NCBI RefSeq assembly: GCF_002995495.1
Contig: NZ_PVZV01000011.1
Location: forward strand, 186,001 to 250,000
DNA length: 64,000 nucleotides
Direction: 5' to 3'
Source of the DNA: Actinocorallia populi
Lineage (GTDB): Bacteria; Actinomycetota; Actinomycetes; Streptosporangiales; Streptosporangiaceae
Of this stretch, positions 1 through 64,000 are shown piece by piece; position 1 is the stretch's first letter, and the number at the start of each line of letters is the position of its first letter. The notes beneath the pieces were generated by a model, which did no database searches, was not told where the DNA came from, and saw nothing but the letters and a program-made list of their open reading frames with translations. Position numbers and translations under genes: made by a program.

Positions 1-246
1 GACGGCGACTTCACCCGCTGGCACGTCTTCGCCCTGGAGTGGCTGCCCGACCGGATGACCTTCTTCATCGACGGGAAGATCGTCTGGGAGCACACCGGCG
101 CGAACATCCCGCAGAAGGCGGACATGCACCTGGCCCTGCAGAACGACATCGTCTGCTACTCCCAGGAGCAGTGCCACGGCGCCCAGACCCCGGAACGGGT
201 GACGATGCACGTCGACTGGGTACGAATCCACCCACTGTCTCCGTAA
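1..246 (+). CDS. Glycoside hydrolase family 16 protein, C-terminal part
   Basis: Partial gene entering from the left edge; 81 codons are visible to a TAA stop. The residues read like the last strands of the GH16 beta-jelly roll, with a WHVFALEW segment followed by FFIDGKIVWE, the pattern (FHVYAIEW..D.I.FYVDG) found downstream of the catalytic ExDxxE motif in laminarinases and related endo-beta-glucanases. The catalytic motif itself would lie outside the window, so activity and substrate cannot be judged. Two cysteines near the end (C in VCYSQEQC) could form a disulfide, fitting a secreted enzyme. The assignment rests on the fold signature only. Confidence 0.6.
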   Translation, partial: DGDFTRWHVFALEWLPDRMTFFIDGKIVWEHTGANIPQKADMHLALQNDIVCYSQEQCHGAQTPERVTMHVDWVRIHPLSP

Positions 247-270
247 CATCCCGCGTCTAGGGTGAATGCT

Positions 271-2211
<1,941 letters not shown>

Positions 2212-2252
2212 CGGTGTCCCGGCCTTTATTGGATGGACTGTCAGCCTTTACA

Positions 2253-2266
2253 GTGAGGGAACTCAC
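2253..2266. promoter_or_regulatory. CRP-like palindrome before the NlpC/P60 gene
   Basis: GTGA-GGGAAC-TCAC, a perfect 4+4 inverted repeat matching the GTG-N8-CAC core recognised by actinobacterial CRP proteins. It ends 24 bp before the GTG start of the downstream gene, close enough to overlap the promoter or leader. Function inferred only from the pattern. Confidence 0.35.
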
Positions 2267-2290
2267 GTTCCGGGCGCTGTCGCGCCCGCT

Positions 2291-3496
2291 GTGAAGAACG
2301 TCTTTCCGAAGGACCGGGGGATCGAGGGAGTGCGGGTGCGCAAGCCGGGCCGCCGTGCCGTGCCGGCGGTCATCGGGGCGGCCGTCGCGACCGTGCTCGC
2401 GGTGGACCTCGCCGTCCTGGCCGAGCGCACGCCCGGGGAGGCCGCGGCGGAGCCCGTCACCGAGCAGCTGGTCGCCGTCGCCGACAAGGACCGGCTCGGC
2501 CGGGAGGTGGCCCCCGCGGGCCGGCGGGTGGAGCCCCAGCTCATGTTCGTCGCCGCGGGCCATGAGGCGATCCCGGACTCCCTGCTGGCGAAGGTCCGCC
2601 GGATCAGGGGCGTCACCGGCGCCGAACGGGTCGACGGGGCCCGCGTGGAGCTCGCCGGGAAGGAGGTCGGGATCTTCGGTGTCGATCCGTCCTCCTTCCG
2701 CAACTTCACGCCGGAGCCCACCGCGAAGCACGACGGCCTGTGGCGCAACGTCGCGGCCGGGGACGTGGCGGTGTCGTTCGTGCTCGGCAGCGACGGCGGC
2801 GTGCGGCTGGACAGCCGGGTGCCGGTCAGCGGGGGCGCCCGGCGGAGCGAGATCAGGGTCGGGGCCCACGCGACGATGGGCATCGGCGACATCGACGCGG
2901 TGGTCTCCGAGGCGACCGCCCGGCGGCTGGGCATGGCCGAGGACAACGTCCTGCTGATCGCCTCGGGCGACCGCGACGTGGAGCGGGTCAGGAAGGCCGT
3001 CGCGGGGCTGGTGCCCGAGAAGGCCGGGACGCTGCGCACGCTCGACCCGGGTTTCGACTTCCGCTCCTCCGGGGGCGGCGGCGCCCACCTGAGCGCCCTG
3101 GAGGTGCGGACGGCGGTCAACGCGGGTATGACCAAGCTCGGCATGCCGTACGTGTGGGGCGGGGAGTCCGACGCCGAGGGCGGCTACGACTGCTCCGGCC
3201 TGATGCAGTGGGCCTTCGCCCAGGCGGGCGTGCGGCTGCCGCGGGTGGCCGAGGACCAGGCCCGCACCGGCCGGATCGTGCCGTTCGAGCAGGCCAGGGC
3301 GGGGGACATGCTCATCTGGGCCAACGATCCCACCGCTCCGGGCCGGATCTCCCACATCGCCCTCTACCTGGGCGGGGACAGGATGCTGGTGGCGCCGCGC
3401 ACCGGCGACGTCATCAAGATCCAGAAGGTGTACTTCCGGGGCTTCCGGGGCGCGGTGCGGATCGACCGGCGGGCGGCGGCGCGGCTGGCCGGCTGA
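2291..3496 (+). CDS. Secreted NlpC/P60 peptidoglycan hydrolase
   Basis: 401 residues from a GTG start. A basic stretch followed by a hydrophobic segment (about residues 22-42) looks like a signal peptide or membrane anchor. Residues about 45-260 are not recognised. The C-terminal 120 residues form an NlpC/P60 (C40) domain: YVWGGESDAEGGYDCSGLMQ places the catalytic cysteine at about C301, and ISHIALYLGG the histidine at about H355. The usual third polar residue is not obvious: the region reads MLVAPRTGD where relatives often have HAPR. Such enzymes cut D-gamma-glutamyl-diaminopimelate bonds in wall stem peptides. A CRP-like palindrome sits just upstream. Another GTG at 2330 could be the true start. 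Confidence 0.85.
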   Translation: MKNVFPKDRGIEGVRVRKPGRRAVPAVIGAAVATVLAVDLAVLAERTPGEAAAEPVTEQLVAVADKDRLGREVAPAGRRVEPQLMFVAAGHEAIPDSLLAKVRRIRGVTGAERVDGARVELAGKEVGIFGVDPSSFRNFTPEPTAKHDGLWRNVAAGDVAVSFVLGSDGGVRLDSRVPVSGGARRSEIRVGAHATMGIGDIDAVVSEATARRLGMAEDNVLLIASGDRDVERVRKAVAGLVPEKAGTLRTLDPGFDFRSSGGGGAHLSALEVRTAVNAGMTKLGMPYVWGGESDAEGGYDCSGLMQWAFAQAGVRLPRVAEDQARTGRIVPFEQARAGDMLIWANDPTAPGRISHIALYLGGDRMLVAPRTGDVIKIQKVYFRGFRGAVRIDRRAAARLAG

Positions 3497-3598
3497 GGAC
3501 GCGGCCCTGACCGGCCCCGACACAGATCCGTGATCCGGCGAGACAAACGGACTTCGGCGGCGATAATTGGAAGGGCCGAACCGAGGAGGACTGTCGTA

Positions 3599-4411
3599 GT
3601 GGAGGTCAAACGCACCATCAAGGATCGGATCAAGCGAAGCAGCCCCTACGGGGCGATCCGCGACCTGGCCTACCGGCTGTACGAGGGCCGCGTCGAGAAG
3701 TACCTGCCCAAGGACCAGGTGCCCCGGCACGTGGGCGTGATCCTGGACGGCAACCGCCGCTGGGCCAGGGAGATGGGCCTGTCAGACGTCAACTCCGGCC
3801 ACCAGGCGGGCGCGGACAAGATCTCGGACCTGCTGCGCTGGTCCACCGAGGCGGGCGTCGAGGTGGTCACCCTCTGGCTGCTGTCCACCGACAACCTCTC
3901 CCGGCCCGCGGGGGAGCTGGAGCCCCTGCTGCGGATCATCGAGACCACCGTGCAGCAGCTCGTCGCCGCCGGCTGGCGGGTCCAGGCGGTCGGCGCCCTC
4001 GATCTCCTGCCCGACAAGACCGCCCGTGTCCTTAAAAATGCCGGGGAATCCACATCTCATGCCGACGGGCTGATTGTGAACGTCGCCGTTGGGTATGGAG
4101 GTAGACGTGAGATCGCTGATGCGGTTCGCTCCCTGCTCCTGGAGCAGGCGGCCAAAGGCACCGGCATCGAGGAGCTTGCCGAGGCCCTCGATGTGGAGCA
4201 CATCGCCGAGCATCTCTACACCCGCGGTCAGCCCGACCCGGATCTGGTCATCCGGACCTCGGGAGAGCAGCGCCTCTCCGGCTTCATGCTCTGGCAGAGC
4301 GCCCACTCGGAGTTCCACTTCTGCGAGGTCCACTGGCCGGACTTCCGCAGGGTGGACTTCCTCCGGGCGCTCCGCTCCTACGCCGCGCGGAACCGTCGCT
4401 TCGGCACCTGA
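3599..4411 (+). CDS. uppS: Isoprenyl transferase (cis-prenyl diphosphate synthase)
   Basis: About 270 residues. HVGVILDGNRRWA contains the catalytic Asp (D50) and the FPP/Mg-binding segment of cis-prenyl transferases; the C-terminal RTSGEQRLSGFMLWQ..HSEFHF block binds isopentenyl diphosphate. These enzymes condense IPP units into the Z,E-polyprenyl carrier lipid for peptidoglycan and arabinogalactan-like polymers. Position beside PhoH matches Rv1086, which makes the short Z,E-farnesyl diphosphate, so product chain length is uncertain. The GTG at 3599 is chosen because GAGGAGGA lies about 10 bases upstream; an in-frame GTG at 3530 would add 23 unrelated residues. A likely terminator follows. 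Confidence 0.9.
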   Translation: MEVKRTIKDRIKRSSPYGAIRDLAYRLYEGRVEKYLPKDQVPRHVGVILDGNRRWAREMGLSDVNSGHQAGADKISDLLRWSTEAGVEVVTLWLLSTDNLSRPAGELEPLLRIIETTVQQLVAAGWRVQAVGALDLLPDKTARVLKNAGESTSHADGLIVNVAVGYGGRREIADAVRSLLLEQAAKGTGIEELAEALDVEHIAEHLYTRGQPDPDLVIRTSGEQRLSGFMLWQSAHSEFHFCEVHWPDFRRVDFLRALRSYAARNRRFGT

Positions 4412-4437
4412 CCGGCGATACGGACCCCGAGTTCACG

Positions 4438-4466
4438 GCCCCGTCATGCAGCTGTCATGGCGGGGC
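4438..4466 (+). terminator. Hairpin after uppS
   Basis: GCCCCGTCATG pairs with CATGGCGGGGC across a 7-base loop, with one G-T wobble. It is followed by TGTTCG, so there is only a weak T-tract, as is common in actinomycetes. Confidence 0.45.
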
Positions 4467-4536
4467 TGTTCGCTTTCAGTGGCCGAGGCAGCAATTTCCC
4501 AGGTAAGGGCGCTCGTCCGCGCCCGAAGGAGAGCGA

Positions 4537-5856
4537 GTGGGCACACCCTCCACGCGTCAGGCACCCGCCGGACGCACCTACGTCCTCGACACCAGCGTTC
4601 TCATCGCGGACCCCGCGGCCATCACCAGGTTCGCCGAGCATGAGATCGTCATCCCGATCGTCGTGATCACCGAGCTGGAGGCCAAGCGCGATCACCCCGA
4701 ACTGGGCTACTTCGCCCGGCAGGCGCTGCGCGCGCTGGACGACCTGCGGTTGGAGCACGGCAGGCTCGACGATCCGCTGCCGGTCGGCGACCTCGGCGGC
4801 ACGCTGCGGGTGGAGCTCAACCACTCCGATCCCAGCGTCCTGCCGGACGGGTTCCGGCTCGGGGACAACGACACCCGCATCCTGTCGGTGGCCCGCTGGC
4901 TGGCCGTGGAGGGCAAGGACGTCGTCCTGGTCTCCAAGGACCTGCCGCTGCGGGTCAAGGCCTCCGCGGTGGGGCTGCCCGCCGAGGAGTACCGCGCCGA
5001 GATGGTCGTGGAGTCCGGCTGGACCGGCATCCGCGAACTCGAGGTGACCGCCGCGGACGTGGAGGAGCTCTACGAGAGCCAGCGGCTGGAGATCGAGGCG
5101 GCGCGCGACCTGCCCTGCCACACCGGCCTGCGGCTGCTGTCCGAGCGCGGCTCCGCGCTCGGCAGGGTGCTGCCCGACAAGTCGGTGCGGCTGGTGCGCG
5201 GCGAGAGGGAGGCCTTCGGGCTGCGCGGCCGCTCGGCCGAGCAGCGCATCGCGCTCGACCTGCTCCTGGACGACGAGATCGGCATCGTCTCCCTGGGCGG
5301 CCGGGCCGGCACCGGCAAGTCCGCCCTGGCCCTGTGCGCGGGCCTGGAGGCCGTCCTGGAGCGCCGCCAGCACCGCAAGGTGGTGGTCTTCCGCCCGCTG
5401 TACGCGGTCGGCGGGCAGGAGCTGGGCTACCTGCCCGGCTCGGAGAACGAGAAGATGTCGCCGTGGGCGCAGGCCGTCTACGACACCCTCTCGGCGGTGA
5501 CCACGCCCGAGGTCATCGAGGAGGTCCAGGACCGCGGCATGCTCGAGGTCCTGCCCCTCACCCACATCCGCGGCCGCTCCCTGCACGACTCGTTCGTGAT
5601 CGTGGACGAGGCGCAGTCGCTGGAACGCGGCGTACTTCTCACCGTCCTGTCCCGGATCGGCCAGAACTCGCGGGTGGTGCTCACCCACGACGTGGCGCAG
5701 CGGGACAACCTGCGGGTCGGCCGGCACGACGGCGTCGCGGCGGTCGTGGAACGTCTCAAGGGCCACCCGCTCTTCGCGCACGTGACCCTCAACCGGTCCG
5801 AGCGGTCCCCGATCGCGGCTCTGGTGACCGACCTCCTGAACGACATCGGCGCCTGA
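4537..5856 (+). CDS. phoH: PhoH family protein, PIN domain plus PhoH ATPase
   Basis: 439 residues, GTG start with GAAGGAG upstream. The N-terminal PIN nuclease domain begins [13 protein letters not shown] (metal-binding D18) with further acidic residues (E in [14 protein letters not shown] in [10 protein letters not shown]). The C-terminal PhoH domain has Walker A GRAGTGKS (K261) and Walker B VIVDEAQ (D357). This PIN-PhoH architecture is that of mycobacterial PhoH2 (Rv1095), an ATP-dependent RNA helicase/ribonuclease linked to a toxin-antitoxin module in mycobacteria. No antitoxin-like gene precedes it here. Synteny with uppS and fumarase is conserved. A strong terminator follows. Confidence 0.92.
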
Positions 5857-5867
5857 GATACCCCTGA

Positions 5868-5899
5868 CTCACCGTCCGCACTCCGGTGCGGGCGGTGAG
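5868..5899 (+). terminator. Rho-independent-type terminator of phoH
   Basis: CTCACCGTCCGCAC pairs with GTGCGGGCGGTGAG around a TCCG tetraloop (14-bp stem, one T-G wobble), followed by TTTCG. It lies 12 bases after the phoH stop. Confidence 0.8.
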
Positions 5900-5944
5900 T
5901 TTCGCTATGACTCCCGGTGACGTGATCTGTTCGTTACCGTTATA

Positions 5945-5960
5945 TGTGACGAGAGTCACA
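5945..5960. promoter_or_regulatory. Perfect CRP-type operator TGTGA-N6-TCACA
   Basis: The 16 bases read TGTGACGAGAGTCACA, identical in both half-sites to the classic cAMP-receptor-protein consensus. It lies in a locally AT-rich stretch about 180 bp upstream of the first transglycosylase-like gene. In M. tuberculosis the CRP Rv3676 controls the wall-lytic gene rpfA, so the context is plausible. Binding itself is inference. Confidence 0.55.
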
Positions 5961-6141
5961 GAACTTATCGGCAACACCTGAAACCCCAGCTCCGGCGGGC
6001 CTTTCTTAAAGTTTCGGGTAAGCCGATCACGCGTCGGGGTCAAGCAAACACCCGGTTCGGGTTGCGGGACACCCCCGGCTCTGCGGCATGGTTTCCCACG
6101 GAAGTGACAGAACCCGTCGAGCCGCTGGAAGGAGCCGGAGC

Positions 6142-6903
6142 GTGCCGATCGAAGCACCGCCCAGGGCTTGGGAACCAGCGGGGCCGGACGGCCCGCACCC
6201 CGACGTCAAGGTCGCCGGGGACGGCCGGGCCGAACGCCTGGAGACGGGAAGGGGCGCCGCGCCGAAGCCGACCCGGCTCTACGTGGCAGGGGCCGTCACC
6301 GCGCTGGTCGCGGTGGTGGGGGTCTCGGTGCTCGTCCTGGTCTCCGGCGGGAAGGACGCCGGGGAGCAGCCGCTCACCGCCAGCGTCGTCGAGCCGACCG
6401 TGGAGGCACCGGCGGACACCCCGCCGACCGAGACGGCCGACCCGAAGATCGACGCCGCGCAGGAGCGCAAGGAGGTGCGCGAGCGCGCCGACGACGCCGC
6501 CCGCAAGGACAAGGTCCCCTCGCACACCGTGAAGAAGGGGCCCACCCCCGAGCCCGCCGAGCCGTCCCTGCCCCCGGTGCCCGCCGGGCCGCCGGTGGCG
6601 CCCGGCACGGCGCAGTCGATCGCCAAGGCCATGCTCCCCAAGTACGGCTGGAAGGCGGACGGGCAGTACGACTGCCTCTACCAGCTGTGGAACCGCGAGA
6701 GCGGCTGGCGCACCACCGCGGGGCGCGTCGACGGGCCCTACGGCATCCCCCAGGCCAACCCCGGCACGAAGATGTCCAGCGCCGGGCCGAAGTGGCAGAC
6801 GGACGCGGCCACCCAGATCCGCTGGGGGCTGGGCTACGTCAAGGGCCGCTACGGCAGCCCGTGCGGGGCCTGGGCGCACTTCCAGGCCAACCACTGGTAC
6901 TAG
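6142..6903 (+). CDS. Membrane-anchored transglycosylase-like protein, paralog 1 of 3
   Basis: About 253 residues from the GTG at 6142, chosen for the GGAAGGAG ribosome site 7 bases upstream. A cytoplasmic basic segment of about 45 residues is followed by one membrane segment (about 47-68), a charged/proline-rich linker (70-155), and a C-terminal domain of about 95 residues. That domain is shared with the next two genes: YDCLYQLWNRESGWR, YGIPQANPG, QIRWGLGYVKGRYGSPCGAWAHF and a terminal WY. The conserved Glu in LWNRESGWR fits the catalytic acid of SLT/Rpf-like folds. The predicted role is cutting wall glycan outside the membrane. An upstream CRP-like box suggests cAMP control. It is longer and more acidic than paralogs 2 and 3. 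Confidence 0.8.
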   Translation: MPIEAPPRAWEPAGPDGPHPDVKVAGDGRAERLETGRGAAPKPTRLYVAGAVTALVAVVGVSVLVLVSGGKDAGEQPLTASVVEPTVEAPADTPPTETADPKIDAAQERKEVRERADDAARKDKVPSHTVKKGPTPEPAEPSLPPVPAGPPVAPGTAQSIAKAMLPKYGWKADGQYDCLYQLWNRESGWRTTAGRVDGPYGIPQANPGTKMSSAGPKWQTDAATQIRWGLGYVKGRYGSPCGAWAHFQANHWY

Positions 6904-7218
6904 GCGAGGACGCCGGTACCCCTTTGAAGCCTCCGGACCGCGTGTCCGGGTGAGGTGACGCAGAAGTCGCCTCCGCCGTCCTCTGGCGGCACGTTTCGCC
7001 CGCATCGGAGCGGGCTCACAACCCCATAAGCGGCGAGCATCCCCGAGGCGCCCGCCTCTCTCGCCGCGCCCACCCCGGATGAGCGGGCACCCGCCCGCGC
7101 CCGCGCGTCTTCGCGCGCCCCTCCCGGAGCCCGATCGTCGTTCTCCCAGCGACGTCTCTGCCCGGGGTGGCCCCTGCCCAGGACGTGATCGGCGTCGGGC
7201 CGAGCAAAGGAACCCCCT
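6904..7218 (+). other. Long leader between transglycosylase paralogs 1 and 2
   Basis: 315 bp without a gene. It holds an early hairpin (6933-6949), several GC-rich inverted segments, and a ribosome-binding AAAGGA just before the next start. Leaders of this size before actinobacterial wall hydrolases often carry c-di-AMP (ydaO) riboswitches; I could not match the conserved ydaO blocks by eye. Confidence 0.4.
6933..6949 (+). terminator. Short hairpin after paralog 1
   Basis: CCGGAC and GTCCGG pair around a CGCGT loop, 30 bases after the stop of paralog 1. The stem is only 6 bp with no T-tract, so it may be a weak terminator or part of the next leader. Confidence 0.35.
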
Positions 7219-7761
7219 GTGTCCGGATACACCAACCCCCAGGCCCCCCATAACCGCTACAACCGACTTACTGCCTCTATCGGAGTAAAGGCGGCGGTCG
7301 TTACAGCGGTGACGGGTCTGGCCATCGGTCTCGGAACGGCGTCGACGGGCACGACCGCCCATGCCGCGACCGGAACGACGAACGCCTCGTCGGCCACCGC
7401 GGCGCTGCGGGTCTCGCAGCCGGCGAGCAGGAAGGCGACGAAGCGCAAGCTCACCGTCAAGCAGCGCAACAAGGCGCACGGCCGGGCGATGGTGAAGAAG
7501 CGGGGCTGGTCCGACCGGCAGTACCGGTGCCTGTCGAGGTTGTGGACCAAGGAGAGCAACTGGAACCACCGCGCCTACAACCCCTCGTCGGGCGCGGGGG
7601 GCATCCCGCAGGCGCTGCCCGCGTCGAAGATGGGCTCCGCGGGCAGCGACTGGCGGACTAATCCGAAGACGCAGATCAAATGGGGCTTGCGCTACATCAA
7701 GGGACGTTACGGGACGCCTTGCGGGGCCTGGGCGCACTTCCAGTCGCGCAACTGGTACTGA
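7219..7761 (+). CDS. Secreted transglycosylase-like protein, paralog 2 of 3
   Basis: 180 residues from GTG. A signal-like hydrophobic segment (about residues 20-50, ending near TAHAA) suggests export. A short Lys/Arg-rich linker (residues 70-95) precedes the shared C-terminal domain: YRCLSRLWTKESNWN with the candidate catalytic Glu, NPSSGAGGIPQALPASKMG, QIKWGLRYIKGRYGTPCGAWAHF and a final NWY. The basic linker could hold the enzyme to the anionic wall. Very close to paralog 3 in the catalytic domain, indicating tandem duplication. Family naming in databases varies (transglycosylase SLT-like or aggregation-promoting-factor C-terminal-like). Confidence 0.8.
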   Translation: MSGYTNPQAPHNRYNRLTASIGVKAAVVTAVTGLAIGLGTASTGTTAHAATGTTNASSATAALRVSQPASRKATKRKLTVKQRNKAHGRAMVKKRGWSDRQYRCLSRLWTKESNWNHRAYNPSSGAGGIPQALPASKMGSAGSDWRTNPKTQIKWGLRYIKGRYGTPCGAWAHFQSRNWY

Positions 7762-8081
7762 TCTTGCGCTGATCCCGGGGTCAAGCCGGGCGCGCTCCGT
7801 CCAGGACGTGCCCGGGAACCCTGCAAATCCCGGTCAAGATGCACGGTTTCCATGATCGATTCGTTTGTTTCCCGGTGACGGTACCTGCCGTGTCACCTCG
7901 CACGGTGAGCGGAGCCCGGGACGTCCCGCGCTCCACCAGCGCCCCGGAGACCCGCGTCCGCGCGGGCCTCTCGCAGACCGGACGTCCGGCCACCCGCGCG
8001 GCCTCGCGCCGCGCGGGTGACGTCGACGGGGCGGGGACCGCACGCGGCACGGCCGGTGCCGCGATCGACGAAGGAAACATC
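7762..8081 (+). other. Long leader before paralog 3
   Basis: About 320 bp with no convincing gene if translation starts at TTG 8082. It contains GGTGAC (7874-7879) and GTCACC (7892-7897) as an inverted repeat, and further GC-rich complementary blocks, so a structured 5' UTR is possible. The frame upstream of 8082 is open back to 7839, but its residues look non-coding. Confidence 0.4.
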
Positions 8082-8723
8082 TTGATCGGAACACGCCCGC
8101 TTTGGATCAGCCGCCGCCTGCCGGTCGCCGCCACCGCCGTCGTGGCCGCGACCGGCCTGTGGTCCGCCCCCGCGGCGGCGGAGACGAACGTGAGCCTGCC
8201 GTCCGAAGGCGCCGCCGCCCGCCAGGCGCTCCGGATCAACCCCCAGGTGCACCGGGTGCACCGGGTCCCCGGGGCTCAGGTGATCCAGAAGGTGCAGAAG
8301 GCGCAGGCGCTGAAGAAGGCGGCGCGCGCCTCACTCGAGCAGAAGGCCGTCCAGGCCTCGCGCCGGCAGAAGAAGGCCGCCCGCAAGCAGCAGCAGCAGA
8401 AGCGCTCCCTCTCCCGCGCCGATCGCAACAAGCTCGTCGGCCTGGAACTCGCCGCCCGCTTCGGCTGGGAGGAGAAGCGGCAGTGGCGCTGCCTGGAGCG
8501 GTTGTGGACCAGGGAGAGCGGCTGGAACCACCTGGCCCGCAACCCCTCCTCCGGCGCGCACGGCATCCCGCAGGCGCTGCCCGGATCCAAGATGGGCGGG
8601 GTCGGCGCGGACTGGCGCACCAACCCCGAGACCCAGATCAAGTGGGGCCTGCGCTACATCAAGGGGCGCTACGGCACGCCGTGTGCCGCCTGGGCCCACT
8701 TCGGAGCCTCCGGCTGGTACTGA
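8082..8723 (+). CDS. Secreted transglycosylase-like protein, paralog 3 of 3
   Basis: About 213 residues from a TTG at 8082, preferred because GAAGGAAA lies just upstream and a signal peptide follows at once (RRLPVAATAVVAATGLW, cleavage near APAAAE). The linker (residues 45-115) is rich in Lys, Gln and Arg and probably forms a helix or binds wall polymers. The C-terminal domain repeats the family pattern: WRCLERLWTRESGWN, NPSSGAHGIPQALPGSKMG, QIKWGLRYIKGRYGTPCAAWAHF and a final GWY. It converges on fumC with 6 bp between stops. An upstream ATG at 7839 is possible but would add about 80 non-conserved residues in front of the signal peptide. Confidence 0.78.
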   Translation: MIGTRPLWISRRLPVAATAVVAATGLWSAPAAAETNVSLPSEGAAARQALRINPQVHRVHRVPGAQVIQKVQKAQALKKAARASLEQKAVQASRRQKKAARKQQQQKRSLSRADRNKLVGLELAARFGWEEKRQWRCLERLWTRESGWNHLARNPSSGAHGIPQALPGSKMGGVGADWRTNPETQIKWGLRYIKGRYGTPCAAWAHFGASGWY

Positions 8724-8729
8724 CGGCGG

Positions 8730-10172
8730 TCAGCGGCCGGTCGCGTCCGGCTCCCCGGCCGCGTCCGCACTCCGGTGTCCGGTCATCCGCAACACGTCGA
8801 GGGCGGCGTCCAGCTCCGCCAGAGAAAGGGCGCCGCTCTCGACGTGTCCCCGCTCCAGCACGACGTCGCGGATCGTCCTGCGCTGCGCCAGCGCCTGCTT
8901 GGCGATGACGGCGGCCTCCTCGTAGCCCACGTGCCGGTTGAGCGGCGTCACGATCGAGGGGGAGCCCTCGGCGTACTCCAGGCAGCGCTCCACGTCCGCC
9001 TCCAGCCCGTCGATGCAGCGGTCGGCCAGCAGCCGGGTGACGTTGGCCAGCAGCGAGATGGACTCCAGCAGGTTGCGCGCGAGCACCGGCAGCTGGACGT
9101 TCAGCTCGAACGAGCCGGACGCCCCGCCGAAAGCGATCGCCGCGTCGTTGCCCACCACCTGGGAGGCGACCATCGCGACCGCCTCGGGCAGCACCGGGTT
9201 CACCTTGCCCGGCATGATGGACGACCCCGGCTGCAGGTCCGGCAACCGCAGTTCGGCCAGGCCCGCCCGCGGCCCCGACCCCATCCAGCGCAGGTCGTTG
9301 GCGATCTTGTTCAGGCCGACGGCGAGGGTGCGCAGCGCCCCGCTCGCCTCCACCAGGGAGTCCTGCGCGCTCTGCGCCTCGAAGTGGTTCCTGGCCTCGC
9401 GCACCGGCAGCGCCGTCCGCTCGGCCAGCAGCGCGGCCACCCGGCCCCCGAAGCCGGGCGGGGTGTTGATCCCGGTGCCGACGGCCGTGCCGCCCAGCGC
9501 CAGCTCGCCCAGCCGGGGCAGCACCGACTCCAGCCGCTCGATCCCGTACCGGACCTGCGCGGCGTAACCGCCGAACTCCTGCCCGAGCGTCACGGGGGTG
9601 GCGTCCATGAGATGGGTGCGGCCCGCCTTGACCACCGTGGCGAACTCCGCGGACTTGCGCTCCAGCGCGACCGCCAGATGGGCCAGCGAGGGGATGAGCG
9701 AGGTCACCACGGCCTCGGTGGCGGCCAGGTGGATGGAGGAGGGGAAGACGTCGTTGGAGGACTGTGAGGCGTTCACGTGGTCGTTCGGGTGGACCGGCCG
9801 GCCCAGCCTCTCCTCGGCCAGGCCGGCTATCACCTCGTTGGCGTTCATGTTCGAGGAGGTGCCCGAGCCCGTCTGGAAGACGTCGACGGGGAAGTGCTCG
9901 TCCCACGCGCCGTCGGCGACCTGGCCGGCCGCCCAGGAGATCGCCCCGGCCAGCTCGCGGTCGAGCACGCCCAGCTCCGCGTTGACCTCGGCGGCCGCCG
10001 CCTTGATCAGCGCCAGCGCGCGGATGTGCGCGCGGGAGAGCCGCAGCCCGGAGATGGGGAAGTTCTCCACGGCCCGCTGGGTCTGGGCGCGCCATCTGGC
10101 CTCGGCCGGGACGCGCACCTCGCCCATGGAGTCGTGTTCGACACGGAAACCGCCTGCCCGAGAGTCATCCAT
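8730..10172 (-). CDS. fumC: Fumarate hydratase class II
   Basis: 480 residues, normal for the class II (oxygen-stable, iron-free) fumarase family; interconverts fumarate and malate in the TCA cycle. The fumarase/aspartase signature [11 protein letters not shown] is at about residues 314-325, and the N-terminal [27 protein letters not shown] block is typical. Other family blocks include [12 protein letters not shown] and [17 protein letters not shown]. It lies 61 bp downstream of a membrane Ser/Thr kinase on the same strand, probably cotranscribed. A class I fumarase lies on the other side of that kinase, an arrangement also seen in Streptomyces. Confidence 0.96.
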
Positions 10173-10233
10173 ATTCAGGGTGATGTCCCGGGCAGGGCGG
10201 TTTATTCCCGATCCGCGGTGACCGGGCCGCCGT

Positions 10234-11553
10234 TCACTCGCGGTCGATGTCGCGGTAGGTCTGCTCGCCGGGCTTGGCCGGCTGGACCTCGCCGTTGATG
10301 ACCACCTGGCAGATCTGCCCGTCGCTGACCGTCAGGTCCATCGGGACGGAGTTGTACCGGGCGATCTGGCCGTCGCCGACCCGCACGTGGTTGACGGTGC
10401 CGGCCGCGCCGCCCTTCTGGCCGATCACCGTGGTGAGCTCGCACTCGCCGCCCTCGGCCTTGACCACCACCACGTCCGTGGCCGCGCTGAGCGGGGTGGA
10501 GCCCTCGGACGAGGGGGAGGCGGCGGGCTGCTCGCCTTCGCCTCCGCCCAGCAGCACGAACAGCACCGCGAGCACAGCCAGGACCCCGACGACCGGAAGC
10601 CCGATCACCAGGTACGGGCGCAGCCGGTGCGTCGAGCTCTGCCGGGCGCGGTGCGCTCCGCTGCGCCGGCTGGGCAGGCCCGAGGAGGACAGCACGCTGG
10701 CGCCCTCCGGAGGGGTGGAGGAGGCCGCGCTGCGCTTGGGCATCGCGGCGCGCTCCAGGCGCTCGGCCAGCCTGGAGTGGCTGAGCCGCCGCTTGGGGTT
10801 GCGCTGCAGCAGCCCGTTGATGATGGGGCCGAGGTCCCCGGCCCGCTGCGAGGTCGCCGGGTCCTCGGTGAGGACCGCCGACAACGTCGCCATCACGTTC
10901 TCGTGGTCGAACGGGGGGCGGCCCTCGACCGCGCAGTAGAGCGTCGCGCCGAGCGACCACAGGTCGGATTCGGGCGTCGCCTTCTCCCCGCGCGCCACCT
11001 CGGGCGCGACGTAGGCGGGCGAGCCCACGAACGTGCCGACCTTGGTGATGGTGGACGAGCCGTTGGTGACGGCGAGCCCGAAGTCGGTCAGCACCACCCG
11101 CCCGGGGGCCAGCAGCACGTTGCTCGGCTTGATGTCGCGGTGCAGGACCCCGGCCGTGTGCGCCTCCTCGAGGGCGTCCACCAGCTGGCGGCCGAGAGCC
11201 GCCGCGTCCTCCGGACGCAGCGGCCCCTGCTCCTTGATGTGCTGCTCGAGGGTCGGCGCCTCGATGAGCTCCATCACGATCCAGGGCCGTGCGTGCTCCT
11301 GGACGACGTCGTAGACCTCGATGATCGACTTGTGCCGGACGCGGGCGGGTGCGCGGGCCTCACGCAACGTGCGGCGGTAGAACACGACGCGGTCGTTCTC
11401 GTCCAGTTCGGCGGGGAACCGGATCTCCTTGATCGCGACATCGCGTTCCAGCAGCTCGTCGTGGGCGCGCCACACCGTGCCCATCGCCCCGTGTCCGAGT
11501 GCATGGAGCAGGCGGTAACGCTTCGCCAGAACGAAGTGCTCCGTCTGAGTCAT
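10234..11553 (-). CDS. Membrane Ser/Thr protein kinase (PknB-like)
   Basis: 439 residues. Cytoplasmic Hanks-type kinase domain at about 10-270: glycine loop GHGAMGTVW, Lys 42 in [13 protein letters not shown] with D140, TDFGL with D157, and APEVARGE. A 40-residue juxtamembrane linker, one transmembrane helix at about 314-336 and an extracellular domain of about 100 residues of unknown fold follow. The extracellular part has no PASTA repeats, so the signal is not muropeptide by analogy with PknB. It sits between two fumarase genes; regulation of central metabolism is possible but is only inference from position. Its promoter region is unusually AT-rich. Confidence 0.93.
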
Positions 11554-11666
11554 GCGGGCAAAGATACAGGAGCAAGAGGCTTGTCAGACACTAGATGCAA
11601 TCTCTAGATATAAGGCTTTTCTGCTTGTGTGTTGCGCAAAGCCGACGTCGAGTACGGCGGGCGTAG

Positions 11667-11693
11667 CGGCGGAGAAGTCGGTCTTCTCCGCCG
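11667..11693 (-). terminator. Terminator of the class I fumarase gene
   Basis: CGGCGGAGAAG pairs perfectly with CTTCTCCGCCG around TCGGT (11-bp stem), 32 bases downstream of the fumarase stop on the minus strand. It separates fumarase from the kinase gene. Confidence 0.65.
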
Positions 11694-11725
11694 GTGGAAG
11701 CCGCGCCGCCGCGAAGGCCTTCCGC

Positions 11726-13378
<1,653 letters not shown>

Positions 13379-13402
13379 TCCATCCCTCGCACTGTGAAAA
13401 TT

Positions 13403-14359
13403 TCAGAGGTCCCGGCTTGTGGCCGCCCCCAGGGTAAACCTTCGGCCTGCGGGCAATGCGCCGCAGGTCACGCCGAGGCCGACCAGCAGGCAGCCGAGCA
13501 GCTGGCCGGGGGAGGGGGCGCCGAGCCCGAGCGCGGCGCCGGTCGCGGCGGCCGAGACGGGGATCAGACCGCCGAACAGCGCGGCGCGGTCGGGCCCGAG
13601 GCTGTCCAGGGCGCCGAACCACATCAGGAACGCGCCCGCGGTGATCACCACGCCGATGTAGCCGAACGCCAGGCCCTCGGCCGGGGTGGGGAGCCGGAGG
13701 GACTCGCCCGCGACCAGCCCGGTGAGCAGCAGCAGCGGCACGGCCAGGGCGCTGCTGTAGGCCGACACGCGCAGCGCCCCGAGCCGGGGGAGCAGCGGCA
13801 CGGCCAGCAGGGAGAAGAGCACCTCGCCGGTGAGGGCGCCCAGCGAGAACAGCAGGCCCCGCAGGTCGCCGTCGCCCATCCCGTTGACCAGCGCGGCCCC
13901 GGCCGCCACCACGAGGGCGGCCAGGACGACCCGGCGGGTCGGCCGCCTCCCGGTCACCAGGGGCGCGACGACCGCCATCACCACGGGCACCGACCCGATG
14001 ACGGCCCCGATGGTGGCGGGGTCGGTGGACCGGGTGGCCTCCACGAGGCAGTAGTTGAAGCCCGCGAGCCCCGTGAGGGACAGCAGGACGAGCAGCCCCC
14101 ACTCGGCGGGGCCCCGCGGCAGGAGCGGGACGCGCAGGGCGAACGGCAGCAGGACGAGGGCGGCCAGGGCGTAGCGGACGGCCTGCCCGGTGAAGACCGG
14201 GTAGTCCGCGATCACGGCGGAGACCGCCATCAGCGTGCCGAGCAGCGTGGTGGCGCAGGCGGCGTAGAAGACTCCTCGGGACGCCGGGACCGGGGTGCCG
14301 GCGGTGCTCGTCGTGCTCGTGGTCGTCGCGGGGTGCGCGGGTCGTGTCGCCAGGTCCAT
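13403..14359 (-). CDS. EamA/DMT-family membrane transporter
   Basis: About 318 residues from the ATG at 14359, with ten hydrophobic segments in two related halves, the EamA (RhaT-like) pattern. Examples are YAACATTLLGTLMAVSAVIA at the start and LGCLLVGLGVTCGALPAG at the end. Substrate unknown; the family exports amino acids and other metabolites. It is divergent from a MocR/PdxR-type regulator with about 47 bp between starts, a frequent arrangement in which the MocR protein controls its neighbour. An upstream in-frame ATG at 14419 would overlap the regulator gene and is less likely. Confidence 0.85.
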   Translation of the reverse strand: MDLATRPAHPATTTSTTSTAGTPVPASRGVFYAACATTLLGTLMAVSAVIADYPVFTGQAVRYALAALVLLPFALRVPLLPRGPAEWGLLVLLSLTGLAGFNYCLVEATRSTDPATIGAVIGSVPVVMAVVAPLVTGRRPTRRVVLAALVVAAGAALVNGMGDGDLRGLLFSLGALTGEVLFSLLAVPLLPRLGALRVSAYSSALAVPLLLLTGLVAGESLRLPTPAEGLAFGYIGVVITAGAFLMWFGALDSLGPDRAALFGGLIPVSAAATGAALGLGAPSPGQLLGCLLVGLGVTCGALPAGRRFTLGAATSRDL

Positions 14360-14430
14360 GGATGAAAAGGTAGAAAGCCATTGGTCCTGGAAACAGGTCC
14401 ATTCCCGTGCTGAGATCAAGGACCATTCGC
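14360..14430. promoter_or_regulatory. Divergent control region with repeated GGTCC boxes
   Basis: Between the DMT transporter and the MocR gene three related boxes occur: ATTGGTCCTGG (from about 14375), CAGGTCCATT (about 14392) and CAAGGACCATT (about 14416, inverted). Repeated half-sites near their own promoter are typical MocR operators. The third box lies inside the beginning of the MocR reading frame if translation starts at 14407. Confidence 0.45.
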
Positions 14431-15777
14431 GTGTTCGACCTGCACCTCGACCTCGACCGCGCGGCGGGGCGGCTGGGCGTCCAGCTCGCCGTCCGGCTCC
14501 GGGACGCGATCCGCTCCGGACGGCTCGCGCCCGCCGCCCGCCTGCCGTCCACCCGCACGCTCGCCCAGGACCTGGGCGTCTCCCGGGGCGTGGTGGTCAC
14601 CGCCTACGAGCAGCTGACCGCCGAGGGCTTCCTGGTCTCCCGGCCCGGCGACGGCACCCGGGTCGCCCGGCTGCCCGCGGCCCCGGCGGCGGAGGGCCCC
14701 GCGGCGCCCGGGGCCGCCCCCACCGCCGAGTACGACCTGCGCCCCGGCACTCCCGACCTGGCCTCCTTCCCCCGGGTGAGGTGGGCGGCGGCCCTCAAGC
14801 AGGCGCTGGACACGATGGCCCGCACCGACTTCGCCTACCCGGATCCGGCGGGGGTCCCGGCCCTGCGCCGGGAGCTGGCCGGATACCTGGGACGGGTGCG
14901 GGCCGCGGCCGCGACGCCCGAACAGGTGGTGGTCACCGCCGGCGTCGCGCACGGGCTGTCCGCCGTGGTCCGGCTGACCGGGGCGCCGCTCGCCGTCGAG
15001 GACCCCACCTCCGACCGGCAGATCCCGATGCTGCGCGCCACCGGGGTGCCCCTCATCCCGGTCCCGGTGGACGGGGAGGGCATGGACGTCGCGGCGCTGG
15101 CCCGCTCGGCGGCGAGGGCGGTCCTGCTCACGCCCGCCCACCAGTTCCCGACCGGCGTCGTGCTGTCCTCACGCCGCCGCGCCGCCCTGGTCGCCTGGGC
15201 CGAGGCGACCGGCGCGCTCATCATCGAGGACGACTACGACGCCGAGTTCCGCTACGACCGCGACCCCGTCGGCTGCGTCCAGGCGCTGGCGCCCGGCCGC
15301 ACGGTCCTGCTGGGCTCGGTGAGCAAGACCCTGGCGCCCGGGATGCGCCTGGGCTGGATGGTGGCTCCCGCGCCGCTGGCCGCCCGGGTCGCGGGCCACC
15401 GGATGGACACCGACCTGGGATCCCCGGTGGTCGGCCAGCACGCCCTGGCCCACTTCCTGGCCTCCGGCGCCTACGACCGGCACCTGCGCCAGATGCGCCG
15501 CCGCTACCGCGCCCGCCGCGACGCGCTGGTGGACGCGCTGGCCGTCCATCTGCCCGAGGCCGAGATCAGCGGCATCTCGGCCGGGCTGCACCTGTACCTG
15601 CGCCTGACCCGGCCGGTCCCGGACCTGGCCGAGGCCGCCGCTTCCAGGGGCGTGCTCGTGCACGCCTCGGGGCCGTCCGCGGTCATCGTCGGCTACGCGG
15701 GACTGACCGAGGCCCGGTTGCGCGCGGCGGTCCGCCTGCTCGCGGAGGCGGTCAGGCGGGGGCCGTCGCGGCCTTGA
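14407..15777 (+). CDS. MocR/PdxR-family transcriptional regulator
   Basis: 456 residues. GntR-type winged helix at about 15-80 (RLRDAIRSGRLAPAARLPST, LGVSRGVVVTAYEQL), then a class I aminotransferase-like domain. The PLP lysine is in LGSVSKTLAPGMRLGW (about K307) and the aspartate region reads IIEDDYDAEFRYD. MocR proteins use PLP as an effector rather than for catalysis. It is divergent from the EamA transporter, its likely target. GTG 14407 or GTG 14431 could start it; the latter would place all operator boxes upstream. Its end overlaps the convergent MFS gene by 26 bp. Confidence 0.9.
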   Translation: MLRSRTIRVFDLHLDLDRAAGRLGVQLAVRLRDAIRSGRLAPAARLPSTRTLAQDLGVSRGVVVTAYEQLTAEGFLVSRPGDGTRVARLPAAPAAEGPAAPGAAPTAEYDLRPGTPDLASFPRVRWAAALKQALDTMARTDFAYPDPAGVPALRRELAGYLGRVRAAAATPEQVVVTAGVAHGLSAVVRLTGAPLAVEDPTSDRQIPMLRATGVPLIPVPVDGEGMDVAALARSAARAVLLTPAHQFPTGVVLSSRRRAALVAWAEATGALIIEDDYDAEFRYDRDPVGCVQALAPGRTVLLGSVSKTLAPGMRLGWMVAPAPLAARVAGHRMDTDLGSPVVGQHALAHFLASGAYDRHLRQMRRRYRARRDALVDALAVHLPEAEISGISAGLHLYLRLTRPVPDLAEAAASRGVLVHASGPSAVIVGYAGLTEARLRAAVRLLAEAVRRGPSRP

Positions 15778-16939
15778 CGGGCCTGGGGGCGAAGGAGGGG
15801 GCCAGCAGGAGGATCACCAGGATGAGGGCCGTGGGGATCATGAAGGCGACGCGCAGGTCGCTCTCGCCCTCCGCGGGGGCGAAGGCGCCGATGATGCCGG
15901 CGCCCAGGACGAAGCCGACGTAGTTGAAGAGGTTGAGGCGGGAGACGGCGATGCCCAGGCCGGTGGCGTCGACGCGGTCGGCGGCGGAGAAGGCGATCGG
16001 GGCGACCACGCACACGCCCAGGCCCATGACCGTGACGGCGGCGATGGCCAGGAGCGCGTTGGGCGCGGCGACGACGCCCGCCATGCCGAGGAAGCCGACG
16101 ACGGCGCCCAGCCTGATGACGTTCACCGGCCCGTACCGGCGGACGCCGAGGTCGGCGACGCCGCGGCTGAGGACCATGGCGACCTGGTAGGCGCCGTAGG
16201 CCAGGGGCGCGACGGCGTCGCTCGCGTCCAGCTCGTCCTGGAGGTACTTGGCGCTGTAGTTGGAGATGGCCGCGTCGGCGATGTAGAAGCAGCCCATCGC
16301 GATGCCGACCAGGACGACCGGCTTCCAGGGGACGAGCCTGCCCGCGGACTTCAGTTCGGCGGCCGAGGGGCCCGAGCCCTCCTCGTCCTTGCGGTAGAGC
16401 CGGGGGCCGAGGAGCAGGGAGCCGGCGACGCCGACGAGCGCGGGGATGCCGAACCCGACGAAGAGCGAGAGGCCGAGCTCGTTGGCCAGGGAGGTCCACA
16501 GGGCGCCGAGGATGCCCGCGACGCTCCACACCGCGTAGAAGCCGGAGGTGACGCTCTTGCCCTCGTGGCGTTCGACGGCGACGGCCTGGGCGTTCATCGA
16601 GGCGTCCACCGCGCCGACGGACAGGCCGAACAGGGCGACGGTGGCGTACAGCGGGAGCAGCTCGCCGCCGGTCAGGCCGACGAGGGTGATGGCCGCGGCG
16701 ACCGCGGGCTGGCTGATCCGCAGGACGGGGGAGCTGCCGAACCGCTGGAAGACCAGGCCGGACAGCACGCTGCCGACGCCCGCGATGACCGGGACGAGCA
16801 GCAGCACGATCGCCAGGTCGGCGTCGCCGAGGCGGTGCGCCTCCTGGATCTGGGGGACCCTGGTGACCAGGGAGGCGAAGCACAGTCCCTGGATGCCGAA
16901 GGCCGCGTAGGTGGCGAGCCTGGCCTGCCGATCCCGCAT
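15752..16939 (-). CDS. MFS transporter
   Basis: About 395 residues, 11-12 hydrophobic helices. The N-terminal [22 protein letters not shown] is typical of the YbjJ/inner-membrane MFS subgroup. The start at ATG 16939 is chosen because GGAG lies 5 bases upstream; GTG 16945 is the alternative. Substrate unknown. It follows xseA on the same strand after about 65 bp, so readthrough from xseA is possible, and it converges on the MocR gene with a short overlap. Confidence 0.87.
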
Positions 16940-17004
16940 GCTCACTCCAAAAGGTGAGAAAGGTTCACGGAAGGCTATGGACCTGGATGATCCAGGTCAA
17001 GGGT

Positions 17005-18201
17005 TCATTTCTCGACCGTCACGGCGCGCCTGCCGTCGGGCAGCCTGACCAGCAGCCCGTCCCCCGGCTCCAGCTCCGCGGCGCTGCGCACGACCGCGCC
17101 GTCCGGCCGCTGGACGATCGCGTACCCGCGCTCCAGCGTCGCCGCGGGGGACAGCGCGGTCAGCCGGGCCCTGGTGTGGTCGAGCCGGTCCCCGGCCCGG
17201 TCCAGCGCCGCGCCCAGCGCCCGCCGCGCCCGGTCCCGCACCGCGAGCACCCGCTCGTGCTGGCGCTCCACCTCGCGCACCGGGTCGGCCAGCGCCGGAC
17301 GGGACCGCACGGCCGCCAGCCACGCGGCCTCCCGCTCCACCCGCCCGGTGATCGCGCGGCGCCCCCGGTCCCGCAGCTGGTGGACGTGCGCGAGCTGCTC
17401 GCGCACGTCCGGGACGACGCGCTTGGCGGCGTCCGTCGGGGTCGAGGCGCGGTGGTCGGCCACCAGGTCGAGCAGCGGGCTGTCCTGCTCGTGCCCGATC
17501 GCCGAGACCACCGGGGTGCGCGCGGCGGCCACCGCCCTGACCATGGTCTCGTCGGAGAACGGCAGCAGGTCCTCCAGCGAACCGCCGCCCCGGGTGATGA
17601 CGATGACCTCGACCTCCGGGTCGGCGTCCAGCTTCCGCAGCGCCCCGACCACCTCGCCGACCGCGTACGAGCCCTGGACGGCCACCGTCTCCACCTTGAA
17701 CGACACCGCCGGCCAGCGCCGCCGCGCGTTCTCCAGCACGTCGCGTTCGGCCGCGGAGTCCCGCCCGCAGATCAGCCCCACCGTCCCCGGCAGGAACGGC
17801 AGCGGCCGCTTGCGCTCCGGCCGGAACAGGCCCTCCGCCGCCAGCGTGCGCTTGAGCTGCTCCAGCCGGGCCAGCAGCTCGCCGATCCCGACGGCCCGCA
17901 CCTCGACGGCGGTCAGCGAGAACGACCCGCGGTTGATGTAGAAGTCGGGCTTGGCGTGCACCACCACCCGCGCCCCGTCGACGACGGCGGGGTTGTCGAA
18001 CACCCCCCGCGGCCCCACGACCCGCACCGACATGTTGGCCGCCGGGTCCCGCAGCGTCAGGTAGACGGTGGAGCCGCGCCGGTTCAGCTCGGTGATCTGG
18101 CCCTCGACCCAGATCCGCCCGAGCCGCCCGATCCACCCGCCCACCAGCTGGAGCACGGTCCTGACCGGCACGGGCGCTTCCGCCGAGGTCTGCAAAGCCA
18201 T
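17005..18201 (-). CDS. xseA: Exodeoxyribonuclease VII large subunit
   Basis: 398 residues. N-terminal OB fold ([30 protein letters not shown]) for single-strand DNA, then the Exonuc_VII_L catalytic domain with [33 protein letters not shown] and [14 protein letters not shown], and a coiled-coil C-terminal region that binds the small subunit. Degrades single-stranded DNA from both ends into oligonucleotides. Unusually, xseB is not downstream but divergent, 36 bp away on the other strand. The start ATG at 18201 leaves almost no leader. Confidence 0.95.
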
Positions 18202-18237
18202 ACCGCGAGGCTATCGCCCGGCCACTACCCTGGCCTC
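18202..18237. promoter_or_regulatory. 36-bp divergent gap between xseA and xseB
   Basis: Both initiation codons flank only 36 bp, too little for two full conventional promoters plus leaders. Promoters must overlap the coding regions or transcripts must be leaderless or nearly so. No clear -35/-10 pairs are visible. Confidence 0.4.
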
Positions 18238-19113
18238 ATGGCCGAGGAGACGCTCTCGTACGAGAAGGCCCGCGACGAGCTCGCGGAGGTGGTGAAGCGG
18301 CTGGAGACCGGCGGGCTCACGCTGGAGGAGTCCCTGGCGCTGTGGGAGAGGGGCGAGCGGCTCGCGGGGGTCTGCGAGGAGTGGCTGGAGGGCGCGCGCG
18401 CCCGGCTGGCCGCCGCGATGGAGCCCCGGCCGGGCGACGAGGCCGCGCCGTTCTAAGGAGCCCTTCGGCTCGGGGGTCAGGGCCGCCGCCAGGACGGCCA
18501 GCTCGTCGTAGTCGGCGGTGCCGGTGAGCACGATCGTGTTGCCGGGGAGCCGCCGGACCAGGGAGTACTGCCTCTTGTCGCGCTGGTAGTACTGGTCCCA
18601 GACCACGCCGTCGACGGTCCGCCGCCCGGCCGCCTGGTCGGGTGTCGACTTGGGCACGTTGGTCATCCGGGCGACGAAGTTCCCGGGGCCGTCGGGTGTC
18701 TCGTTGCTCTGCTCCAGGGCGGCGTAGCGCTGGGACGGGGCGACCAGGACGAGATGCCAGGCGACGTGCTTCTTGGCCTTCTTCGCGGTGGTGCCGGTGA
18801 GGCGGCTGGCGGTGGCGGCCCACGTCGGGGGGAGCCCGGTGGGCGAGTAGACCTGGTAGGGGGCCTTGCGGGCGAACTCCTTGGCGTCCCAGGTGTAGTC
18901 GATGGTGCGCGGGAGCGGGGGGTCGTCCTCGCTCGGGGTGACGAGGAAGATCGCCAGGACCAGCGCGAGGCAGGCGCCGATGGCCAGCACGAACTGGCCG
19001 GGGCCGGAGGTGTAGCGCTTGACGAAGCCCTCGCTGACCACGCGGGTCTCGCGCTTGGGCCCCTTGGCGGCGGGGGTCTGGGTGTCGGGAGCGGTTGCCA
19101 TGGAATCGGTCAT
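18211..19113 (-). CDS. DUF4245 membrane-anchored protein with an antisense extension
   Basis: From ATG 19113 the frame is open for 300 codons. Residues about 1-215 match the actinobacterial DUF4245 family: a cytoplasmic start, one membrane helix ([18 protein letters not shown], about 42-60) and an extracellular domain with [22 protein letters not shown] and [18 protein letters not shown], ending around ALTPEPKGS. Family members normally stop near there. Here no stop occurs until 18211 and the last 85 or so residues are antisense to xseB, so they are probably not functional sequence. The ATG overlaps the TetR stop (ATGA), showing translational coupling. Function of DUF4245 unknown; the M. tuberculosis counterpart (Rv1100) sits next to glpX too. 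Confidence 0.8.
18238..18456 (+). CDS. xseB: Exodeoxyribonuclease VII small subunit
   Basis: 72 residues. [35 protein letters not shown] is the characteristic two-helix XseB sequence; the C-terminus ends EAAPF. It assembles in several copies with XseA to form exonuclease VII. In most bacteria it follows xseA in one operon; here it is transcribed away from xseA. The whole gene lies antisense to the unexpectedly long 3' end of the DUF4245 frame on the minus strand. Confidence 0.95.
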
Positions 19114-19718
19114 TCGACGGGCTGGATGGTGGCGAGCACCTTGATGATGTTGGCGGCGAGCCTGCGGGAGCGCTCGATGTCCTCGCCGGCGGAGACCACG
19201 TCGACCGCGCTGATCATCGCCCCGGTGAGCACGATGACCAGCGGCTCGTTGAAGCCGCCCGCACTGGAGTGGAACAGCGCGGCGTTGCGGCGTGCCCATT
19301 TGTTCAGCCGCTCGCGCATGATGCGGTCGAAACCGGGCGGACCGTCGCCGGAGATGAACAGGCGGGACAGCTCCCGTTCGGAGACCGAGCCCTCCAGATA
19401 GGCGGCGGCCCCGGCCAGGAACTGGCTCTTGGGGTCGTCGTCGCCGTTTTCCCGGATCCGGTGGATCGCCTCACGGGTGCGTTCCTGCTGGCGCACCTGG
19501 AATTCCTCGAACAGCGTCAGATACAGGTCGGCCTTGCCGTTGAAATGGTGGTAAAGACTGCCGACGCTGGCCCCGGCACGGGCCACGATGTCGGTCACGG
19601 CGGCCTGGGCGAAGCCCTGTTCGCAGAACACTTCCCTGGCCGCCCGCAACAGGGCGCCCCGGGTGGCCTGGCCACGCTCGGAGACCCTGGTGGAGGTCTC
19701 CTCCATCTCGCTGCTCAT
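19110..19718 (-). CDS. TetR-family transcriptional regulator
   Basis: About 202 residues. N-terminal TetR helix-turn-helix at about 12-60: TRGALLRAAREVFCEQGFAQAAVTDIVARAGASVGSLYHHFNGKADLY. The C-terminal ligand domain is not assignable. It is translationally coupled to the DUF4245 gene (stop and start overlap as ATGA) and divergent from glpX across about 130 bp, so both may be targets. The start at ATG 19718 places the HTH close to the N-terminus as usual. Confidence 0.9.
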   Translation of the reverse strand: MSSEMEETSTRVSERGQATRGALLRAAREVFCEQGFAQAAVTDIVARAGASVGSLYHHFNGKADLYLTLFEEFQVRQQERTREAIHRIRENGDDDPKSQFLAGAAAYLEGSVSERELSRLFISGDGPPGFDRIMRERLNKWARRNAALFHSSAGGFNEPLVIVLTGAMISAVDVVSAGEDIERSRRLAANIIKVLATIQPVE

Positions 19719-19847
19719 GGATGTCGAGATTACGCCACCACAGGGGAGCCCGGCTCCCGGCCCGCCTCTCTGGTCTGGTCCAATTTGTGAGATGACCTTC
19801 CAGGAGCAGAGAATCCGGGAGAACCCGCCTCGACTGAAGGGTGCGTT

Positions 19848-20870
19848 ATGTCTGAGAACTCGCCGTTGACCACTGCGCCGGAGGCGCCTGACCGCAACCT
19901 CGCGATGGAACTCGTCCGGGTGACCGAGGCGGCCGCGCTCGCCGCGGCCCGCTGGGTCGGCCGCGGGGACAAGATAGGCGCCGACGGTGCCGCCGTCAAC
20001 GCGATGCGCCAACTGATCAACACCGTCTCCATGCAGGGCGTGGTGGTGATCGGCGAGGGCGAGAAGGACAACGCCCCGATGCTCTACAACGGCGAGCAGG
20101 TCGGCGACGGCACCGGCGCCGAGTGCGACGTGGCGGTCGACCCGATCGACGGCACCACCCTCAACGCCATGGGCATGCCCAACGCCATCGCCGTGCTCGC
20201 GGTCGCGCCCCGGCACTCGATGTACGACCCGTCCGCGGTGTTCTACATGGAGAAGCTGGTCACCGGGGCCGAGGCCGCCGACGCCGTGGACATCGAGCGC
20301 CCGATCGGCGACAACATCCGCGCCGTGGCCAAGGCCAAGGGCTCCTCCGTCCAGGACGTCACCGTGATGATCCTCGACCGCCCCCGGCACGAGGGCATCG
20401 TCAAGGAGATCCGCGAGTCGGGTGCCCGCATCAAGTTCATCCGCGACGGCGACGTGGCGGGCGCGATCATGGCGGCCCGCGAGGGCACCGGCGTGGACCT
20501 GCTGCTGGGCATCGGCGGCACGCCCGAGGGCATCATCGCCGCCTGCGCCATGCGGTGCCTGGGCGGCGTGATCCAGGCCAAGCTGTGGCCGCAGGACGCC
20601 GCCGAGCGGCAGAAGGCCATCGACGCCGGCCACGACCTCGACCGGGTGCTGACCACCGACGACCTCGTCAGCTCCGACGACGTGTTCTTCGCCGCGACCG
20701 GCATCACCGACGGCGAGCTGGTCAAGGGCGTGCGCTACGTCAAGGGCCTGGCCACCACCCACTCGCTGGTCATGCGCGGCCGCAGCGGCACCATCCGCCA
20801 GGTCGACGGCGAGCACCGGCTGGCCAAGCTGCGCGCCTACTCGGCGATCAACTTCGACGGCCCCGTCTGA
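19848..20870 (+). CDS. glpX: Fructose-1,6-bisphosphatase class II
   Basis: 340 residues, full length. Key blocks are [38 protein letters not shown], the metal-binding DPIDGTT (D98, D101) and [15 protein letters not shown]. Hydrolyses fructose 1,6-bisphosphate to fructose 6-phosphate in gluconeogenesis; in most actinobacteria GlpX is the main enzyme for this step. Neighbourhood (fumarase, DUF4245, xseA/B) is the conserved actinobacterial one. Its 3' end overlaps the convergent DUF1707 gene by 23 bp. Confidence 0.96.
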
Positions 20871-21471
20871 GCGAGGTCAACCAGGGCCGCTTGGGCCTGA
20901 CCACCTTCACCGAGCCCAGCAGGAGGGTGCCGGTCACCTCCACGAGCGGCCCCTCCTCCGGGAGGTCGTAGCGCCTGCCGTCGCGGGCGGTGCTGAGCAC
21001 CGCCCGCCCGGTCACCCGGACCTCCACCCCGTCCGGGACGATCAGCCGCAGCCGCCCGCACAGCGCGCTCACGTCCACGGTGATGTGCCTGCGCTGCAGG
21101 ATCGCCTGGCGCAGGTCGAGTTCGACGGTGCCGAACAGGGCGGCCACCGGCAGCTTGGCCGGCACCACCCACCGGCCCTCCCGCCGCTGGGAGCCGAACA
21201 GCGCCACGAGGCTCTGGGCGTCGACCTTGAACGGCTGCTGCTCGGCGGGCAGCAGGTCACGGGTGAAGGCGGTCAGCTCGCCGAGCGTCCGCGCCCGGTA
21301 GACCGCCTCGATCCGTTCGGAGTGCTCCTCGAGGGTGAGCCTGCCGTCGGTGACGGCCTCATGGAGGAGTTCGGCGACGCGTTCGCGGTCGGCGTCGGAC
21401 GCCCGCATGTCGCGTACGGGCACGGGCCGGTCGGAATCCACGTCTCGACGATAATGCGCCCGTGCCGTCAT
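20848..21471 (-). CDS. DUF1707 domain protein with a C-terminal DUF2154/LiaF-like region
   Basis: 207 residues. DUF1707 lies at about 23-75 ([45 protein letters not shown]), a short helical module frequent in actinobacterial membrane or signalling proteins. The C-terminal part, with [37 protein letters not shown] and [10 protein letters not shown], resembles the beta-solenoid DUF1707/DUF2154 partner region of LiaF-like cell-envelope stress proteins. There is no membrane segment. Start could be ATG 21405 (residue 23). Role unknown; an envelope-stress link is inference from the fold family. Confidence 0.82.
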
Positions 21472-21480
21472 CGCACGCGA

Positions 21481-21525
21481 AAGGCCCCGTGCCGTCTCGG
21501 ATCACCCGGGACGGCACGGGGCCTT
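21481..21525 (-). terminator. Strong terminator of the lipid-droplet protein gene
   Basis: AAGGCCCCGTGCCGTC pairs perfectly with GACGGCACGGGGCCTT (16-bp stem). On the minus strand the hairpin is followed by TTCGCG. It lies 8 bases after the stop at 21533. Confidence 0.8.
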
Positions 21526-21532
21526 CGGCCGG

Positions 21533-22273
21533 TCAGCCCTGCTGGGCGAGCTTGGCCAGCCGGTTGTCGTACATCGTGATGAGCGCGGCACGTGCGGCGT
21601 GCGCCGCCTCGTACTCGCGCAGCATCTCCACCTGCCCGGCGGTGAGCTTGCGCAGCCGGGCGCGGATCGAGGCGTGGGTGAGCTCGCCGTAGTTCGGGAC
21701 GGGCAGGTCGGCCTCGGTGAGCGCGGTGGCGGCCGGGACGGGCTCCGGCTCGATGATCTCCTCGACGACCGCGTCGATGAGCTCCAGCGTCTCGGCCGGG
21801 ATCTCCTCGGGCTCGGCCGGCGCCGGCTCGGGCGCCGCGACGGGCTCCAGCCGGTCGGCCTCCGGCTGCGGGGCGGGCGGCGGCACGGTGGCGGGCCTGG
21901 CGGGCTTGCCCACGGAGATCTCGCCCGTGCCGTTGCTCTCGGCGGCACGCGGCGGCCGGGCCACCGGTGTCTCCTTCGGGGCGGGCGCGGGCTTGGGCGC
22001 GACCAGCTCGATCACCCGGCCGACCGGGGTGCCCTCCAGCCGGGCGCCCACCCTGTGGGTGATCCGCTCGGCGTCGCCCAGCAGCCTGTCCAGAACCGGC
22101 CGCAGCTCGCCGCCGCGGAGGTCCTTGTAGTCCTTGGTGACTCGGTCGGTGAGCAGCAGCGTCCGGCCCACGCCGAACATGGCCAGGCGCGCCGCGTGAA
22201 GGGGCAGATCCCTGACCTGCTCGTTCACCGCTTCCTGGACCTGCTTGCCCACTTCTCGCGGGGTACGCGGCAT
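21533..22273 (-). CDS. Lipid droplet-associated protein (Rv1109c-like)
   Basis: 246 residues. The conserved N-terminal region (about 1-85: LPLHAARLAMFGVGRTLLLTDRVTKDYKDLRGGELRPVLDRLL) matches the actinobacterial lipid-droplet-associated family, the M. tuberculosis member of which (Rv1109c) lies in the same place between xseA and ispH. The middle (about 85-190) is Pro/Ala/Glu-rich and disordered; the end (VPNYGELTHASIRARLRKLTAGQVEMLREYEAAHAAR split over helices) is a helical SAP-like module. Ribosome site AGGAG is well placed upstream. Divergent from ispH. Role in triacylglycerol droplet biology is family knowledge, not shown here. Confidence 0.85.
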   Translation of the reverse strand: MPRTPREVGKQVQEAVNEQVRDLPLHAARLAMFGVGRTLLLTDRVTKDYKDLRGGELRPVLDRLLGDAERITHRVGARLEGTPVGRVIELVAPKPAPAPKETPVARPPRAAESNGTGEISVGKPARPATVPPPAPQPEADRLEPVAAPEPAPAEPEEIPAETLELIDAVVEEIIEPEPVPAATALTEADLPVPNYGELTHASIRARLRKLTAGQVEMLREYEAAHAARAALITMYDNRLAKLAQQG

Positions 22274-22471
22274 CGTTCAGCTCCTGTTTCGTGCGACAAC
22301 GCACCGTGTCTGGCTCGTACGGCAAGTAGGAATAAGCGTAAGTAACACTGTGCCGCACGGGTTCGGGGATGGTCACCCCCAGTGAACGGAAATATGGGAT
22401 GCCCAATGGTGGATTGGGTCACATTCCGGTGGCCGTATCGAGACCGGCGTGACGGAACGTAAAATGTGACC

Positions 22472-23440
22472 ATGGCCTCTTCAAGCACTCGCCGGGTACT
22501 GCTCGCCAAGCCACGTGGTTACTGCGCGGGCGTGGACCGCGCGGTGCAGACGGTGGAGAAGGCGCTGGAGCAGTACGGCGCGCCCGTCTACGTCCGCAAG
22601 CAGATCGTCCACAACGTCCACGTGGTCAAGACCCTGGAGGGACTCGGCGCGATCTTCGTGAACGAGAACGACGAGGTCCCGGAGGGTGCCATCGTCGTCT
22701 TCTCCGCGCACGGCGTCGCCCCGATCGTGCACGAGGAGGCCGCGCGGCTGAACCTCCGCACGATCGACGCGACCTGCCCCCTGGTGACCAAGGTGCACCG
22801 GGAGGCGGTGCGCTTCGCCAACGACGACTACGACATTCTGCTCATCGGGCACCAGGGCCACCCCGAAGTGATCGGCACCACCGGTGAGGCCCCCGCGCAC
22901 ATTCAGCTGGTCGACGGCCCCAAGGACGTCGCCAACGTTACCGTGCGTGACCCCGAAAAGATCGTATGGCTCTCCCAGACGACCCTTTCGGTGGACGAGA
23001 CCAACGAAACGGTCGACGCGCTGAAGGAGCGCTTCCCCTCCCTGCAGAGCCCGCCGTCCGACGACATCTGCTACGCCACCCAGAACCGGCAGACCGCGAT
23101 CAAGGAGATCGCGGCCGAGTCCGACCTGGTGCTGGTCGTCGGCTCGCGCAACTCCTCCAACTCGGTGCGGCTGGTCGAGGTCGCCAAGGACTACGGGGCC
23201 AAGGACGCCCACCTGGTCGACTACGCCGAGGAGATCGACGACGCCTGGCTGGAGGGCGTGCGGACCGTCGGGATCAGCAGCGGCGCCTCCGTCCCGGACA
23301 TCCTGGTGCGCGGCGTCCTGGACCACCTGGCCGCCCGCGGCTTCGCGGACGTCGAGGAGGTCGAGTCGGTCAAGGAGCACATGATCTTCGGGCTGCCGCG
23401 CGAACTGCGCCAGGACCTGCGGGCGCCCCGCCCCGCCTGA
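22472..23440 (+). CDS. ispH: 4-hydroxy-3-methylbut-2-enyl diphosphate reductase
   Basis: 322 residues from ATG 22472. The three [4Fe-4S] cysteines are visible: C18 in [12 protein letters not shown]102 in [13 protein letters not shown] and C200 in ICYATQNRQ; substrate-binding [14 protein letters not shown] is around 126-138. Last enzyme of the non-mevalonate (MEP) pathway, giving IPP and DMAPP, and so upstream of the UppS reaction encoded earlier in the window. Position matches lytB2 (Rv1110). An in-frame GTG at 22466 adds two residues. A bidirectional hairpin separates it from the convergent DUF6542 gene. Confidence 0.96.
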
Positions 23441-23455
23441 CCCCCGCGGCACCGG

Positions 23456-23485
23456 GCCGCCGGAGCCCCCGAGGGGCCCGGCGGC
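23456..23485. terminator. Bidirectional terminator between ispH and the DUF6542 gene
   Basis: GCCGCCGG pairs with CCGGCGGC, with an inner CCCC/GGGG stem, between the convergent stops. No T-tract on either side. Confidence 0.55.
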
Positions 23486-24013
23486 TCAGTCGTCCCAGCG
23501 GACCGGGTCCTCCTCGGTCTGCCGCTCCTGGGTGAGGCGGAAGCCCGAGGCCTTCAGGCTGATCTCCCGCCACACCTCCGGCAGCCCGCGCCGCCACGCG
23601 ATGGCGAAGGCCAGCGCGGTGCCGGCCAGCAGCCACGGCGCGCGGGCGCCCAGTTCCAGGGGCACCGCGATGAACAGGCTCCGCAGCACCGAACCGCCGC
23701 TCAGCGTCGCCGCCAGCTCGGCGGTCAGCGTGGCCAGGAAGTACACCACCGGCGGGGCCACCACCAGCGTCGGCAGGTCGGCGGGCTTGGTGAACATCGC
23801 GGCCAGCACGCAGGCCGCGACGAAGACCAGGCCGGGCAGGAAGGAGAAGTCCAGCAGCGCGCCGGCCAGGCTCAGCACGAAGACCGCGGCGATCCCGCCG
23901 CGTGCGGTCAGGGACAGGGCCGCCGCGGGCCGCTTCTGCCGTCTCCGCTGCCGCCGCCGCTGCACGTCTTCCTCCGTCCGCGCGGCCTTCGGTTCACCGG
24001 TTCGAGTGGTCAT
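23486..24013 (-). CDS. DUF6542 membrane protein
   Basis: 175 residues. A very basic N-terminus (RRRQRRRQKRP, about 18-30) is followed by four hydrophobic helices between about 38 and 150 and an acidic C-terminal tail. Matches the small actinobacterial membrane protein found between lytB2 and ychF (Rv1111c position). The start codon directly follows the rmuC stop (TAG then ATG), so the two are cotranscribed and probably translationally coupled. Function unknown. Confidence 0.82.
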   Translation of the reverse strand: MTTRTGEPKAARTEEDVQRRRQRRRQKRPAAALSLTARGGIAAVFVLSLAGALLDFSFLPGLVFVAACVLAAMFTKPADLPTLVVAPPVVYFLATLTAELAATLSGGSVLRSLFIAVPLELGARAPWLLAGTALAFAIAWRRGLPEVWREISLKASGFRLTQERQTEEDPVRWDD

Positions 24014-25285
24014 CTAGTCGTCCTCCGGGCTCGGCCGGCCGGAGACGGGCCGCGCAGCGAAACCTACCTTGTCGATGTCCGTGGGGTGGGATATATCGGA
24101 TCCGAGAAGTTCTGCCGCGGACAACGCGCGCGGCGCCTCCTCGACGGGCCGGGGCGCCTCCAGCACGGCGTCCGTGACGCCCAGCTCGTTGAGCCTGCGG
24201 GCACTGACCAGGACCCGGCTCTCCAGGGAGCCGACCGTGCGGTTGTAGCCGCGCACCGCGCCCGACAGGGCGCGGCCCAGATCGTCCAGGTGCCCGCCCA
24301 GCACGCCCAGCCGCTCGTACAGCTCCCGGCCCGAGTCGAAGACCTGCCGGGCGTTGCGCGACAGCGACGCCTGCTGCCAGGTGTAGGCGGCGGTGCGCAG
24401 CATGCTGATCAGCGTGGTGGGGGTGGCGATGTGCACCTTGCGGCCCATCGCGTACTCCAGCAGCCCCGGGTCGTGGTCCAGGGCGGGGGCGAGGAAGGCC
24501 TCGCCGGGCACGAACAGGACGACGAACTCCGGGGCGGGGCTGAAGGCCTGCCAGTACGACTTGGCCGCCAGCCTGTCCACGTGCTCGCGCAGGTGCCTGG
24601 CGTGCGCCTCCATCCGCTTCTCCTTGCCCTCGGCGGCCTCCAGGTAGGCGGCGAGGGAGACCTTGGAGTCCACCACGATCGTGCGTCCCTCGGTGAGGCG
24701 GACCACCAGGTCGGGCCGGACGGTGCCGTCGGCGGTGCGTGCGCCGGCCTGCTCGGAGAAGTCGCAGTGGGGCGCCATCCCGGCCAGCTCCACCACCCGG
24801 CGCAGCTGCAGCTCGCCCCAGCGGCCGCGCGCCTCCGGCCGTTGCAGCGCCCGCACCAGGCCGTGGGTCTGCTCGCGCAGCTGCTCGGAGCTCTGCCGGA
24901 CGAACTCGACCTGCTTGGCCAGCATCGCGTGCGACTCCCTGCGGGAGGTCTCCAGCTCGCGCAGCTGCTCCGAGACGCGGCCCAGGGTCTCCTTCAGCGG
25001 CTCGACGAGGTGCTCGACGGCCTGCTTGCGCTGCTCCAGCTCGCCCGCGGCCTCGGCTCCGGCCGCCCGCAGCCGGGCGTCGGCCAGCTCCAGGAAGCGC
25101 TGGTTGGAGGCGTCGAGCGCCTGCGCCGACAGGGCCGCGAACTGCTCGCTCATCCGCTGCTCGGCGTAGTCGAGCTTGTCCTCGGCGGCCTTGGCACGGG
25201 CGATGAGCGAGGACTGGCGGGCCATGGCCAGGGCGAACCCCAGGACCACCCCGATCACCAGTCCGGTCAGCAGCGCCGCGCTCAT
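24014..25285 (-). CDS. rmuC: DNA recombination protein RmuC
   Basis: 423 residues. N-terminal membrane helix (LLTGLVIGVVLGFALAMA), coiled coil at about 30-140 rich in Glu/Gln/Arg, then the RmuC nuclease-like domain: GRWGELQLRRVVELAGM, RPDLVVRLTEGRTIVVDSKVSLAAYL with the PD-(D/E)xK-like Asp and Lys, and FVPGEAFLAPAL. RmuC limits inversions at short repeats in E. coli and has recently been linked to phage defence in some hosts. Leads a two-gene operon with the DUF6542 protein. Confidence 0.93.
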   Translation of the reverse strand: MSAALLTGLVIGVVLGFALAMARQSSLIARAKAAEDKLDYAEQRMSEQFAALSAQALDASNQRFLELADARLRAAGAEAAGELEQRKQAVEHLVEPLKETLGRVSEQLRELETSRRESHAMLAKQVEFVRQSSEQLREQTHGLVRALQRPEARGRWGELQLRRVVELAGMAPHCDFSEQAGARTADGTVRPDLVVRLTEGRTIVVDSKVSLAAYLEAAEGKEKRMEAHARHLREHVDRLAAKSYWQAFSPAPEFVVLFVPGEAFLAPALDHDPGLLEYAMGRKVHIATPTTLISMLRTAAYTWQQASLSRNARQVFDSGRELYERLGVLGGHLDDLGRALSGAVRGYNRTVGSLESRVLVSARRLNELGVTDAVLEAPRPVEEAPRALSAAELLGSDISHPTDIDKVGFAARPVSGRPSPEDD

Positions 25286-25377
25286 GCCCCTGATCGTCGC
25301 ACGGAAAGGGCCCGCAGCCCTTTCACGACGCGGCCGGGCGGTTGTGTGATCCGTCCCTTGGGGCGAGACTTCCGGTC

Positions 25378-26340
25378 ATGAGCGAAGCCTTCGAACGTGC
25401 CTTCCGCGAGGCGCTGGCGCTGCGCCCCGACACCCCGCCGTCCCGCAGGGCCCGGCTGACCGGCCTGGCCGTGCGGCTGGGCGGCAGGCGGGCCTGGGCC
25501 GCGACCCCCGACACGCCGGACGGGCTGCGGAGGCTGCGCCGGCGGGTGGAGCTGGCGGGCCGCGCCATGCGGACGCCGCCCGGCGTGCGGGTCGACCGGG
25601 AGGACTTCGGGCTCTTCTCCGGCGAATGGGTCAGGGCCGGCCGCCCCGACGAGAAGAAGGTGATCCTCTACCTGCACGGGGGCGCCTACTTCTTCGGCGG
25701 GCCCGCGCTCTACCGGGGCTTCTCCTGGCGGTTGTCTGCGGCCACCCGCCGTCCCGTCCTCATGGCCGACTACCGGCTCGCGCCCGAGCACACCCCCGCC
25801 GACGCGCTCACCGACGCGCTGCTCGCCTACGACGCCCTGCTGGCCCGCGGGCACCGGCCGCAGGACATCACCGTCGCCGGGGACTCGGCGGGCGGCCACC
25901 TGGCGCTCGGCCTGGTCCACGCCCTCAAACGGCGCGGCACGCCGCTCCCGGCCGCGGTCGTGGCCCTCTCGCCCTGGGCGGACCTGCGCTGCACGGCCGA
26001 CTCCCACCGCTCCAACGAGCTGAGCGACGACCTGCTCCCGGCGGCGAAACTCGCCTGGCTGGGCGGGCACTTCTGCGCCGGAGCCCCCGACGACGACCCG
26101 CTCTTCGACCCGGTCCGCGGCGACTACACCGGGTTCCCGCCGCTGCTGCTGATCTCCAGCAGTACCGAGATCCTCCGCGACGACGCCCGCCTGGTCGCGA
26201 AGCTGGCGGCCGCCGCCGGCGCGGAAGTGGAGCACCACGAGTGGATCGGCCAGGTCCACGTCTTCCCCGTCTTCGCCGACTTCGTCCCCGAGGCCAAAGC
26301 CGCGCTGCGGCGGATCGGCGAGTTCCTCACTCCCCGGTGA
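25378..26340 (+). CDS. Alpha/beta hydrolase, hormone-sensitive-lipase family
   Basis: About 320 residues from ATG 25378. The oxyanion-hole motif HGGAYFFGG is at 100-108, and the nucleophile Ser170 lies in GDSAGGHLA; the Asp in TEILRDDA and His in GQVHVFPVF complete the triad. This is the classic HSL/family IV esterase layout, acting on short acyl esters. No signal peptide. Its stop is 18 bp before ychF, so the two may share a transcript. Natural substrate unknown. Confidence 0.9.
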   Translation: MSEAFERAFREALALRPDTPPSRRARLTGLAVRLGGRRAWAATPDTPDGLRRLRRRVELAGRAMRTPPGVRVDREDFGLFSGEWVRAGRPDEKKVILYLHGGAYFFGGPALYRGFSWRLSAATRRPVLMADYRLAPEHTPADALTDALLAYDALLARGHRPQDITVAGDSAGGHLALGLVHALKRRGTPLPAAVVALSPWADLRCTADSHRSNELSDDLLPAAKLAWLGGHFCAGAPDDDPLFDPVRGDYTGFPPLLLISSSTEILRDDARLVAKLAAAAGAEVEHHEWIGQVHVFPVFADFVPEAKAALRRIGEFLTPR

Positions 26341-26358
26341 GCACTAAACTCCTGGAAC

Positions 26359-27438
<1,080 letters not shown>

Positions 27439-27508
27439 CGCCGTCGACGCGAGACGTCATGGGGCGGGGGCTTGCACCTCAAGCCGCTCGAGATCCCATA
27501 GTGGGGCC

Positions 27509-28615
27509 ATGAGCCGCACGGAACCCACCCTCTGCCTCATCGGCGAGGTCGCGCAGCGCACGGGCCTCAGCGTGAGCGCCATCCGCTACTACTCCGACGA
27601 AGGCCTCGTCCGCCCCACCGACGTGACAGCGGGCGGTCATCGCCTCTACGACGTGGACGCGATCGCGCGTCTCGAGTTCATCCGTACCCTGCGCGACCTC
27701 GAAGCCGGTCTGGAGCAGGTGCGCCGCCTGCTCACCGGCGCGACCTCCCTGCGCGAGCTCCTGGCCGAGCATCTCGAGGTCGTCGAGAAGCGGGCGACGG
27801 ACCTCCAGACCAAGCGGGCCGTACTCCGCGCGCTCGTGCGGGAGGAGAGCACGACGGAACGCGCGGACCTTCTGCGCAGGCTGGTGACGATGTCCGACGC
27901 CGACCGCCGGCGATTGATCGACGACTTCTGGAACGACGTGGCCGCAGGACTCCCCGTTGAGGTGCGTGAGCGCATCCGTGGGACGCGGCCGAAGCTGCCG
28001 GCGGATCCCACGCCGGAACAGCTCGACGCCTGGGTCACCTTGGCGGAGCTCCTCGGTGAGGAGCGGTTCCGCAGCGCCACGCGCGCCTACCTGCACGACA
28101 CCTACGCGACCGGGCCTGGCGCGGAGATCTCGGCCCCGCGGGTGCAGGAGTTCATCGACTCGGCCGGCGCGGATTTGTCACCGATACTGATCGCCGCGCA
28201 CAGGTCGGGGCTGGCACCCGAGGACCCGCACGTCGTCGGGCTCGCCGCACGGCTGGTCGAGGAGAGCGCCGATGCCGTCGGCGTGGCGGCCGATGACGGC
28301 CTCCGGCGGCGGATGGCGGCCGGCTACCGCACGCTCGACTCCCTCCTCCTCGAAGCGCTGCAGGACGCGGACTACACCGCGACCCAGGGCCGCTACCTCG
28401 AACTGGTCGCGATCATCAACGATGAACCGCATCACGATTCCGCCCTCTCCGACGCCGCGCGCCGGGACCCGGCCGACGGCAGCGGGCTCGATCTCCGCGC
28501 CTTCGGGCAGTGGCTGGCCGCAGCCCTCCTCGCCACGAGCTCGACCGGCAGGGGCACGGCAGGGGAGCCCGGCGGTGAACACGGAGGCGCGAGCGCGTTC
28601 TCGTCACCGGCATAA
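27509..28615 (+). CDS. MerR-family transcriptional regulator with a long C-terminal domain
   Basis: 368 residues, longer than simple MerR proteins. Winged-helix MerR DNA-binding domain at about 10-80: LIGEVAQRTGLSVSAIRYYSDEGLVRPTDVTAGGHRLYDVDAIARLEFI spans it. A coiled coil (85-120) and a helical C-terminal region of about 230 residues follow, the latter without cysteine-rich metal sites, so an organic ligand or protein partner is more likely. It stands alone just after the conserved block; targets cannot be named. Confidence 0.87.
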   Translation: MSRTEPTLCLIGEVAQRTGLSVSAIRYYSDEGLVRPTDVTAGGHRLYDVDAIARLEFIRTLRDLEAGLEQVRRLLTGATSLRELLAEHLEVVEKRATDLQTKRAVLRALVREESTTERADLLRRLVTMSDADRRRLIDDFWNDVAAGLPVEVRERIRGTRPKLPADPTPEQLDAWVTLAELLGEERFRSATRAYLHDTYATGPGAEISAPRVQEFIDSAGADLSPILIAAHRSGLAPEDPHVVGLAARLVEESADAVGVAADDGLRRRMAAGYRTLDSLLLEALQDADYTATQGRYLELVAIINDEPHHDSALSDAARRDPADGSGLDLRAFGQWLAAALLATSSTGRGTAGEPGGEHGGASAFSSPA

Positions 28616-28803
28616 GCCGACATAGGCGACCGAAACACCCGATCATTGGCGCGGTGAACTGTACGCTCTGAGCGGCGAACGGGACGAATGGCGCACTGAC
28701 CTCGCGTCAGAGGTTCGCCGGTCGTGGAACGCGGTCGAGTTCCGCTTCGGCGTTGGGACGATGACCCCGGTGACGGGGCGGGAAACGGCGGCTCGAACAC
28801 CTG

Positions 28804-29346
28804 ATGTTGACGGAATTCGTACGGGACCAGACCTTCACCGTCGCCTGGTTCGGCCTGATGGCCTTCGTGTGGCTGGGGTGGTCGCAGGAGGACCCGCCCC
28901 CCTCGTGGCGCAAGTGGCTCGGCCTGGGCTCCGCGCTCGGCGTGGCCCTGGCGCTGGGTTTCGGTTTCCTGACCGCGCGGCACTGGTCCGACGGAACGGC
29001 CCTGGACGGCCGCTACCACTGGTTCGGCGTGCTGGTGGCCGTCGAGGTGGCGGCCGCCGGAGCGGGCAGTGCGGTCCTGGCCCGCCGGAACGCCGGGCGC
29101 TGGACGGCCTGGTGGGTCGCGCTCGTCGTGGCGCTGCACTTCCTCCCCCTGGCGGCCCTGCTCGACGATGCGAGCATCGCCGTCTTCGGCGTGCTGCAGT
29201 GCGCGGGGCTCCTCCTGCTCGTCGGTTCCCTGCGCCGCGGCGACGTGACGACGAGCCGCCACGCGGGTCCGCTGATGGGCACGTCGCTCCTGGCCTACGC
29301 GGCCGTCTCCGCCGCCCTCGTGGCCTTGGACGGCACGGCTTTCTGA
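28804..29346 (+). CDS. Small multi-pass membrane protein, unknown function
   Basis: 180 residues with about five hydrophobic helices (residues 12-25, 38-58, 70-90, 100-120, 128-145, 155-172). I do not recognise a family. The terminal codons GTAF plus stop lie in the first copy of a 23-bp perfect tandem duplication (29335-29380). A strong hairpin follows. The leader of about 190 bp shows no strong ribosome site, so the start is uncertain. Confidence 0.65.
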   Translation: MLTEFVRDQTFTVAWFGLMAFVWLGWSQEDPPPSWRKWLGLGSALGVALALGFGFLTARHWSDGTALDGRYHWFGVLVAVEVAAAGAGSAVLARRNAGRWTAWWVALVVALHFLPLAALLDDASIAVFGVLQCAGLLLLVGSLRRGDVTTSRHAGPLMGTSLLAYAAVSAALVALDGTAF

Positions 29347-29380
29347 CCGCCGGCGGAACGGCTTTCTGACCGCCGGCGGA
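29335..29380. repeat. 23-bp perfect tandem duplication across a stop codon
   Basis: The unit begins ACGGCTTTCTGACCGCC and ends GGCGGA; copies are 29335-29357 and 29358-29380, and a third copy starts with ACGGC before sequence diverges. The first copy contains the TGA of the preceding gene. The unit is not a multiple of three. Confidence 0.9.
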
Positions 29381-29381
29381 A

Positions 29382-29414
29382 CGGCACCGCTCCGCACGTC
29401 GTGGAGCGGTGCCG
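29382..29414 (+). terminator. Terminator after the small membrane protein
   Basis: CGGCACCGCTCC pairs perfectly with GGAGCGGTGCCG around a 9-base loop, followed by TTCCGCTTCG. It isolates the downstream transfer-like operon from upstream transcription. Confidence 0.75.
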
Positions 29415-29751
29415 TTCCGCTTCGTCCGTACGGGGCGTCCACGACGGCCGCGGGGACCCATGACGGATCCGTCATGGGTCGCTGTCGCGGGGTCTCTCCG
29501 GAGGCGTGTGGAAAACGCTGGATTCGGGGGGTGTGTCCGAGGAATCGGCGGGCATGGGGGAAGGCGTTGGTGTTCTGGTGTGTCTGGTGAGGAATGGGGG
29601 AGTGCGTGTGGGTAGTGCGACATGCACACCCGCGCGCCGAGACTGGGCATCTTGGTGAGTCACTGGAACAATTGCCTCTCGTGGCTACGCTTGATGCCAC
29701 ATGACGGAACGGGCGCGCCGGCGAGGGTGAGGCGCATAGGCGGAGGCGTTG
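29415..29751 (+). promoter_or_regulatory. Control region of the transfer-like operon
   Basis: About 340 bp with no credible gene. It contains the 26-bp palindrome at 29455-29480, a G-rich tract of GGGGGTGTG/GGGGGAAGG type around 29520-29590, and a modestly AT-richer stretch around 29660-29690 where a promoter is most likely. GGCGGAGG precedes the first start codon. Confidence 0.5.
29455..29480. promoter_or_regulatory. 26-bp perfect palindrome
   Basis: Half-site GACCCATGACGGA is followed immediately by its exact reverse complement, with no spacer, centred at GGATCC. No T-tract follows and it is already 40 bp past a strong terminator, so a binding site for a dimeric regulator is likelier than a terminator. 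It lies about 270 bp upstream of the first transfer-like gene. Confidence 0.6.
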
Positions 29752-30693
29752 ATGGCTCGCAGGACGGCTGTGGACGAAGGTCCTGATGCGCTCGACGAGC
29801 CGTGGGACGAGGAGCCGAAGGCTCCCAAGAAGCGGTGGAGCGGAGGCGGCGGCCGCTGGTGGATCTGGGTCGGCCGGGTGCTGCTGTGGGCGTTCGTGCT
29901 GGTCGTCGTGGTGAACGGGATCCGCGCGCCGTTCGAGCGCTTCACCGAGCAGCCGCCCGCGACCAGCGGCCAGAGCGACGACAGAGAGCCGCGGTTCCCG
30001 CAGACGCAGGCGTCGGCGTACGCGCTGCAGTTCGCGCACGTGTACCTCAACTACGACGAGAACTCCGCCGGCGGGCGCCAGGAGGAGCTGGCCCGCTTCC
30101 TGCCCGAAGGCGCCAACGCGCAGCTCGGCTGGAACGGTCTGGGGCAGCTGTCGGCGCAGCACATCGAGGTGCTGTCGGTCGACGTGAAGGATGCCAACAA
30201 CGCGCTCGTCAACATCGCGGCCAAGGCCGGTTCGCGCTGGGTCACGCTGGCGGTGCCCGTCTACACCAGGGACGGCGCGCTCGTCATCGCGGGCCGGCCC
30301 GCACTGCTCGAGGCGCCGAAGAAGGCGCAGCTGCCGCAGGAGGCCGGCGGGGAGCGCGACCAGGAGCTGGAGGCCCGGCTGCAGACCGACCTGGCCGGCT
30401 TCTTCCAGGCGTACGGCAACAGCGACGCGGTGAATCTGCAACGCTTCACCGAAGGTGGCGGGATCACCGGCCTCGGGGCCGCGGTGAACTTCGGCGAGAT
30501 CCGCGAGGTGAACGCCCCTCCAGGTGACTCCGACGAACGCACGGTCACCGCGACCGTGATGTGGAAGGTCCCCCCGACCCAGCCTCGCGGGACGGAAGGT
30601 CAGCTCGAGCAGACCTACGAACTCGTCGTGGTGAAGAAGAGCGACCAGTGGAATGTTCGCTCGATCCGCGGCGCTGTGCGGGCCGGGTCCTAG
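29752..30693 (+). CDS. TcpC/ConB-like conjugal transfer protein (VirB8 analog)
   Basis: About 313 residues. A short cytoplasmic charged segment, one membrane helix (about 36-57, WIWVGRVLLWAFVLVVVVNGI), then an extracellular part of two NTF2-like halves: AYALQFAHVYLNYDENS at about 90 and TDLAGFFQAYGNSDAVNLQRFTEGG at about 215. This is the layout of TcpC/ConB, the VirB8-like scaffold of Gram-positive type IV secretion. First gene of the operon; the next gene starts 13 bp after its stop. ATG 29752 and TTG 29749 are both possible starts with GGAGG upstream. Confidence 0.85.
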   Translation: MARRTAVDEGPDALDEPWDEEPKAPKKRWSGGGGRWWIWVGRVLLWAFVLVVVVNGIRAPFERFTEQPPATSGQSDDREPRFPQTQASAYALQFAHVYLNYDENSAGGRQEELARFLPEGANAQLGWNGLGQLSAQHIEVLSVDVKDANNALVNIAAKAGSRWVTLAVPVYTRDGALVIAGRPALLEAPKKAQLPQEAGGERDQELEARLQTDLAGFFQAYGNSDAVNLQRFTEGGGITGLGAAVNFGEIREVNAPPGDSDERTVTATVMWKVPPTQPRGTEGQLEQTYELVVVKKSDQWNVRSIRGAVRAGS

Positions 30694-30706
30694 AAATGAG
30701 GTTGTA

Positions 30707-30991
30707 GTGCTGTTCCACCATCTGGCGGCGGTTCTTCCGATGGAGACGCTGGCGGCGCCCGGCGACCTGAACACCGAGGACCTGGCGGCCTGGCTGCGGA
30801 ACCTCTTCGGTCCGCTGTTCCTGGTCATCGTCTCGATCGTCGCGCTGTTCTTCCTCTTCACCCGGGAGATCACCCGGTTCGCACAGTTCGTCCTGCTCGC
30901 CATCGGCATCGGGATCATCTTCTACGTACCCGACATCATCGAGGTGACGGCCACGTCCATTGCCAGAGCGCTGGGCATTGACCTGGACTGA
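30707..30991 (+). CDS. Small two-TM protein at the ConC position
   Basis: 94 residues from GTG 30707 (GAGG 6 bases upstream). Two hydrophobic helices, about 32-50 (LFLVIVSIVALFFLF) and 56-74 (FAQFVLLAIGIGIIFYV), then an amphipathic tail. By position between the TcpC-like and TcpE-like genes, and by size and topology, it corresponds to ConC of ICEBs1, an essential small membrane component; a pilin/VirB2-like part is the alternative. Sequence identity could not be tested. The next gene begins 25 bp downstream. Confidence 0.75.
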   Translation: MLFHHLAAVLPMETLAAPGDLNTEDLAAWLRNLFGPLFLVIVSIVALFFLFTREITRFAQFVLLAIGIGIIFYVPDIIEVTATSIARALGIDLD

Positions 30992-31015
30992 GGTCGACGG
31001 CGAGGGGAGCGGCGC

Positions 31016-34000
31016 ATGGATCTGCCTACGTACACCAATGTCTGGCGCATCGAGAAACGGCTGTACAAGCTGTACGACCTGCGGCTGCCGATGCCGCTTC
31101 CGCTGGTCACCATCGGTGTGTACGCGGGTTCCTTCCTGCCTTGGATCGTTCTCCTGCAGTTCTTCGGCGTGCCGTTCGGCGCGCCGTGGCACGTGCTCTA
31201 CCTCGTGCCGCCCGGGGTCGTCGCCTGGCTGGCGACCCGTCCCGTCATCGAGGGCAAGCGGCTCAACGAGCTGCTGCAGTCGCAGGCGCGCTACCTCAGC
31301 GAGCCGCGCACCTGGTGCCGCCTGACGCCGATCCGCGAACCCCGCGACGTCGTGGTCGTCGCCCGCGTGTGGCGCTCGCCCCGCCAGCTGACCCCCTCGC
31401 TCGACGCGCTCACCGAGGTGCCGCTGCCCGCACGCGCGCAGCAGGCGACGGCCGCGCCGACCCCCGCCACCGCTGCCGCCCCGCAGCCGCTGTCGGAGTA
31501 CGCCGCCGAGTACGCGGCCGCCCACCAGGGCGCCGTCGCCCGCATGCAGGCCCAGATGAACGCCCAGCACGTGCCCGCCCCCGAACCGGCCGAACGCATG
31601 CCCGCCCCGGACTCCACCGCCCTCGACACGCCGTCCGAGCCGCTGCGCACCGAGTCCGTGGCCCCCGACGCCGTCCCGCTGGACGAGCCGATTCCCGTGG
31701 CGGAGGCCGAGCCCGTCGGCACCGGGGCCGCCGAGACCGGGACGGACCAGACGCCCGCCCCGCCGCCTCCGCCCGAGGCTCCCGCGCGCCGCGCCCTCAT
31801 CTCCGGCATCCGCCGTCCCGGCGAGGAGGTCGAGTACTGGCGTCCCGCCGACGTCGACGAGACGGCCGGCGGCCCCCCCACCCACGCGGTCCGCACCACC
31901 TTCGACGCCGCCGCCATCCGCCAGGCCGCCGCGGCGGCCCGCGCCGAGGAGGCCGCCCGCACGCAGGCGGCGGCCCGCGCACGGGAAGCGGCCCGCCGCC
32001 GTCCCCGCCCGCAGGCCCCGACTCCCGCGGAGAGCCTCCCTCCGGCCGAGCAGTCCGCCCGCCTCCGCGACTCCCTCCCCGCGCGCGAGGCCACCCGAGC
32101 CGAGGACACCGCGCGCATCCAGGACGCGCTCCACGAACACCAGGCCGAACACGCCTGGGACGCCGCCCGGAACACGCCCCGCCGCGACGAGCCGGCCCCC
32201 GCGGCGGAACCCGCCGTGGTGGAACCCGCGATGGCGGAATCCGCTGAGGCGGGGACCGTCGTGGAGAGCACCGGAACGGAAGGCGTCCAGGGCGAGGACA
32301 TGTCCGTCAAGGACACTGTTTCCGCCGATGAGCCGGCCCTCGCCGTGGAGGACGCGGGAACAGAAGATGCAGTTCGGGGCGAGGATGGCGCTCCGGTGGG
32401 CGAGGATGCGTCCGTGATGGATGCTGGTCGTGCCCGGGAAGCGGCGCGTGCCGTGGAGAGCGGTGGAGCGGAGGAGGCCACGCGGTCGCGGGAGGCCGTC
32501 TTCGCGGAGGACGACGTTCGCGCTCAGGAGGCGCCGCGCGCCGCGGAGGCCGCTGAAGAGCCGGACACCGCGCGGACGCAGGACGTCGTGCGCGTGGAGG
32601 AGGCCGAGCACGCCGGGCACGAGGCCCGGGACGAGGAGGCCCGGGTCGGCGACGTGGCGTCCGGACGCCGTTCGGCGGACGAGGACGCCTGGGAGGTCAT
32701 GCCGGTCGCCGGAGCGGACGAGCCGACCCGGCTGCAGGAGGCCGCCCGCGTCGAGGATGCCGTGCGCGCCGAGGAGGCCGCACAGGCGGAGGAAGACATT
32801 CGCGTCGGGCTGCGGGAGAGCGCCCGCGTGGAGGATGCCGTGCGCGCTGAAGAGGCCGCACGGACGGAGGAGGACGCCCGCGCTGGTTTGCGGGAGGCCG
32901 CCCGTGTCGAGGAGGTCGTGCGCGCTGAAGAGGCCGCACGGGCCGAGGAGGACGTCCGCGCCGGGCTGCGGGAGGCCGCACGGGCCGAAGAGGCGGCGCG
33001 CGCCGAGGCAGAGGTACGGGCCGAGGAGGCCGGGCGGCTGAGGGACGCCGCCCGGATCGAGGACGTCGTGCGCGCCGAGGAGGCCGCGCGCGTCGGGGAC
33101 GCCGACCGGTCCGGTGAAGCCGTGCCCGCGCGGGACGCGCACGACCGCGCGGCCGGCCGGCCGGAGGGCACCGCCGTACGGTCCGAGGACGTGCGGTCGC
33201 CTTCGGAGGAAGGGGACATGACGCACGCGGACGAGCAGGCACCGGGCGTTCCTCCCAGGTCGTCCGCGCCCGTTCCGGAGGGGGACGAGGCCGTTGTGCA
33301 CGAGGAGCGCGCGCCTGCCATGGCCGAAGAGGAGAACGCGGAACGGCCTGCGACGGGACGACCGCCCGCGACCGTCCCCGACATCCCGCAGATCCCGGGA
33401 TCGTTCGGAGCGGCCGCCGCGCCGCGCCGCGAACACGAGGCCGAGCCCCGGCAGGAGCCGGAGAGGCCCGCCGCGCAGGTGAGCCCGCCCGACTCGGTGG
33501 CCAACCGCACGGACCAGCAGATCTGGCCCCCCGTCCCGGCCCCCGGCGAACTCCCCCCCGCCCGCGTGTCGCCGCCCCCGGCGACCGCCCCGGACATCCC
33601 CGCCGTCGCACCCCGGGCCGCCGCCCAGCAGCCCCCGCGCACCCCGTCCGGACCCCAGCCCCCCGCAGCGCCCGAGACCCCGCAGACCCCCGCCCAGGAC
33701 GATGCGCGGCCGGTCCCGCAGAGCCCTGCGGCCTCCGAGGACCCGCGGACGCCCGGCCGGGAAACTCCGCGTGCCGTGCCGCAGAGCCCTGCGGCCTCTG
33801 GGGGTTCGCGGACGGGTCCGCAGGTGCCTGTTCAGGCTCCGCGAGCCGTACCGCAAAGGCCCCCGGCGCCCGATGACCCGCGAGCGGTCCCGCAGAGCCC
33901 TGCGGCACCCGAGAGCCCGCGGACGGCCCCGCAGGTGCCCGGCCGGGAAGGGCCGCGTGCCGTGCCGCAGAGCCCTGCGGCTTCTGAGGGTTCGCGGACG

Positions 34001-35809
34001 GTTCCGCAGGTGCCTGTTCAGGCTCCGCGTGCGGTGCCGCAGCGGCCCGCGGCGACCGGTGACCCGCGAGCGGTCCCGCAGAGCCCTGCGGCTTCCGAGG
34101 GTTCGCAGGGTGGGCCGCGGGTGCCGGTTCGGGATTCGCGGGAGGTGCCGCAGCGGCCTGCGGCGGCTGCGGGGCCGCGGGCGGGTTCGCAGGTGCCCGA
34201 CCGGGAGGTCGCGCGTGCCGTGCCGCAGAGCCCTGCGGAGTCCGAGGAGACGAGGACGGGGCCGCAGGTGCCGGTTCGGGATGATGCGCGTTCGGTCTCG
34301 CAGAGGTCCGCGGAGTCCGAGGGCTCGCAGGGTGGGCCGCGGGTGCCGGTTCGGGATTCGCGGGAGGTGCCGCAGCGGCCTGCGGCGGCCGGGGGGCCGC
34401 GGGCGGGGGCGCAGCGGCCTGCTGCTTTCGGGCGGGAGTCCGTGGAAGGCGGGGCGCAGGCTCCGCGGGGAGGTCGGCAGGGGTCGGCAGGGCAGGTCAG
34501 GCCGTTCGCGCCTCGGGGCGGGCGGGAGGAGGAGCCGTTCGCCGCGCAGGGGCCGGGGTCTGAGAGCACGCGGAGCGGGCCGCAGCCGGTCGTGGGGGCC
34601 GAGGGAGGGCCGGGAGCGCCTCCCGGGAGCTTCGGGCAGCGGGAGCAGCGGCCGCGGATCAGCGCGGTGGAAGGTGAGCAGGGGTTCGGGCGGGCGCCGG
34701 AACGGTCGGTGTGGCCGGGGGCGCCGAGCCGGGACCGGCTGCCGGAGCCGGTGCGGGGGCAGCCGGTGAAGCCGGAGCCGCCGCGGATCGTGCCTCCGCC
34801 GCCGCAGCGGCGGGACGAGCTGCCCCCGCCGCCGCGCGAGGTGCGTTCGGGGCCCGCCTCTCCGGTGCGGCCGCGGCCGATGCCGGTGCCGACGCCGCCG
34901 GTGGAGCGGGTGCAGGCGATCACGCCGCCGGACCAGCCGGTGGAGGAGCCGGGCGGGCTGCGCAGGCTGCTCAGCCGCGGCAACCCCGTCGACCAGGACT
35001 ACATCGAGCGGCTGCAGCGGCCCTTCCAGGGCACCCGCCACATCGTGGTGCTCGGCTGCACCGGCGGCGCCGGGCAGACCGTCACCGCGCTGATGATGGG
35101 CCACACCTTCGCGCAGTTCTGCGGGGAGCCGACCGTCGCGCTCGACGTCAACCCCGGGCACGGCGCGCTGGCCCGCCGCACCAAGATCGACACGCACGAG
35201 ACGCTCACGTCGCTCATCGCCAACGCCGAGCACATCGGCAGCCTGTCGGGCATCCGCCGCTACACCAGCCGGTCCAAGTCGGGCCTGGACGTGGTCGCGG
35301 CCGGCAAGACCCCGCTGCACGCGCTGGACGACCGGGACTACGCGCAGGCGGTCCGCACGCTCGACCGCTTCTACAGCGTCACCCTGCTGGACGCCGCCGC
35401 GAGCGTCGTCAGCCGGGTGCTGCCGCACGCCGACCAGATCGTCCTGGTCGCCCCGGCCAGCGCGGACGCCCCGCGCGCGGTGGCGATGACGTTCGAGTGG
35501 CTCGACAGCCACGGCTACCACGACCTGAGGCAGCGGGCCGTCACCGTCATCAACGGGGTGAGCCGCCGCAGCCACGGCGACGTGGAGCAGGCCGAGCAGG
35601 TGGCGCGCGGCCAGTGCCGCGCGCTGGTCCGCATCCCCTGGGACGACCACCTCAGCCTCGACCGATCGCCCCGCAACGAGCTCAAGGCCCTGCGGCCGCC
35701 GACGCGACGGGCCTACCTGGCCCTGAGCGCGGTCGTCGCGGGCGGCTTCTCGGTCCTGCCCGAGAGGTACCAGGACCCGTCCCCCTACCACCAGGAGCGC
35801 ACGCAGTGA
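31016..35809 (+). CDS. Giant TcpE-coiled-coil-PQ-repeat-MinD-like fusion protein
   Basis: 1597 residues. Residues 1-110: TcpE-like conjugal membrane domain (DLPTYTNVWRIEKRLYKLYD, two helices around 27-45 and 50-65). Residues 110-570: Ala/Pro/Glu-rich. Residues 577-702: 26-residue and 24-residue charged repeats, likely coiled coil. Residues 895-1140: Pro/Gln/Arg repeat. Residues about 1335-1590: MinD/ParA-like domain with VVLGCTGGAGQTVTALMMG at the P-loop, where the canonical lysine is Gln1354, and VALDVNPGHGALARR. Proline/alanine-rich N-terminus plus MinD domain recalls EspI of ESX-1 secretion. TcpE proteins alone are about 120 residues, so this is a fusion. The stop overlaps the VirB4-like start (GTGA). 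Confidence 0.85.
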   Translation: MDLPTYTNVWRIEKRLYKLYDLRLPMPLPLVTIGVYAGSFLPWIVLLQFFGVPFGAPWHVLYLVPPGVVAWLATRPVIEGKRLNELLQSQARYLSEPRTWCRLTPIREPRDVVVVARVWRSPRQLTPSLDALTEVPLPARAQQATAAPTPATAAAPQPLSEYAAEYAAAHQGAVARMQAQMNAQHVPAPEPAERMPAPDSTALDTPSEPLRTESVAPDAVPLDEPIPVAEAEPVGTGAAETGTDQTPAPPPPPEAPARRALISGIRRPGEEVEYWRPADVDETAGGPPTHAVRTTFDAAAIRQAAAAARAEEAARTQAAARAREAARRRPRPQAPTPAESLPPAEQSARLRDSLPAREATRAEDTARIQDALHEHQAEHAWDAARNTPRRDEPAPAAEPAVVEPAMAESAEAGTVVESTGTEGVQGEDMSVKDTVSADEPALAVEDAGTEDAVRGEDGAPVGEDASVMDAGRAREAARAVESGGAEEATRSREAVFAEDDVRAQEAPRAAEAAEEPDTARTQDVVRVEEAEHAGHEARDEEARVGDVASGRRSADEDAWEVMPVAGADEPTRLQEAARVEDAVRAEEAAQAEEDIRVGLRESARVEDAVRAEEAARTEEDARAGLREAARVEEVVRAEEAARAEEDVRAGLREAARAEEAARAEAEVRAEEAGRLRDAARIEDVVRAEEAARVGDADRSGEAVPARDAHDRAAGRPEGTAVRSEDVRSPSEEGDMTHADEQAPGVPPRSSAPVPEGDEAVVHEERAPAMAEEENAERPATGRPPATVPDIPQIPGSFGAAAAPRREHEAEPRQEPERPAAQVSPPDSVANRTDQQIWPPVPAPGELPPARVSPPPATAPDIPAVAPRAAAQQPPRTPSGPQPPAAPETPQTPAQDDARPVPQSPAASEDPRTPGRETPRAVPQSPAASGGSRTGPQVPVQAPRAVPQRPPAPDDPRAVPQSPAAPESPRTAPQVPGREGPRAVPQSPAASEGSRTVPQVPVQAPRAVPQRPAATGDPRAVPQSPAASEGSQGGPRVPVRDSREVPQRPAAAAGPRAGSQVPDREVARAVPQSPAESEETRTGPQVPVRDDARSVSQRSAESEGSQGGPRVPVRDSREVPQRPAAAGGPRAGAQRPAAFGRESVEGGAQAPRGGRQGSAGQVRPFAPRGGREEEPFAAQGPGSESTRSGPQPVVGAEGGPGAPPGSFGQREQRPRISAVEGEQGFGRAPERSVWPGAPSRDRLPEPVRGQPVKPEPPRIVPPPPQRRDELPPPPREVRSGPASPVRPRPMPVPTPPVERVQAITPPDQPVEEPGGLRRLLSRGNPVDQDYIERLQRPFQGTRHIVVLGCTGGAGQTVTALMMGHTFAQFCGEPTVALDVNPGHGALARRTKIDTHETLTSLIANAEHIGSLSGIRRYTSRSKSGLDVVAAGKTPLHALDDRDYAQAVRTLDRFYSVTLLDAAASVVSRVLPHADQIVLVAPASADAPRAVAMTFEWLDSHGYHDLRQRAVTVINGVSRRSHGDVEQAEQVARGQCRALVRIPWDDHLSLDRSPRNELKALRPPTRRAYLALSAVVAGGFSVLPERYQDPSPYHQERTQ
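32744..33121 (+). repeat. 78-bp tandem repeats coding a 26-residue coiled-coil unit
   Basis: Three 26-residue units of form ARVEDAVRAEEAA..EED.R.GLRE occupy 32744-32821, 32822-32899 and 32900-32977, then two 24-residue variants to 33121. Alternating Arg/Glu/Ala favours a long charged helix. Confidence 0.85.
33701..34440 (+). repeat. Pro/Gln/Arg repeat region (AVPQSPAAS, QVPVQAPRAVPQRP units)
   Basis: In-frame degenerate repeats with the core RAVPQSPA occurring six times (near 33716, 33778, 33890, 33965, 34075, 34220). The DNA of each core, CCGCAGAGCCCTGCGG, is itself an inverted repeat (CCGCAG/CTGCGG), so the region can form serial hairpins. Confidence 0.85.
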
Positions 35810-38256
35810 GTCGGACGAAGACGAGTCGGCTGGCCGTCCGGTACTTCGACGACCGCATCCTGCTCGGCGAGCACGCGGCCTGGGCGTACTTCCGGCTGCC
35901 GACGTTCAGCTACGAGTTCACCACCGCCGAGGAGCGCGAGGCGCTCGCGACCAACCTCACCATCGCGCTGGCCGCGATCCGCATGCAGGACGCCGAGGTC
36001 CACCTGCGGATCGCGCACCGGACGTACCCGGCGGCGGACTGGGCGCTGGCGCTGGACAGGACGAGCGACAACGGCCCCGGCTGGCGCGCGTACCTGGAGG
36101 AGATGTACTCGCACGTCTGGGTGAAGGACTTCTGGTCCAAGGAGGTCTACCTCGGCGTCCGGCTCGGCAGGCGCGGCGTGCAGCTGCAGGGTTCGCTCGG
36201 CACGCTGCTGGGCTTCTACCGCAGGTCCGAGCGCGGCCTGGGCCTGCAGGACGACGCGATCGACGAGCGCGAGATCAAGCGCTGGACGGAGCAGGCCGAG
36301 CGTCTCGGCAGAGCCCTGTCCGGCGGCGCCCTGCGCGCCCGCCACGCCACGTCCGTGGAGGTCGCGTGGCTGTTCCAGCACGCCGTGACGGGCGCGCTCG
36401 CCGACCCGCCGCCGTCGGCGGTCGCCAAGCGCCGCTGGGGCGCGGGCGAGATCGAGGCGCTGATCGAGGGGGCGATCCACAACGGCCGCTCCAACCTGCG
36501 CATGGAGCAGCCCGGCGGCGAGTCCTACACCGCGTACCTGTCGTTCGCGCGCTTCCCCGACCTGATGCCGTTCCCGGACGGCGAGCCGTGGCTGCACTAT
36601 GCCGACTCGTTGTCCTTCCCCGTCGAGATCAGCTCGCGCATGCGCCTCATCCCGCCCGCGCTGGCCTCCAAGGACGTCTCCCGCAAGCTCGCGCACGCCC
36701 GCGACATGGACGCCCACATCCGCGAGGCGGGCGCGGAGGCGCCGATCGCGCTGGCCGAGCAGATCGACGCGGCCCGGATGCTGGAGCACGGCATCACCAA
36801 GGAGCGCCTCCCGTTCGTCTACGGCTGGCACCGCCTCATCGTGACGGCGCACACCGAGGAGCTGCTCGTCCAGCGCGTCGACGCCGTCGTCGAGCACTAC
36901 CGCGACATCGGCATCGACGTCGTCAACTCCACCGGCGACCAGTTCTCGTTGTTCAGCGAGTCCCTGCCGGGCGACCGCCTCCGCCTGAACGCCTACGCCC
37001 AGCGCCAGCCGCTGCGCACGATCGCGGGCGGCATGCCGGTGGCGACCGTCGACCTCGGCGACCGCAGGGACGACACGGGCGGCGGCTGGACCGGCCCCTA
37101 CATCGGCGAGACGCTGGGCCGGGCGCGCAGCATCGTGCACTTCGACCCGCTGGTCGCGGCCGCGCGCAACCGCCCGACGGCCGTCGCGATCACCGGAGAG
37201 CCCGGCGGCGGTAAGACGACTCTGGCCCTCCTGCTCATCTACCAGATGGCACTGCGCGGGGTTACGATCGCGGCGATCGATCCCAAAGGTGACGCAGAGG
37301 CGCTCGTGGAGTTGCTGAAGGCACGCGGGCGCCGTGCCCGCATCCTGCCGCTCGGTTCGGCGGCGCCGGGCCTGCTCGACCCGTTCGGCTTCGACGACGA
37401 CCTCGCGGTCAAGAAGACGATGGCGACCGAGACGCTGCGGCTGCTGCTGCCGCGCATGTCCGAGGAGCGCGAGTCGGCGATGATCCAGGCGGTGGGCGCC
37501 GTCGCCAACGCCGACCGCCCGTCGCTGGGCAAGGTCGTGGACCACCTGGAGGCGGCCGAGGACGCTGCCTCCAGGAACCTCGGCGCGGTGCTGCGCTCGA
37601 TGTCGGAGATGCGTCTGGCGTCGCTGTGCTTCGACCCCTACGGCGGCGAGCGCATCGACACCGAGGGCTGGACGACCGTCTTCACCCTCGGCGGCCTGAC
37701 CCTGCCGGACGTGACGGTCAACCGCGAGGACTACTCCTACGAGCAGCGCCTGTCGGTCGCCCTGATGTACCTGGTCTCGCAGTTCGCGCGCCGGCTCATG
37801 CACGGGCTGGACCGCAGGCTGCCCAAGGCCATCTTCCTGGACGAGGCGTGGGCCATCACTTCGACACCCGAGGGCGCCAAACTGGTGCCGGAAGTATCGC
37901 GGATGGGCCGCTCCCGCAACACTGCGTTGATCTTGGTTTCGCAAAATGCGGGAGACCTGTTGAATGAGCAGGTGACGAACTGTCTCTCGTCGGTGTTCTC
38001 CTTCCGCTCCAGCGAGCGCGGGGAGGTCGGCAACGTCATGGCGTTGCTCGGTGTCGAGTCCTCGGAGGAGCACAAGGGCGTGCTGCGCAACCTCGGCAAC
38101 GGCGAGTGCATCTTCCGGGATCTGGACGGCCGGGCTGGCCGGATCGGCGTGGACCTCGTCTCCGAGGAGCTCCTGCGCTGGCTGGACACCAACCCGACGC
38201 GCCAGAAGCCGGTTCTGTCCAAGACGGGGGCTGACCCAGAGGAGAGCGCCGGATGA
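35806..38256 (+). CDS. VirB4/ConE-like conjugation ATPase
   Basis: 816 residues from GTG 35806, overlapping the previous stop by 4 nt. The N-terminal half (about 1-400) is the VirB4 membrane-associated region without strong TM helices. The C-terminal RecA-like domain has Walker A GEPGGGKTT (K470), GVTIAAIDPKGDAEAL, Walker B KAIFLDEAW (D679, E680), the RSRNTALILVSQNA motif, and a finger near VFSFRSSERGE. VirB4 ATPases power assembly and substrate transfer in type IV secretion. As no separate coupling protein is encoded, it could serve both roles. It overlaps the next start by ATGA. Corresponds to SCO6880-like/TcpF/ConE proteins. Confidence 0.92.
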   Translation: MSRTKTSRLAVRYFDDRILLGEHAAWAYFRLPTFSYEFTTAEEREALATNLTIALAAIRMQDAEVHLRIAHRTYPAADWALALDRTSDNGPGWRAYLEEMYSHVWVKDFWSKEVYLGVRLGRRGVQLQGSLGTLLGFYRRSERGLGLQDDAIDEREIKRWTEQAERLGRALSGGALRARHATSVEVAWLFQHAVTGALADPPPSAVAKRRWGAGEIEALIEGAIHNGRSNLRMEQPGGESYTAYLSFARFPDLMPFPDGEPWLHYADSLSFPVEISSRMRLIPPALASKDVSRKLAHARDMDAHIREAGAEAPIALAEQIDAARMLEHGITKERLPFVYGWHRLIVTAHTEELLVQRVDAVVEHYRDIGIDVVNSTGDQFSLFSESLPGDRLRLNAYAQRQPLRTIAGGMPVATVDLGDRRDDTGGGWTGPYIGETLGRARSIVHFDPLVAAARNRPTAVAITGEPGGGKTTLALLLIYQMALRGVTIAAIDPKGDAEALVELLKARGRRARILPLGSAAPGLLDPFGFDDDLAVKKTMATETLRLLLPRMSEERESAMIQAVGAVANADRPSLGKVVDHLEAAEDAASRNLGAVLRSMSEMRLASLCFDPYGGERIDTEGWTTVFTLGGLTLPDVTVNREDYSYEQRLSVALMYLVSQFARRLMHGLDRRLPKAIFLDEAWAITSTPEGAKLVPEVSRMGRSRNTALILVSQNAGDLLNEQVTNCLSSVFSFRSSERGEVGNVMALLGVESSEEHKGVLRNLGNGECIFRDLDGRAGRIGVDLVSEELLRWLDTNPTRQKPVLSKTGADPEESAG

Positions 38257-40346
38257 GACTCCGACGTGCCGTCGGCCGTGTCCGCAGTGGAGGGGGACGC
38301 CGGCGATCTGTCGTGCTGCTCCTGTGCATGGCGGTGTTCCTGCTCATGACGCCGGCCGCCGCGGCCGCGCCGGACCCGCCGTGGAGCACCAACCCCAACG
38401 ACGCCTGCGCGCCCGCCGCCGCCCCCGCCCCCGAGGCGTACGGCTCGGGCACCGACGGCCTGATCAAGCCGCCGGACTACCCGAGCGAGCAGCTGAAGAC
38501 CACCGCCGCGGACCAGCTCACCTACTACGACCGCTACGGCACCGCGGGCCAGACCTGGTACGCCGTCGACATGGGCTGCGGCGACGCCATGGCCATGATC
38601 GGCAACTCCGTCTCCAACACCCTGTTCACCCTCGTCCGCGCCATCGACCGCACCACGATCAGCGTCTACCAGGCGGCGGCGTCGGAGTCGCTGCTGGGCT
38701 GGCTGAAGGAGACGGTCGACGAGGTCATCACCGGCATCGGCGAGACGTTCAACGCCCGCTACTGGACGCCGGTCGTCATCCTGGGCGCGATCACCCTGGC
38801 CTGGTGGGGCCTGGTCCGCAAGCGCACGTCCAAGGTCGCCGAGGGCACCATCTGGATGGTCGCGGCGATGGTCGGCCTGATCTGGCTGATCGCCCGCCCC
38901 GGCGACTTCACCACGCTGGGCACCACGGTCTCCAACGCCACCAGTGCGGCGTTCAACGCGGCGCTGCCGCAGAGCGGCGGGGGCACCACGTGCGTCCCCA
39001 CGCCCGAGGGCAGGCCGACGCTGGACGACTCCGAGCTGGACGCCACCACCCGCAACGCCAACGGCCTGTGGGTGGCGCTGGTGTGCAAGCCGTGGCTGAT
39101 GGGCGAGTTCGGCACCACCGACCCCGAGGCCGAGATCGTCAAGGAGCACGCCGACCGGCTGCTGTACGCCCAGGGCGTCGACCTCACCGAGACGTACGGC
39201 GCGGAGAAGCCCGACATGGGCGCCAAGGCCGACGCCTACCAGCAGGTCGCCAAGAGCATCAAGGAGGACTACCCGGGCGTCTACCCGCTCTTCCAGGGCA
39301 AGCAGTGGACGTCGCGGCTGGCCGTCGCGTTCGGCGCGCTGTTCGCCGCGCTGGTCGCGGGTCTGCTCATCCTGGTCATCTCGGTGACCCTGATCATCGT
39401 GAAGATCGCGTTCCTGCTGCTGCTGGTGGCCGGACCGATCTTCCTGGGCATCGGCATCCACCCGGGGATAGGCCGGGTGATCGCGGTCAGATGGCTGGAG
39501 CTCCTGCTGTCGATGCTGCTCAAACAGGCGGCGCTGATAGGCGTGCTCGCCCTGTTGTTGTGGGCCTACGGGGTGATCCTCGGGGAGGGGCTGCCCTGGG
39601 GCCTGCAGATCATGCTCATCGCGCTGGTGACGGGCGCGGCGTTCATCTACCGCAAACCGTTCCAGCACCTGTTCGCCTCCGTGGGCTACTCGGCGGTCTC
39701 CCGCTCCCGCTCGGAGAGCGAGCTGGAGAAGTCCATCGCGACGATGCGCAAGAGCACCCTCGGCGTCGCGCAGGCCGCCGCCCCGGGCGCCGCGCTGTCC
39801 CGGCTGGTCCGCCGCGAGGACGGCGTGCCCGCCCTGTCGGCCGTCGGCTCCGACGACCCCTCCGCCAAGTCCGCCTCGGGCGTGCTGGGCACCAAGGCAC
39901 GCGCGGGCGACTCGGCCGGCTCCACCCGCGTCGCCGACACCGTGCCCCCGCTGAACCTGCCCAGCCGCCGGAACGGCGGCGGAAGCCCCGGTGCCTCCGC
40001 CGGCGGGGGCACCGCCTCCACGGGCCGCGGCCGCACCTCCGCGGGCGCCGGCGGCCGTCCGGCGTCCGGCCCCCGGCCGCTGGCCCGCAAGGGCACGGGC
40101 GGCACGAAGCCCGCCCCGGCGGGCGAGCGCCCCGTGTCCAGGCCCGCGGTCTCCCGGCCGAAGGCCGAGGGCAGCGGGGGCGGCGGCAGGAGCGGCGGAG
40201 GCGTCACGGGCGCGTCGGTGCCCCGCCAGCGGGAGACCCCGGCGCCCGCCGCGCGCGACCAGGCGCCGCCGCTGTGGGCCAAGCGGGTCGCCGACGCCGA
40301 GCCCCCCACCCCGTTCTGGCTGAGGCCGGCCGACTCAGACGACTGA
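38253..40346 (+). CDS. VirB6/TrbL/ConG-like polytopic channel protein
   Basis: 697 residues. Cleavable signal (about 1-42, VVLLLCMAVFLLMTPAAAAA), an extracellular domain with cysteines (C50, C109 and others), then membrane helices near 165-185, 190-210, 350-400, 425-445 and 450-470, including LLLLVAGPIFLGIGIHPG, typical of TrbL/VirB6. The last 200 residues are a disordered Gly/Ser/Pro/Arg tail facing the cytoplasm. VirB6-type proteins form the inner-membrane conduit of type IV secretion. Follows VirB4 exactly as ConG follows ConE in ICEBs1. Five bp separate it from the next gene. Confidence 0.87.
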   Translation: MRLRRAVGRVRSGGGRRRSVVLLLCMAVFLLMTPAAAAAPDPPWSTNPNDACAPAAAPAPEAYGSGTDGLIKPPDYPSEQLKTTAADQLTYYDRYGTAGQTWYAVDMGCGDAMAMIGNSVSNTLFTLVRAIDRTTISVYQAAASESLLGWLKETVDEVITGIGETFNARYWTPVVILGAITLAWWGLVRKRTSKVAEGTIWMVAAMVGLIWLIARPGDFTTLGTTVSNATSAAFNAALPQSGGGTTCVPTPEGRPTLDDSELDATTRNANGLWVALVCKPWLMGEFGTTDPEAEIVKEHADRLLYAQGVDLTETYGAEKPDMGAKADAYQQVAKSIKEDYPGVYPLFQGKQWTSRLAVAFGALFAALVAGLLILVISVTLIIVKIAFLLLLVAGPIFLGIGIHPGIGRVIAVRWLELLLSMLLKQAALIGVLALLLWAYGVILGEGLPWGLQIMLIALVTGAAFIYRKPFQHLFASVGYSAVSRSRSESELEKSIATMRKSTLGVAQAAAPGAALSRLVRREDGVPALSAVGSDDPSAKSASGVLGTKARAGDSAGSTRVADTVPPLNLPSRRNGGGSPGASAGGGTASTGRGRTSAGAGGRPASGPRPLARKGTGGTKPAPAGERPVSRPAVSRPKAEGSGGGGRSGGGVTGASVPRQRETPAPAARDQAPPLWAKRVADAEPPTPFWLRPADSDD

Positions 40347-40350
40347 GGCC

Positions 40351-40986
40351 ATGAACCTGAACGACGACCGCCAGCGCCGCGTGCTCTTCGCGGGGATGGC
40401 CGCGGTGCTGGTCCTGCTGGGCCTGTGGTTGTGGTGGCCCAGGCCCGACACCGAGCCGGTGGAGCGGGACGGCGCCCCGGTGGCGAGCGCCCCGCCCGCC
40501 GCTCCCGCCACCCCGCCGCCGGGCATCGACGAGCTCGTCGACCCGGAGAGCTTCGACGTCTACCGGCTGCTGCCCTTCGGCAGGGAGGACTTCGCGACGG
40601 CGGCCACCACCGCCCAGCAGTTCGTCTCCCGTTACGGGACGTACCGGTACGACGAGACCCCGCAGACCTATCTGGACAGGCTCCGCCCGCTGGTGAACGA
40701 TCAGGTCCATGACGACCTGCTGGCCGCCGCGTCCTCCCCGGGCATCCTGGAGCAGCGCAAGGCCGACCGGACCGTCGCGGAGGGCAGCGCCTCGCTGAAC
40801 TCCATCCGCACGATCGGCGGCACCTCGATCACCTTCGTGGTCACCGGCATCCAGCAGGTCACCGAGGCCGGCACCACCGGCCAGGACAGCGAGCAGTGGG
40901 CGGTGACGGTGCAGAACACCGGAGGTTCCTGGAAGGTGTACTCCTTCGGCCCGGCCGACGTCGGGCAGGACGGTGAGTCCGGATGA
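40351..40986 (+). CDS. Single-TM accessory protein, VirB8/NTF2-like
   Basis: 211 residues. One membrane helix at about 11-27 (VLFAGMAAVLVLLGLWLWW), a Pro-rich linker (45-60), then an extracellular alpha+beta region: FATAATTAQQFVSRYGTYRYDETPQTYLDRL followed by strands TSITFVVTGIQQVTE and EQWAVTVQNTGGSWKVYSFGP, which resembles the NTF2-like fold of VirB8 proteins. It would be the second such protein of the operon. No relative can be named with certainty; the analogous slot in ICEBs1 is an extra small gene. Overlaps the next start by ATGA. Confidence 0.7.
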   Translation: MNLNDDRQRRVLFAGMAAVLVLLGLWLWWPRPDTEPVERDGAPVASAPPAAPATPPPGIDELVDPESFDVYRLLPFGREDFATAATTAQQFVSRYGTYRYDETPQTYLDRLRPLVNDQVHDDLLAAASSPGILEQRKADRTVAEGSASLNSIRTIGGTSITFVVTGIQQVTEAGTTGQDSEQWAVTVQNTGGSWKVYSFGPADVGQDGESG

Positions 40987-42032
40987 GGCGGCGCCTGCTG
41001 GCGGTGGCCGCGGTCAGCGTGTTCGCCGCGCTCTTCTTCGCCCTCCTGGTCGTCCCCACGTTCTTCGGCGCCTCCCAGTTCCTCTTCGGCGGGGGAGGCG
41101 GCCGCGGCAACTGCGTCGACACCTCCGATGCCGCCGAGCAGCCCAGCGAGGCCGAGGCCGCCAAGGGCATCCCCGAGAACTACCTCGCCCTCTACAAGAA
41201 GGCGGGCGAGGAGTACGGCATCCCGTGGAACGTCCTGGCCGGGGTCGGCCGGGTCGAGACGATCCACGGCACCCTGGAGGCCGAGGGCGTCCTCAGCGGC
41301 GAGAACTACGCCGGCGCGGGCGGCCCGATGCAGTTCCTGGAGCCGACGTGGAAGGCCTTCGCCGTCGACGGCGACGGGGACGGCGCGAAGAACCGCTACG
41401 ACCCGGCCGACGCGATCCCCGCCGCGGCCCGCTACCTCAAGCACAACAAGGCGCCGGAGAAGATCCGCACGGCGCTGTTCCAGTACAACCACTCCTGGGA
41501 CTACGTCGACGACGTGCTGGACTGGGCGACCAAGTACGCGGCCGGCGAGTTCCGGGTGATCCAGGCGGCCGGGCTGCCCGACTGCAAGGACACCGAGGGC
41601 CTGCCCGCCTACGCCGACGGCGTCGTCGCCCGCATCATCGACTTCGCGCTGGCCCAGCGCGGCAAGCCCTACATCTGGGGCGGCGTCGGCCCCGACGGCT
41701 ACGACTGCTCCGGGCTCATGCAGATGGCCTACAAGCACGCCGGCCTGGACATCCCCCGCGTCACCTTCGACCAGTGGCCGTTCGGCGCCAAGGTCGACGA
41801 CGGCTCGGAGCAGCCCGGCGACCTCGTCTTCTTCAACTCCGGTCCGGGCACCGCCCCCGGCCGGCCCGGCCACGTCGGCATGGTCATCGGCGAGAACAAG
41901 ATGATCGTCGCCCGCTGCACCTTCTGCCGTCCGGCCATCGCCGTCATGCCCTACCGCATCGGCACCCTGATCGGCTTCACCCGCCCCATGGAGAACCCCC
42001 AGGTGGCGGACCAGCTGGAGAAGCTCGGCTGA
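40983..42032 (+). CDS. CwlT-like lytic transglycosylase plus NlpC/P60 endopeptidase (VirB1 analog)
   Basis: 349 residues. Membrane helix at about 5-27, an SLT-type domain at about 60-190 (catalytic Glu92 in VGRVETIHG, then AGGPMQFLEPTWKAF and ALFQYNHSWDYV), and an NlpC/P60 domain at about 215-340 with Cys242 in YDCSGLMQM and His297 in GHVGMVIGE. This two-enzyme layout is that of CwlT of ICEBs1 and Tn916, which opens the peptidoglycan for the conjugation channel. Last gene of the operon, closed by a strong terminator. Its presence argues that the apparatus crosses the wall. Confidence 0.92.
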   Translation: MRRRLLAVAAVSVFAALFFALLVVPTFFGASQFLFGGGGGRGNCVDTSDAAEQPSEAEAAKGIPENYLALYKKAGEEYGIPWNVLAGVGRVETIHGTLEAEGVLSGENYAGAGGPMQFLEPTWKAFAVDGDGDGAKNRYDPADAIPAAARYLKHNKAPEKIRTALFQYNHSWDYVDDVLDWATKYAAGEFRVIQAAGLPDCKDTEGLPAYADGVVARIIDFALAQRGKPYIWGGVGPDGYDCSGLMQMAYKHAGLDIPRVTFDQWPFGAKVDDGSEQPGDLVFFNSGPGTAPGRPGHVGMVIGENKMIVARCTFCRPAIAVMPYRIGTLIGFTRPMENPQVADQLEKLG

Positions 42033-42042
42033 GCGTGCGGCG

Positions 42043-42086
42043 CCCGCCCTGACCGGCCCCGACTCGCCGCGGCCGGTCAGGGCGGG
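42043..42086 (+). terminator. Terminator of the transfer-like operon
   Basis: CCCGCCCTGACCGGCC pairs perfectly with GGCCGGTCAGGGCGGG (16-bp stem, 12-base loop), 10 bases after the last stop. Confidence 0.85.
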
Positions 42087-42106
42087 GCCTCTGGCAGACT
42101 TGACGG

Positions 42107-42874
42107 ATGCTGCCTGACGAGTTGTTTCACCCGCTGGACCTGGACGACGCCCTGGAGGAGGCCGAGCAGGCCGGGGGGCGCGCGGCGGCCGTCGAGCTGC
42201 TGCAGCGGGTGCTGGACGATCCCCGGGCCGAGGGCGACGAGGCGCTGCCGGAGTACCTGGACGAGCTGATCGACCAGCTGACCGAGTTGAAGCGCTACCC
42301 CGAGGCGATCGAGGCGACCTACCGGCTGATCGAGGTGGACGAGTCCGCGCGGCTGGAGGAGCTCGGCGCGATCGCCCACCTGCACGCGATGAACGGCGAC
42401 AGGATCCAGGCGCGCGAGCTGCTGGAGGAGCTGCGCGGGAAGGCCGAGCCGCTGGACGCGCTGATGAACACCCTGGTGCTCGCGGGAGAGCTGGACGACC
42501 ACGAGACGGCCGTCGAGTGGCTCGCCGAGGACCTGCGGCGCGGCGTCTCCGAAGGCTGGGACCCCGACCTCGTGCTGATCCACCGCGGCCACTTCCGCCG
42601 CCTGGGCGGCTCCGACGCCCGGCTGGAGGCGCTGGTCGCCGACTACCTGCCGCCCGTGGAGCAGCGCGGCACCAAGCGGCTGCCGACCGGGCCCCGCTTC
42701 ACCCATCCGGGCACCGACCGGCTGGAGATCGAACGCCGGATGCGCGCCGACCTGTCCGCGCGGATCATCACCCCCGAGGGCGAGCTGGTCCCCTGGCCCC
42801 CGGAGCGCAACGACCCGTGCTGGTGCGGATCGGGCGCCAAGTACAAGAAGTGCTGCGGGCGTCCCACGCTGTGA
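42107..42874 (+). CDS. SEC-C motif protein with TPR-like helices
   Basis: 255 residues. The first 170 residues are helical, with Ala/Leu/Glu patterns suggesting TPR-like repeats ([26 protein letters not shown]). The end carries the SEC-C zinc motif [16 protein letters not shown], as in SecA and in many adaptor proteins. Function not known; the zinc knuckle may bind ribosomes or SecB-like partners. It is 43 bp before the NUDIX gene and probably cotranscribed. Confidence 0.85.
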
Positions 42875-42917
42875 ACTCCGCGCTCGGGTAGGTTGCGGGG
42901 AACTCTCGGGAGGACTC

Positions 42918-43313
<396 letters not shown>

Positions 43314-43382
43314 ACCTGCGGTTAAGGGCCCGGGAGTGACGTGGAACACCGTGTGACGGCGGGTCGACAAGCCGGGACGCAC

Positions 43383-43388
43383 TAGAAT
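43383..43388 (+). promoter_or_regulatory. Possible -10 element of typA
   Basis: TAGAAT lies about 100 bp before the typA start in an otherwise GC-rich gap. No matching -35 hexamer at 16-18 bp is convincing. Confidence 0.25.
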
Positions 43389-43488
43389 TCTGGGGTAGAC
43401 CGCTGATCTGCGCCGCCCGGTTCCGGATTCAGACCCGATTCAGACCTTCGGATGCGGCGAATCCCGACACGAAACCGAGCGTACTCTC

Positions 43489-45339
<1,851 letters not shown>

Positions 45340-45355
45340 CCTGCGGCGATACGAG

Positions 45356-45385
45356 CCCGGTTCCCTTCGGGGAGCCGGGTTTTTT
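45356..45385 (+). terminator. Intrinsic terminator of typA
   Basis: CCCGGTTCCC pairs with GGGAGCCGGG (one wobble) around TTCG, followed by six T residues. This is the only classical T-tract terminator in the window. Confidence 0.9.
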
Positions 45386-45459
45386 CTTCGCGTTCTGGCT
45401 ACGCTGGGAGACGGCGGATCCTACGATGACGGGAGCTGAGCGTGAGGAGAAGAGCGCAG

Positions 45460-46125
45460 ATGGTAATCGTCTCGGTCCCGCCGGAGTTCTCCGTGTCCCT
45501 GCCGGAGGAGGACACGCCGTACGGCATGTGGCTGCGCGGTGAACTCGAGGACTATCTCCATCTCCCCGAACTCTTCTACACGGAGATCATCGACGGGGAG
45601 ATCGTGGTGTCACGTGCACCGGCCCATGGCCACAATCAGATCATCGAGTCCATCGGGCTTCCGTTTCGCGGAAGGCTGTTCAACGACTCCTCATTCCCCT
45701 GGCGCTGTTCGCAGTGCACCGGGCTCGACATGGTCGGGATCGAGCAGGGCTTCCTGCCGGATCTGATGATCCTGGACGCCCGGCTGTACCAGGAGGCGTC
45801 GCGTGAACACAGGCTGGTCTCCGACCAGATCGAGATGGTCGTCGAGGTCACGTCGCCGTCGAACGCCGGGAACGACCGACGTCCCGCCAAGGCGAACACC
45901 AAGTTCAGCAAGTGGCGCGACTACGCGCAGGTGGGAATTCCCTATTACCTGCTGGTCGACCGTGACCCGAAGGCCAAGGTCATCACCCTGTACTCGATTC
46001 CCGATGCCGCCACGGGGGCGTATCTGCAGGAGGAGTCGTGGAAGTTCGGGGAGACGGTCGTGCTGCCCGAGCACCTGGGCGTGGAGATCCCCACCGACGA
46101 GTGGCTGCCCTGGGATCTCGCCTGA
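45460..46125 (+). CDS. Uma2-family (DUF820) putative endonuclease
   Basis: About 221 residues from ATG 45460 (GTG 45442 is in frame). Uma2 features are: EIIDGEIVVSRAPAHGHNQII near the start, PDLMILD, VVEVTSPSNAGNDRRPAKANTKFSKWRDYAQVGIPYYLLVD with the PD-(D/E)xK-like E..K and Tyr, all in the expected order. The family has the restriction-endonuclease fold, is common in cyanobacteria and actinomycetes, and has no settled function; links to mobile elements or selfish genes have been proposed. No obvious partner gene. Confidence 0.85.
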   Translation: MVIVSVPPEFSVSLPEEDTPYGMWLRGELEDYLHLPELFYTEIIDGEIVVSRAPAHGHNQIIESIGLPFRGRLFNDSSFPWRCSQCTGLDMVGIEQGFLPDLMILDARLYQEASREHRLVSDQIEMVVEVTSPSNAGNDRRPAKANTKFSKWRDYAQVGIPYYLLVDRDPKAKVITLYSIPDAATGAYLQEESWKFGETVVLPEHLGVEIPTDEWLPWDLA

Positions 46126-46369
46126 GGTTCCGGGCGCTTCCGCACCGGGAGCGCCGGACGGCCGTCAGCCCGGGGTGGGCCTGCCGGTGGCGTCGGTCCT
46201 GACGGCCCTGGAAGAGGCGTGTCGCCCTTGGCGGTGCCGTCGAAGACGACCCGATACCCGGCGTCGCACCCGGTGCCGGACTTGAACTTGAAACGGCCCC
46301 GGCGCCGGTGCGGCCGGTGGCCGCGAGGCGCCGGATACCGCCGCAGAGGAAGATCACGGCGATTCCGCG
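46126..46369 (-). pseudogene. Possible coding remnant between the Uma2 and FHA genes
   Basis: About 240 bp. On the minus strand around 46190-46300 one frame reads RFKFKSGTGCDAGYRVVFDG with good third-position GC bias, but it has no start or stop of its own and continues into low-quality residues both ways. It may be the remnant of a secreted-domain gene broken by frameshift, or chance. Confidence 0.25.
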
Positions 46370-46398
46370 GGTCCGGGGGTCTTGGGGACCCCCGGACC
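46370..46398 (-). terminator. Terminator of the kinase-AAA-radical SAM-FHA operon
   Basis: GGTCCGGGGGTC pairs perfectly with GACCCCCGGACC around TTGGG (12-bp stem), 8 bases beyond the FHA gene stop on the minus strand. Confidence 0.75.
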
Positions 46399-46405
46399 TC
46401 CGGCG

Positions 46406-47818
46406 TCAGTTGAGGTGCACCGTGCCGGTGACGTCGGCGGCGAGGCGGAGGGAGTCGCCGTCCTGGAGGAAGGCCTCCACGCCGGGGGAGAGGCGCTCGC
46501 CGTTGACGAACGTGCCGTTGGTGGAGCGCTCGTCGCGGACCTTGGCCACGCCCCCCTGGTCGACCCAGACGGTCGCGTGCTTGCGCGAGACGTTGTCGTA
46601 CTGGGTGAAGGTGGACGCGGCGGGGGACTGGCCCGCGTCGCGGCCGAGGATCAGCTGCTGGCCGGCCGTGACCTTCAGCTCCCCGGTGGGGAAGCTCAGC
46701 CGCAGCGTCGGGCCCAGACCGCCGGGCCGCAGCGGCTTGAGGCAGACGTTGCACTGGGCCGCGGCCGGGTTGGCCAGCACGCTCTCGCAGTGCGGGCACA
46801 TCGCGGCGGTGCTGTCCTGCGGCGGCATCAGCGTGCCGTCGCGGGCGGGCGGCGGATCCAGGTGGCCCGGACGGCGTCCGTACGGGTCCTGGGGCTGGCC
46901 GTAGCCCGGCTGGGGCTGCTGCCCGTAGCCCTGGGGTCCGGGCTGCCCGTAGCCCTGCTGGGGCTGGCCGTAGGGGTCCTGGGGGCCGGGCTGCTGGCCG
47001 TAGCCGGGCTGCTGGGGCTGGCCGTACGGGTCCTGAGGGCCGGGCTGCTGGCCGTAGCCGGGCTGCTGCGGCTGGCCGTACGGGTCCGGGGCGCCGGGCT
47101 GGCCGTAGCCCTGCTGGGGCTGGCCGTAGGGGTCCTGGCCCTGCTGGCCGAGCTGGTTGGGCTGGCCGTACGGGTCCTGGCCGCCGGGCTGGGCGTACGG
47201 GTCCTGGCCCTGCGGCTGGCCGTAGCCCTGCTGGGGCTGGCCGAGCGGCTGGCCGTACGGGTCCTGGCCCTGGGGCTGGCCGCCGTAGCCGCCCTGGCCC
47301 TGTTGGCCGAGCTGGTTGGGCTGGCTCTGCTGGGCGTAGGGGTCCTGGGGGCCGGGCTGCTGGCCGTAGCCGGGTTGCTGCGGCTGGGCGTACGGGTCCT
47401 GGCCCTGCGGCTGGCCGTAGCCGGGTTGCTGCGGCTGGGCGTACGGGTCCTGGCCGCCGGGCTGGGCGTACGGGTCCTGGCCCTGCGGCTGGCCGTAGCC
47501 GGGCTGCTGGGGCTGCTGGCCGTAGCCGGGCTGCTGCGGCTGGGCGTACGGGTCCTGGCCCTGGGGCTGGCCGTAGCCGGGCTGCTGGGGCTGGGCGTAC
47601 GGGTCCTGGCCCTGCTGGCCGTACTGGGCGGGCTGCCCGTACGGGTCCTGCGCGGGCTGGCCGTAGCCGCCCGCCGGACCAGGCTGCGACGCGTAGGGCT
47701 GTTCCGCGGGGGCGGGACGCCGACGACGCCCGCGGGTGAGGTTGTTCCCGCAGGTCATGCAGATCAGGTCGCCAGGATTGTGCGGGGTCTGACAGACCTC
47801 GCAGGTCAGAGTCTCCAT
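46406..47818 (-). CDS. Zinc-ribbon/FHA-domain protein with a long QGPY repeat
   Basis: 470 residues from ATG 47818 (GGGGAGG upstream). N-terminal zinc ribbon (C6, C9, C20, C23), then about 270 residues of Gln/Gly/Pro/Tyr repeats (units like [16 protein letters not shown]), a second zinc knuckle ([19 protein letters not shown]), and a C-terminal FHA domain: [30 protein letters not shown] domains bind phosphothreonine, so it is the likely reader of the Ser/Thr kinase encoded at the head of the operon. The repeat is prion-like in composition and could drive condensation or surface display. Overlaps the radical SAM gene by 13 nt. Confidence 0.9.
46870..47660 (-). repeat. Gln/Gly/Pro/Tyr tandem repeat in the FHA protein
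   Basis: About 790 bp of in-frame degenerate repeats built from [17 protein letters not shown] and PQQPGYGQ blocks, with variable spacing. Plus-strand DNA shows recurring CTGGGGCTGGCCGTAG-type motifs. Likely prone to slippage. Confidence 0.9.
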
Positions 47819-48465
47819 GAGGCCTCCCCGGCTCGTACTCCCGCCCCGTCCAGCACCGCGCTCAGACGATCCATGTCGCCTCGGCGCGGGATGCCGATGT
47901 AGTACACCCGCCGTCCTTCCGCACCGTCCTCGACGCACACCTGCATGCGCCGCCCGTCCATCTCGTCAGTCCCGTACCGCCTGCGTCCCAGGGGGGACAG
48001 CGGTATGAGTCGCTGGTTCGCCGATCCCCGGAGCGGGGATCCGTCGTTGAGCCGCTCCACGTACGGACCGGTCACCACAGCGTCGCACAGTTTAAGGATG
48101 TCCCGCGACTCCGGATCCCGGGAGAGCCTCGAGATTACATATCCGGAATAGACCAGGATGTCCAATGGACGTGACCTGCGCCACTCCTGCAGCCCCTCCA
48201 GCAGCTCCCGTAGCGCGCGGACCTGCTGGAACGGCTCCCCGCCGGAGATCGTGACCCCGTCCAGGTCCGGCAGGCCCGCCAGCCACTCCAGGACCGAGGC
48301 CACCGGCACCCGGTGGCTCTCGTCGGCCTCCCAGGTGTCCCGGGACAGGCAGCCGGGGCAGGCCAGCGTGCAGCCCTGGAACCAGATCCCGGCCCGCACG
48401 CCCGGCCCCAGCGCGGTCACCGGATGGTGCAGCTTGGCCAGCAGGACCGAGCCGCCGCCGCTCAC
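47806..48465 (-). CDS. NrdG-like small radical SAM protein
   Basis: 219 residues from GTG 48465, overlapping the AAA gene stop by 4 nt. The radical SAM cluster motif CxxxCxxC is C32, C36, C39 in [24 protein letters not shown] is the SAM-binding GGEP motif and DILVYSGYV the strand after it. Size and motifs match ribonucleotide-reductase-activating (NrdG/PflA-like) 4Fe-4S proteins, but no nrdD or glycyl-radical enzyme is nearby. It lies inside a kinase/AAA/FHA operon, so a protein-modifying or radical-installing role on an operon partner is the best guess. Confidence 0.88.
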
Positions 48466-50315
48466 GTCTCCTCGTCGGCGGAGTCGGGAGGCGTGGAGTC
48501 CAGCTCCAGCTCGACGATGCTGCCCTCGCGCCGGATGCCCCGCACCGTGACCCGCGTCCCGGCGGGCAGGTCGAGCTCGAACAGGGCGCGGGCCAGCGGG
48601 TTGACGAAATGCGACTCCAGGGCCATGCCGATGCCGCGGCCGCCCTTGTCGAGCTCGCCGGTGCACCACTCGCGCAGCGTGCCCATCACCTCGGACTTGA
48701 CCGCCAGGCTGAGCCGGTGCTCCTCGGTGACCCGGCGGCAGATGTTCGCCAGCTGCATGTCGAAGATCCGCGACGCGGCCTCGGCCCCGATGAAGTTGAA
48801 GACGATCACGTTGTCGCCGAGCCGGTTGAGCAGCTCGGGGCGGTTGAGCGTCGAGGTGAAGTGGTCGGAGATCGCGCTCTTGATCCGGTGCTCGATCTCG
48901 GCGTACCCCAGCCCCGGCGTGACCGTGGCCGAGCCCAGGTTCGAGGTGAAGATCAGGATCGACTCGGAGAAGTGCACGGTGTGGCCGCGCCCGTCGGTCA
49001 GCCGCCCGTCCTCCAGGATCTGCAGGAACTTGTCGAGGATCCGCGGGTGCGCCTTCTCGATCTCGTCGAAGAGGATCACCCGGAACGGGTCCTCGCGCAC
49101 CGCGTTGGTCAGCTCGCCGCCCGCCTCGTGGCCGATGTAGCCGGGCGGGGCGCCGATCAGCCGGTCCCCGGCGCCCTCGGCGGAGAACTCCGACATGTCG
49201 AAGCGCAGGTAGGCCGAGTCGTCGCCGAAGACCAGCTCGGTGATCGACTTGGCCAGCTCGGTCTTGCCGGTGCCGGTCGGGCCGGCGAAGAACAGCACGC
49301 CGCGCGGCCGGGAGGCGGACTTGGTGGCCTGCGCGCCCGACAGGCCCAGCACCGCCCGCTTGAGGATGTCCAGGGTCTTGGTGACGGCCTGGGGCTGGCC
49401 CAGGACCCGTTCGGGCACCCGCCGCTCGCCGTCCAGCACCCGGCGGCGCAGGTGGCCGCGCGACCACGGGTTGTCCAGGACGCCCAGCTTGTAGGTGCGC
49501 ACCGCGTCGGGCAGGTCGGCCAGGTCGATGTTGCGCTCCTTGGCCAGCCGGGTGACCTCGATCATCGACTGGAGGGTCAGCCCGTCGGCCTGCTCGGCGA
49601 AGGCGTCGCAGGCCTCGGCGGCCCCCTGGTCGGCCTCGGGGTCGGCGGCGAACGCGCGGGCCAGCAGCCGTGCGGTCACCTGCCGGTCGCCCAGGTGCGG
49701 GCGGGGCAGCGTCAGCTCGCGGATGGCGTCGTTCTCGGCCGCCAGCCAGGCCGGGAGGTCGCCGGGGCGCTCCACCAGCCACAGGATCGGGTTGTAGAAC
49801 GGCTTGGGCCGCACTCCCGGCACCCGGACGGGCCGGGCCGTGCGCGAGAGCTTCTCGCAGAAGCGGAAGAAGTCGCGCTCGGGCGGCTGGAGCTCGGTGG
49901 GGGAGGTGCCGATCCGGGACGCGCCCTCGATGAGGAAGGCCGCGCGGATCTGCTCGGAGGGCCGGGCCAGCGCCGCCAGGTGCTTGGTGAGCCCCTCCAG
50001 GGACGGCTTGGCGTCCCACTTGCCGAGCAGCTTCTCGGCGGCGGCGTGCGCGTCGTCGTCCTCGGGGAAGACGCGCAGCCCGTCGACCACGTCGTAGACG
50101 AGCATGCAGGACACCCCGCTGGACTGCAGCGCCTCCCACAGCAGTTCGCGCAGCGGCAGCAGCGCGATCTCGCCGCCGTTGGGGAAGAGGAAACTGTCGT
50201 AGAGGTTGCCCGACAGTACATACTGCGAGTGCACCGACAGGGTCGCGTCGAGCTCCCGGACGAACGGCGGCCAGCCCATGAGGCGGCCGCCGAGGGTGGG
50301 CTGGTCAGTGCTCAC
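48462..50315 (-). CDS. ClpB-type AAA+ ATPase
   Basis: 617 residues from GTG 50315. Residues 1-200 hold a degenerate AAA-like or unknown domain (YVLSGNLYDSFLFPNGGEIALLPL, LWLVERPGDLPAWL) with no P-loop. A linker region follows. The C-terminal module is ClpA/B D2-like: Walker A GPTGTGKTELAKS (K351), DMSEFS, the pore-loop segment GAPPGYIGHEAGG, Walker B FDEIEKAH (D417, E418), SNLG sensor and a Clp-type small domain. It lacks the Clp N-domain and ClpP-loop. Probably remodels or unfolds a partner. It overlaps the coiled-coil gene by 11 nt and the radical SAM gene by 4 nt. Confidence 0.9.
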   Translation of the reverse strand: MSTDQPTLGGRLMGWPPFVRELDATLSVHSQYVLSGNLYDSFLFPNGGEIALLPLRELLWEALQSSGVSCMLVYDVVDGLRVFPEDDDAHAAAEKLLGKWDAKPSLEGLTKHLAALARPSEQIRAAFLIEGASRIGTSPTELQPPERDFFRFCEKLSRTARPVRVPGVRPKPFYNPILWLVERPGDLPAWLAAENDAIRELTLPRPHLGDRQVTARLLARAFAADPEADQGAAEACDAFAEQADGLTLQSMIEVTRLAKERNIDLADLPDAVRTYKLGVLDNPWSRGHLRRRVLDGERRVPERVLGQPQAVTKTLDILKRAVLGLSGAQATKSASRPRGVLFFAGPTGTGKTELAKSITELVFGDDSAYLRFDMSEFSAEGAGDRLIGAPPGYIGHEAGGELTNAVREDPFRVILFDEIEKAHPRILDKFLQILEDGRLTDGRGHTVHFSESILIFTSNLGSATVTPGLGYAEIEHRIKSAISDHFTSTLNRPELLNRLGDNVIVFNFIGAEAASRIFDMQLANICRRVTEEHRLSLAVKSEVMGTLREWCTGELDKGGRGIGMALESHFVNPLARALFELDLPAGTRVTVRGIRREGSIVELELDSTPPDSADEET

Positions 50316-51375
50316 GTCGGCGTTCCCTCGGCTTGTTCTTCTGCTGCGTGGTGGTCGACGTCGATTGTGCACCCAACGGGAGTTCCTCGGCGCCGGGCTC
50401 CAGCCGCCAGGTGAGCTCCATGTCCAGCCCGTCCTCGCGCAGCCGCTCCTTGGCGGCCTCGAAGGCGTCGCACCACTCCCGTTCGCGCTCGGCGTCGCGG
50501 CGGCGGTCGTCCTCGCTCAGCGCCGGCCGGGTGCGCATCATCTTGGCGCGCAGGGTGGAGTCGTCCAGCTGCATCCGGACGGCCTGGTCGGGCCAGGCGG
50601 AGCGGGTCAGCAGCAGCGATCCCTCCACGGGGACGAAGGTGGAGAAGCCGGTGTCGACCTGGTAGCCGAGTTCTTCGAAGGTCCGCGTGATGGTCGACAG
50701 GATGTACTGGCGCTCGGCCTCGGCCTGGGCGAGCCTGTCCTGCTCCAGCGCCCAGGCCTTGAGGCGCTCCCGCTCGGCCCTGACGTTCCGGCCCGCCTCC
50801 TGGACGCGCAGGCGCACCTCGGTGAGCATGGCCTCGGCCTCGGCGTCCGTGGTGGCCTGGGCGACGCGCTCGGCGGCCTCCCGAACATGGAGGCGGTCGG
50901 CTTCGGCGGTGTCGTGGGGGAGCCGGGAGAGGACGCGGGCGAGGTCTTCACCGCGGTTCGCAGGGGTCTTGAGCTCGCGGGCGGTGCGGCGCCCGAGCTC
51001 CTCGGCGAGGGCGCTCTCGGCACGGGCGAGCGCCTCGTCGGCGGCGGCGCACCAGGAGACGAGCGCTTCGTACTCCTCCTCACCGGTGAACTCCAGCTCG
51101 GCGGGGAGGGGAACGGCGGCGTGCTCCCGGCGCCGGACGTCGCCGAGCGCACGGATCCGGGCGTTGCGGTCGATGACCTCGCGCAGCGCACGCTCGTACC
51201 GTTCGACCTCGGCGAGCGCCTCGGCCCGCCCGCCCGCCTTCTTCTCGGCGAGCGCGGCCAGCACCTCGGCCGTCTTCGCCCCGGCTCCGGCGCCCGCGCC
51301 GAGCAGCCGGTTCATCCCCAGGCTGGCGATCACCGCGGCGTCCAGGACGATCTCCGCCTCCACGCCACTGCTCAA
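50305..51375 (-). CDS. Coiled-coil protein of unknown function
   Basis: 356 residues from TTG 51375 (GTG 51363 is an alternative). Strongly helical, Ala/Glu/Arg-rich, with heptad-like stretches at about 45-80, 115-130, 160-225 and 290-320. A short non-helical patch around 230-265 (TFEELGYQVDTGFSTFVPVEGSLLL) resembles a small beta module. The tail is Ser/Thr/Gln rich. No family recognised. Being between the kinase and AAA genes with an 11-nt overlap to the latter, it is a probable adaptor or scaffold of that system. Confidence 0.78.
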   Translation of the reverse strand: MSSGVEAEIVLDAAVIASLGMNRLLGAGAGAGAKTAEVLAALAEKKAGGRAEALAEVERYERALREVIDRNARIRALGDVRRREHAAVPLPAELEFTGEEEYEALVSWCAAADEALARAESALAEELGRRTARELKTPANRGEDLARVLSRLPHDTAEADRLHVREAAERVAQATTDAEAEAMLTEVRLRVQEAGRNVRAERERLKAWALEQDRLAQAEAERQYILSTITRTFEELGYQVDTGFSTFVPVEGSLLLTRSAWPDQAVRMQLDDSTLRAKMMRTRPALSEDDRRRDAEREREWCDAFEAAKERLREDGLDMELTWRLEPGAEELPLGAQSTSTTTQQKNKPRERRREH

Positions 51376-51414
51376 CTAGTGCCCCTTCCCGGTGCGCCCC
51401 GCATGCGTGCGGAG

Positions 51415-52977
51415 TCAGCCTTCTATGACTTCCCTGCGGCGCGCGGAGTTCGCCTCACGCCACCGATGGCTTCGCATACCCCCGCCGAGCGCGTGCCCGA
51501 CGGTCGCCACCGCGACCAGCAGCAACCACAACAACCAGGCCAGCGAGCTGAGGATCGAGACCAGCACGAGCAGCATCAGCACGGGGATCATCGCCGCCAG
51601 CAACGCGACCCCGCATCCGCGCGCACCCGTCCGCCGTGCCGTGTTCGACACCGCCTGCGACGTCTTGGACAGCCCGCCGCTGAGGACCCTGCCGCCCTTG
51701 GCCAGCGCCGCCCACGGCCCCCCCGCGAGGTAGTCGGCACCCTGCTGCTGGGCGAGCGCGAGCTCCACGGCGGCCGAGACGAGCCAGGCGCCCGCCCCCA
51801 CGAGCAGCATCAGCCCGAGCGGCACGGCCGAGGCCCGCTGCACGCCTCCGACACCGGCCGTCTCACCCGGCTGGGCCTGCCCGGCCATCGCCGAGACGGC
51901 GAAGCTCCCGGCGCTCCACAGCGCCAGGAAGGCCAGCGACCACAGGACCGCCCTGACCCGTGCCGCGTTCCGTCCGGCCTTCCTCTTGCCCTCCTGCTGC
52001 TCCCACAGCGCTGCCCTGCCCTCGGCCCGGTAGGCGTCCGCGGCCGCGTCCACGTCGGCGGGCAGCCGCGCGGGGGCCGGCGGGGCCTGCGGCGGCACGT
52101 ACGGCTCCGCGGCCTCCTCCTGGACGGCGGGGGTCCCGCCCCGCAGCCATTCCGCGATCTGCGCGTACCCCCACCGCCGGCGCGGGTCCCGCGTGAGCAG
52201 CCCCTGGCAGAGCAGCCGCAGGTGCGGGTCCTGCACGTCGTCGTTCTCGATGGCCCGCGTGGCCAAGTGGTCCACGACCACGGTCTCGCTCAGCCCGTCG
52301 AACGGCCTCCGCCCGGTGATGAGCTCACGCGCGATCATCCCGAGCGACCACCAGTCCCGCGCCGGCGACACCTGCCCCGACAACGACTCCGGCGCCGCGT
52401 AGGCGAGCGTCCGGGAGGAGGAGGCGAACACCACGCTCTGCTCCAGCACCCGGCTGAGCCCGAAGTCGGTGATGACGAGCTCGCTCCCGCGCACCAGCAC
52501 GTTCTCGGGCTTGAGGTCACGGTGCACGATGCCCGCGTCGTGCAGCGCCTTCAGCCCTTCGGCGAGCTGCGCCACGGCCGCGGTCGGGTCCACCCGCCTG
52601 GCCCGCGCCAGCCCCCGCAGGCTCCCCTCGGGCAGGTACTCGAGGATCTCGTAGTCCCGGCCGTCCGCGTGCCCGGTCTCCAGCACCCTGACCACATTCC
52701 GCGACGAGAGCCGCGGCAGCATCTCCCATACTTCCCGGTCGGCCGAGTACCCCCGCCGGTAGATCTTGACGACGTACCGCCCGGCCTCTCCGCCGTGCTC
52801 CCGCACCAGCAGCAGGTCGGACTCCGCTCCCTGGACGGGCAGCTCCCCCTCGACGGCGAACCGTGATCCGAGCGCCCCCGGCAACCGCACCAGGGAGTCT
52901 CCTCCCGCCTGCTGCGCCCCCGGCGCATCCCGGCTGGTGACTCCCGGATCCCGTCGCGTCCACTGCGGGTCGTCCAC
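51415..52977 (-). CDS. Membrane Ser/Thr protein kinase heading a five-gene operon
   Basis: 520 residues from GTG 52977. N-terminal kinase domain at about 35-290: VVKIYRR with Lys71, VHRDLKPENV with Asp154, TDFGLSRV with Asp171, and AYAAPESLSG with the APE motif. The glycine-rich loop is weak (EGELPVQGAESDLLLV), so the nucleotide loop is atypical. A Pro-rich linker and a Lys/Arg patch precede three or four hydrophobic helices (about 348-370, 385-420, 465-505). Both termini appear cytoplasmic and there is no extracellular sensor, unlike PknB. Its gene leads the operon; the FHA protein at the end is a plausible target. Confidence 0.9.
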   Translation of the reverse strand: MDDPQWTRRDPGVTSRDAPGAQQAGGDSLVRLPGALGSRFAVEGELPVQGAESDLLLVREHGGEAGRYVVKIYRRGYSADREVWEMLPRLSSRNVVRVLETGHADGRDYEILEYLPEGSLRGLARARRVDPTAAVAQLAEGLKALHDAGIVHRDLKPENVLVRGSELVITDFGLSRVLEQSVVFASSSRTLAYAAPESLSGQVSPARDWWSLGMIARELITGRRPFDGLSETVVVDHLATRAIENDDVQDPHLRLLCQGLLTRDPRRRWGYAQIAEWLRGGTPAVQEEAAEPYVPPQAPPAPARLPADVDAAADAYRAEGRAALWEQQEGKRKAGRNAARVRAVLWSLAFLALWSAGSFAVSAMAGQAQPGETAGVGGVQRASAVPLGLMLLVGAGAWLVSAAVELALAQQQGADYLAGGPWAALAKGGRVLSGGLSKTSQAVSNTARRTGARGCGVALLAAMIPVLMLLVLVSILSSLAWLLWLLLVAVATVGHALGGGMRSHRWREANSARRREVIEG

Positions 52978-53116
52978 GCCGCGAGCCTACCGCCCCCGAA
53001 CCCGGACGCACCCGGCACGACCGCTCCCAGCCGGACTGTGTTGTGTCACCACGGCCCGGCCGGCGGCCGCACCGCGCTGTACGGCCACCTGACGCCGGGA
53101 CGGCCGGCGCGGCCGG

Positions 53117-53656
53117 TCAGCTCAGCGCCCACTCCCCGGTCTGGGGGGCCATGCCGCTGTCCAGCGTGATCTGCAGGGCCGCGGGCTTGACGTTCTTGGG
53201 CATCTCGAAGACGAGGTAGCCCTTGCGGCTCTTCCCGGGCGCCATCTTCACCAGGTCCACGAGCGGCCCCGCCGCGATCTCGGTGACGAGGATCGTGTTG
53301 TACTCCTGCCCCTCGGCGTCCAGGAGGACCGACCCGTTGGTGAGGGCGTCGTCGTAGACCACGGTGCCGACGTTCTCCAACGCGAGCCGCACGCCGACGA
53401 AACGCTGCCCCTTCTTGGTGGGCTTGGACCCGTCGGTGGCCTTGACGGCCTTGGGGGCCTTGAGCACGGTGACCGCGATCTTCAGATTCTCGTCGGTGCC
53501 CTTCAGCGTGATCTTGTCGCCCACCTTCGCGGCCTCCTGCTTCTTGTGCTGCGATCCGTTATCGGTCCCGTCCGGACTGGTCGTCACTTCGGAGGCGGCG
53601 CATCCGGACGAACCCAGCACGAGCGCGGCGGCCAAGACGGCAAGGGACTTCTTCAT
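53117..53656 (-). CDS. Putative DUF4352-type lipoprotein
   Basis: About 179 residues from ATG 53656. Signal peptide [18 protein letters not shown] ending in a lipobox-like GSSGC (weak at -3), so probably a surface lipoprotein anchored at Cys19. The mature domain is a single beta sandwich with EGNLKIAVTVLKAPKAV-like and GQRFVGVRLALENVGTVVYDD segments, the pattern of DUF4352/Telomeric-repeat-binding-like immunoglobulin folds common in actinobacterial lipoproteins. Function unknown. Monocistronic. Confidence 0.8.
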   Translation of the reverse strand: MKKSLAVLAAALVLGSSGCAASEVTTSPDGTDNGSQHKKQEAAKVGDKITLKGTDENLKIAVTVLKAPKAVKATDGSKPTKKGQRFVGVRLALENVGTVVYDDALTNGSVLLDAEGQEYNTILVTEIAAGPLVDLVKMAPGKSRKGYLVFEMPKNVKPAALQITLDSGMAPQTGEWALS

Positions 53657-54048
53657 CGGAACTCTCCAGACCACGGTCAATGTCAACGTCTGAGCAGGCC
53701 GATTCTGGAGCGTTCCGGATGAACGACCTGTGCTGGTTGACGCAAATAGGTCAATTTCGATTTCCTGGCTTGTTTGACAGAATCCCGCAATTTGTCCACG
53801 GGAACTCCGTCCGCCGACCCGGTTCCCCGAGTCGCTCCGGGATCCGGAGGCCCGCACGCGGCAGGGTCGGATGTCCGGTTCTCTGGTCGGTCTCCTGTTT
53901 CCGACTTCCTTTCGAGAAAGTCCGGATCGGCGTCCGTTCGAGTTCACCCACGTGTTCTCTCGGCGTTCCTTGTCGGGATGTTCCGGGCGGCTCATACTCG
54001 AGGGCAGTTCGCTGATACGGGATCGTGTGACGAAGGAAGCCGGGGGCG
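53657..54048. other. Divergent intergenic region, 392 bp
   Basis: Separates the lipoprotein from the ATP-binding protein. Moderately AT-rich around 53730-53790, with an inverted repeat TTGAC-N8-GTCAA at 53737-53754 that may be an operator. No gene supported; open frames through it have poor codon use. Confidence 0.4.
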
Positions 54049-54465
54049 ATGTCCTGTCCAGGGCAGGGTGGTGCCGACAGGGAGACCGACTGCGTGCGTT
54101 TCGCCGCCTCGCCCGCTTCGGTGGGGTCGGCGCGGCGGCTGGTGCGGGCGCGGCTGCCGTCGTGGGGGCTGGAGGATCTCGTGGACGCCTGCGCGCTCGT
54201 GGTCAGCGAATGCGCCACGAACAGCGTCCGCGCCACGGAGGGCGACGGTGAGTCCGCGTTCGTCGTCGTCCGGCTCAGGCTCACCCCCACGCAGCTCTTC
54301 GCCGAGATCGACGACGCCTCTCCCGCGCCGCCCGTCACCAGAAGGGCGGGGGAGGACGCCGAGGATGGCAGGGGCCTGTTCCTCGTCGCGGAGTACGCCG
54401 ACCAGTGGGGCTGGTATCCGACCACCGGCGGTAAACGCGTCTACGCCGCGTGGAACCTCTGCTGA
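54049..54465 (+). CDS. Anti-sigma-factor-type ATP-binding protein (HATPase_c)
   Basis: 138 residues. Matches the small RsbW/SpoIIAB-like histidine-kinase-type ATPases abundant in actinomycetes: N-box ECATNSVRAT near residue 55, G1 box EIDDASPAPP, and G2 region DGRGLFLVAEYADQWGWYPT. They phosphorylate anti-anti-sigma factors or bind sigma factors in SigB/SigF-like partner switching. No cognate sigma or STAS gene is adjacent, as is common. Start ATG 54049 is tentative; GTG codons near 54094 are alternatives. Confidence 0.87.
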   Translation: MSCPGQGGADRETDCVRFAASPASVGSARRLVRARLPSWGLEDLVDACALVVSECATNSVRATEGDGESAFVVVRLRLTPTQLFAEIDDASPAPPVTRRAGEDAEDGRGLFLVAEYADQWGWYPTTGGKRVYAAWNLC

Positions 54466-54502
54466 ACGGCTGCGGGCACCGGGACGCGGAGAGAGAGGGC
54501 GT

Positions 54503-55153
54503 TCAGCTCTCGAGGAGGCCGGACTCCCAGGCCCAGGCGGCGATCTCCACGCGGTTGCGGGCGGGGAGCTTGGCCTGCACGTTCCCCAGGTGCGTCTTCA
54601 CCGTGCCGGCCGTGACGGAGAGCGCGGCGGCGATCTCCGCGTTGGTGAGCCCCCTGGCCACGAGCCGCACGACCTCCGTCTCCCGGGACGACAGCTCCAC
54701 CTGCGGCTTCCGCGGCACGGGCTTCGTGCGCTGGAATCTGCGCAGCAGCCGCAGGGTGATGGACGGGCTGATGAGCGCATCGCCCGACGCGGCGGCGCGG
54801 ACGGCCTCCACCAGCAGGGCGGGCCCGGCGTCCTTGAGGATGAAGCCGTGCGCTCCGCCGTGCAGCGCGCGGTGGACGTACTCGTCGTCGTCGAAGGTCG
54901 TCACCATGACGACCCTCGGCGGGGCGACGGCACCGGGCCGGTTGAGCAGGCGCAGCGCCTCCAGGCCGTCCAGGCGGGGCATGCGGATGTCCATGAGCAC
55001 CACGTCGGGGCGGTGCCGGGCGGCCAGCTCCACCGCCTGCACGCCGTCCTCGGCCTCCGCGACGACCTCGATGCCGTCCTCGGCGGCGAGGATCATCCCG
55101 AAGCCGGTGCGGACCATGGCCTGGTCGTCGGCGATCATCACCCGGACCGTCAC
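54503..55153 (-). CDS. NarL/LuxR-family response regulator
   Basis: 216 residues from GTG 55153. Receiver domain with acidic pocket ADD (9-10) and phospho-acceptor Asp55 in VVLMDIRMPR, Lys in FILKDAG; output is a LuxR-type HTH (SSRETEVVRLVARGLTNAEIAAALSVTAGTVKTHL spans it). GTG overlaps the kinase stop (GTGA), so both are co-translated. Pairs with the histidine kinase upstream. Confidence 0.95.
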   Translation of the reverse strand: MTVRVMIADDQAMVRTGFGMILAAEDGIEVVAEAEDGVQAVELAARHRPDVVLMDIRMPRLDGLEALRLLNRPGAVAPPRVVMVTTFDDDEYVHRALHGGAHGFILKDAGPALLVEAVRAAASGDALISPSITLRLLRRFQRTKPVPRKPQVELSSRETEVVRLVARGLTNAEIAAALSVTAGTVKTHLGNVQAKLPARNRVEIAAWAWESGLLES

Positions 55154-56292
55154 GGGGCGCCCTCCACCGGAAGGGACGCCTCGACGGCCCAGCCGCCGTC
55201 CGGTCCGGGCCCCGCCCGCAACGTGCCGCCGACCATGGACACCCTCTCCTCCAGTCCTTTGAGCCCGAACCCTCCGCCCGTGCCGTGCCGCCGCCGGCCG
55301 TCGTCGTGCACCCGCACGGCCACCCGGTCCGGGGCGCGGTCCACCAGGACCTCGACGGCCGTGCAGTCGAGCCCGTGCTTGCGCACGTTCGTCAGCGCCT
55401 CCATGACCACCCGGTGCACGGTCCCGGCCACCTCCGGAGGGAGCTCCCCGCTCCCTCCCCGTGCGGTGAAATGCGCCTTCACCCCGCCGGGCAGGGAGAA
55501 ACCCCCGACGAGGGAACGCACCGAGGCCATATCCGGCGACGCCGTACGCGAGAGGCCTTCGCCGGACTCCCGCAGCATTCCCACCATGCGGCGCATCGAC
55601 GTCAGGGTCTGGGCCCCGGCCCGTTCGATCTCCTCCAGCGCGGGCAGGACGAGTTCCGGCCTCTTCGCCGCGATGGTACGCGCCCCCTGCGCCTGTACGA
55701 CGATGCCCGTCACATGGTGGGCGACGAAGTCGTGCAGGTCCCGGGCGAACTCGGCGCGCTGCTCCAGCCGCACGGTCTCCTCCCGCCGCCGCCTGTCCGC
55801 CGCGAACAGCCGCCCGGCGAGCCCCGCACCCAGCGCCATCATCGCGACCAGCGCGAGGAACAATGCGAGGACCACCCCGGTCTCCTGTACCCCGACCGCC
55901 ATCGGCCGCAGCACGATCGCCGCGACCAGCACCGGAACGGCCAGGACGGTGCCCGCCGGAGCACCACGCCACGCGACGAGTGCCAGCAGGACGAGCAGAA
56001 CGGCCGGCTCGGTGAACCCGAACGCGTCCGATGCCTCGGATCCGGGCCCCGAAACGGAACGAAGGACAGCCGTCCCGGCCAACGACACCAGCCCGGCCGC
56101 ACAAGAAGCCACCGACAGGCCGCGGCCTTCCCGAGGCCAGGAGATGAGGAGGATCACGGCGGACGCCGCTGCGAGCCCCAGCTTGATCTCGCCCGCGAAG
56201 CCCCGGAACAGGTCGAACCGGAGGTCGATCAGTGCTCCGGAACCCGCCAGGACCACCGTCAGCACCGCGGTGAGCCGTCCTCCAGATCTCAT
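55150..56292 (-). CDS. NarL-type sensor histidine kinase
   Basis: About 380 residues from ATG 56292. Five or six membrane helices up to residue 160 with almost no extracellular loop, then HisKA_3: RAEFARDLHDFVAHHVTGIVV with phospho-accepting His187, N box EALTNVRKHG and the G box DGRRRHGTGGGFGLKGLEERV. Membrane-embedded sensor input is typical of kinases reading envelope damage, but no ligand can be assigned. Divergent from a VanZ-like gene across about 150 bp, which is a possible target. Confidence 0.93.
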   Translation of the reverse strand: MRSGGRLTAVLTVVLAGSGALIDLRFDLFRGFAGEIKLGLAAASAVILLISWPREGRGLSVASCAAGLVSLAGTAVLRSVSGPGSEASDAFGFTEPAVLLVLLALVAWRGAPAGTVLAVPVLVAAIVLRPMAVGVQETGVVLALFLALVAMMALGAGLAGRLFAADRRRREETVRLEQRAEFARDLHDFVAHHVTGIVVQAQGARTIAAKRPELVLPALEEIERAGAQTLTSMRRMVGMLRESGEGLSRTASPDMASVRSLVGGFSLPGGVKAHFTARGGSGELPPEVAGTVHRVVMEALTNVRKHGLDCTAVEVLVDRAPDRVAVRVHDDGRRRHGTGGGFGLKGLEERVSMVGGTLRAGPGPDGGWAVEASLPVEGAP

Positions 56293-56441
56293 GCCGGTGA
56301 GGCTAACCGCATTCCGCAGGTCAGCGGCTCTGCCGAAAGTCGTAGCGCAGGTGAGAGAGCTCGCTCTTTCGGGAGATCCGGAGCGAGAGGCCACCGGCCG
56401 AGACTCATCGGCGACAAGGTTCCCGAACCAAGGTTCACACG

Positions 56442-57056
56442 ATGAAGAACTTCGATTTCGAGCTCGATTCCACATTCGTTCTGGGGCCGCTCCTGGTCGC
56501 CTTCTGCGTCCTCACGGTCGTGCGCGCCGTCCGGAGGCGCCCCGGCTGGACGGGCGGGCACGCCGCCGTCCGCCTCGTGGCGGCCTGCTACGCGGCGGCC
56601 GTCCTCGACCTCACGATCTTCCCGATCGCCATCACCTATGGCGAGTACGCCAACCAGACACCCTGGTACGAACTCGTCAACTTCATTCCGCTGCTCGTCG
56701 CCGACCTGACGTTCGTGCCCAACGTGGTCATGCTGCTGCCGCTGGGCTTCCTCCTCCCGCTCACGGCGGCCGGACCCGTCTCCTTGAAACGGGCCACGGG
56801 CCTGGCCTTCCTCGCCTCGCTCACCATCGAGGCGGCGCAGCTCCTGTGCTATCTGCTGTTCAACAACGGCCGCTCCGTCGACGTCAACGACCTGATCGCC
56901 AACACCCTCGGCGGCGCGCTCGGCTATCTGGCCTACCGTCTGGCGGCCCGCACGCCGTCCCTGAACGCCCTCCTGGGCCGCCTCACTCTGCCCGCCGCGG
57001 CCGAGGAGGGCCGGTCGACGCAGCCGAAGGCGAGCGTCGGTGAGACGGGAGGATGA
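56442..57056 (+). CDS. VanZ-family membrane protein
   Basis: 204 residues with five hydrophobic helices. VanZ blocks are LIFPIAITYGEYANQTPWYELVNFIPL near 60-85, FVPNVVMLLPLGFLLPL and EAAQLLCYLLFNNGRSVDVNDLIANTLGGALGYL. The family includes the teicoplanin-resistance protein VanZ but most members have unknown, probably cell-envelope-related roles. Divergent from a two-component system. The tail is hydrophilic. Phosphoesterase gene follows after 73 bp. Confidence 0.9.
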   Translation: MKNFDFELDSTFVLGPLLVAFCVLTVVRAVRRRPGWTGGHAAVRLVAACYAAAVLDLTIFPIAITYGEYANQTPWYELVNFIPLLVADLTFVPNVVMLLPLGFLLPLTAAGPVSLKRATGLAFLASLTIEAAQLLCYLLFNNGRSVDVNDLIANTLGGALGYLAYRLAARTPSLNALLGRLTLPAAAEEGRSTQPKASVGETGG

Positions 57057-57129
57057 GCGGGACTTCGAGGGGTGCGAGCGCCTTCAAAATGTTTTGTGCG
57101 GTGGATCGGCGTCTCCTTAAGATCCCCCG

Positions 57130-58134
57130 ATGGGGCGCATCGTCATCGTGGGTGACATTCACGGCTGTTTCGAGGAACTGATCGAACTGCTGGAGAAGGT
57201 CGATCTCCGCCCGGACGATCTGCTGATCAGCGTCGGCGACCTGGTCGACCGCGGCCCGGATCCCGGCGGGGTGGTCGAGTACTTCCGGGAACGCCCGAAC
57301 TCCGTCGTGCTGATGGGCAACCACGAGCGCAAGCACGTGCGGGGCGTCTTCTCCTACGCGCAGGAGATCACGCGCCTGCAGCTCGGCGACCGCTACGCCG
57401 AGACGGTCGACTGGATGCGGACGCTGCCCTACTACTTCGAGAACGAGCAGGTCCGCGTCGTCCACGCCGCGATGGTGCCCGGAGTCCCACTGGCGTCCCA
57501 GCGGGAGGAGGTCCTCTGCGGCTCGACGCGAGGGGAGCGGGAGCTGGCGGCGCTGTTCCCCGGCGGGCACTGGCACGACCACTACACCGACGCCGCACCG
57601 GTCGTGTTCGGCCACCACGTCACCGGGCGGGAACCGCTGATCCGCGACGGACGGGTCTTCGGCCTCGACACCGGCGCCTGCCACGGCTGGAACCTGACCG
57701 CCCTGTGCGTCCCGGGATTCACGGTCCACGCGGTCCCGGCGCGCGCCGACCACTGGGCGGCCGCCAAACGCCGGTGGCAGCTGCCCGTCCTGAAGAGCAG
57801 GCCGTGGCGCGACCACACCTGGCAGGAACTGGATCAGGCGCTCGGGCGGCACTCCCCGTCCGCCGACGCCGACACCCGCCGCTGGCTGGAGGCGCTCGAA
57901 GCATGGGCCGCGGACCTGCGGTCGGGCTTCCCCGCCCTGGTCTCCGCGGCGCGGCGCACCGCCGGCGGGCTCACCGCGGACGAGCTGCGCCGGCACCCCG
58001 CGGCGCCGGTGCTGTTCCAGGCCCGCGACGGCCGCCTCGACACCACCGCCCTGGCCCGGCGCTGCCCGACGCCCGCCAGGACCATCGCCCTGGCGGCGGC
58101 ACTGGGCCTGACCCTGCCCGGCCCTCCCGGCTGA
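57130..58134 (+). CDS. Calcineurin-like metallophosphoesterase
   Basis: 334 residues. Metal-binding motifs in order: GDIHG (8-12), GDLVDRG (about 38-44), GNHER (about 67-71), and later VFGHH with two His. The short core resembles PrpE/ApaH and PP1-like bacterial protein phosphatases that act on diadenosine polyphosphates or phosphoproteins. About 110 C-terminal residues (from about 225) add helices with Trp residues, not recognised, perhaps for substrate choice. Whether it counteracts the kinases encoded nearby is speculation. Confidence 0.88.
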   Translation: MGRIVIVGDIHGCFEELIELLEKVDLRPDDLLISVGDLVDRGPDPGGVVEYFRERPNSVVLMGNHERKHVRGVFSYAQEITRLQLGDRYAETVDWMRTLPYYFENEQVRVVHAAMVPGVPLASQREEVLCGSTRGERELAALFPGGHWHDHYTDAAPVVFGHHVTGREPLIRDGRVFGLDTGACHGWNLTALCVPGFTVHAVPARADHWAAAKRRWQLPVLKSRPWRDHTWQELDQALGRHSPSADADTRRWLEALEAWAADLRSGFPALVSAARRTAGGLTADELRRHPAAPVLFQARDGRLDTTALARRCPTPARTIALAAALGLTLPGPPG

Positions 58135-58577
58135 ACCGCCGCCCGGCCCGCCCTGCCGGGCCGGGAGCGGGACGGCTGGCTCCGTGCTCCTTCGCCCGCC
58201 CGGGGCCGCCCCGCCGCCCGGGGCGATGACGGGCCCCTCAGTGATCTCGGCGACTCGGGGAAGGCCGGTTCGGGAACGCTCCGTGTGAACGGCTCGCGTC
58301 GACCGACACAAGTGCCGCATTTCGCGGTTCCCGTTCGACGTACGGATCCCCGAAATCCGTCCGCCATGGCGGTGGCCGACTCGTTCGGAAACGCGCCGTT
58401 CTCGTCGCCACTTTCAAGGTATAGCGGCACCGGGGGCTTGCGGCAAGACCCCGGTGCCGTCGCAGAATCGGGGTCCTTGAGCCGGGCCGGCACGGAAAGC
58501 GCCGGTCGCATGCAGATGCGGGCTCTCATTCACCATGCGGTCATTCAGGCCGTGATCGGAAATCAGGGAGAATCCAC
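58135..58577 (+). other. Intergenic region with hairpins, 443 bp
   Basis: Contains the terminator at 58142-58165 and a second stem-loop at 58425-58459 (CGGCACCGGGG with CCCCGGTGCCG, 13-base loop) in the likely leader of the glycosyltransferase. The stretch around 58340-58420 is somewhat less GC-rich and could hold the promoter. A 105-codon frame inside it (58285-58602) lacks support. Confidence 0.45.
58142..58165 (+). terminator. Terminator after the phosphoesterase gene
   Basis: CCCGGCCCG pairs with CGGGCCGGG across a 6-base loop 7 bases downstream of the stop; no T-tract. Confidence 0.55.
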
Positions 58578-59798
58578 GTGCGTTTTCTGCTGTCCACGAT
58601 AGGGACGCGCGGTGACGTCCAGCCGCTGGTGGCGCTGGCCATGGAACTGAGGGGACTGGGGCAGGAGGTCCACCTGTGCGTGCCTCCGGACTTCCGCGAC
58701 TGGATCGACGGTTTTGCGATTCCCGCCACCGCCATCGGGCCCGAGTTGCGCAAGGCCGCGGCCGTCCCGTCGGCGCCGTCGGCCCCGCCCTCGCCGGAGC
58801 GGCTGCGCCTGCTGGCGAGGGACTCGGTCGCCGCCCAGTTCGCGACGGTCGCGGAGGCGGCCGAGGGCTGCGACGTCATCGTCGCCGCGACGGCCCTGCA
58901 GGTGGCGGCCCGCTCGGTGGCGGAACTGAAGGGCATCCCCTACGTCTTCGCCGCCTACTGCCCGGCGGTCCTGCCGTCGCCGCACCACGCGCCGCCGGTC
59001 CTTCCGGGACCGCCGCCCGCGGAGACCGGCGACCGCGGGCCGTGGGACCGGGACGCAGCACGCTTCAACGAGATGTTCGGTGACGCGCTCGACTCCCACC
59101 GCGCGTCACTCGGCCTGGCTCCGGTCGAGGACGTGCGCGGCCACATCCTCACCGAGCGGCCCCTGCTGGCGGCCGACCCGGTGCTGGCGCCCTGGCCCGG
59201 GCCCGCCGACGCGGGCGTCGTGCAGACCGGCGCCTGGATCCTGCGGGACCGGCGCCCGCTGCCTCCGGAGCTGGTGGAGTTCCTCCGGTCCGGTGAGCCG
59301 CCCGTCTACTTCGGTCTCGGCAGCCGCATGCACGCCCCGCAGGGCCTCGTCCGAGAGATGGTCGAGTCGGCCCGCACGCTCGGACGCCGCGCGATCGTCT
59401 CCCGAGGCTGGGCCGGCCTGTCCCCGGTGGACGACGCCCCCGACTGCATGTCCGTCGGCGACGTCGACCACCGGGCGCTCTTCGGGCGGGTCGCCGCCGT
59501 CGTCCACCACGGCGGGGCCGGCACCACGACGACGGCCGCCCTCGCCGGGACGCCGCAGGTCGTCCTCCCCCAGGTCTACGACCAGTACTACTGGGCGCAG
59601 CGGGTCCAGGACCTCGGCATCGGAACCGCGCACCCGTCCGCCGAGCCGACCGCGGAATCGCTGGCCGCGGCCCTCGACCGCGCCCTCCGCCCCGGTACGG
59701 CGGCCCGTGCCCGGGCCGTCGCCGCCGAGATGAGCGACGACGGCGCCGGGGCCGCCGCCCGGCACCTGGTCTCCTCGAACCTGCAGAGTCCGCCCTGA
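58578..59798 (+). CDS. GT1-family glycosyltransferase (sterol/antibiotic GT-like)
   Basis: 406 residues from GTG. The first helix-strand unit RFLLSTIGTRGDVQPLVALA is the acceptor-binding signature of UDP-glycosyltransferases acting on sterols, glycopeptides or macrolides. The donor-binding C-terminal domain has VYFGLGSR and HHGGAGTTTTAALAGTPQVVLPQVYDQYYWA. The acceptor is unknown; no biosynthetic cluster surrounds it, so it may modify a lipid or detoxify an antibiotic. Ends before a bidirectional terminator. Confidence 0.92.
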   Translation: MRFLLSTIGTRGDVQPLVALAMELRGLGQEVHLCVPPDFRDWIDGFAIPATAIGPELRKAAAVPSAPSAPPSPERLRLLARDSVAAQFATVAEAAEGCDVIVAATALQVAARSVAELKGIPYVFAAYCPAVLPSPHHAPPVLPGPPPAETGDRGPWDRDAARFNEMFGDALDSHRASLGLAPVEDVRGHILTERPLLAADPVLAPWPGPADAGVVQTGAWILRDRRPLPPELVEFLRSGEPPVYFGLGSRMHAPQGLVREMVESARTLGRRAIVSRGWAGLSPVDDAPDCMSVGDVDHRALFGRVAAVVHHGGAGTTTTAALAGTPQVVLPQVYDQYYWAQRVQDLGIGTAHPSAEPTAESLAAALDRALRPGTAARARAVAAEMSDDGAGAAARHLVSSNLQSPP

Positions 59799-59883
59799 GC
59801 CGTTCCGGGCCCGTCTGAGCGGGTCAGGAGCCTCGGCCCCAGGGCTTCGGCGACGTCCGTCCGCGGCCGGTCCTGCGGCGTCC

Positions 59884-59918
59884 GCCCCGCCGCCCGCCGT
59901 GCAGGCGGGCGGCGGGGC
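59884..59918. terminator. Bidirectional terminator between glycosyltransferase and CMD genes
   Basis: GCCCCGCCGCCCGCC pairs perfectly with GGCGGGCGGCGGGGC around GTGCA (15-bp stem) between convergent genes. Confidence 0.75.
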
Positions 59919-59924
59919 CGGTGG

Positions 59925-60362
59925 TCACGGCTGGGGAGAGAGCCGGTTGATGACGCCCAGGCGGTTCATGGCGTTCATCTGGGCGATGGTCGCGATCAGT
60001 GCGGCGAGCAGTTCCTCCGGGTAGTGCGCGGCGGCCTCCTCCCAGACGGCGTCGGAGACGCCGTGGCCTCCGGGCAGGAGGGTGCCTTCCTCGGCGAGGG
60101 CCAGGGCGGCGCGTTCGGCCGGGGTGTAGAAGGGCGACTCGCGCCAGGCGGCGACGCCCCAGACGCGCCGGTCGTCCTCGCCGAGCTTCTTCAGGTCGGC
60201 GCTGTGGGAGTCCACGCAGTAGGCGCAGCCGTTGAGCTGGCTGATGCGCAGGTACAGCAGGTCGACGGTGGCGTCGGGCAGCCCGGACGAGCGGATGTAC
60301 TTCTCGAGCGAGCCGAACGCCCGGTAGACGTCGGGGGCGGTGCTCCGCAGATCGATCCTCAT
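59925..60362 (-). CDS. Carboxymuconolactone decarboxylase/AhpD-like protein
   Basis: 145 residues. AhpD-like helical fold with the redox motif NGCAYCVDSHS (C46, C49, H53), so a peroxidase-type activity is possible rather than decarboxylation. Start overlaps the sigma factor stop (ATGA), proving cotranscription. This pairing of CMD protein with an ECF41-type sigma factor is a well-known genomic association. Confidence 0.93.
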   Translation of the reverse strand: MRIDLRSTAPDVYRAFGSLEKYIRSSGLPDATVDLLYLRISQLNGCAYCVDSHSADLKKLGEDDRRVWGVAAWRESPFYTPAERAALALAEEGTLLPGGHGVSDAVWEEAAAHYPEELLAALIATIAQMNAMNRLGVINRLSPQP

Positions 60363-61210
60363 GGGAGTTTCCTCAGCTTCTCAGGATTCAACTGGATGTC
60401 GATCTCGCGGATCCGGCCGTCGAGGACGGTGAAGCCGAAGACGCCGGTGACCGTGCCGTCCTGCACGCGCAGCAGCCCGGGAGCCCCGTTGACGGCCGCC
60501 GGGACGAACACCGCCGCCGAGGCGAACTTCGTCCGCACCCCGACGAGGAACCGGGCGACCCGTCCGGCCCCGACCACGGGGTTGCGCGCCGCGCGCACCC
60601 GCCCGCCGCCGTCGGTGCGCAGGACGACGTCCGGGTCGAGGAGGCCGAGCAGCCTCCCCAGGTCGGCGCCCGAGGCGGCCTCGGCGAACAGCGCGACCGC
60701 CCGCCGGTGCTCCGCCTCGTCCACGTCGAACCGGGGAGCGCGGGCGCGGACGTGCCGCCGCGCCCGCGAGGCCAGCTGGCGGCAGGCCTCGGGCGTGCGC
60801 CCGACGGCCTTCGCCACCTCGGTGAAGGCCAGCCCGAACACGTCGTGCAGCACGAACACGGTGCGTTCGGCCGGGCTCAGCGACTCCAGGACGACGTGCA
60901 GCGCCAGGCTCATCGACTCGTCCAGCGTCACCCGGTCGGCCGGATCGGGGACGGCTACGTCGGGTTCCGGCAACCAGGGACCGACGTATCGCTCCCTGCG
61001 GTGCCGCGCCGACTTCAGCACGTCGAGGGCGAGCCGCGACACCGTCACCACCAGCCAGCCCTCGACGTCCCCGTCCACCCCGGCCCGCCACATCCGCAGC
61101 CACGCCTCCTGGACGACGTCCTCGGCCTCGGCCAGGTCGCCGAGCACCCCGTAGGCCACCCGGACGAGCCGGGGCCGCAACGCGTCGAAGCCGGTCACGA
61201 GATCGTTCAT
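60359..61210 (-). CDS. ECF41-type RNA polymerase sigma factor (SigJ-like)
   Basis: 283 residues from ATG 61210. Sigma region 2 (LVRVAYGVLGDLAEAEDVVQEAWLRMW) and region 4 (SPAERTVFVLHDVFGLAFTEVAKAVGRTPEACRQLASRARRHV spans it) are followed by a C-terminal SnoaL-like domain (about 175-283) with DGGGRVRAARNPVVGAGRVARFL. That extension, instead of an anti-sigma factor, controls ECF41 activity. Translationally coupled to its CMD partner. Autoregulated promoters upstream are expected but I could not pick them out. Confidence 0.93.
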   Translation of the reverse strand: MNDLVTGFDALRPRLVRVAYGVLGDLAEAEDVVQEAWLRMWRAGVDGDVEGWLVVTVSRLALDVLKSARHRRERYVGPWLPEPDVAVPDPADRVTLDESMSLALHVVLESLSPAERTVFVLHDVFGLAFTEVAKAVGRTPEACRQLASRARRHVRARAPRFDVDEAEHRRAVALFAEAASGADLGRLLGLLDPDVVLRTDGGGRVRAARNPVVGAGRVARFLVGVRTKFASAAVFVPAAVNGAPGLLRVQDGTVTGVFGFTVLDGRIREIDIQLNPEKLRKLP

Positions 61211-61251
61211 ACCCCGAGCACGAGACGGGCCGCCGGAGTGTGACATCGGGA

Positions 61252-62265
61252 TCAGCCGTTGGTCAGGGAGACCGCCGCCTTGTCGCCGGGAGCGGTGCCG
61301 ACCGCCCACAGGGCGCCGGGCAGGGGGTCGACGGCGTTGATCGTGTCGACGGGCAGGGACGCGGACCGCCACGCGGTGCCGTCGAAGCGGTGGACGGTGT
61401 TCTCGTCGACGCGCCACAGGGCGCCTTCGGCGTCGAGCAGGTACCTGGTCGCCAGGACGCTCGTGGGGATTTCGGGAGCCGGCGGAAGGGCGGTGGTGCC
61501 GCCGTCGGACACGCGTTTCACGGTCCGGTCGGGGGAGGAGTAGTAGTACAGGGCGTCATCGTCGACGGCCAGGAGGTGGCCCTCGGAGGCTCCTTCCGCC
61601 TCGACCCAGCCGTTGCCGTCCCGGCGGAGCGGCTTGTGGCCCACCAGGTAGACCTCGTTCGAGGCGGTCACATGGACGTCATGGACGAAGTCGTCGGGCA
61701 CGGCGTGGACGGCCCATTCGCCAGCCTTCCAGTGGAACACGCACCTGCCGCCCCAGGAGGCCCAGGCTTCGTCGGTTCCCGCGGCGGTCAGCTGGAGCTT
61801 CGCGCGCGAAGCGGTACTCGGGCAGTCCCCCGCGGGCAGAGCGATCTCGTTCCACTTCTTCCCGTCCCACCGGAAGATGCGGGCCTGGCCGTTCTTCATT
61901 CCAGAGACCCACACGTTGCCCGAGGCGGACGCGTCGAGGTCCGCCAGTTCGTAATTCCACGTGACGGGAGGGTTCTTCGTCTCCCAGAAGGTTCCGTTCC
62001 AGCGCTTGAGGGTCGTGTTGGAGTTGCATGTCGTCCCGGCGCCGAGGAAAGGAATCGACCAGTCGTAGCAGGTCTGCCCCGCGTAACCTCCGACCCACAC
62101 TTCCTCGGGTCCCAGGGCGGCGACGTGGGAGAGCCCCGAGTCGGGCACCATCTGCGGTGCTCTGGTGACACGCCACGGTCTTTCTTCGGCGTACGCGGCC
62201 GGAGCGAGCATTCCGACGGCCAAGGCGGCCGCCGCGACGATGAGTGTTCTTCTCATGGCGGTCAT
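61252..62265 (-). CDS. Secreted protein of unknown function, propeller-like repeats
   Basis: 337 residues from ATG 62265 (GGGAGAA ribosome site). Signal peptide of about 26 residues (TLIVAAAALAVGMLAPAAYA). The mature part has repeated short segments of type EVWVGGYAG, NVWVSGMKNG, EAWASWGG, EVYLVGHK, ALWRVDEN, ALWAVGTAP, each with aromatic Trp and Gly, suggesting a beta propeller. Four cysteines could form disulfides. No enzyme motif seen. Confidence 0.78.
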   Translation of the reverse strand: MTAMRRTLIVAAAALAVGMLAPAAYAEERPWRVTRAPQMVPDSGLSHVAALGPEEVWVGGYAGQTCYDWSIPFLGAGTTCNSNTTLKRWNGTFWETKNPPVTWNYELADLDASASGNVWVSGMKNGQARIFRWDGKKWNEIALPAGDCPSTASRAKLQLTAAGTDEAWASWGGRCVFHWKAGEWAVHAVPDDFVHDVHVTASNEVYLVGHKPLRRDGNGWVEAEGASEGHLLAVDDDALYYYSSPDRTVKRVSDGGTTALPPAPEIPTSVLATRYLLDAEGALWRVDENTVHRFDGTAWRSASLPVDTINAVDPLPGALWAVGTAPGDKAAVSLTNG

Positions 62266-62304
62266 GCTGTTCTCCCGTCCGCTGTTTTTCTTGTTCGGGG
62301 AACG

Positions 62305-63543
62305 TCAATCAGCCTCGGAGATTTTCTGTTCTCTGGACACTTCCCCGCTTTCGTCAATCCGCTGGATGCGGTCGGCGGGCACGGGCCGTCGCGGGGAACG
62401 CGAGGTGAGCCGGTGGTAGGCGAGGCCGGTGACGAGGCCCCAGAAGGGAGCGCCGACGCCCAGGACGGTGATGCCGGAGGCGGAGACGACGAGGGCGATG
62501 ACGGCGGCCTCGCGGGCGTCCGGGTCCTGGACGGCCGCGTGCAGGGAGGCGGCGAGGGCGGCGAAGAGGGCGAGGCCCGCGACGGACTCGATGAGCAGCG
62601 GCGGCGCGGTGGAGGCGAAGGAGACGGCCAGGCCCGACATGAGGCCGAGGAGCAGGTAGACGACGCCGCCGGTGACGGAGGCGATCCAGCGGCGGTCGGG
62701 ATCGGGGTGGGCGTCGGGTCCGGCGGCGAGCTGGGCGGTGATGGCGGCGAGGTTGATGGCGTGGCCGCCGAACGGGGCGCCCAGGAGCGTGCCGGCCCCG
62801 GTGGTGGTGAGGACGGGGCGCAGGTCGGGCCGGTAGCCGTTCGCCGCCATGACGCTCATGCCGGGGACGTTCTGGGACGCCATCGTCACGATGTACAGGG
62901 GGAGGGCGATGCCGATGAGCGCGTCGGGCGACAGGGCGGGCCACTCGAAGGACAGGACGGGCAGGACGCCCGCCATGGGCGGCGCGCCGGGGGAGCGGGT
63001 GAACCAGATGGCGGCGATGGCGACAGCCAGCGCGGCGGGCACGGCCCAGACCTTCGTGCGGGCGAAACGGCCGAGCACCAGCCAGGTCAGGACGACGGGG
63101 ATCGCGGCGCGCGGGAGCTCGGCGACGGCCTTCACCGGCGCGAGGCACAGCGGGAGCAGGACGCCCGCGAGCATCGCCGACGCCAGCGGGACGGGGATCG
63201 CCGCGAGCAGCCGGGCGAGCCGCGCCGACAGTCCGGTGAGCACCAGGAGCACCCCGGTGACGGCGAAGGCGCCCAGCGCCTCCCGGTAGGTGATGTCCCG
63301 GCTCACCCCGGTCGCCAGCAGGGCCGCTCCGGGCGTCGACCAGGCGATGCTGATCGGCATCCGGTGGCGCAGCCCCAGGTAGACGGCGCTCAGGCCCATC
63401 GTCACCGACAGGACGAGCAGCCCGGACGCGGCCTGCCGCCCGTCCGCGCCGATCGCGCGCAGCCCGGCGAGCACGACGGCGAACGAGCTGGCGAAGCCGA
63501 CGATCGCCATCACGATCCCGGCGAGCACCGGTTGCAGCCTCAC
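62305..63543 (-). CDS. benE: BenE-type benzoate/H+ symporter
   Basis: 412 residues from GTG 63543, 11-12 hydrophobic helices. BenE blocks are present: GFASSFAVVLAGLRAIGA, MPISIAWSTPGAALLAT, PLYIVTMASQNVPGMSVMAANGYRPDLRPVLTTTGAGTLLGAPFGGHAINLAAITAQ spanning two helices, and GAPFWGLVTGLAYH at the end. Aromatic acid/proton symport is the family role, but no benzoate catabolic genes lie nearby. It is divergent from an XRE regulator with paired operators in the gap, so that regulator probably controls it. Confidence 0.93.
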   Translation of the reverse strand: MRLQPVLAGIVMAIVGFASSFAVVLAGLRAIGADGRQAASGLLVLSVTMGLSAVYLGLRHRMPISIAWSTPGAALLATGVSRDITYREALGAFAVTGVLLVLTGLSARLARLLAAIPVPLASAMLAGVLLPLCLAPVKAVAELPRAAIPVVLTWLVLGRFARTKVWAVPAALAVAIAAIWFTRSPGAPPMAGVLPVLSFEWPALSPDALIGIALPLYIVTMASQNVPGMSVMAANGYRPDLRPVLTTTGAGTLLGAPFGGHAINLAAITAQLAAGPDAHPDPDRRWIASVTGGVVYLLLGLMSGLAVSFASTAPPLLIESVAGLALFAALAASLHAAVQDPDAREAAVIALVVSASGITVLGVGAPFWGLVTGLAYHRLTSRSPRRPVPADRIQRIDESGEVSREQKISEAD

Positions 63544-63561
63544 CCGTTCCCCCTCACAGCG

Positions 63562-63615
63562 CCGTTCCGTTTACGGAACAGCGAGCATACCCGGAGTGTT
63601 CCGTAAACGGAACGG
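63562..63615. promoter_or_regulatory. Paired inverted operators between benE and the XRE regulator gene
   Basis: Two near-palindromes, GTTCCGT-TT-ACGGAAC (63564-63579) and GTTCCGT-AA-ACGGAAC (63598-63613), with 7-bp arms and centres 34 bp apart. Together with flanking CC/GG they are 19-bp exact inverted copies of each other. Likely the autoregulatory binding sites of the XRE protein. Confidence 0.75.
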
Positions 63616-63642
63616 TGCGGCCGTCCGGCATGCTTGGGCACC

Positions 63643-64000
63643 ATGACCGACGGACAGGGCTTCGCCGCCGAGATAGGGCGGCGCATCCGCGACCTCCGCC
63701 GGACCCGCGGGATCTCCCTGTCGGAGCTGGCGCACCGCGCGTCCGTCGGCAAGGCGACGCTGTCCGCGCTGGAGTCCGGCACCCGCAACCCCACGGTCGA
63801 GACGCTGTACGCGATCACGGCCCAGCTGAACGTCCCGCTCGCCTCCGTGCTCACCGACCCGGGCGTCCCCGCCGCCGAGGCCGTCCACGGCGAGGCCGTC
63901 ACCGCCGAGCTGCTGGAGACGTTCGACGACGGTGGCCGCACCACCGAGCTCTACCGGCTGCGCATCCGCCCCGGCCGGCGGCAGGTCTCCCCGGCCCACC
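63643..64000 (+). CDS. XRE-family regulator with cupin-type C-terminus, 5' part
   Basis: Truncated by the window end after 119 codons. Helix-turn-helix at about 10-62: EIGRRIRDLRRTRGISLSELAHRASVGKATLSALESGTRNPTVETL spans it. Residues from about 85 on (EAVTAELLETFDDGGRTTELYRLRIRPGRRQ) look like the start of a cupin sensor domain, as in the SinR/cupin regulators found beside transporter genes. Divergent from benE and, by the operators between them, its probable regulator. Confidence 0.9.
   Translation, partial: MTDGQGFAAEIGRRIRDLRRTRGISLSELAHRASVGKATLSALESGTRNPTVETLYAITAQLNVPLASVLTDPGVPAAEAVHGEAVTAELLETFDDGGRTTELYRLRIRPGRRQVSPAH

Follow-up and report, generated by a model that had tools for sequence, protein, structure and literature searches.

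A chromosomal monoderm-type type IV secretion operon with a TcpE-MinD fusion, probably serving the host cell throughout a family of Streptosporangiales

The 64 kb stretch of DNA analysed here (the window) carries, at positions 29752-42032, seven tightly packed genes on the plus strand, which encode TcpC, a two-transmembrane (two-TM) protein, TcpE, VirB4, VirB6, VirB8 and CwlT counterparts. The gene for TcpC (29752..30693; Pfam PF12642, E 2e-19) is followed after 13 nt by that for a small two-TM protein, 94 aa long in translation (30707..30991), and after a further 24 nt by one for a 1597-aa protein (31016..35809), recognised by its TcpE domain and by the fold of its C-terminus. The gene for the VirB4 ATPase (35806..38256; AAA_10 PF12846, E 2.1e-63) has a GTG start and overlaps the preceding gene by 4 nt; the VirB6/TrbL gene (38253..40346; TrbL PF04610, E 4.5e-9) overlaps that of VirB4 by the same length. 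After a gap of 4 nt comes the gene for a VirB8-like protein (40351..40986), whose last 4 nt are shared with the gene for a CwlT-like wall hydrolase (40983..42032) combining SLT and NlpC/P60 domains in the Pfam scan. The original prediction of seven same-strand genes separated by 4-nt overlaps or short gaps holds in coordinates and spacing, with a largest gap of 24 nt, as do its gene identities: Pfam confirms TcpC, TcpE, VirB4, VirB6 and CwlT, and the fold search VirB8. Taken together, Pfam and the fold search find VirB3/TcpE, VirB6, VirB8 and VirB1-like subunits all present in the operon.

The operon was compared with its relatives, beginning with a first set of 36 loci that represents 35 genera, one of them by two loci. 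The Walker-type motifs of VirB4, GEPGGGKT and FLDEA, are intact in 118/118 rows, in which some genomes are present twice (loci L086 and L132, for example); the same number of rows was available for the C-terminal domain of the TcpE protein. In CwlT (NlpC/P60 E 6.7e-20, SLT_2 E 1.6e-11), the Cys and His motifs of NlpC/P60 are found in 102/102 rows of the alignment, and a rough version of the SLT Glu motif in 65 of them. The VirB8-like protein has no match in the Pfam scan. Its AlphaFold model (pLDDT 87) retrieves ARC6 at rank 1 in Foldseek (E 6.6e-5) and, below that, mostly VirB8-type folds (DotI, PrgL, CagV and Agrobacterium VirB8). The two-TM gene, which we take to occupy the ConC/TcpD position, encodes a protein with a TrbC/VirB2 match below the Pfam cut-off (E 0.018); it has a tblastn match in 85/117 loci (34/36 in the first set), and its motif is kept in 83 of the 85 relatives examined. 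Upstream of the operon lies a conserved element that may act as a promoter (29664..29687, plus strand). Its core, GGAA[CG]AAT, is found in 68/84 upstream regions of relatives, 34 of them with the strict form; outside these regions, 1.75 Mb of the same loci contain the core seven times on that strand and the strict form never. The element has one match in the window's own genome at up to two mismatches, against 14 for a reversed-pattern control.

The TcpE protein contains a feature overlooked in the earlier sequence-only reading of the locus. Its TcpE domain (PF12648, E 4.9e-21) occupies residues 5-102, and is followed by a low-complexity Ala/Pro/Arg/Glu linker of ∼1200 aa with tandem repeats (31361..34936, plus strand), which its composition predicts to be disordered, and then by a MinD/ParA-fold domain (34937..35806, plus strand) with the degenerate P-loop GCTGGAGQT. 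The AlphaFold model of this domain has a pLDDT of 85, its top Foldseek matches are FlhG, ParA, FleN and MinD, and a profile search matches it weakly to VpsO and McdA. Neither P-loop lysine is present in any of the 118 domain rows, all of which fit GC[TAS]G[GS]AGQ[TS], and the deviant Walker A motif KGGxGK[TS] is found in none of them. Despite this loss the fused domain is under strong purifying selection: its median dN/dS is 0.084, compared with 0.126 for VirB4 and 0.153 for YchF. A degenerate P-loop, which BcsQ also has, would not by itself prove that nucleotide binding has been lost. TcpE and MinD lie in a single frame in 34/35 testable loci of the first set and in 49/51 testable loci among 80 named ones, which are best matches only and biased toward Actinomadura; the total of 83/86 testable loci counts some genomes twice.

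A strong VirB4 match is present in 147/150 genomes of the order Streptosporangiales, the window's own included, and the three genomes that have none form a separate family. The distribution is thus not the patchy one of an ordinary integrative and conjugative element (ICE). Full-length VirB4 copies in the order are 77-88% identical; 11 genomes have two matches, several of which are pieces of one gene. YchF lies upstream of the operon in 29 and a NUDIX gene downstream in 20 of the 36 loci of the first set, some of which are cut by contig ends; the operon mostly keeps one chromosomal position. Pairwise VirB4 distances follow those of YchF (r = 0.91; 0/500 permutations as high), and mean identity on the same 70 rows is 85.5% for VirB4 and 82.9% for YchF. 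One locus of the 36 (L059) is rearranged, and VirB6, VirB8 and CwlT were not found there. Among VirB4 loci of the wider class, four distant ones (L094-L097) were rejected as the same system, at 26-28% identity and with no MinD-domain match. A conserved cargo gene beside the operon was likewise rejected, neither flank having a constant partner: the largest gene cluster is present in 4/73 loci between YchF and TcpC and in 27/82 between CwlT and NUDIX, genes having been called by a simple GC-position score that loses genes beneath antisense frames. Presence in 147/150 genomes, the shared locus and the tracking of YchF support the predicted core-chromosome channel lacking DNA-processing genes. From these comparisons the operon appears to be a fixed, vertically inherited chromosomal machine of the whole family, which is of the GTDB type and has Actinomadura, Actinocorallia, Nonomuraea, Microtetraspora and Marinactinospora among its named relatives.

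Genes for DNA processing were looked for at three levels. In the window, Pfam names no relaxase, coupling protein or integrase among the called genes scanned, which were all but two frames (one of 63 aa, one antisense to VirB4), and there is no tRNA and no Rfam match; none of the seven operon proteins reaches the cut-off of a relaxase family or of any further DNA-binding family. Direct repeats of at least 18 nt at 24000-50000 lie almost all within coding repeats. Two weak repeat families have copies on either side of the operon; D12 (71%) lies inside ychF and a SEC-C gene, and families D11 and D10 extend into the operon. No convincing att-like pair flanks the operon in this interval, in agreement with the predicted lack of direct-repeat ends. 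On other contigs of the same genome there is one TraG-like (C3), one MOBP-type (C4) and one TrwC-type (C16) gene, and help in trans is therefore possible. Across the order, the families tested are patchy and none is universal: the TraG-D_C coupling protein is found in 63/101 genomes and, of the two relaxase families counted, PF03432 in 18/101 and PF08751 in 29/101. The suggestion that the other half of the operon lies elsewhere thus finds candidate genes on other contigs, but is weakened by the patchiness of all three families.

The same channel is found on two Nocardiopsis plasmids (NZ_CP099838.1 and NZ_CP080600.1), whose VirB4 is 72-75% and TcpE 57-61% identical to those of the window and whose two-TM proteins are 80-89% identical to those of several relatives. 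Unlike the window, they encode TcpE and MinD separately, their MinD has the canonical P-loop KGGVGKT, and a MobF relaxase and a coupling protein are present; among the copies read, fusion and P-loop loss are specific to the chromosomal version. As to origin rather than function, there is a real chance, a little short of even, that the chromosomal operon came first and that these plasmids captured the channel, adding to it a relaxase, a coupling protein and a MinD of catalytic type. The plasmid VirB4, TcpC, TcpE and two-TM proteins are closer to the chromosomal copies of one clade than to the window's, and the plasmid copies fall close to a chromosomal clade. In 100/101 order genomes the best stand-alone MinD shares 45-53% identity with the plasmid MinD, which is about 29-39% identical to the fused domain; with stand-alone MinD proteins as nearest relatives, the plasmid MinD is weakened as a direct ancestor of the fused domain. 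Against this order of events, neither monophyly of the chromosomal copies (p 0.706) nor exclusion of the plasmids from that clade (p 0.263) is rejected by the AU test.

Conjugation-type genes that are fixed family-wide, lack DNA-handling parts and have acquired a new fused subunit probably have another cellular job. The reading that we prefer, with a probability of roughly 0.6, is that of a monoderm (MPF-FA/ICEBs1-like) type IV secretion system (T4SS) channel that is fixed in the family and works for its host with no VirD4 coupling protein, its likeliest role being protein export or action at growing or dividing mycelial walls. VirB4 would power the channel and CwlT would make its opening in the wall; the tethered MinD-like domain would serve for docking, gating or positioning, either on VirB4 or on a substrate, and would not be a canonical ATPase. 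A narrower proposal is more tentative: a type IV export machine present throughout this family of mycelial actinobacteria, independent of a coupling protein and used in morphogenesis or secretion, in which the catalytically altered MinD-fold domain on VirB3 gates or positions the channel. No description of the operon was recognised in the open-access literature.

Three other functions have to be weighed. The operon could be a chromosomal conduit used in trans by mobilisable elements that bring their own relaxase and coupling protein, as the TraG-, MOBP- and TrwC-like genes of the same genome and the plasmid versions with MobF and a coupling protein would allow. This is unlikely: use by others alone should not keep YchF-like constraint in 147/150 genomes, many genomes have no match to the families concerned (TraG-D_C 38/101, PF03432 83/101, PF08751 72/101), and the fusion and P-loop loss belong, among the copies read, to the chromosomal version only. 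Somewhat less likely again, the operon could exchange or release chromosomal DNA, with FtsK or a different translocase of the host standing in for the coupling protein. In favour of this, the channel proteins have homologues among conjugation components, the genome has one FtsK-like and two EccC-like frames among its FtsK_SpoIIIE matches (named by size and domain number), and noncanonical chromosomal DNA transfer is known in other actinobacteria (PMC12857230); on the other side stand the lack of a universal relaxase or coupling family among those tested and of a DNA-binding family above cut-off in the seven proteins. An ordinary or decaying ICE inserted after ychF is very improbable, since its ICEBs1-like gene order is set against a family-wide, mostly colinear, YchF-tracking and strongly constrained operon in a window with no named integrase or relaxase and no att-like repeat pair.

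If the narrower proposal of a gated or positioned export channel is true, an inherited cell machine has been assembled from parts that it shares with a conjugative plasmid. A monoderm channel fixed family-wide without a DNA module, and its close relative on plasmids with one, form a natural pair, and such pairs reveal what changes when conjugation parts are reused. For the question of how a VirD4-less channel could be controlled, the TcpE-MinD fusion is a tangible starting point.

Among known systems, a precedent for the preferred reading comes from the cmdABCDEF genes of Streptomyces coelicolor (SCO4126-4131), likewise a cluster in the core genome, with a VirB4-like ATPase related to genes for plasmid transfer; they act in sporulation, and their deletion left the transfer of an SLP2-derived plasmid unchanged (PMC2782261). 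Orthology with the window operon is not supported. The VirB4 profile alone detects a probable CmdB-like frame (478 aa, presumed Streptomyces; E 4e-11), and the surrounding 17 kb, which contain a TraG-like gene, gave nothing better than E 0.7 in tblastn with the window's operon proteins. The T4SS of Patescibacteria is likewise of monoderm type and has an essential cellular role, but possesses a VirD4-like protein and an array of VirB2-like pilin (PMC12857230). MinD/ParA-fold proteins tied to secretion machines include BcsQ and VirC1. The machine to which VirC1 is tied is a T4SS (PMC10241942). In contrast with the domain described here, both are separate proteins, with no fusion to VirB3/TcpE.

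The con operon of ICEBs1, an MPF-FA T4SS, has counterparts of TcpC, the small TM protein, TcpE, VirB4, VirB6 and CwlT in the same order as the window operon. The window operon differs in having no adjacent relaxase, coupling protein or integrase, in its extra VirB8-fold protein, in the fusion of TcpE to a MinD-fold domain, and in its family-wide and apparently vertical inheritance.

The seven genes between 29752 and 42032 lie where the original prediction placed them, with neighbours either overlapping by 4 nt or lying no more than 24 nt apart, and the proteins called TcpC, TcpE, VirB4, TrbL and CwlT match TcpC, TcpE, AAA_10, TrbL and SLT plus NlpC/P60, respectively, in Pfam. The VirB8-like protein (40351-40986) has no match in Pfam; its predicted model (pLDDT 87, pTM 0.67) most closely resembles the plastid protein ARC6 and then mostly VirB8-type folds (DotI, PrgL, CagV and VirB8; query TM-scores 0.38-0.49). 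The small two-TM protein is strongly conserved: tblastn recovers it at 85 of 117 loci, many of the others being incomplete, and at 34 of the 36 in the first set, while its motif sits between TcpC and TcpE at 83 of 85 loci examined. Its match to VirB2/TrbC is below the Pfam cut-off.

The third gene (31016-35809) was predicted to be TcpE-like, which is true of residues 5-102 (Pfam); a C-terminal MinD-fold domain encoded by the same gene had been overlooked. In the 1597-aa product, TcpE is followed by a linker of ∼1200 residues in which tandem repeats occur and Ala, Pro, Arg and Glu are abundant, and then by a domain of ∼290 aa whose model (pLDDT 85, pTM 0.86) ranks FlhG, ParA, FleN and MinD at the top in Foldseek. 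Of the testable loci, 34 of 35 in the first set, where the linker spans 367-1706 aa, and 49 of 51 among the 80 best-matching named relatives keep the two domains in a single frame, the 29 named loci without both domains falling outside this count. The exceptions are L061, L138 and L157; L062 and L063 are interrupted by contig ends. The P-loop of the MinD domain reads GCTGGAGQT in the window, and in all 118 aligned rows GC[TAS]G[GS]AGQ[TS] replaces KGGxGK, so that both lysines are missing. Two aspartates, presumably the switch residues, are invariant in these rows.

VirB4 is present in 148 of 150 genomes of the order Streptosporangiales. The match is strong in 147, Actinocorallia populi included, with 77-88% identity for full-length copies and a few fragmented ones; the other three genomes are the entire membership of one family, and one of them has a weak match only. 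Two matches occur in 11 genomes, several being pieces of a single gene. Across the class, strong matches are found in 28 genomes of the family in which the operon is fixed, matches in 19 others do not exceed 33% identity, and the remaining 249 of the 296 genomes have no VirB4 match. The best 80 of 305 named relatives are chiefly Actinomadura, with Actinocorallia, Spirillospora, Thermomonospora, Actinoallomurus, Microtetraspora, Nonomuraea, Planobispora, Marinactinospora and others; the nearest is Actinocorallia sp. API 0066 (VirB4 91%). The order TcpC-TcpE-MinD-VirB4-VirB6-VirB8-CwlT is matched at 32 of 36 loci from 35 genera. Two of the remaining four are interrupted by contig ends, L072 has a VirB6-sized frame but no VirB6 match, and L059 (4838-14935) is rearranged, with unrelated genes separating the fusion gene from VirB4 and no VirB6, VirB8 or CwlT found downstream of VirB4. 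The window operon is flanked by LytB/IspH, RmuC, YchF, NUDIX and TypA/BipA genes, and comparison across the 36 loci bears out the predicted position, with YchF upstream at 29 and NUDIX downstream at 20.

The operon is probably inherited vertically. The motor is constrained on a par with a housekeeping GTPase, and the parts facing the envelope diverge. Mean pairwise identity is 85.6% for VirB4 (118 rows), 75.6% for TcpE (86) and 68.4% for the MinD domain (118), falling to 57.7% for CwlT (102), 56.3% for VirB6 (112), 49.3% for TcpC (86) and 43.9% for VirB8 (102). VirB4 compares with YchF at 85.5% versus 82.9% over an equal 70 rows, and at 84.2% versus 81.1% over 28 first-set rows plus the window. 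Their distances correlate over the 70 rows (r = 0.91, reached by 0 of 500 permutations), comparable with the 0.86 and 0.89 of housekeeping neighbours against YchF. Median dN/dS is 0.084 for the MinD domain, 0.126 for VirB4, 0.144 for TcpE, 0.153 for YchF, 0.215 for CwlT and 0.297 for VirB8, from non-independent pairs of 85-99.5% identity and dS 0.1-0.9, a filter biased to low values. The VirB4 Walker motifs are intact in 118/118 rows and the CwlT NlpC/P60 Cys and His motifs in 102/102; a rough SLT Glu motif is found in 65/102.

A conserved, promoter-like GGAA[CG]AAT element precedes the operon (29664-29687). Of 84 upstream regions, 68 contain it (34 in a stricter form), the 16 loci without the core lying mostly within the clade near the plasmids described below; over 1.75 Mb of these loci, that strand has 7 further copies (strict form, 0). 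When up to two mismatches are allowed, the window's version matches a single site in the 8.25 Mb genome of A. populi, against 14 for a reversed-pattern control; this shows the absence of similar sites rather than a family of them. An ECF-type sigma factor gene (Sigma70_r2, r4_2) lies at 60359-61417, ∼18 kb from the operon.

The predicted lack of DNA-processing genes holds for the rest of the window, where none of the genes scanned is identified as an integrase, relaxase or coupling protein. The whole genome has one TraG-type, one MOBP-type and one TrwC-type gene, none beside the operon: the first sits in a separate element with its own wall hydrolase, the others on other contigs. Matches to FtsK_SpoIIIE lie within three frames; size and domain number mark one of these as FtsK-like and two as EccC-like. 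Across the order, the TraG-type and relaxase families occur patchily (TraG-D_C in 63/101 genomes; PF03432 in 18/101 and PF08751 in 29/101, the relaxase families covered). The separate element (L107, 549-10463, on contig C3) encodes an SLT-NlpC/P60 protein, the TraG-type coupling protein, a small protein whose P-loop-like motif reads GGAGCTT and a P-loop protein with weak likeness to TraG/VirB4.

VirB4 matches occur in 757 plasmid records, in four of which the identity is above 60%. One, with the fused TcpE-MinD layout, is an 11.85 Mb Nonomuraea record (NZ_LT559118.1, L100), listed as a plasmid in PLSDB and evidently a chromosome; the others are Nocardiopsis plasmids. Both of the two examined carry TcpC, a stand-alone TcpE, VirB4, a VirB8-like protein, SLT, TrbL, the two-TM protein, a stand-alone MinD with KGGVGKT and a separate ParA. 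A MobF relaxase and a T4SS coupling protein are annotated on both, confirmed in Pfam for the first (TrwC 9.8e-46, T4SS-DNA_transf 1.2e-15). The two layouts thus represent two forms, a channel with a DNA module and unfused parts, and a core operon without either. PLSDB types both plasmids (L098, L099, L216, L217) as non-mobilizable despite their MobF relaxase, coupling protein and T4SS genes. In VirB4 and concatenated trees the plasmids adjoin the chromosomal clade containing L066. In AU tests, neither chromosomal monophyly (p 0.706) nor grouping of that clade, plasmids left out (p 0.263), is rejected, which is compatible with movement of the channel genes in either direction. The plasmid MinD is closest to stand-alone MinD proteins in 100 of 101 order genomes (best per genome 45-53%), which weakens its case as ancestor of the fused domain; in A. 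populi, where no stand-alone match of this strength occurs, its best match is the fusion. At the four loci inspected, the stand-alone MinD-like ATPase (KGGVGKT) has a long N-terminal extension (L211 7623-10583, L212 8195-10600, L213 3245-5713, L214 9283-11082).

The known roles of these protein families suggest a membrane platform of VirB4, TcpE and VirB6, a wall zone of TcpC and VirB8, and peptidoglycan opened by CwlT. The MinD-fold domain would be suspended from TcpE by the long tether; with its P-loop lysines missing, a role in docking, gating or positioning is likelier than one as an ordinary ATPase. None of the coupling proteins tested being universal, the substrate receiver may be VirB4 or the MinD-fold domain; for a channel that lacks a relaxase the likelier substrate is protein, or the machine works on the wall or septum. 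At locus L128, a probable cmdB-like frame (7408-8352, 478 aa) matches the VirB4 profile and is followed by a TraG-like gene (8748-10358). The cmd cluster of Streptomyces includes a VirB4-like protein and influences aerial growth as well as septation and the segregation of chromosomes; an SLP2-derived plasmid was transferred no differently once the cluster had been deleted (PMC2782261). Short of proof, cmd is the closest precedent for the role of the operon.
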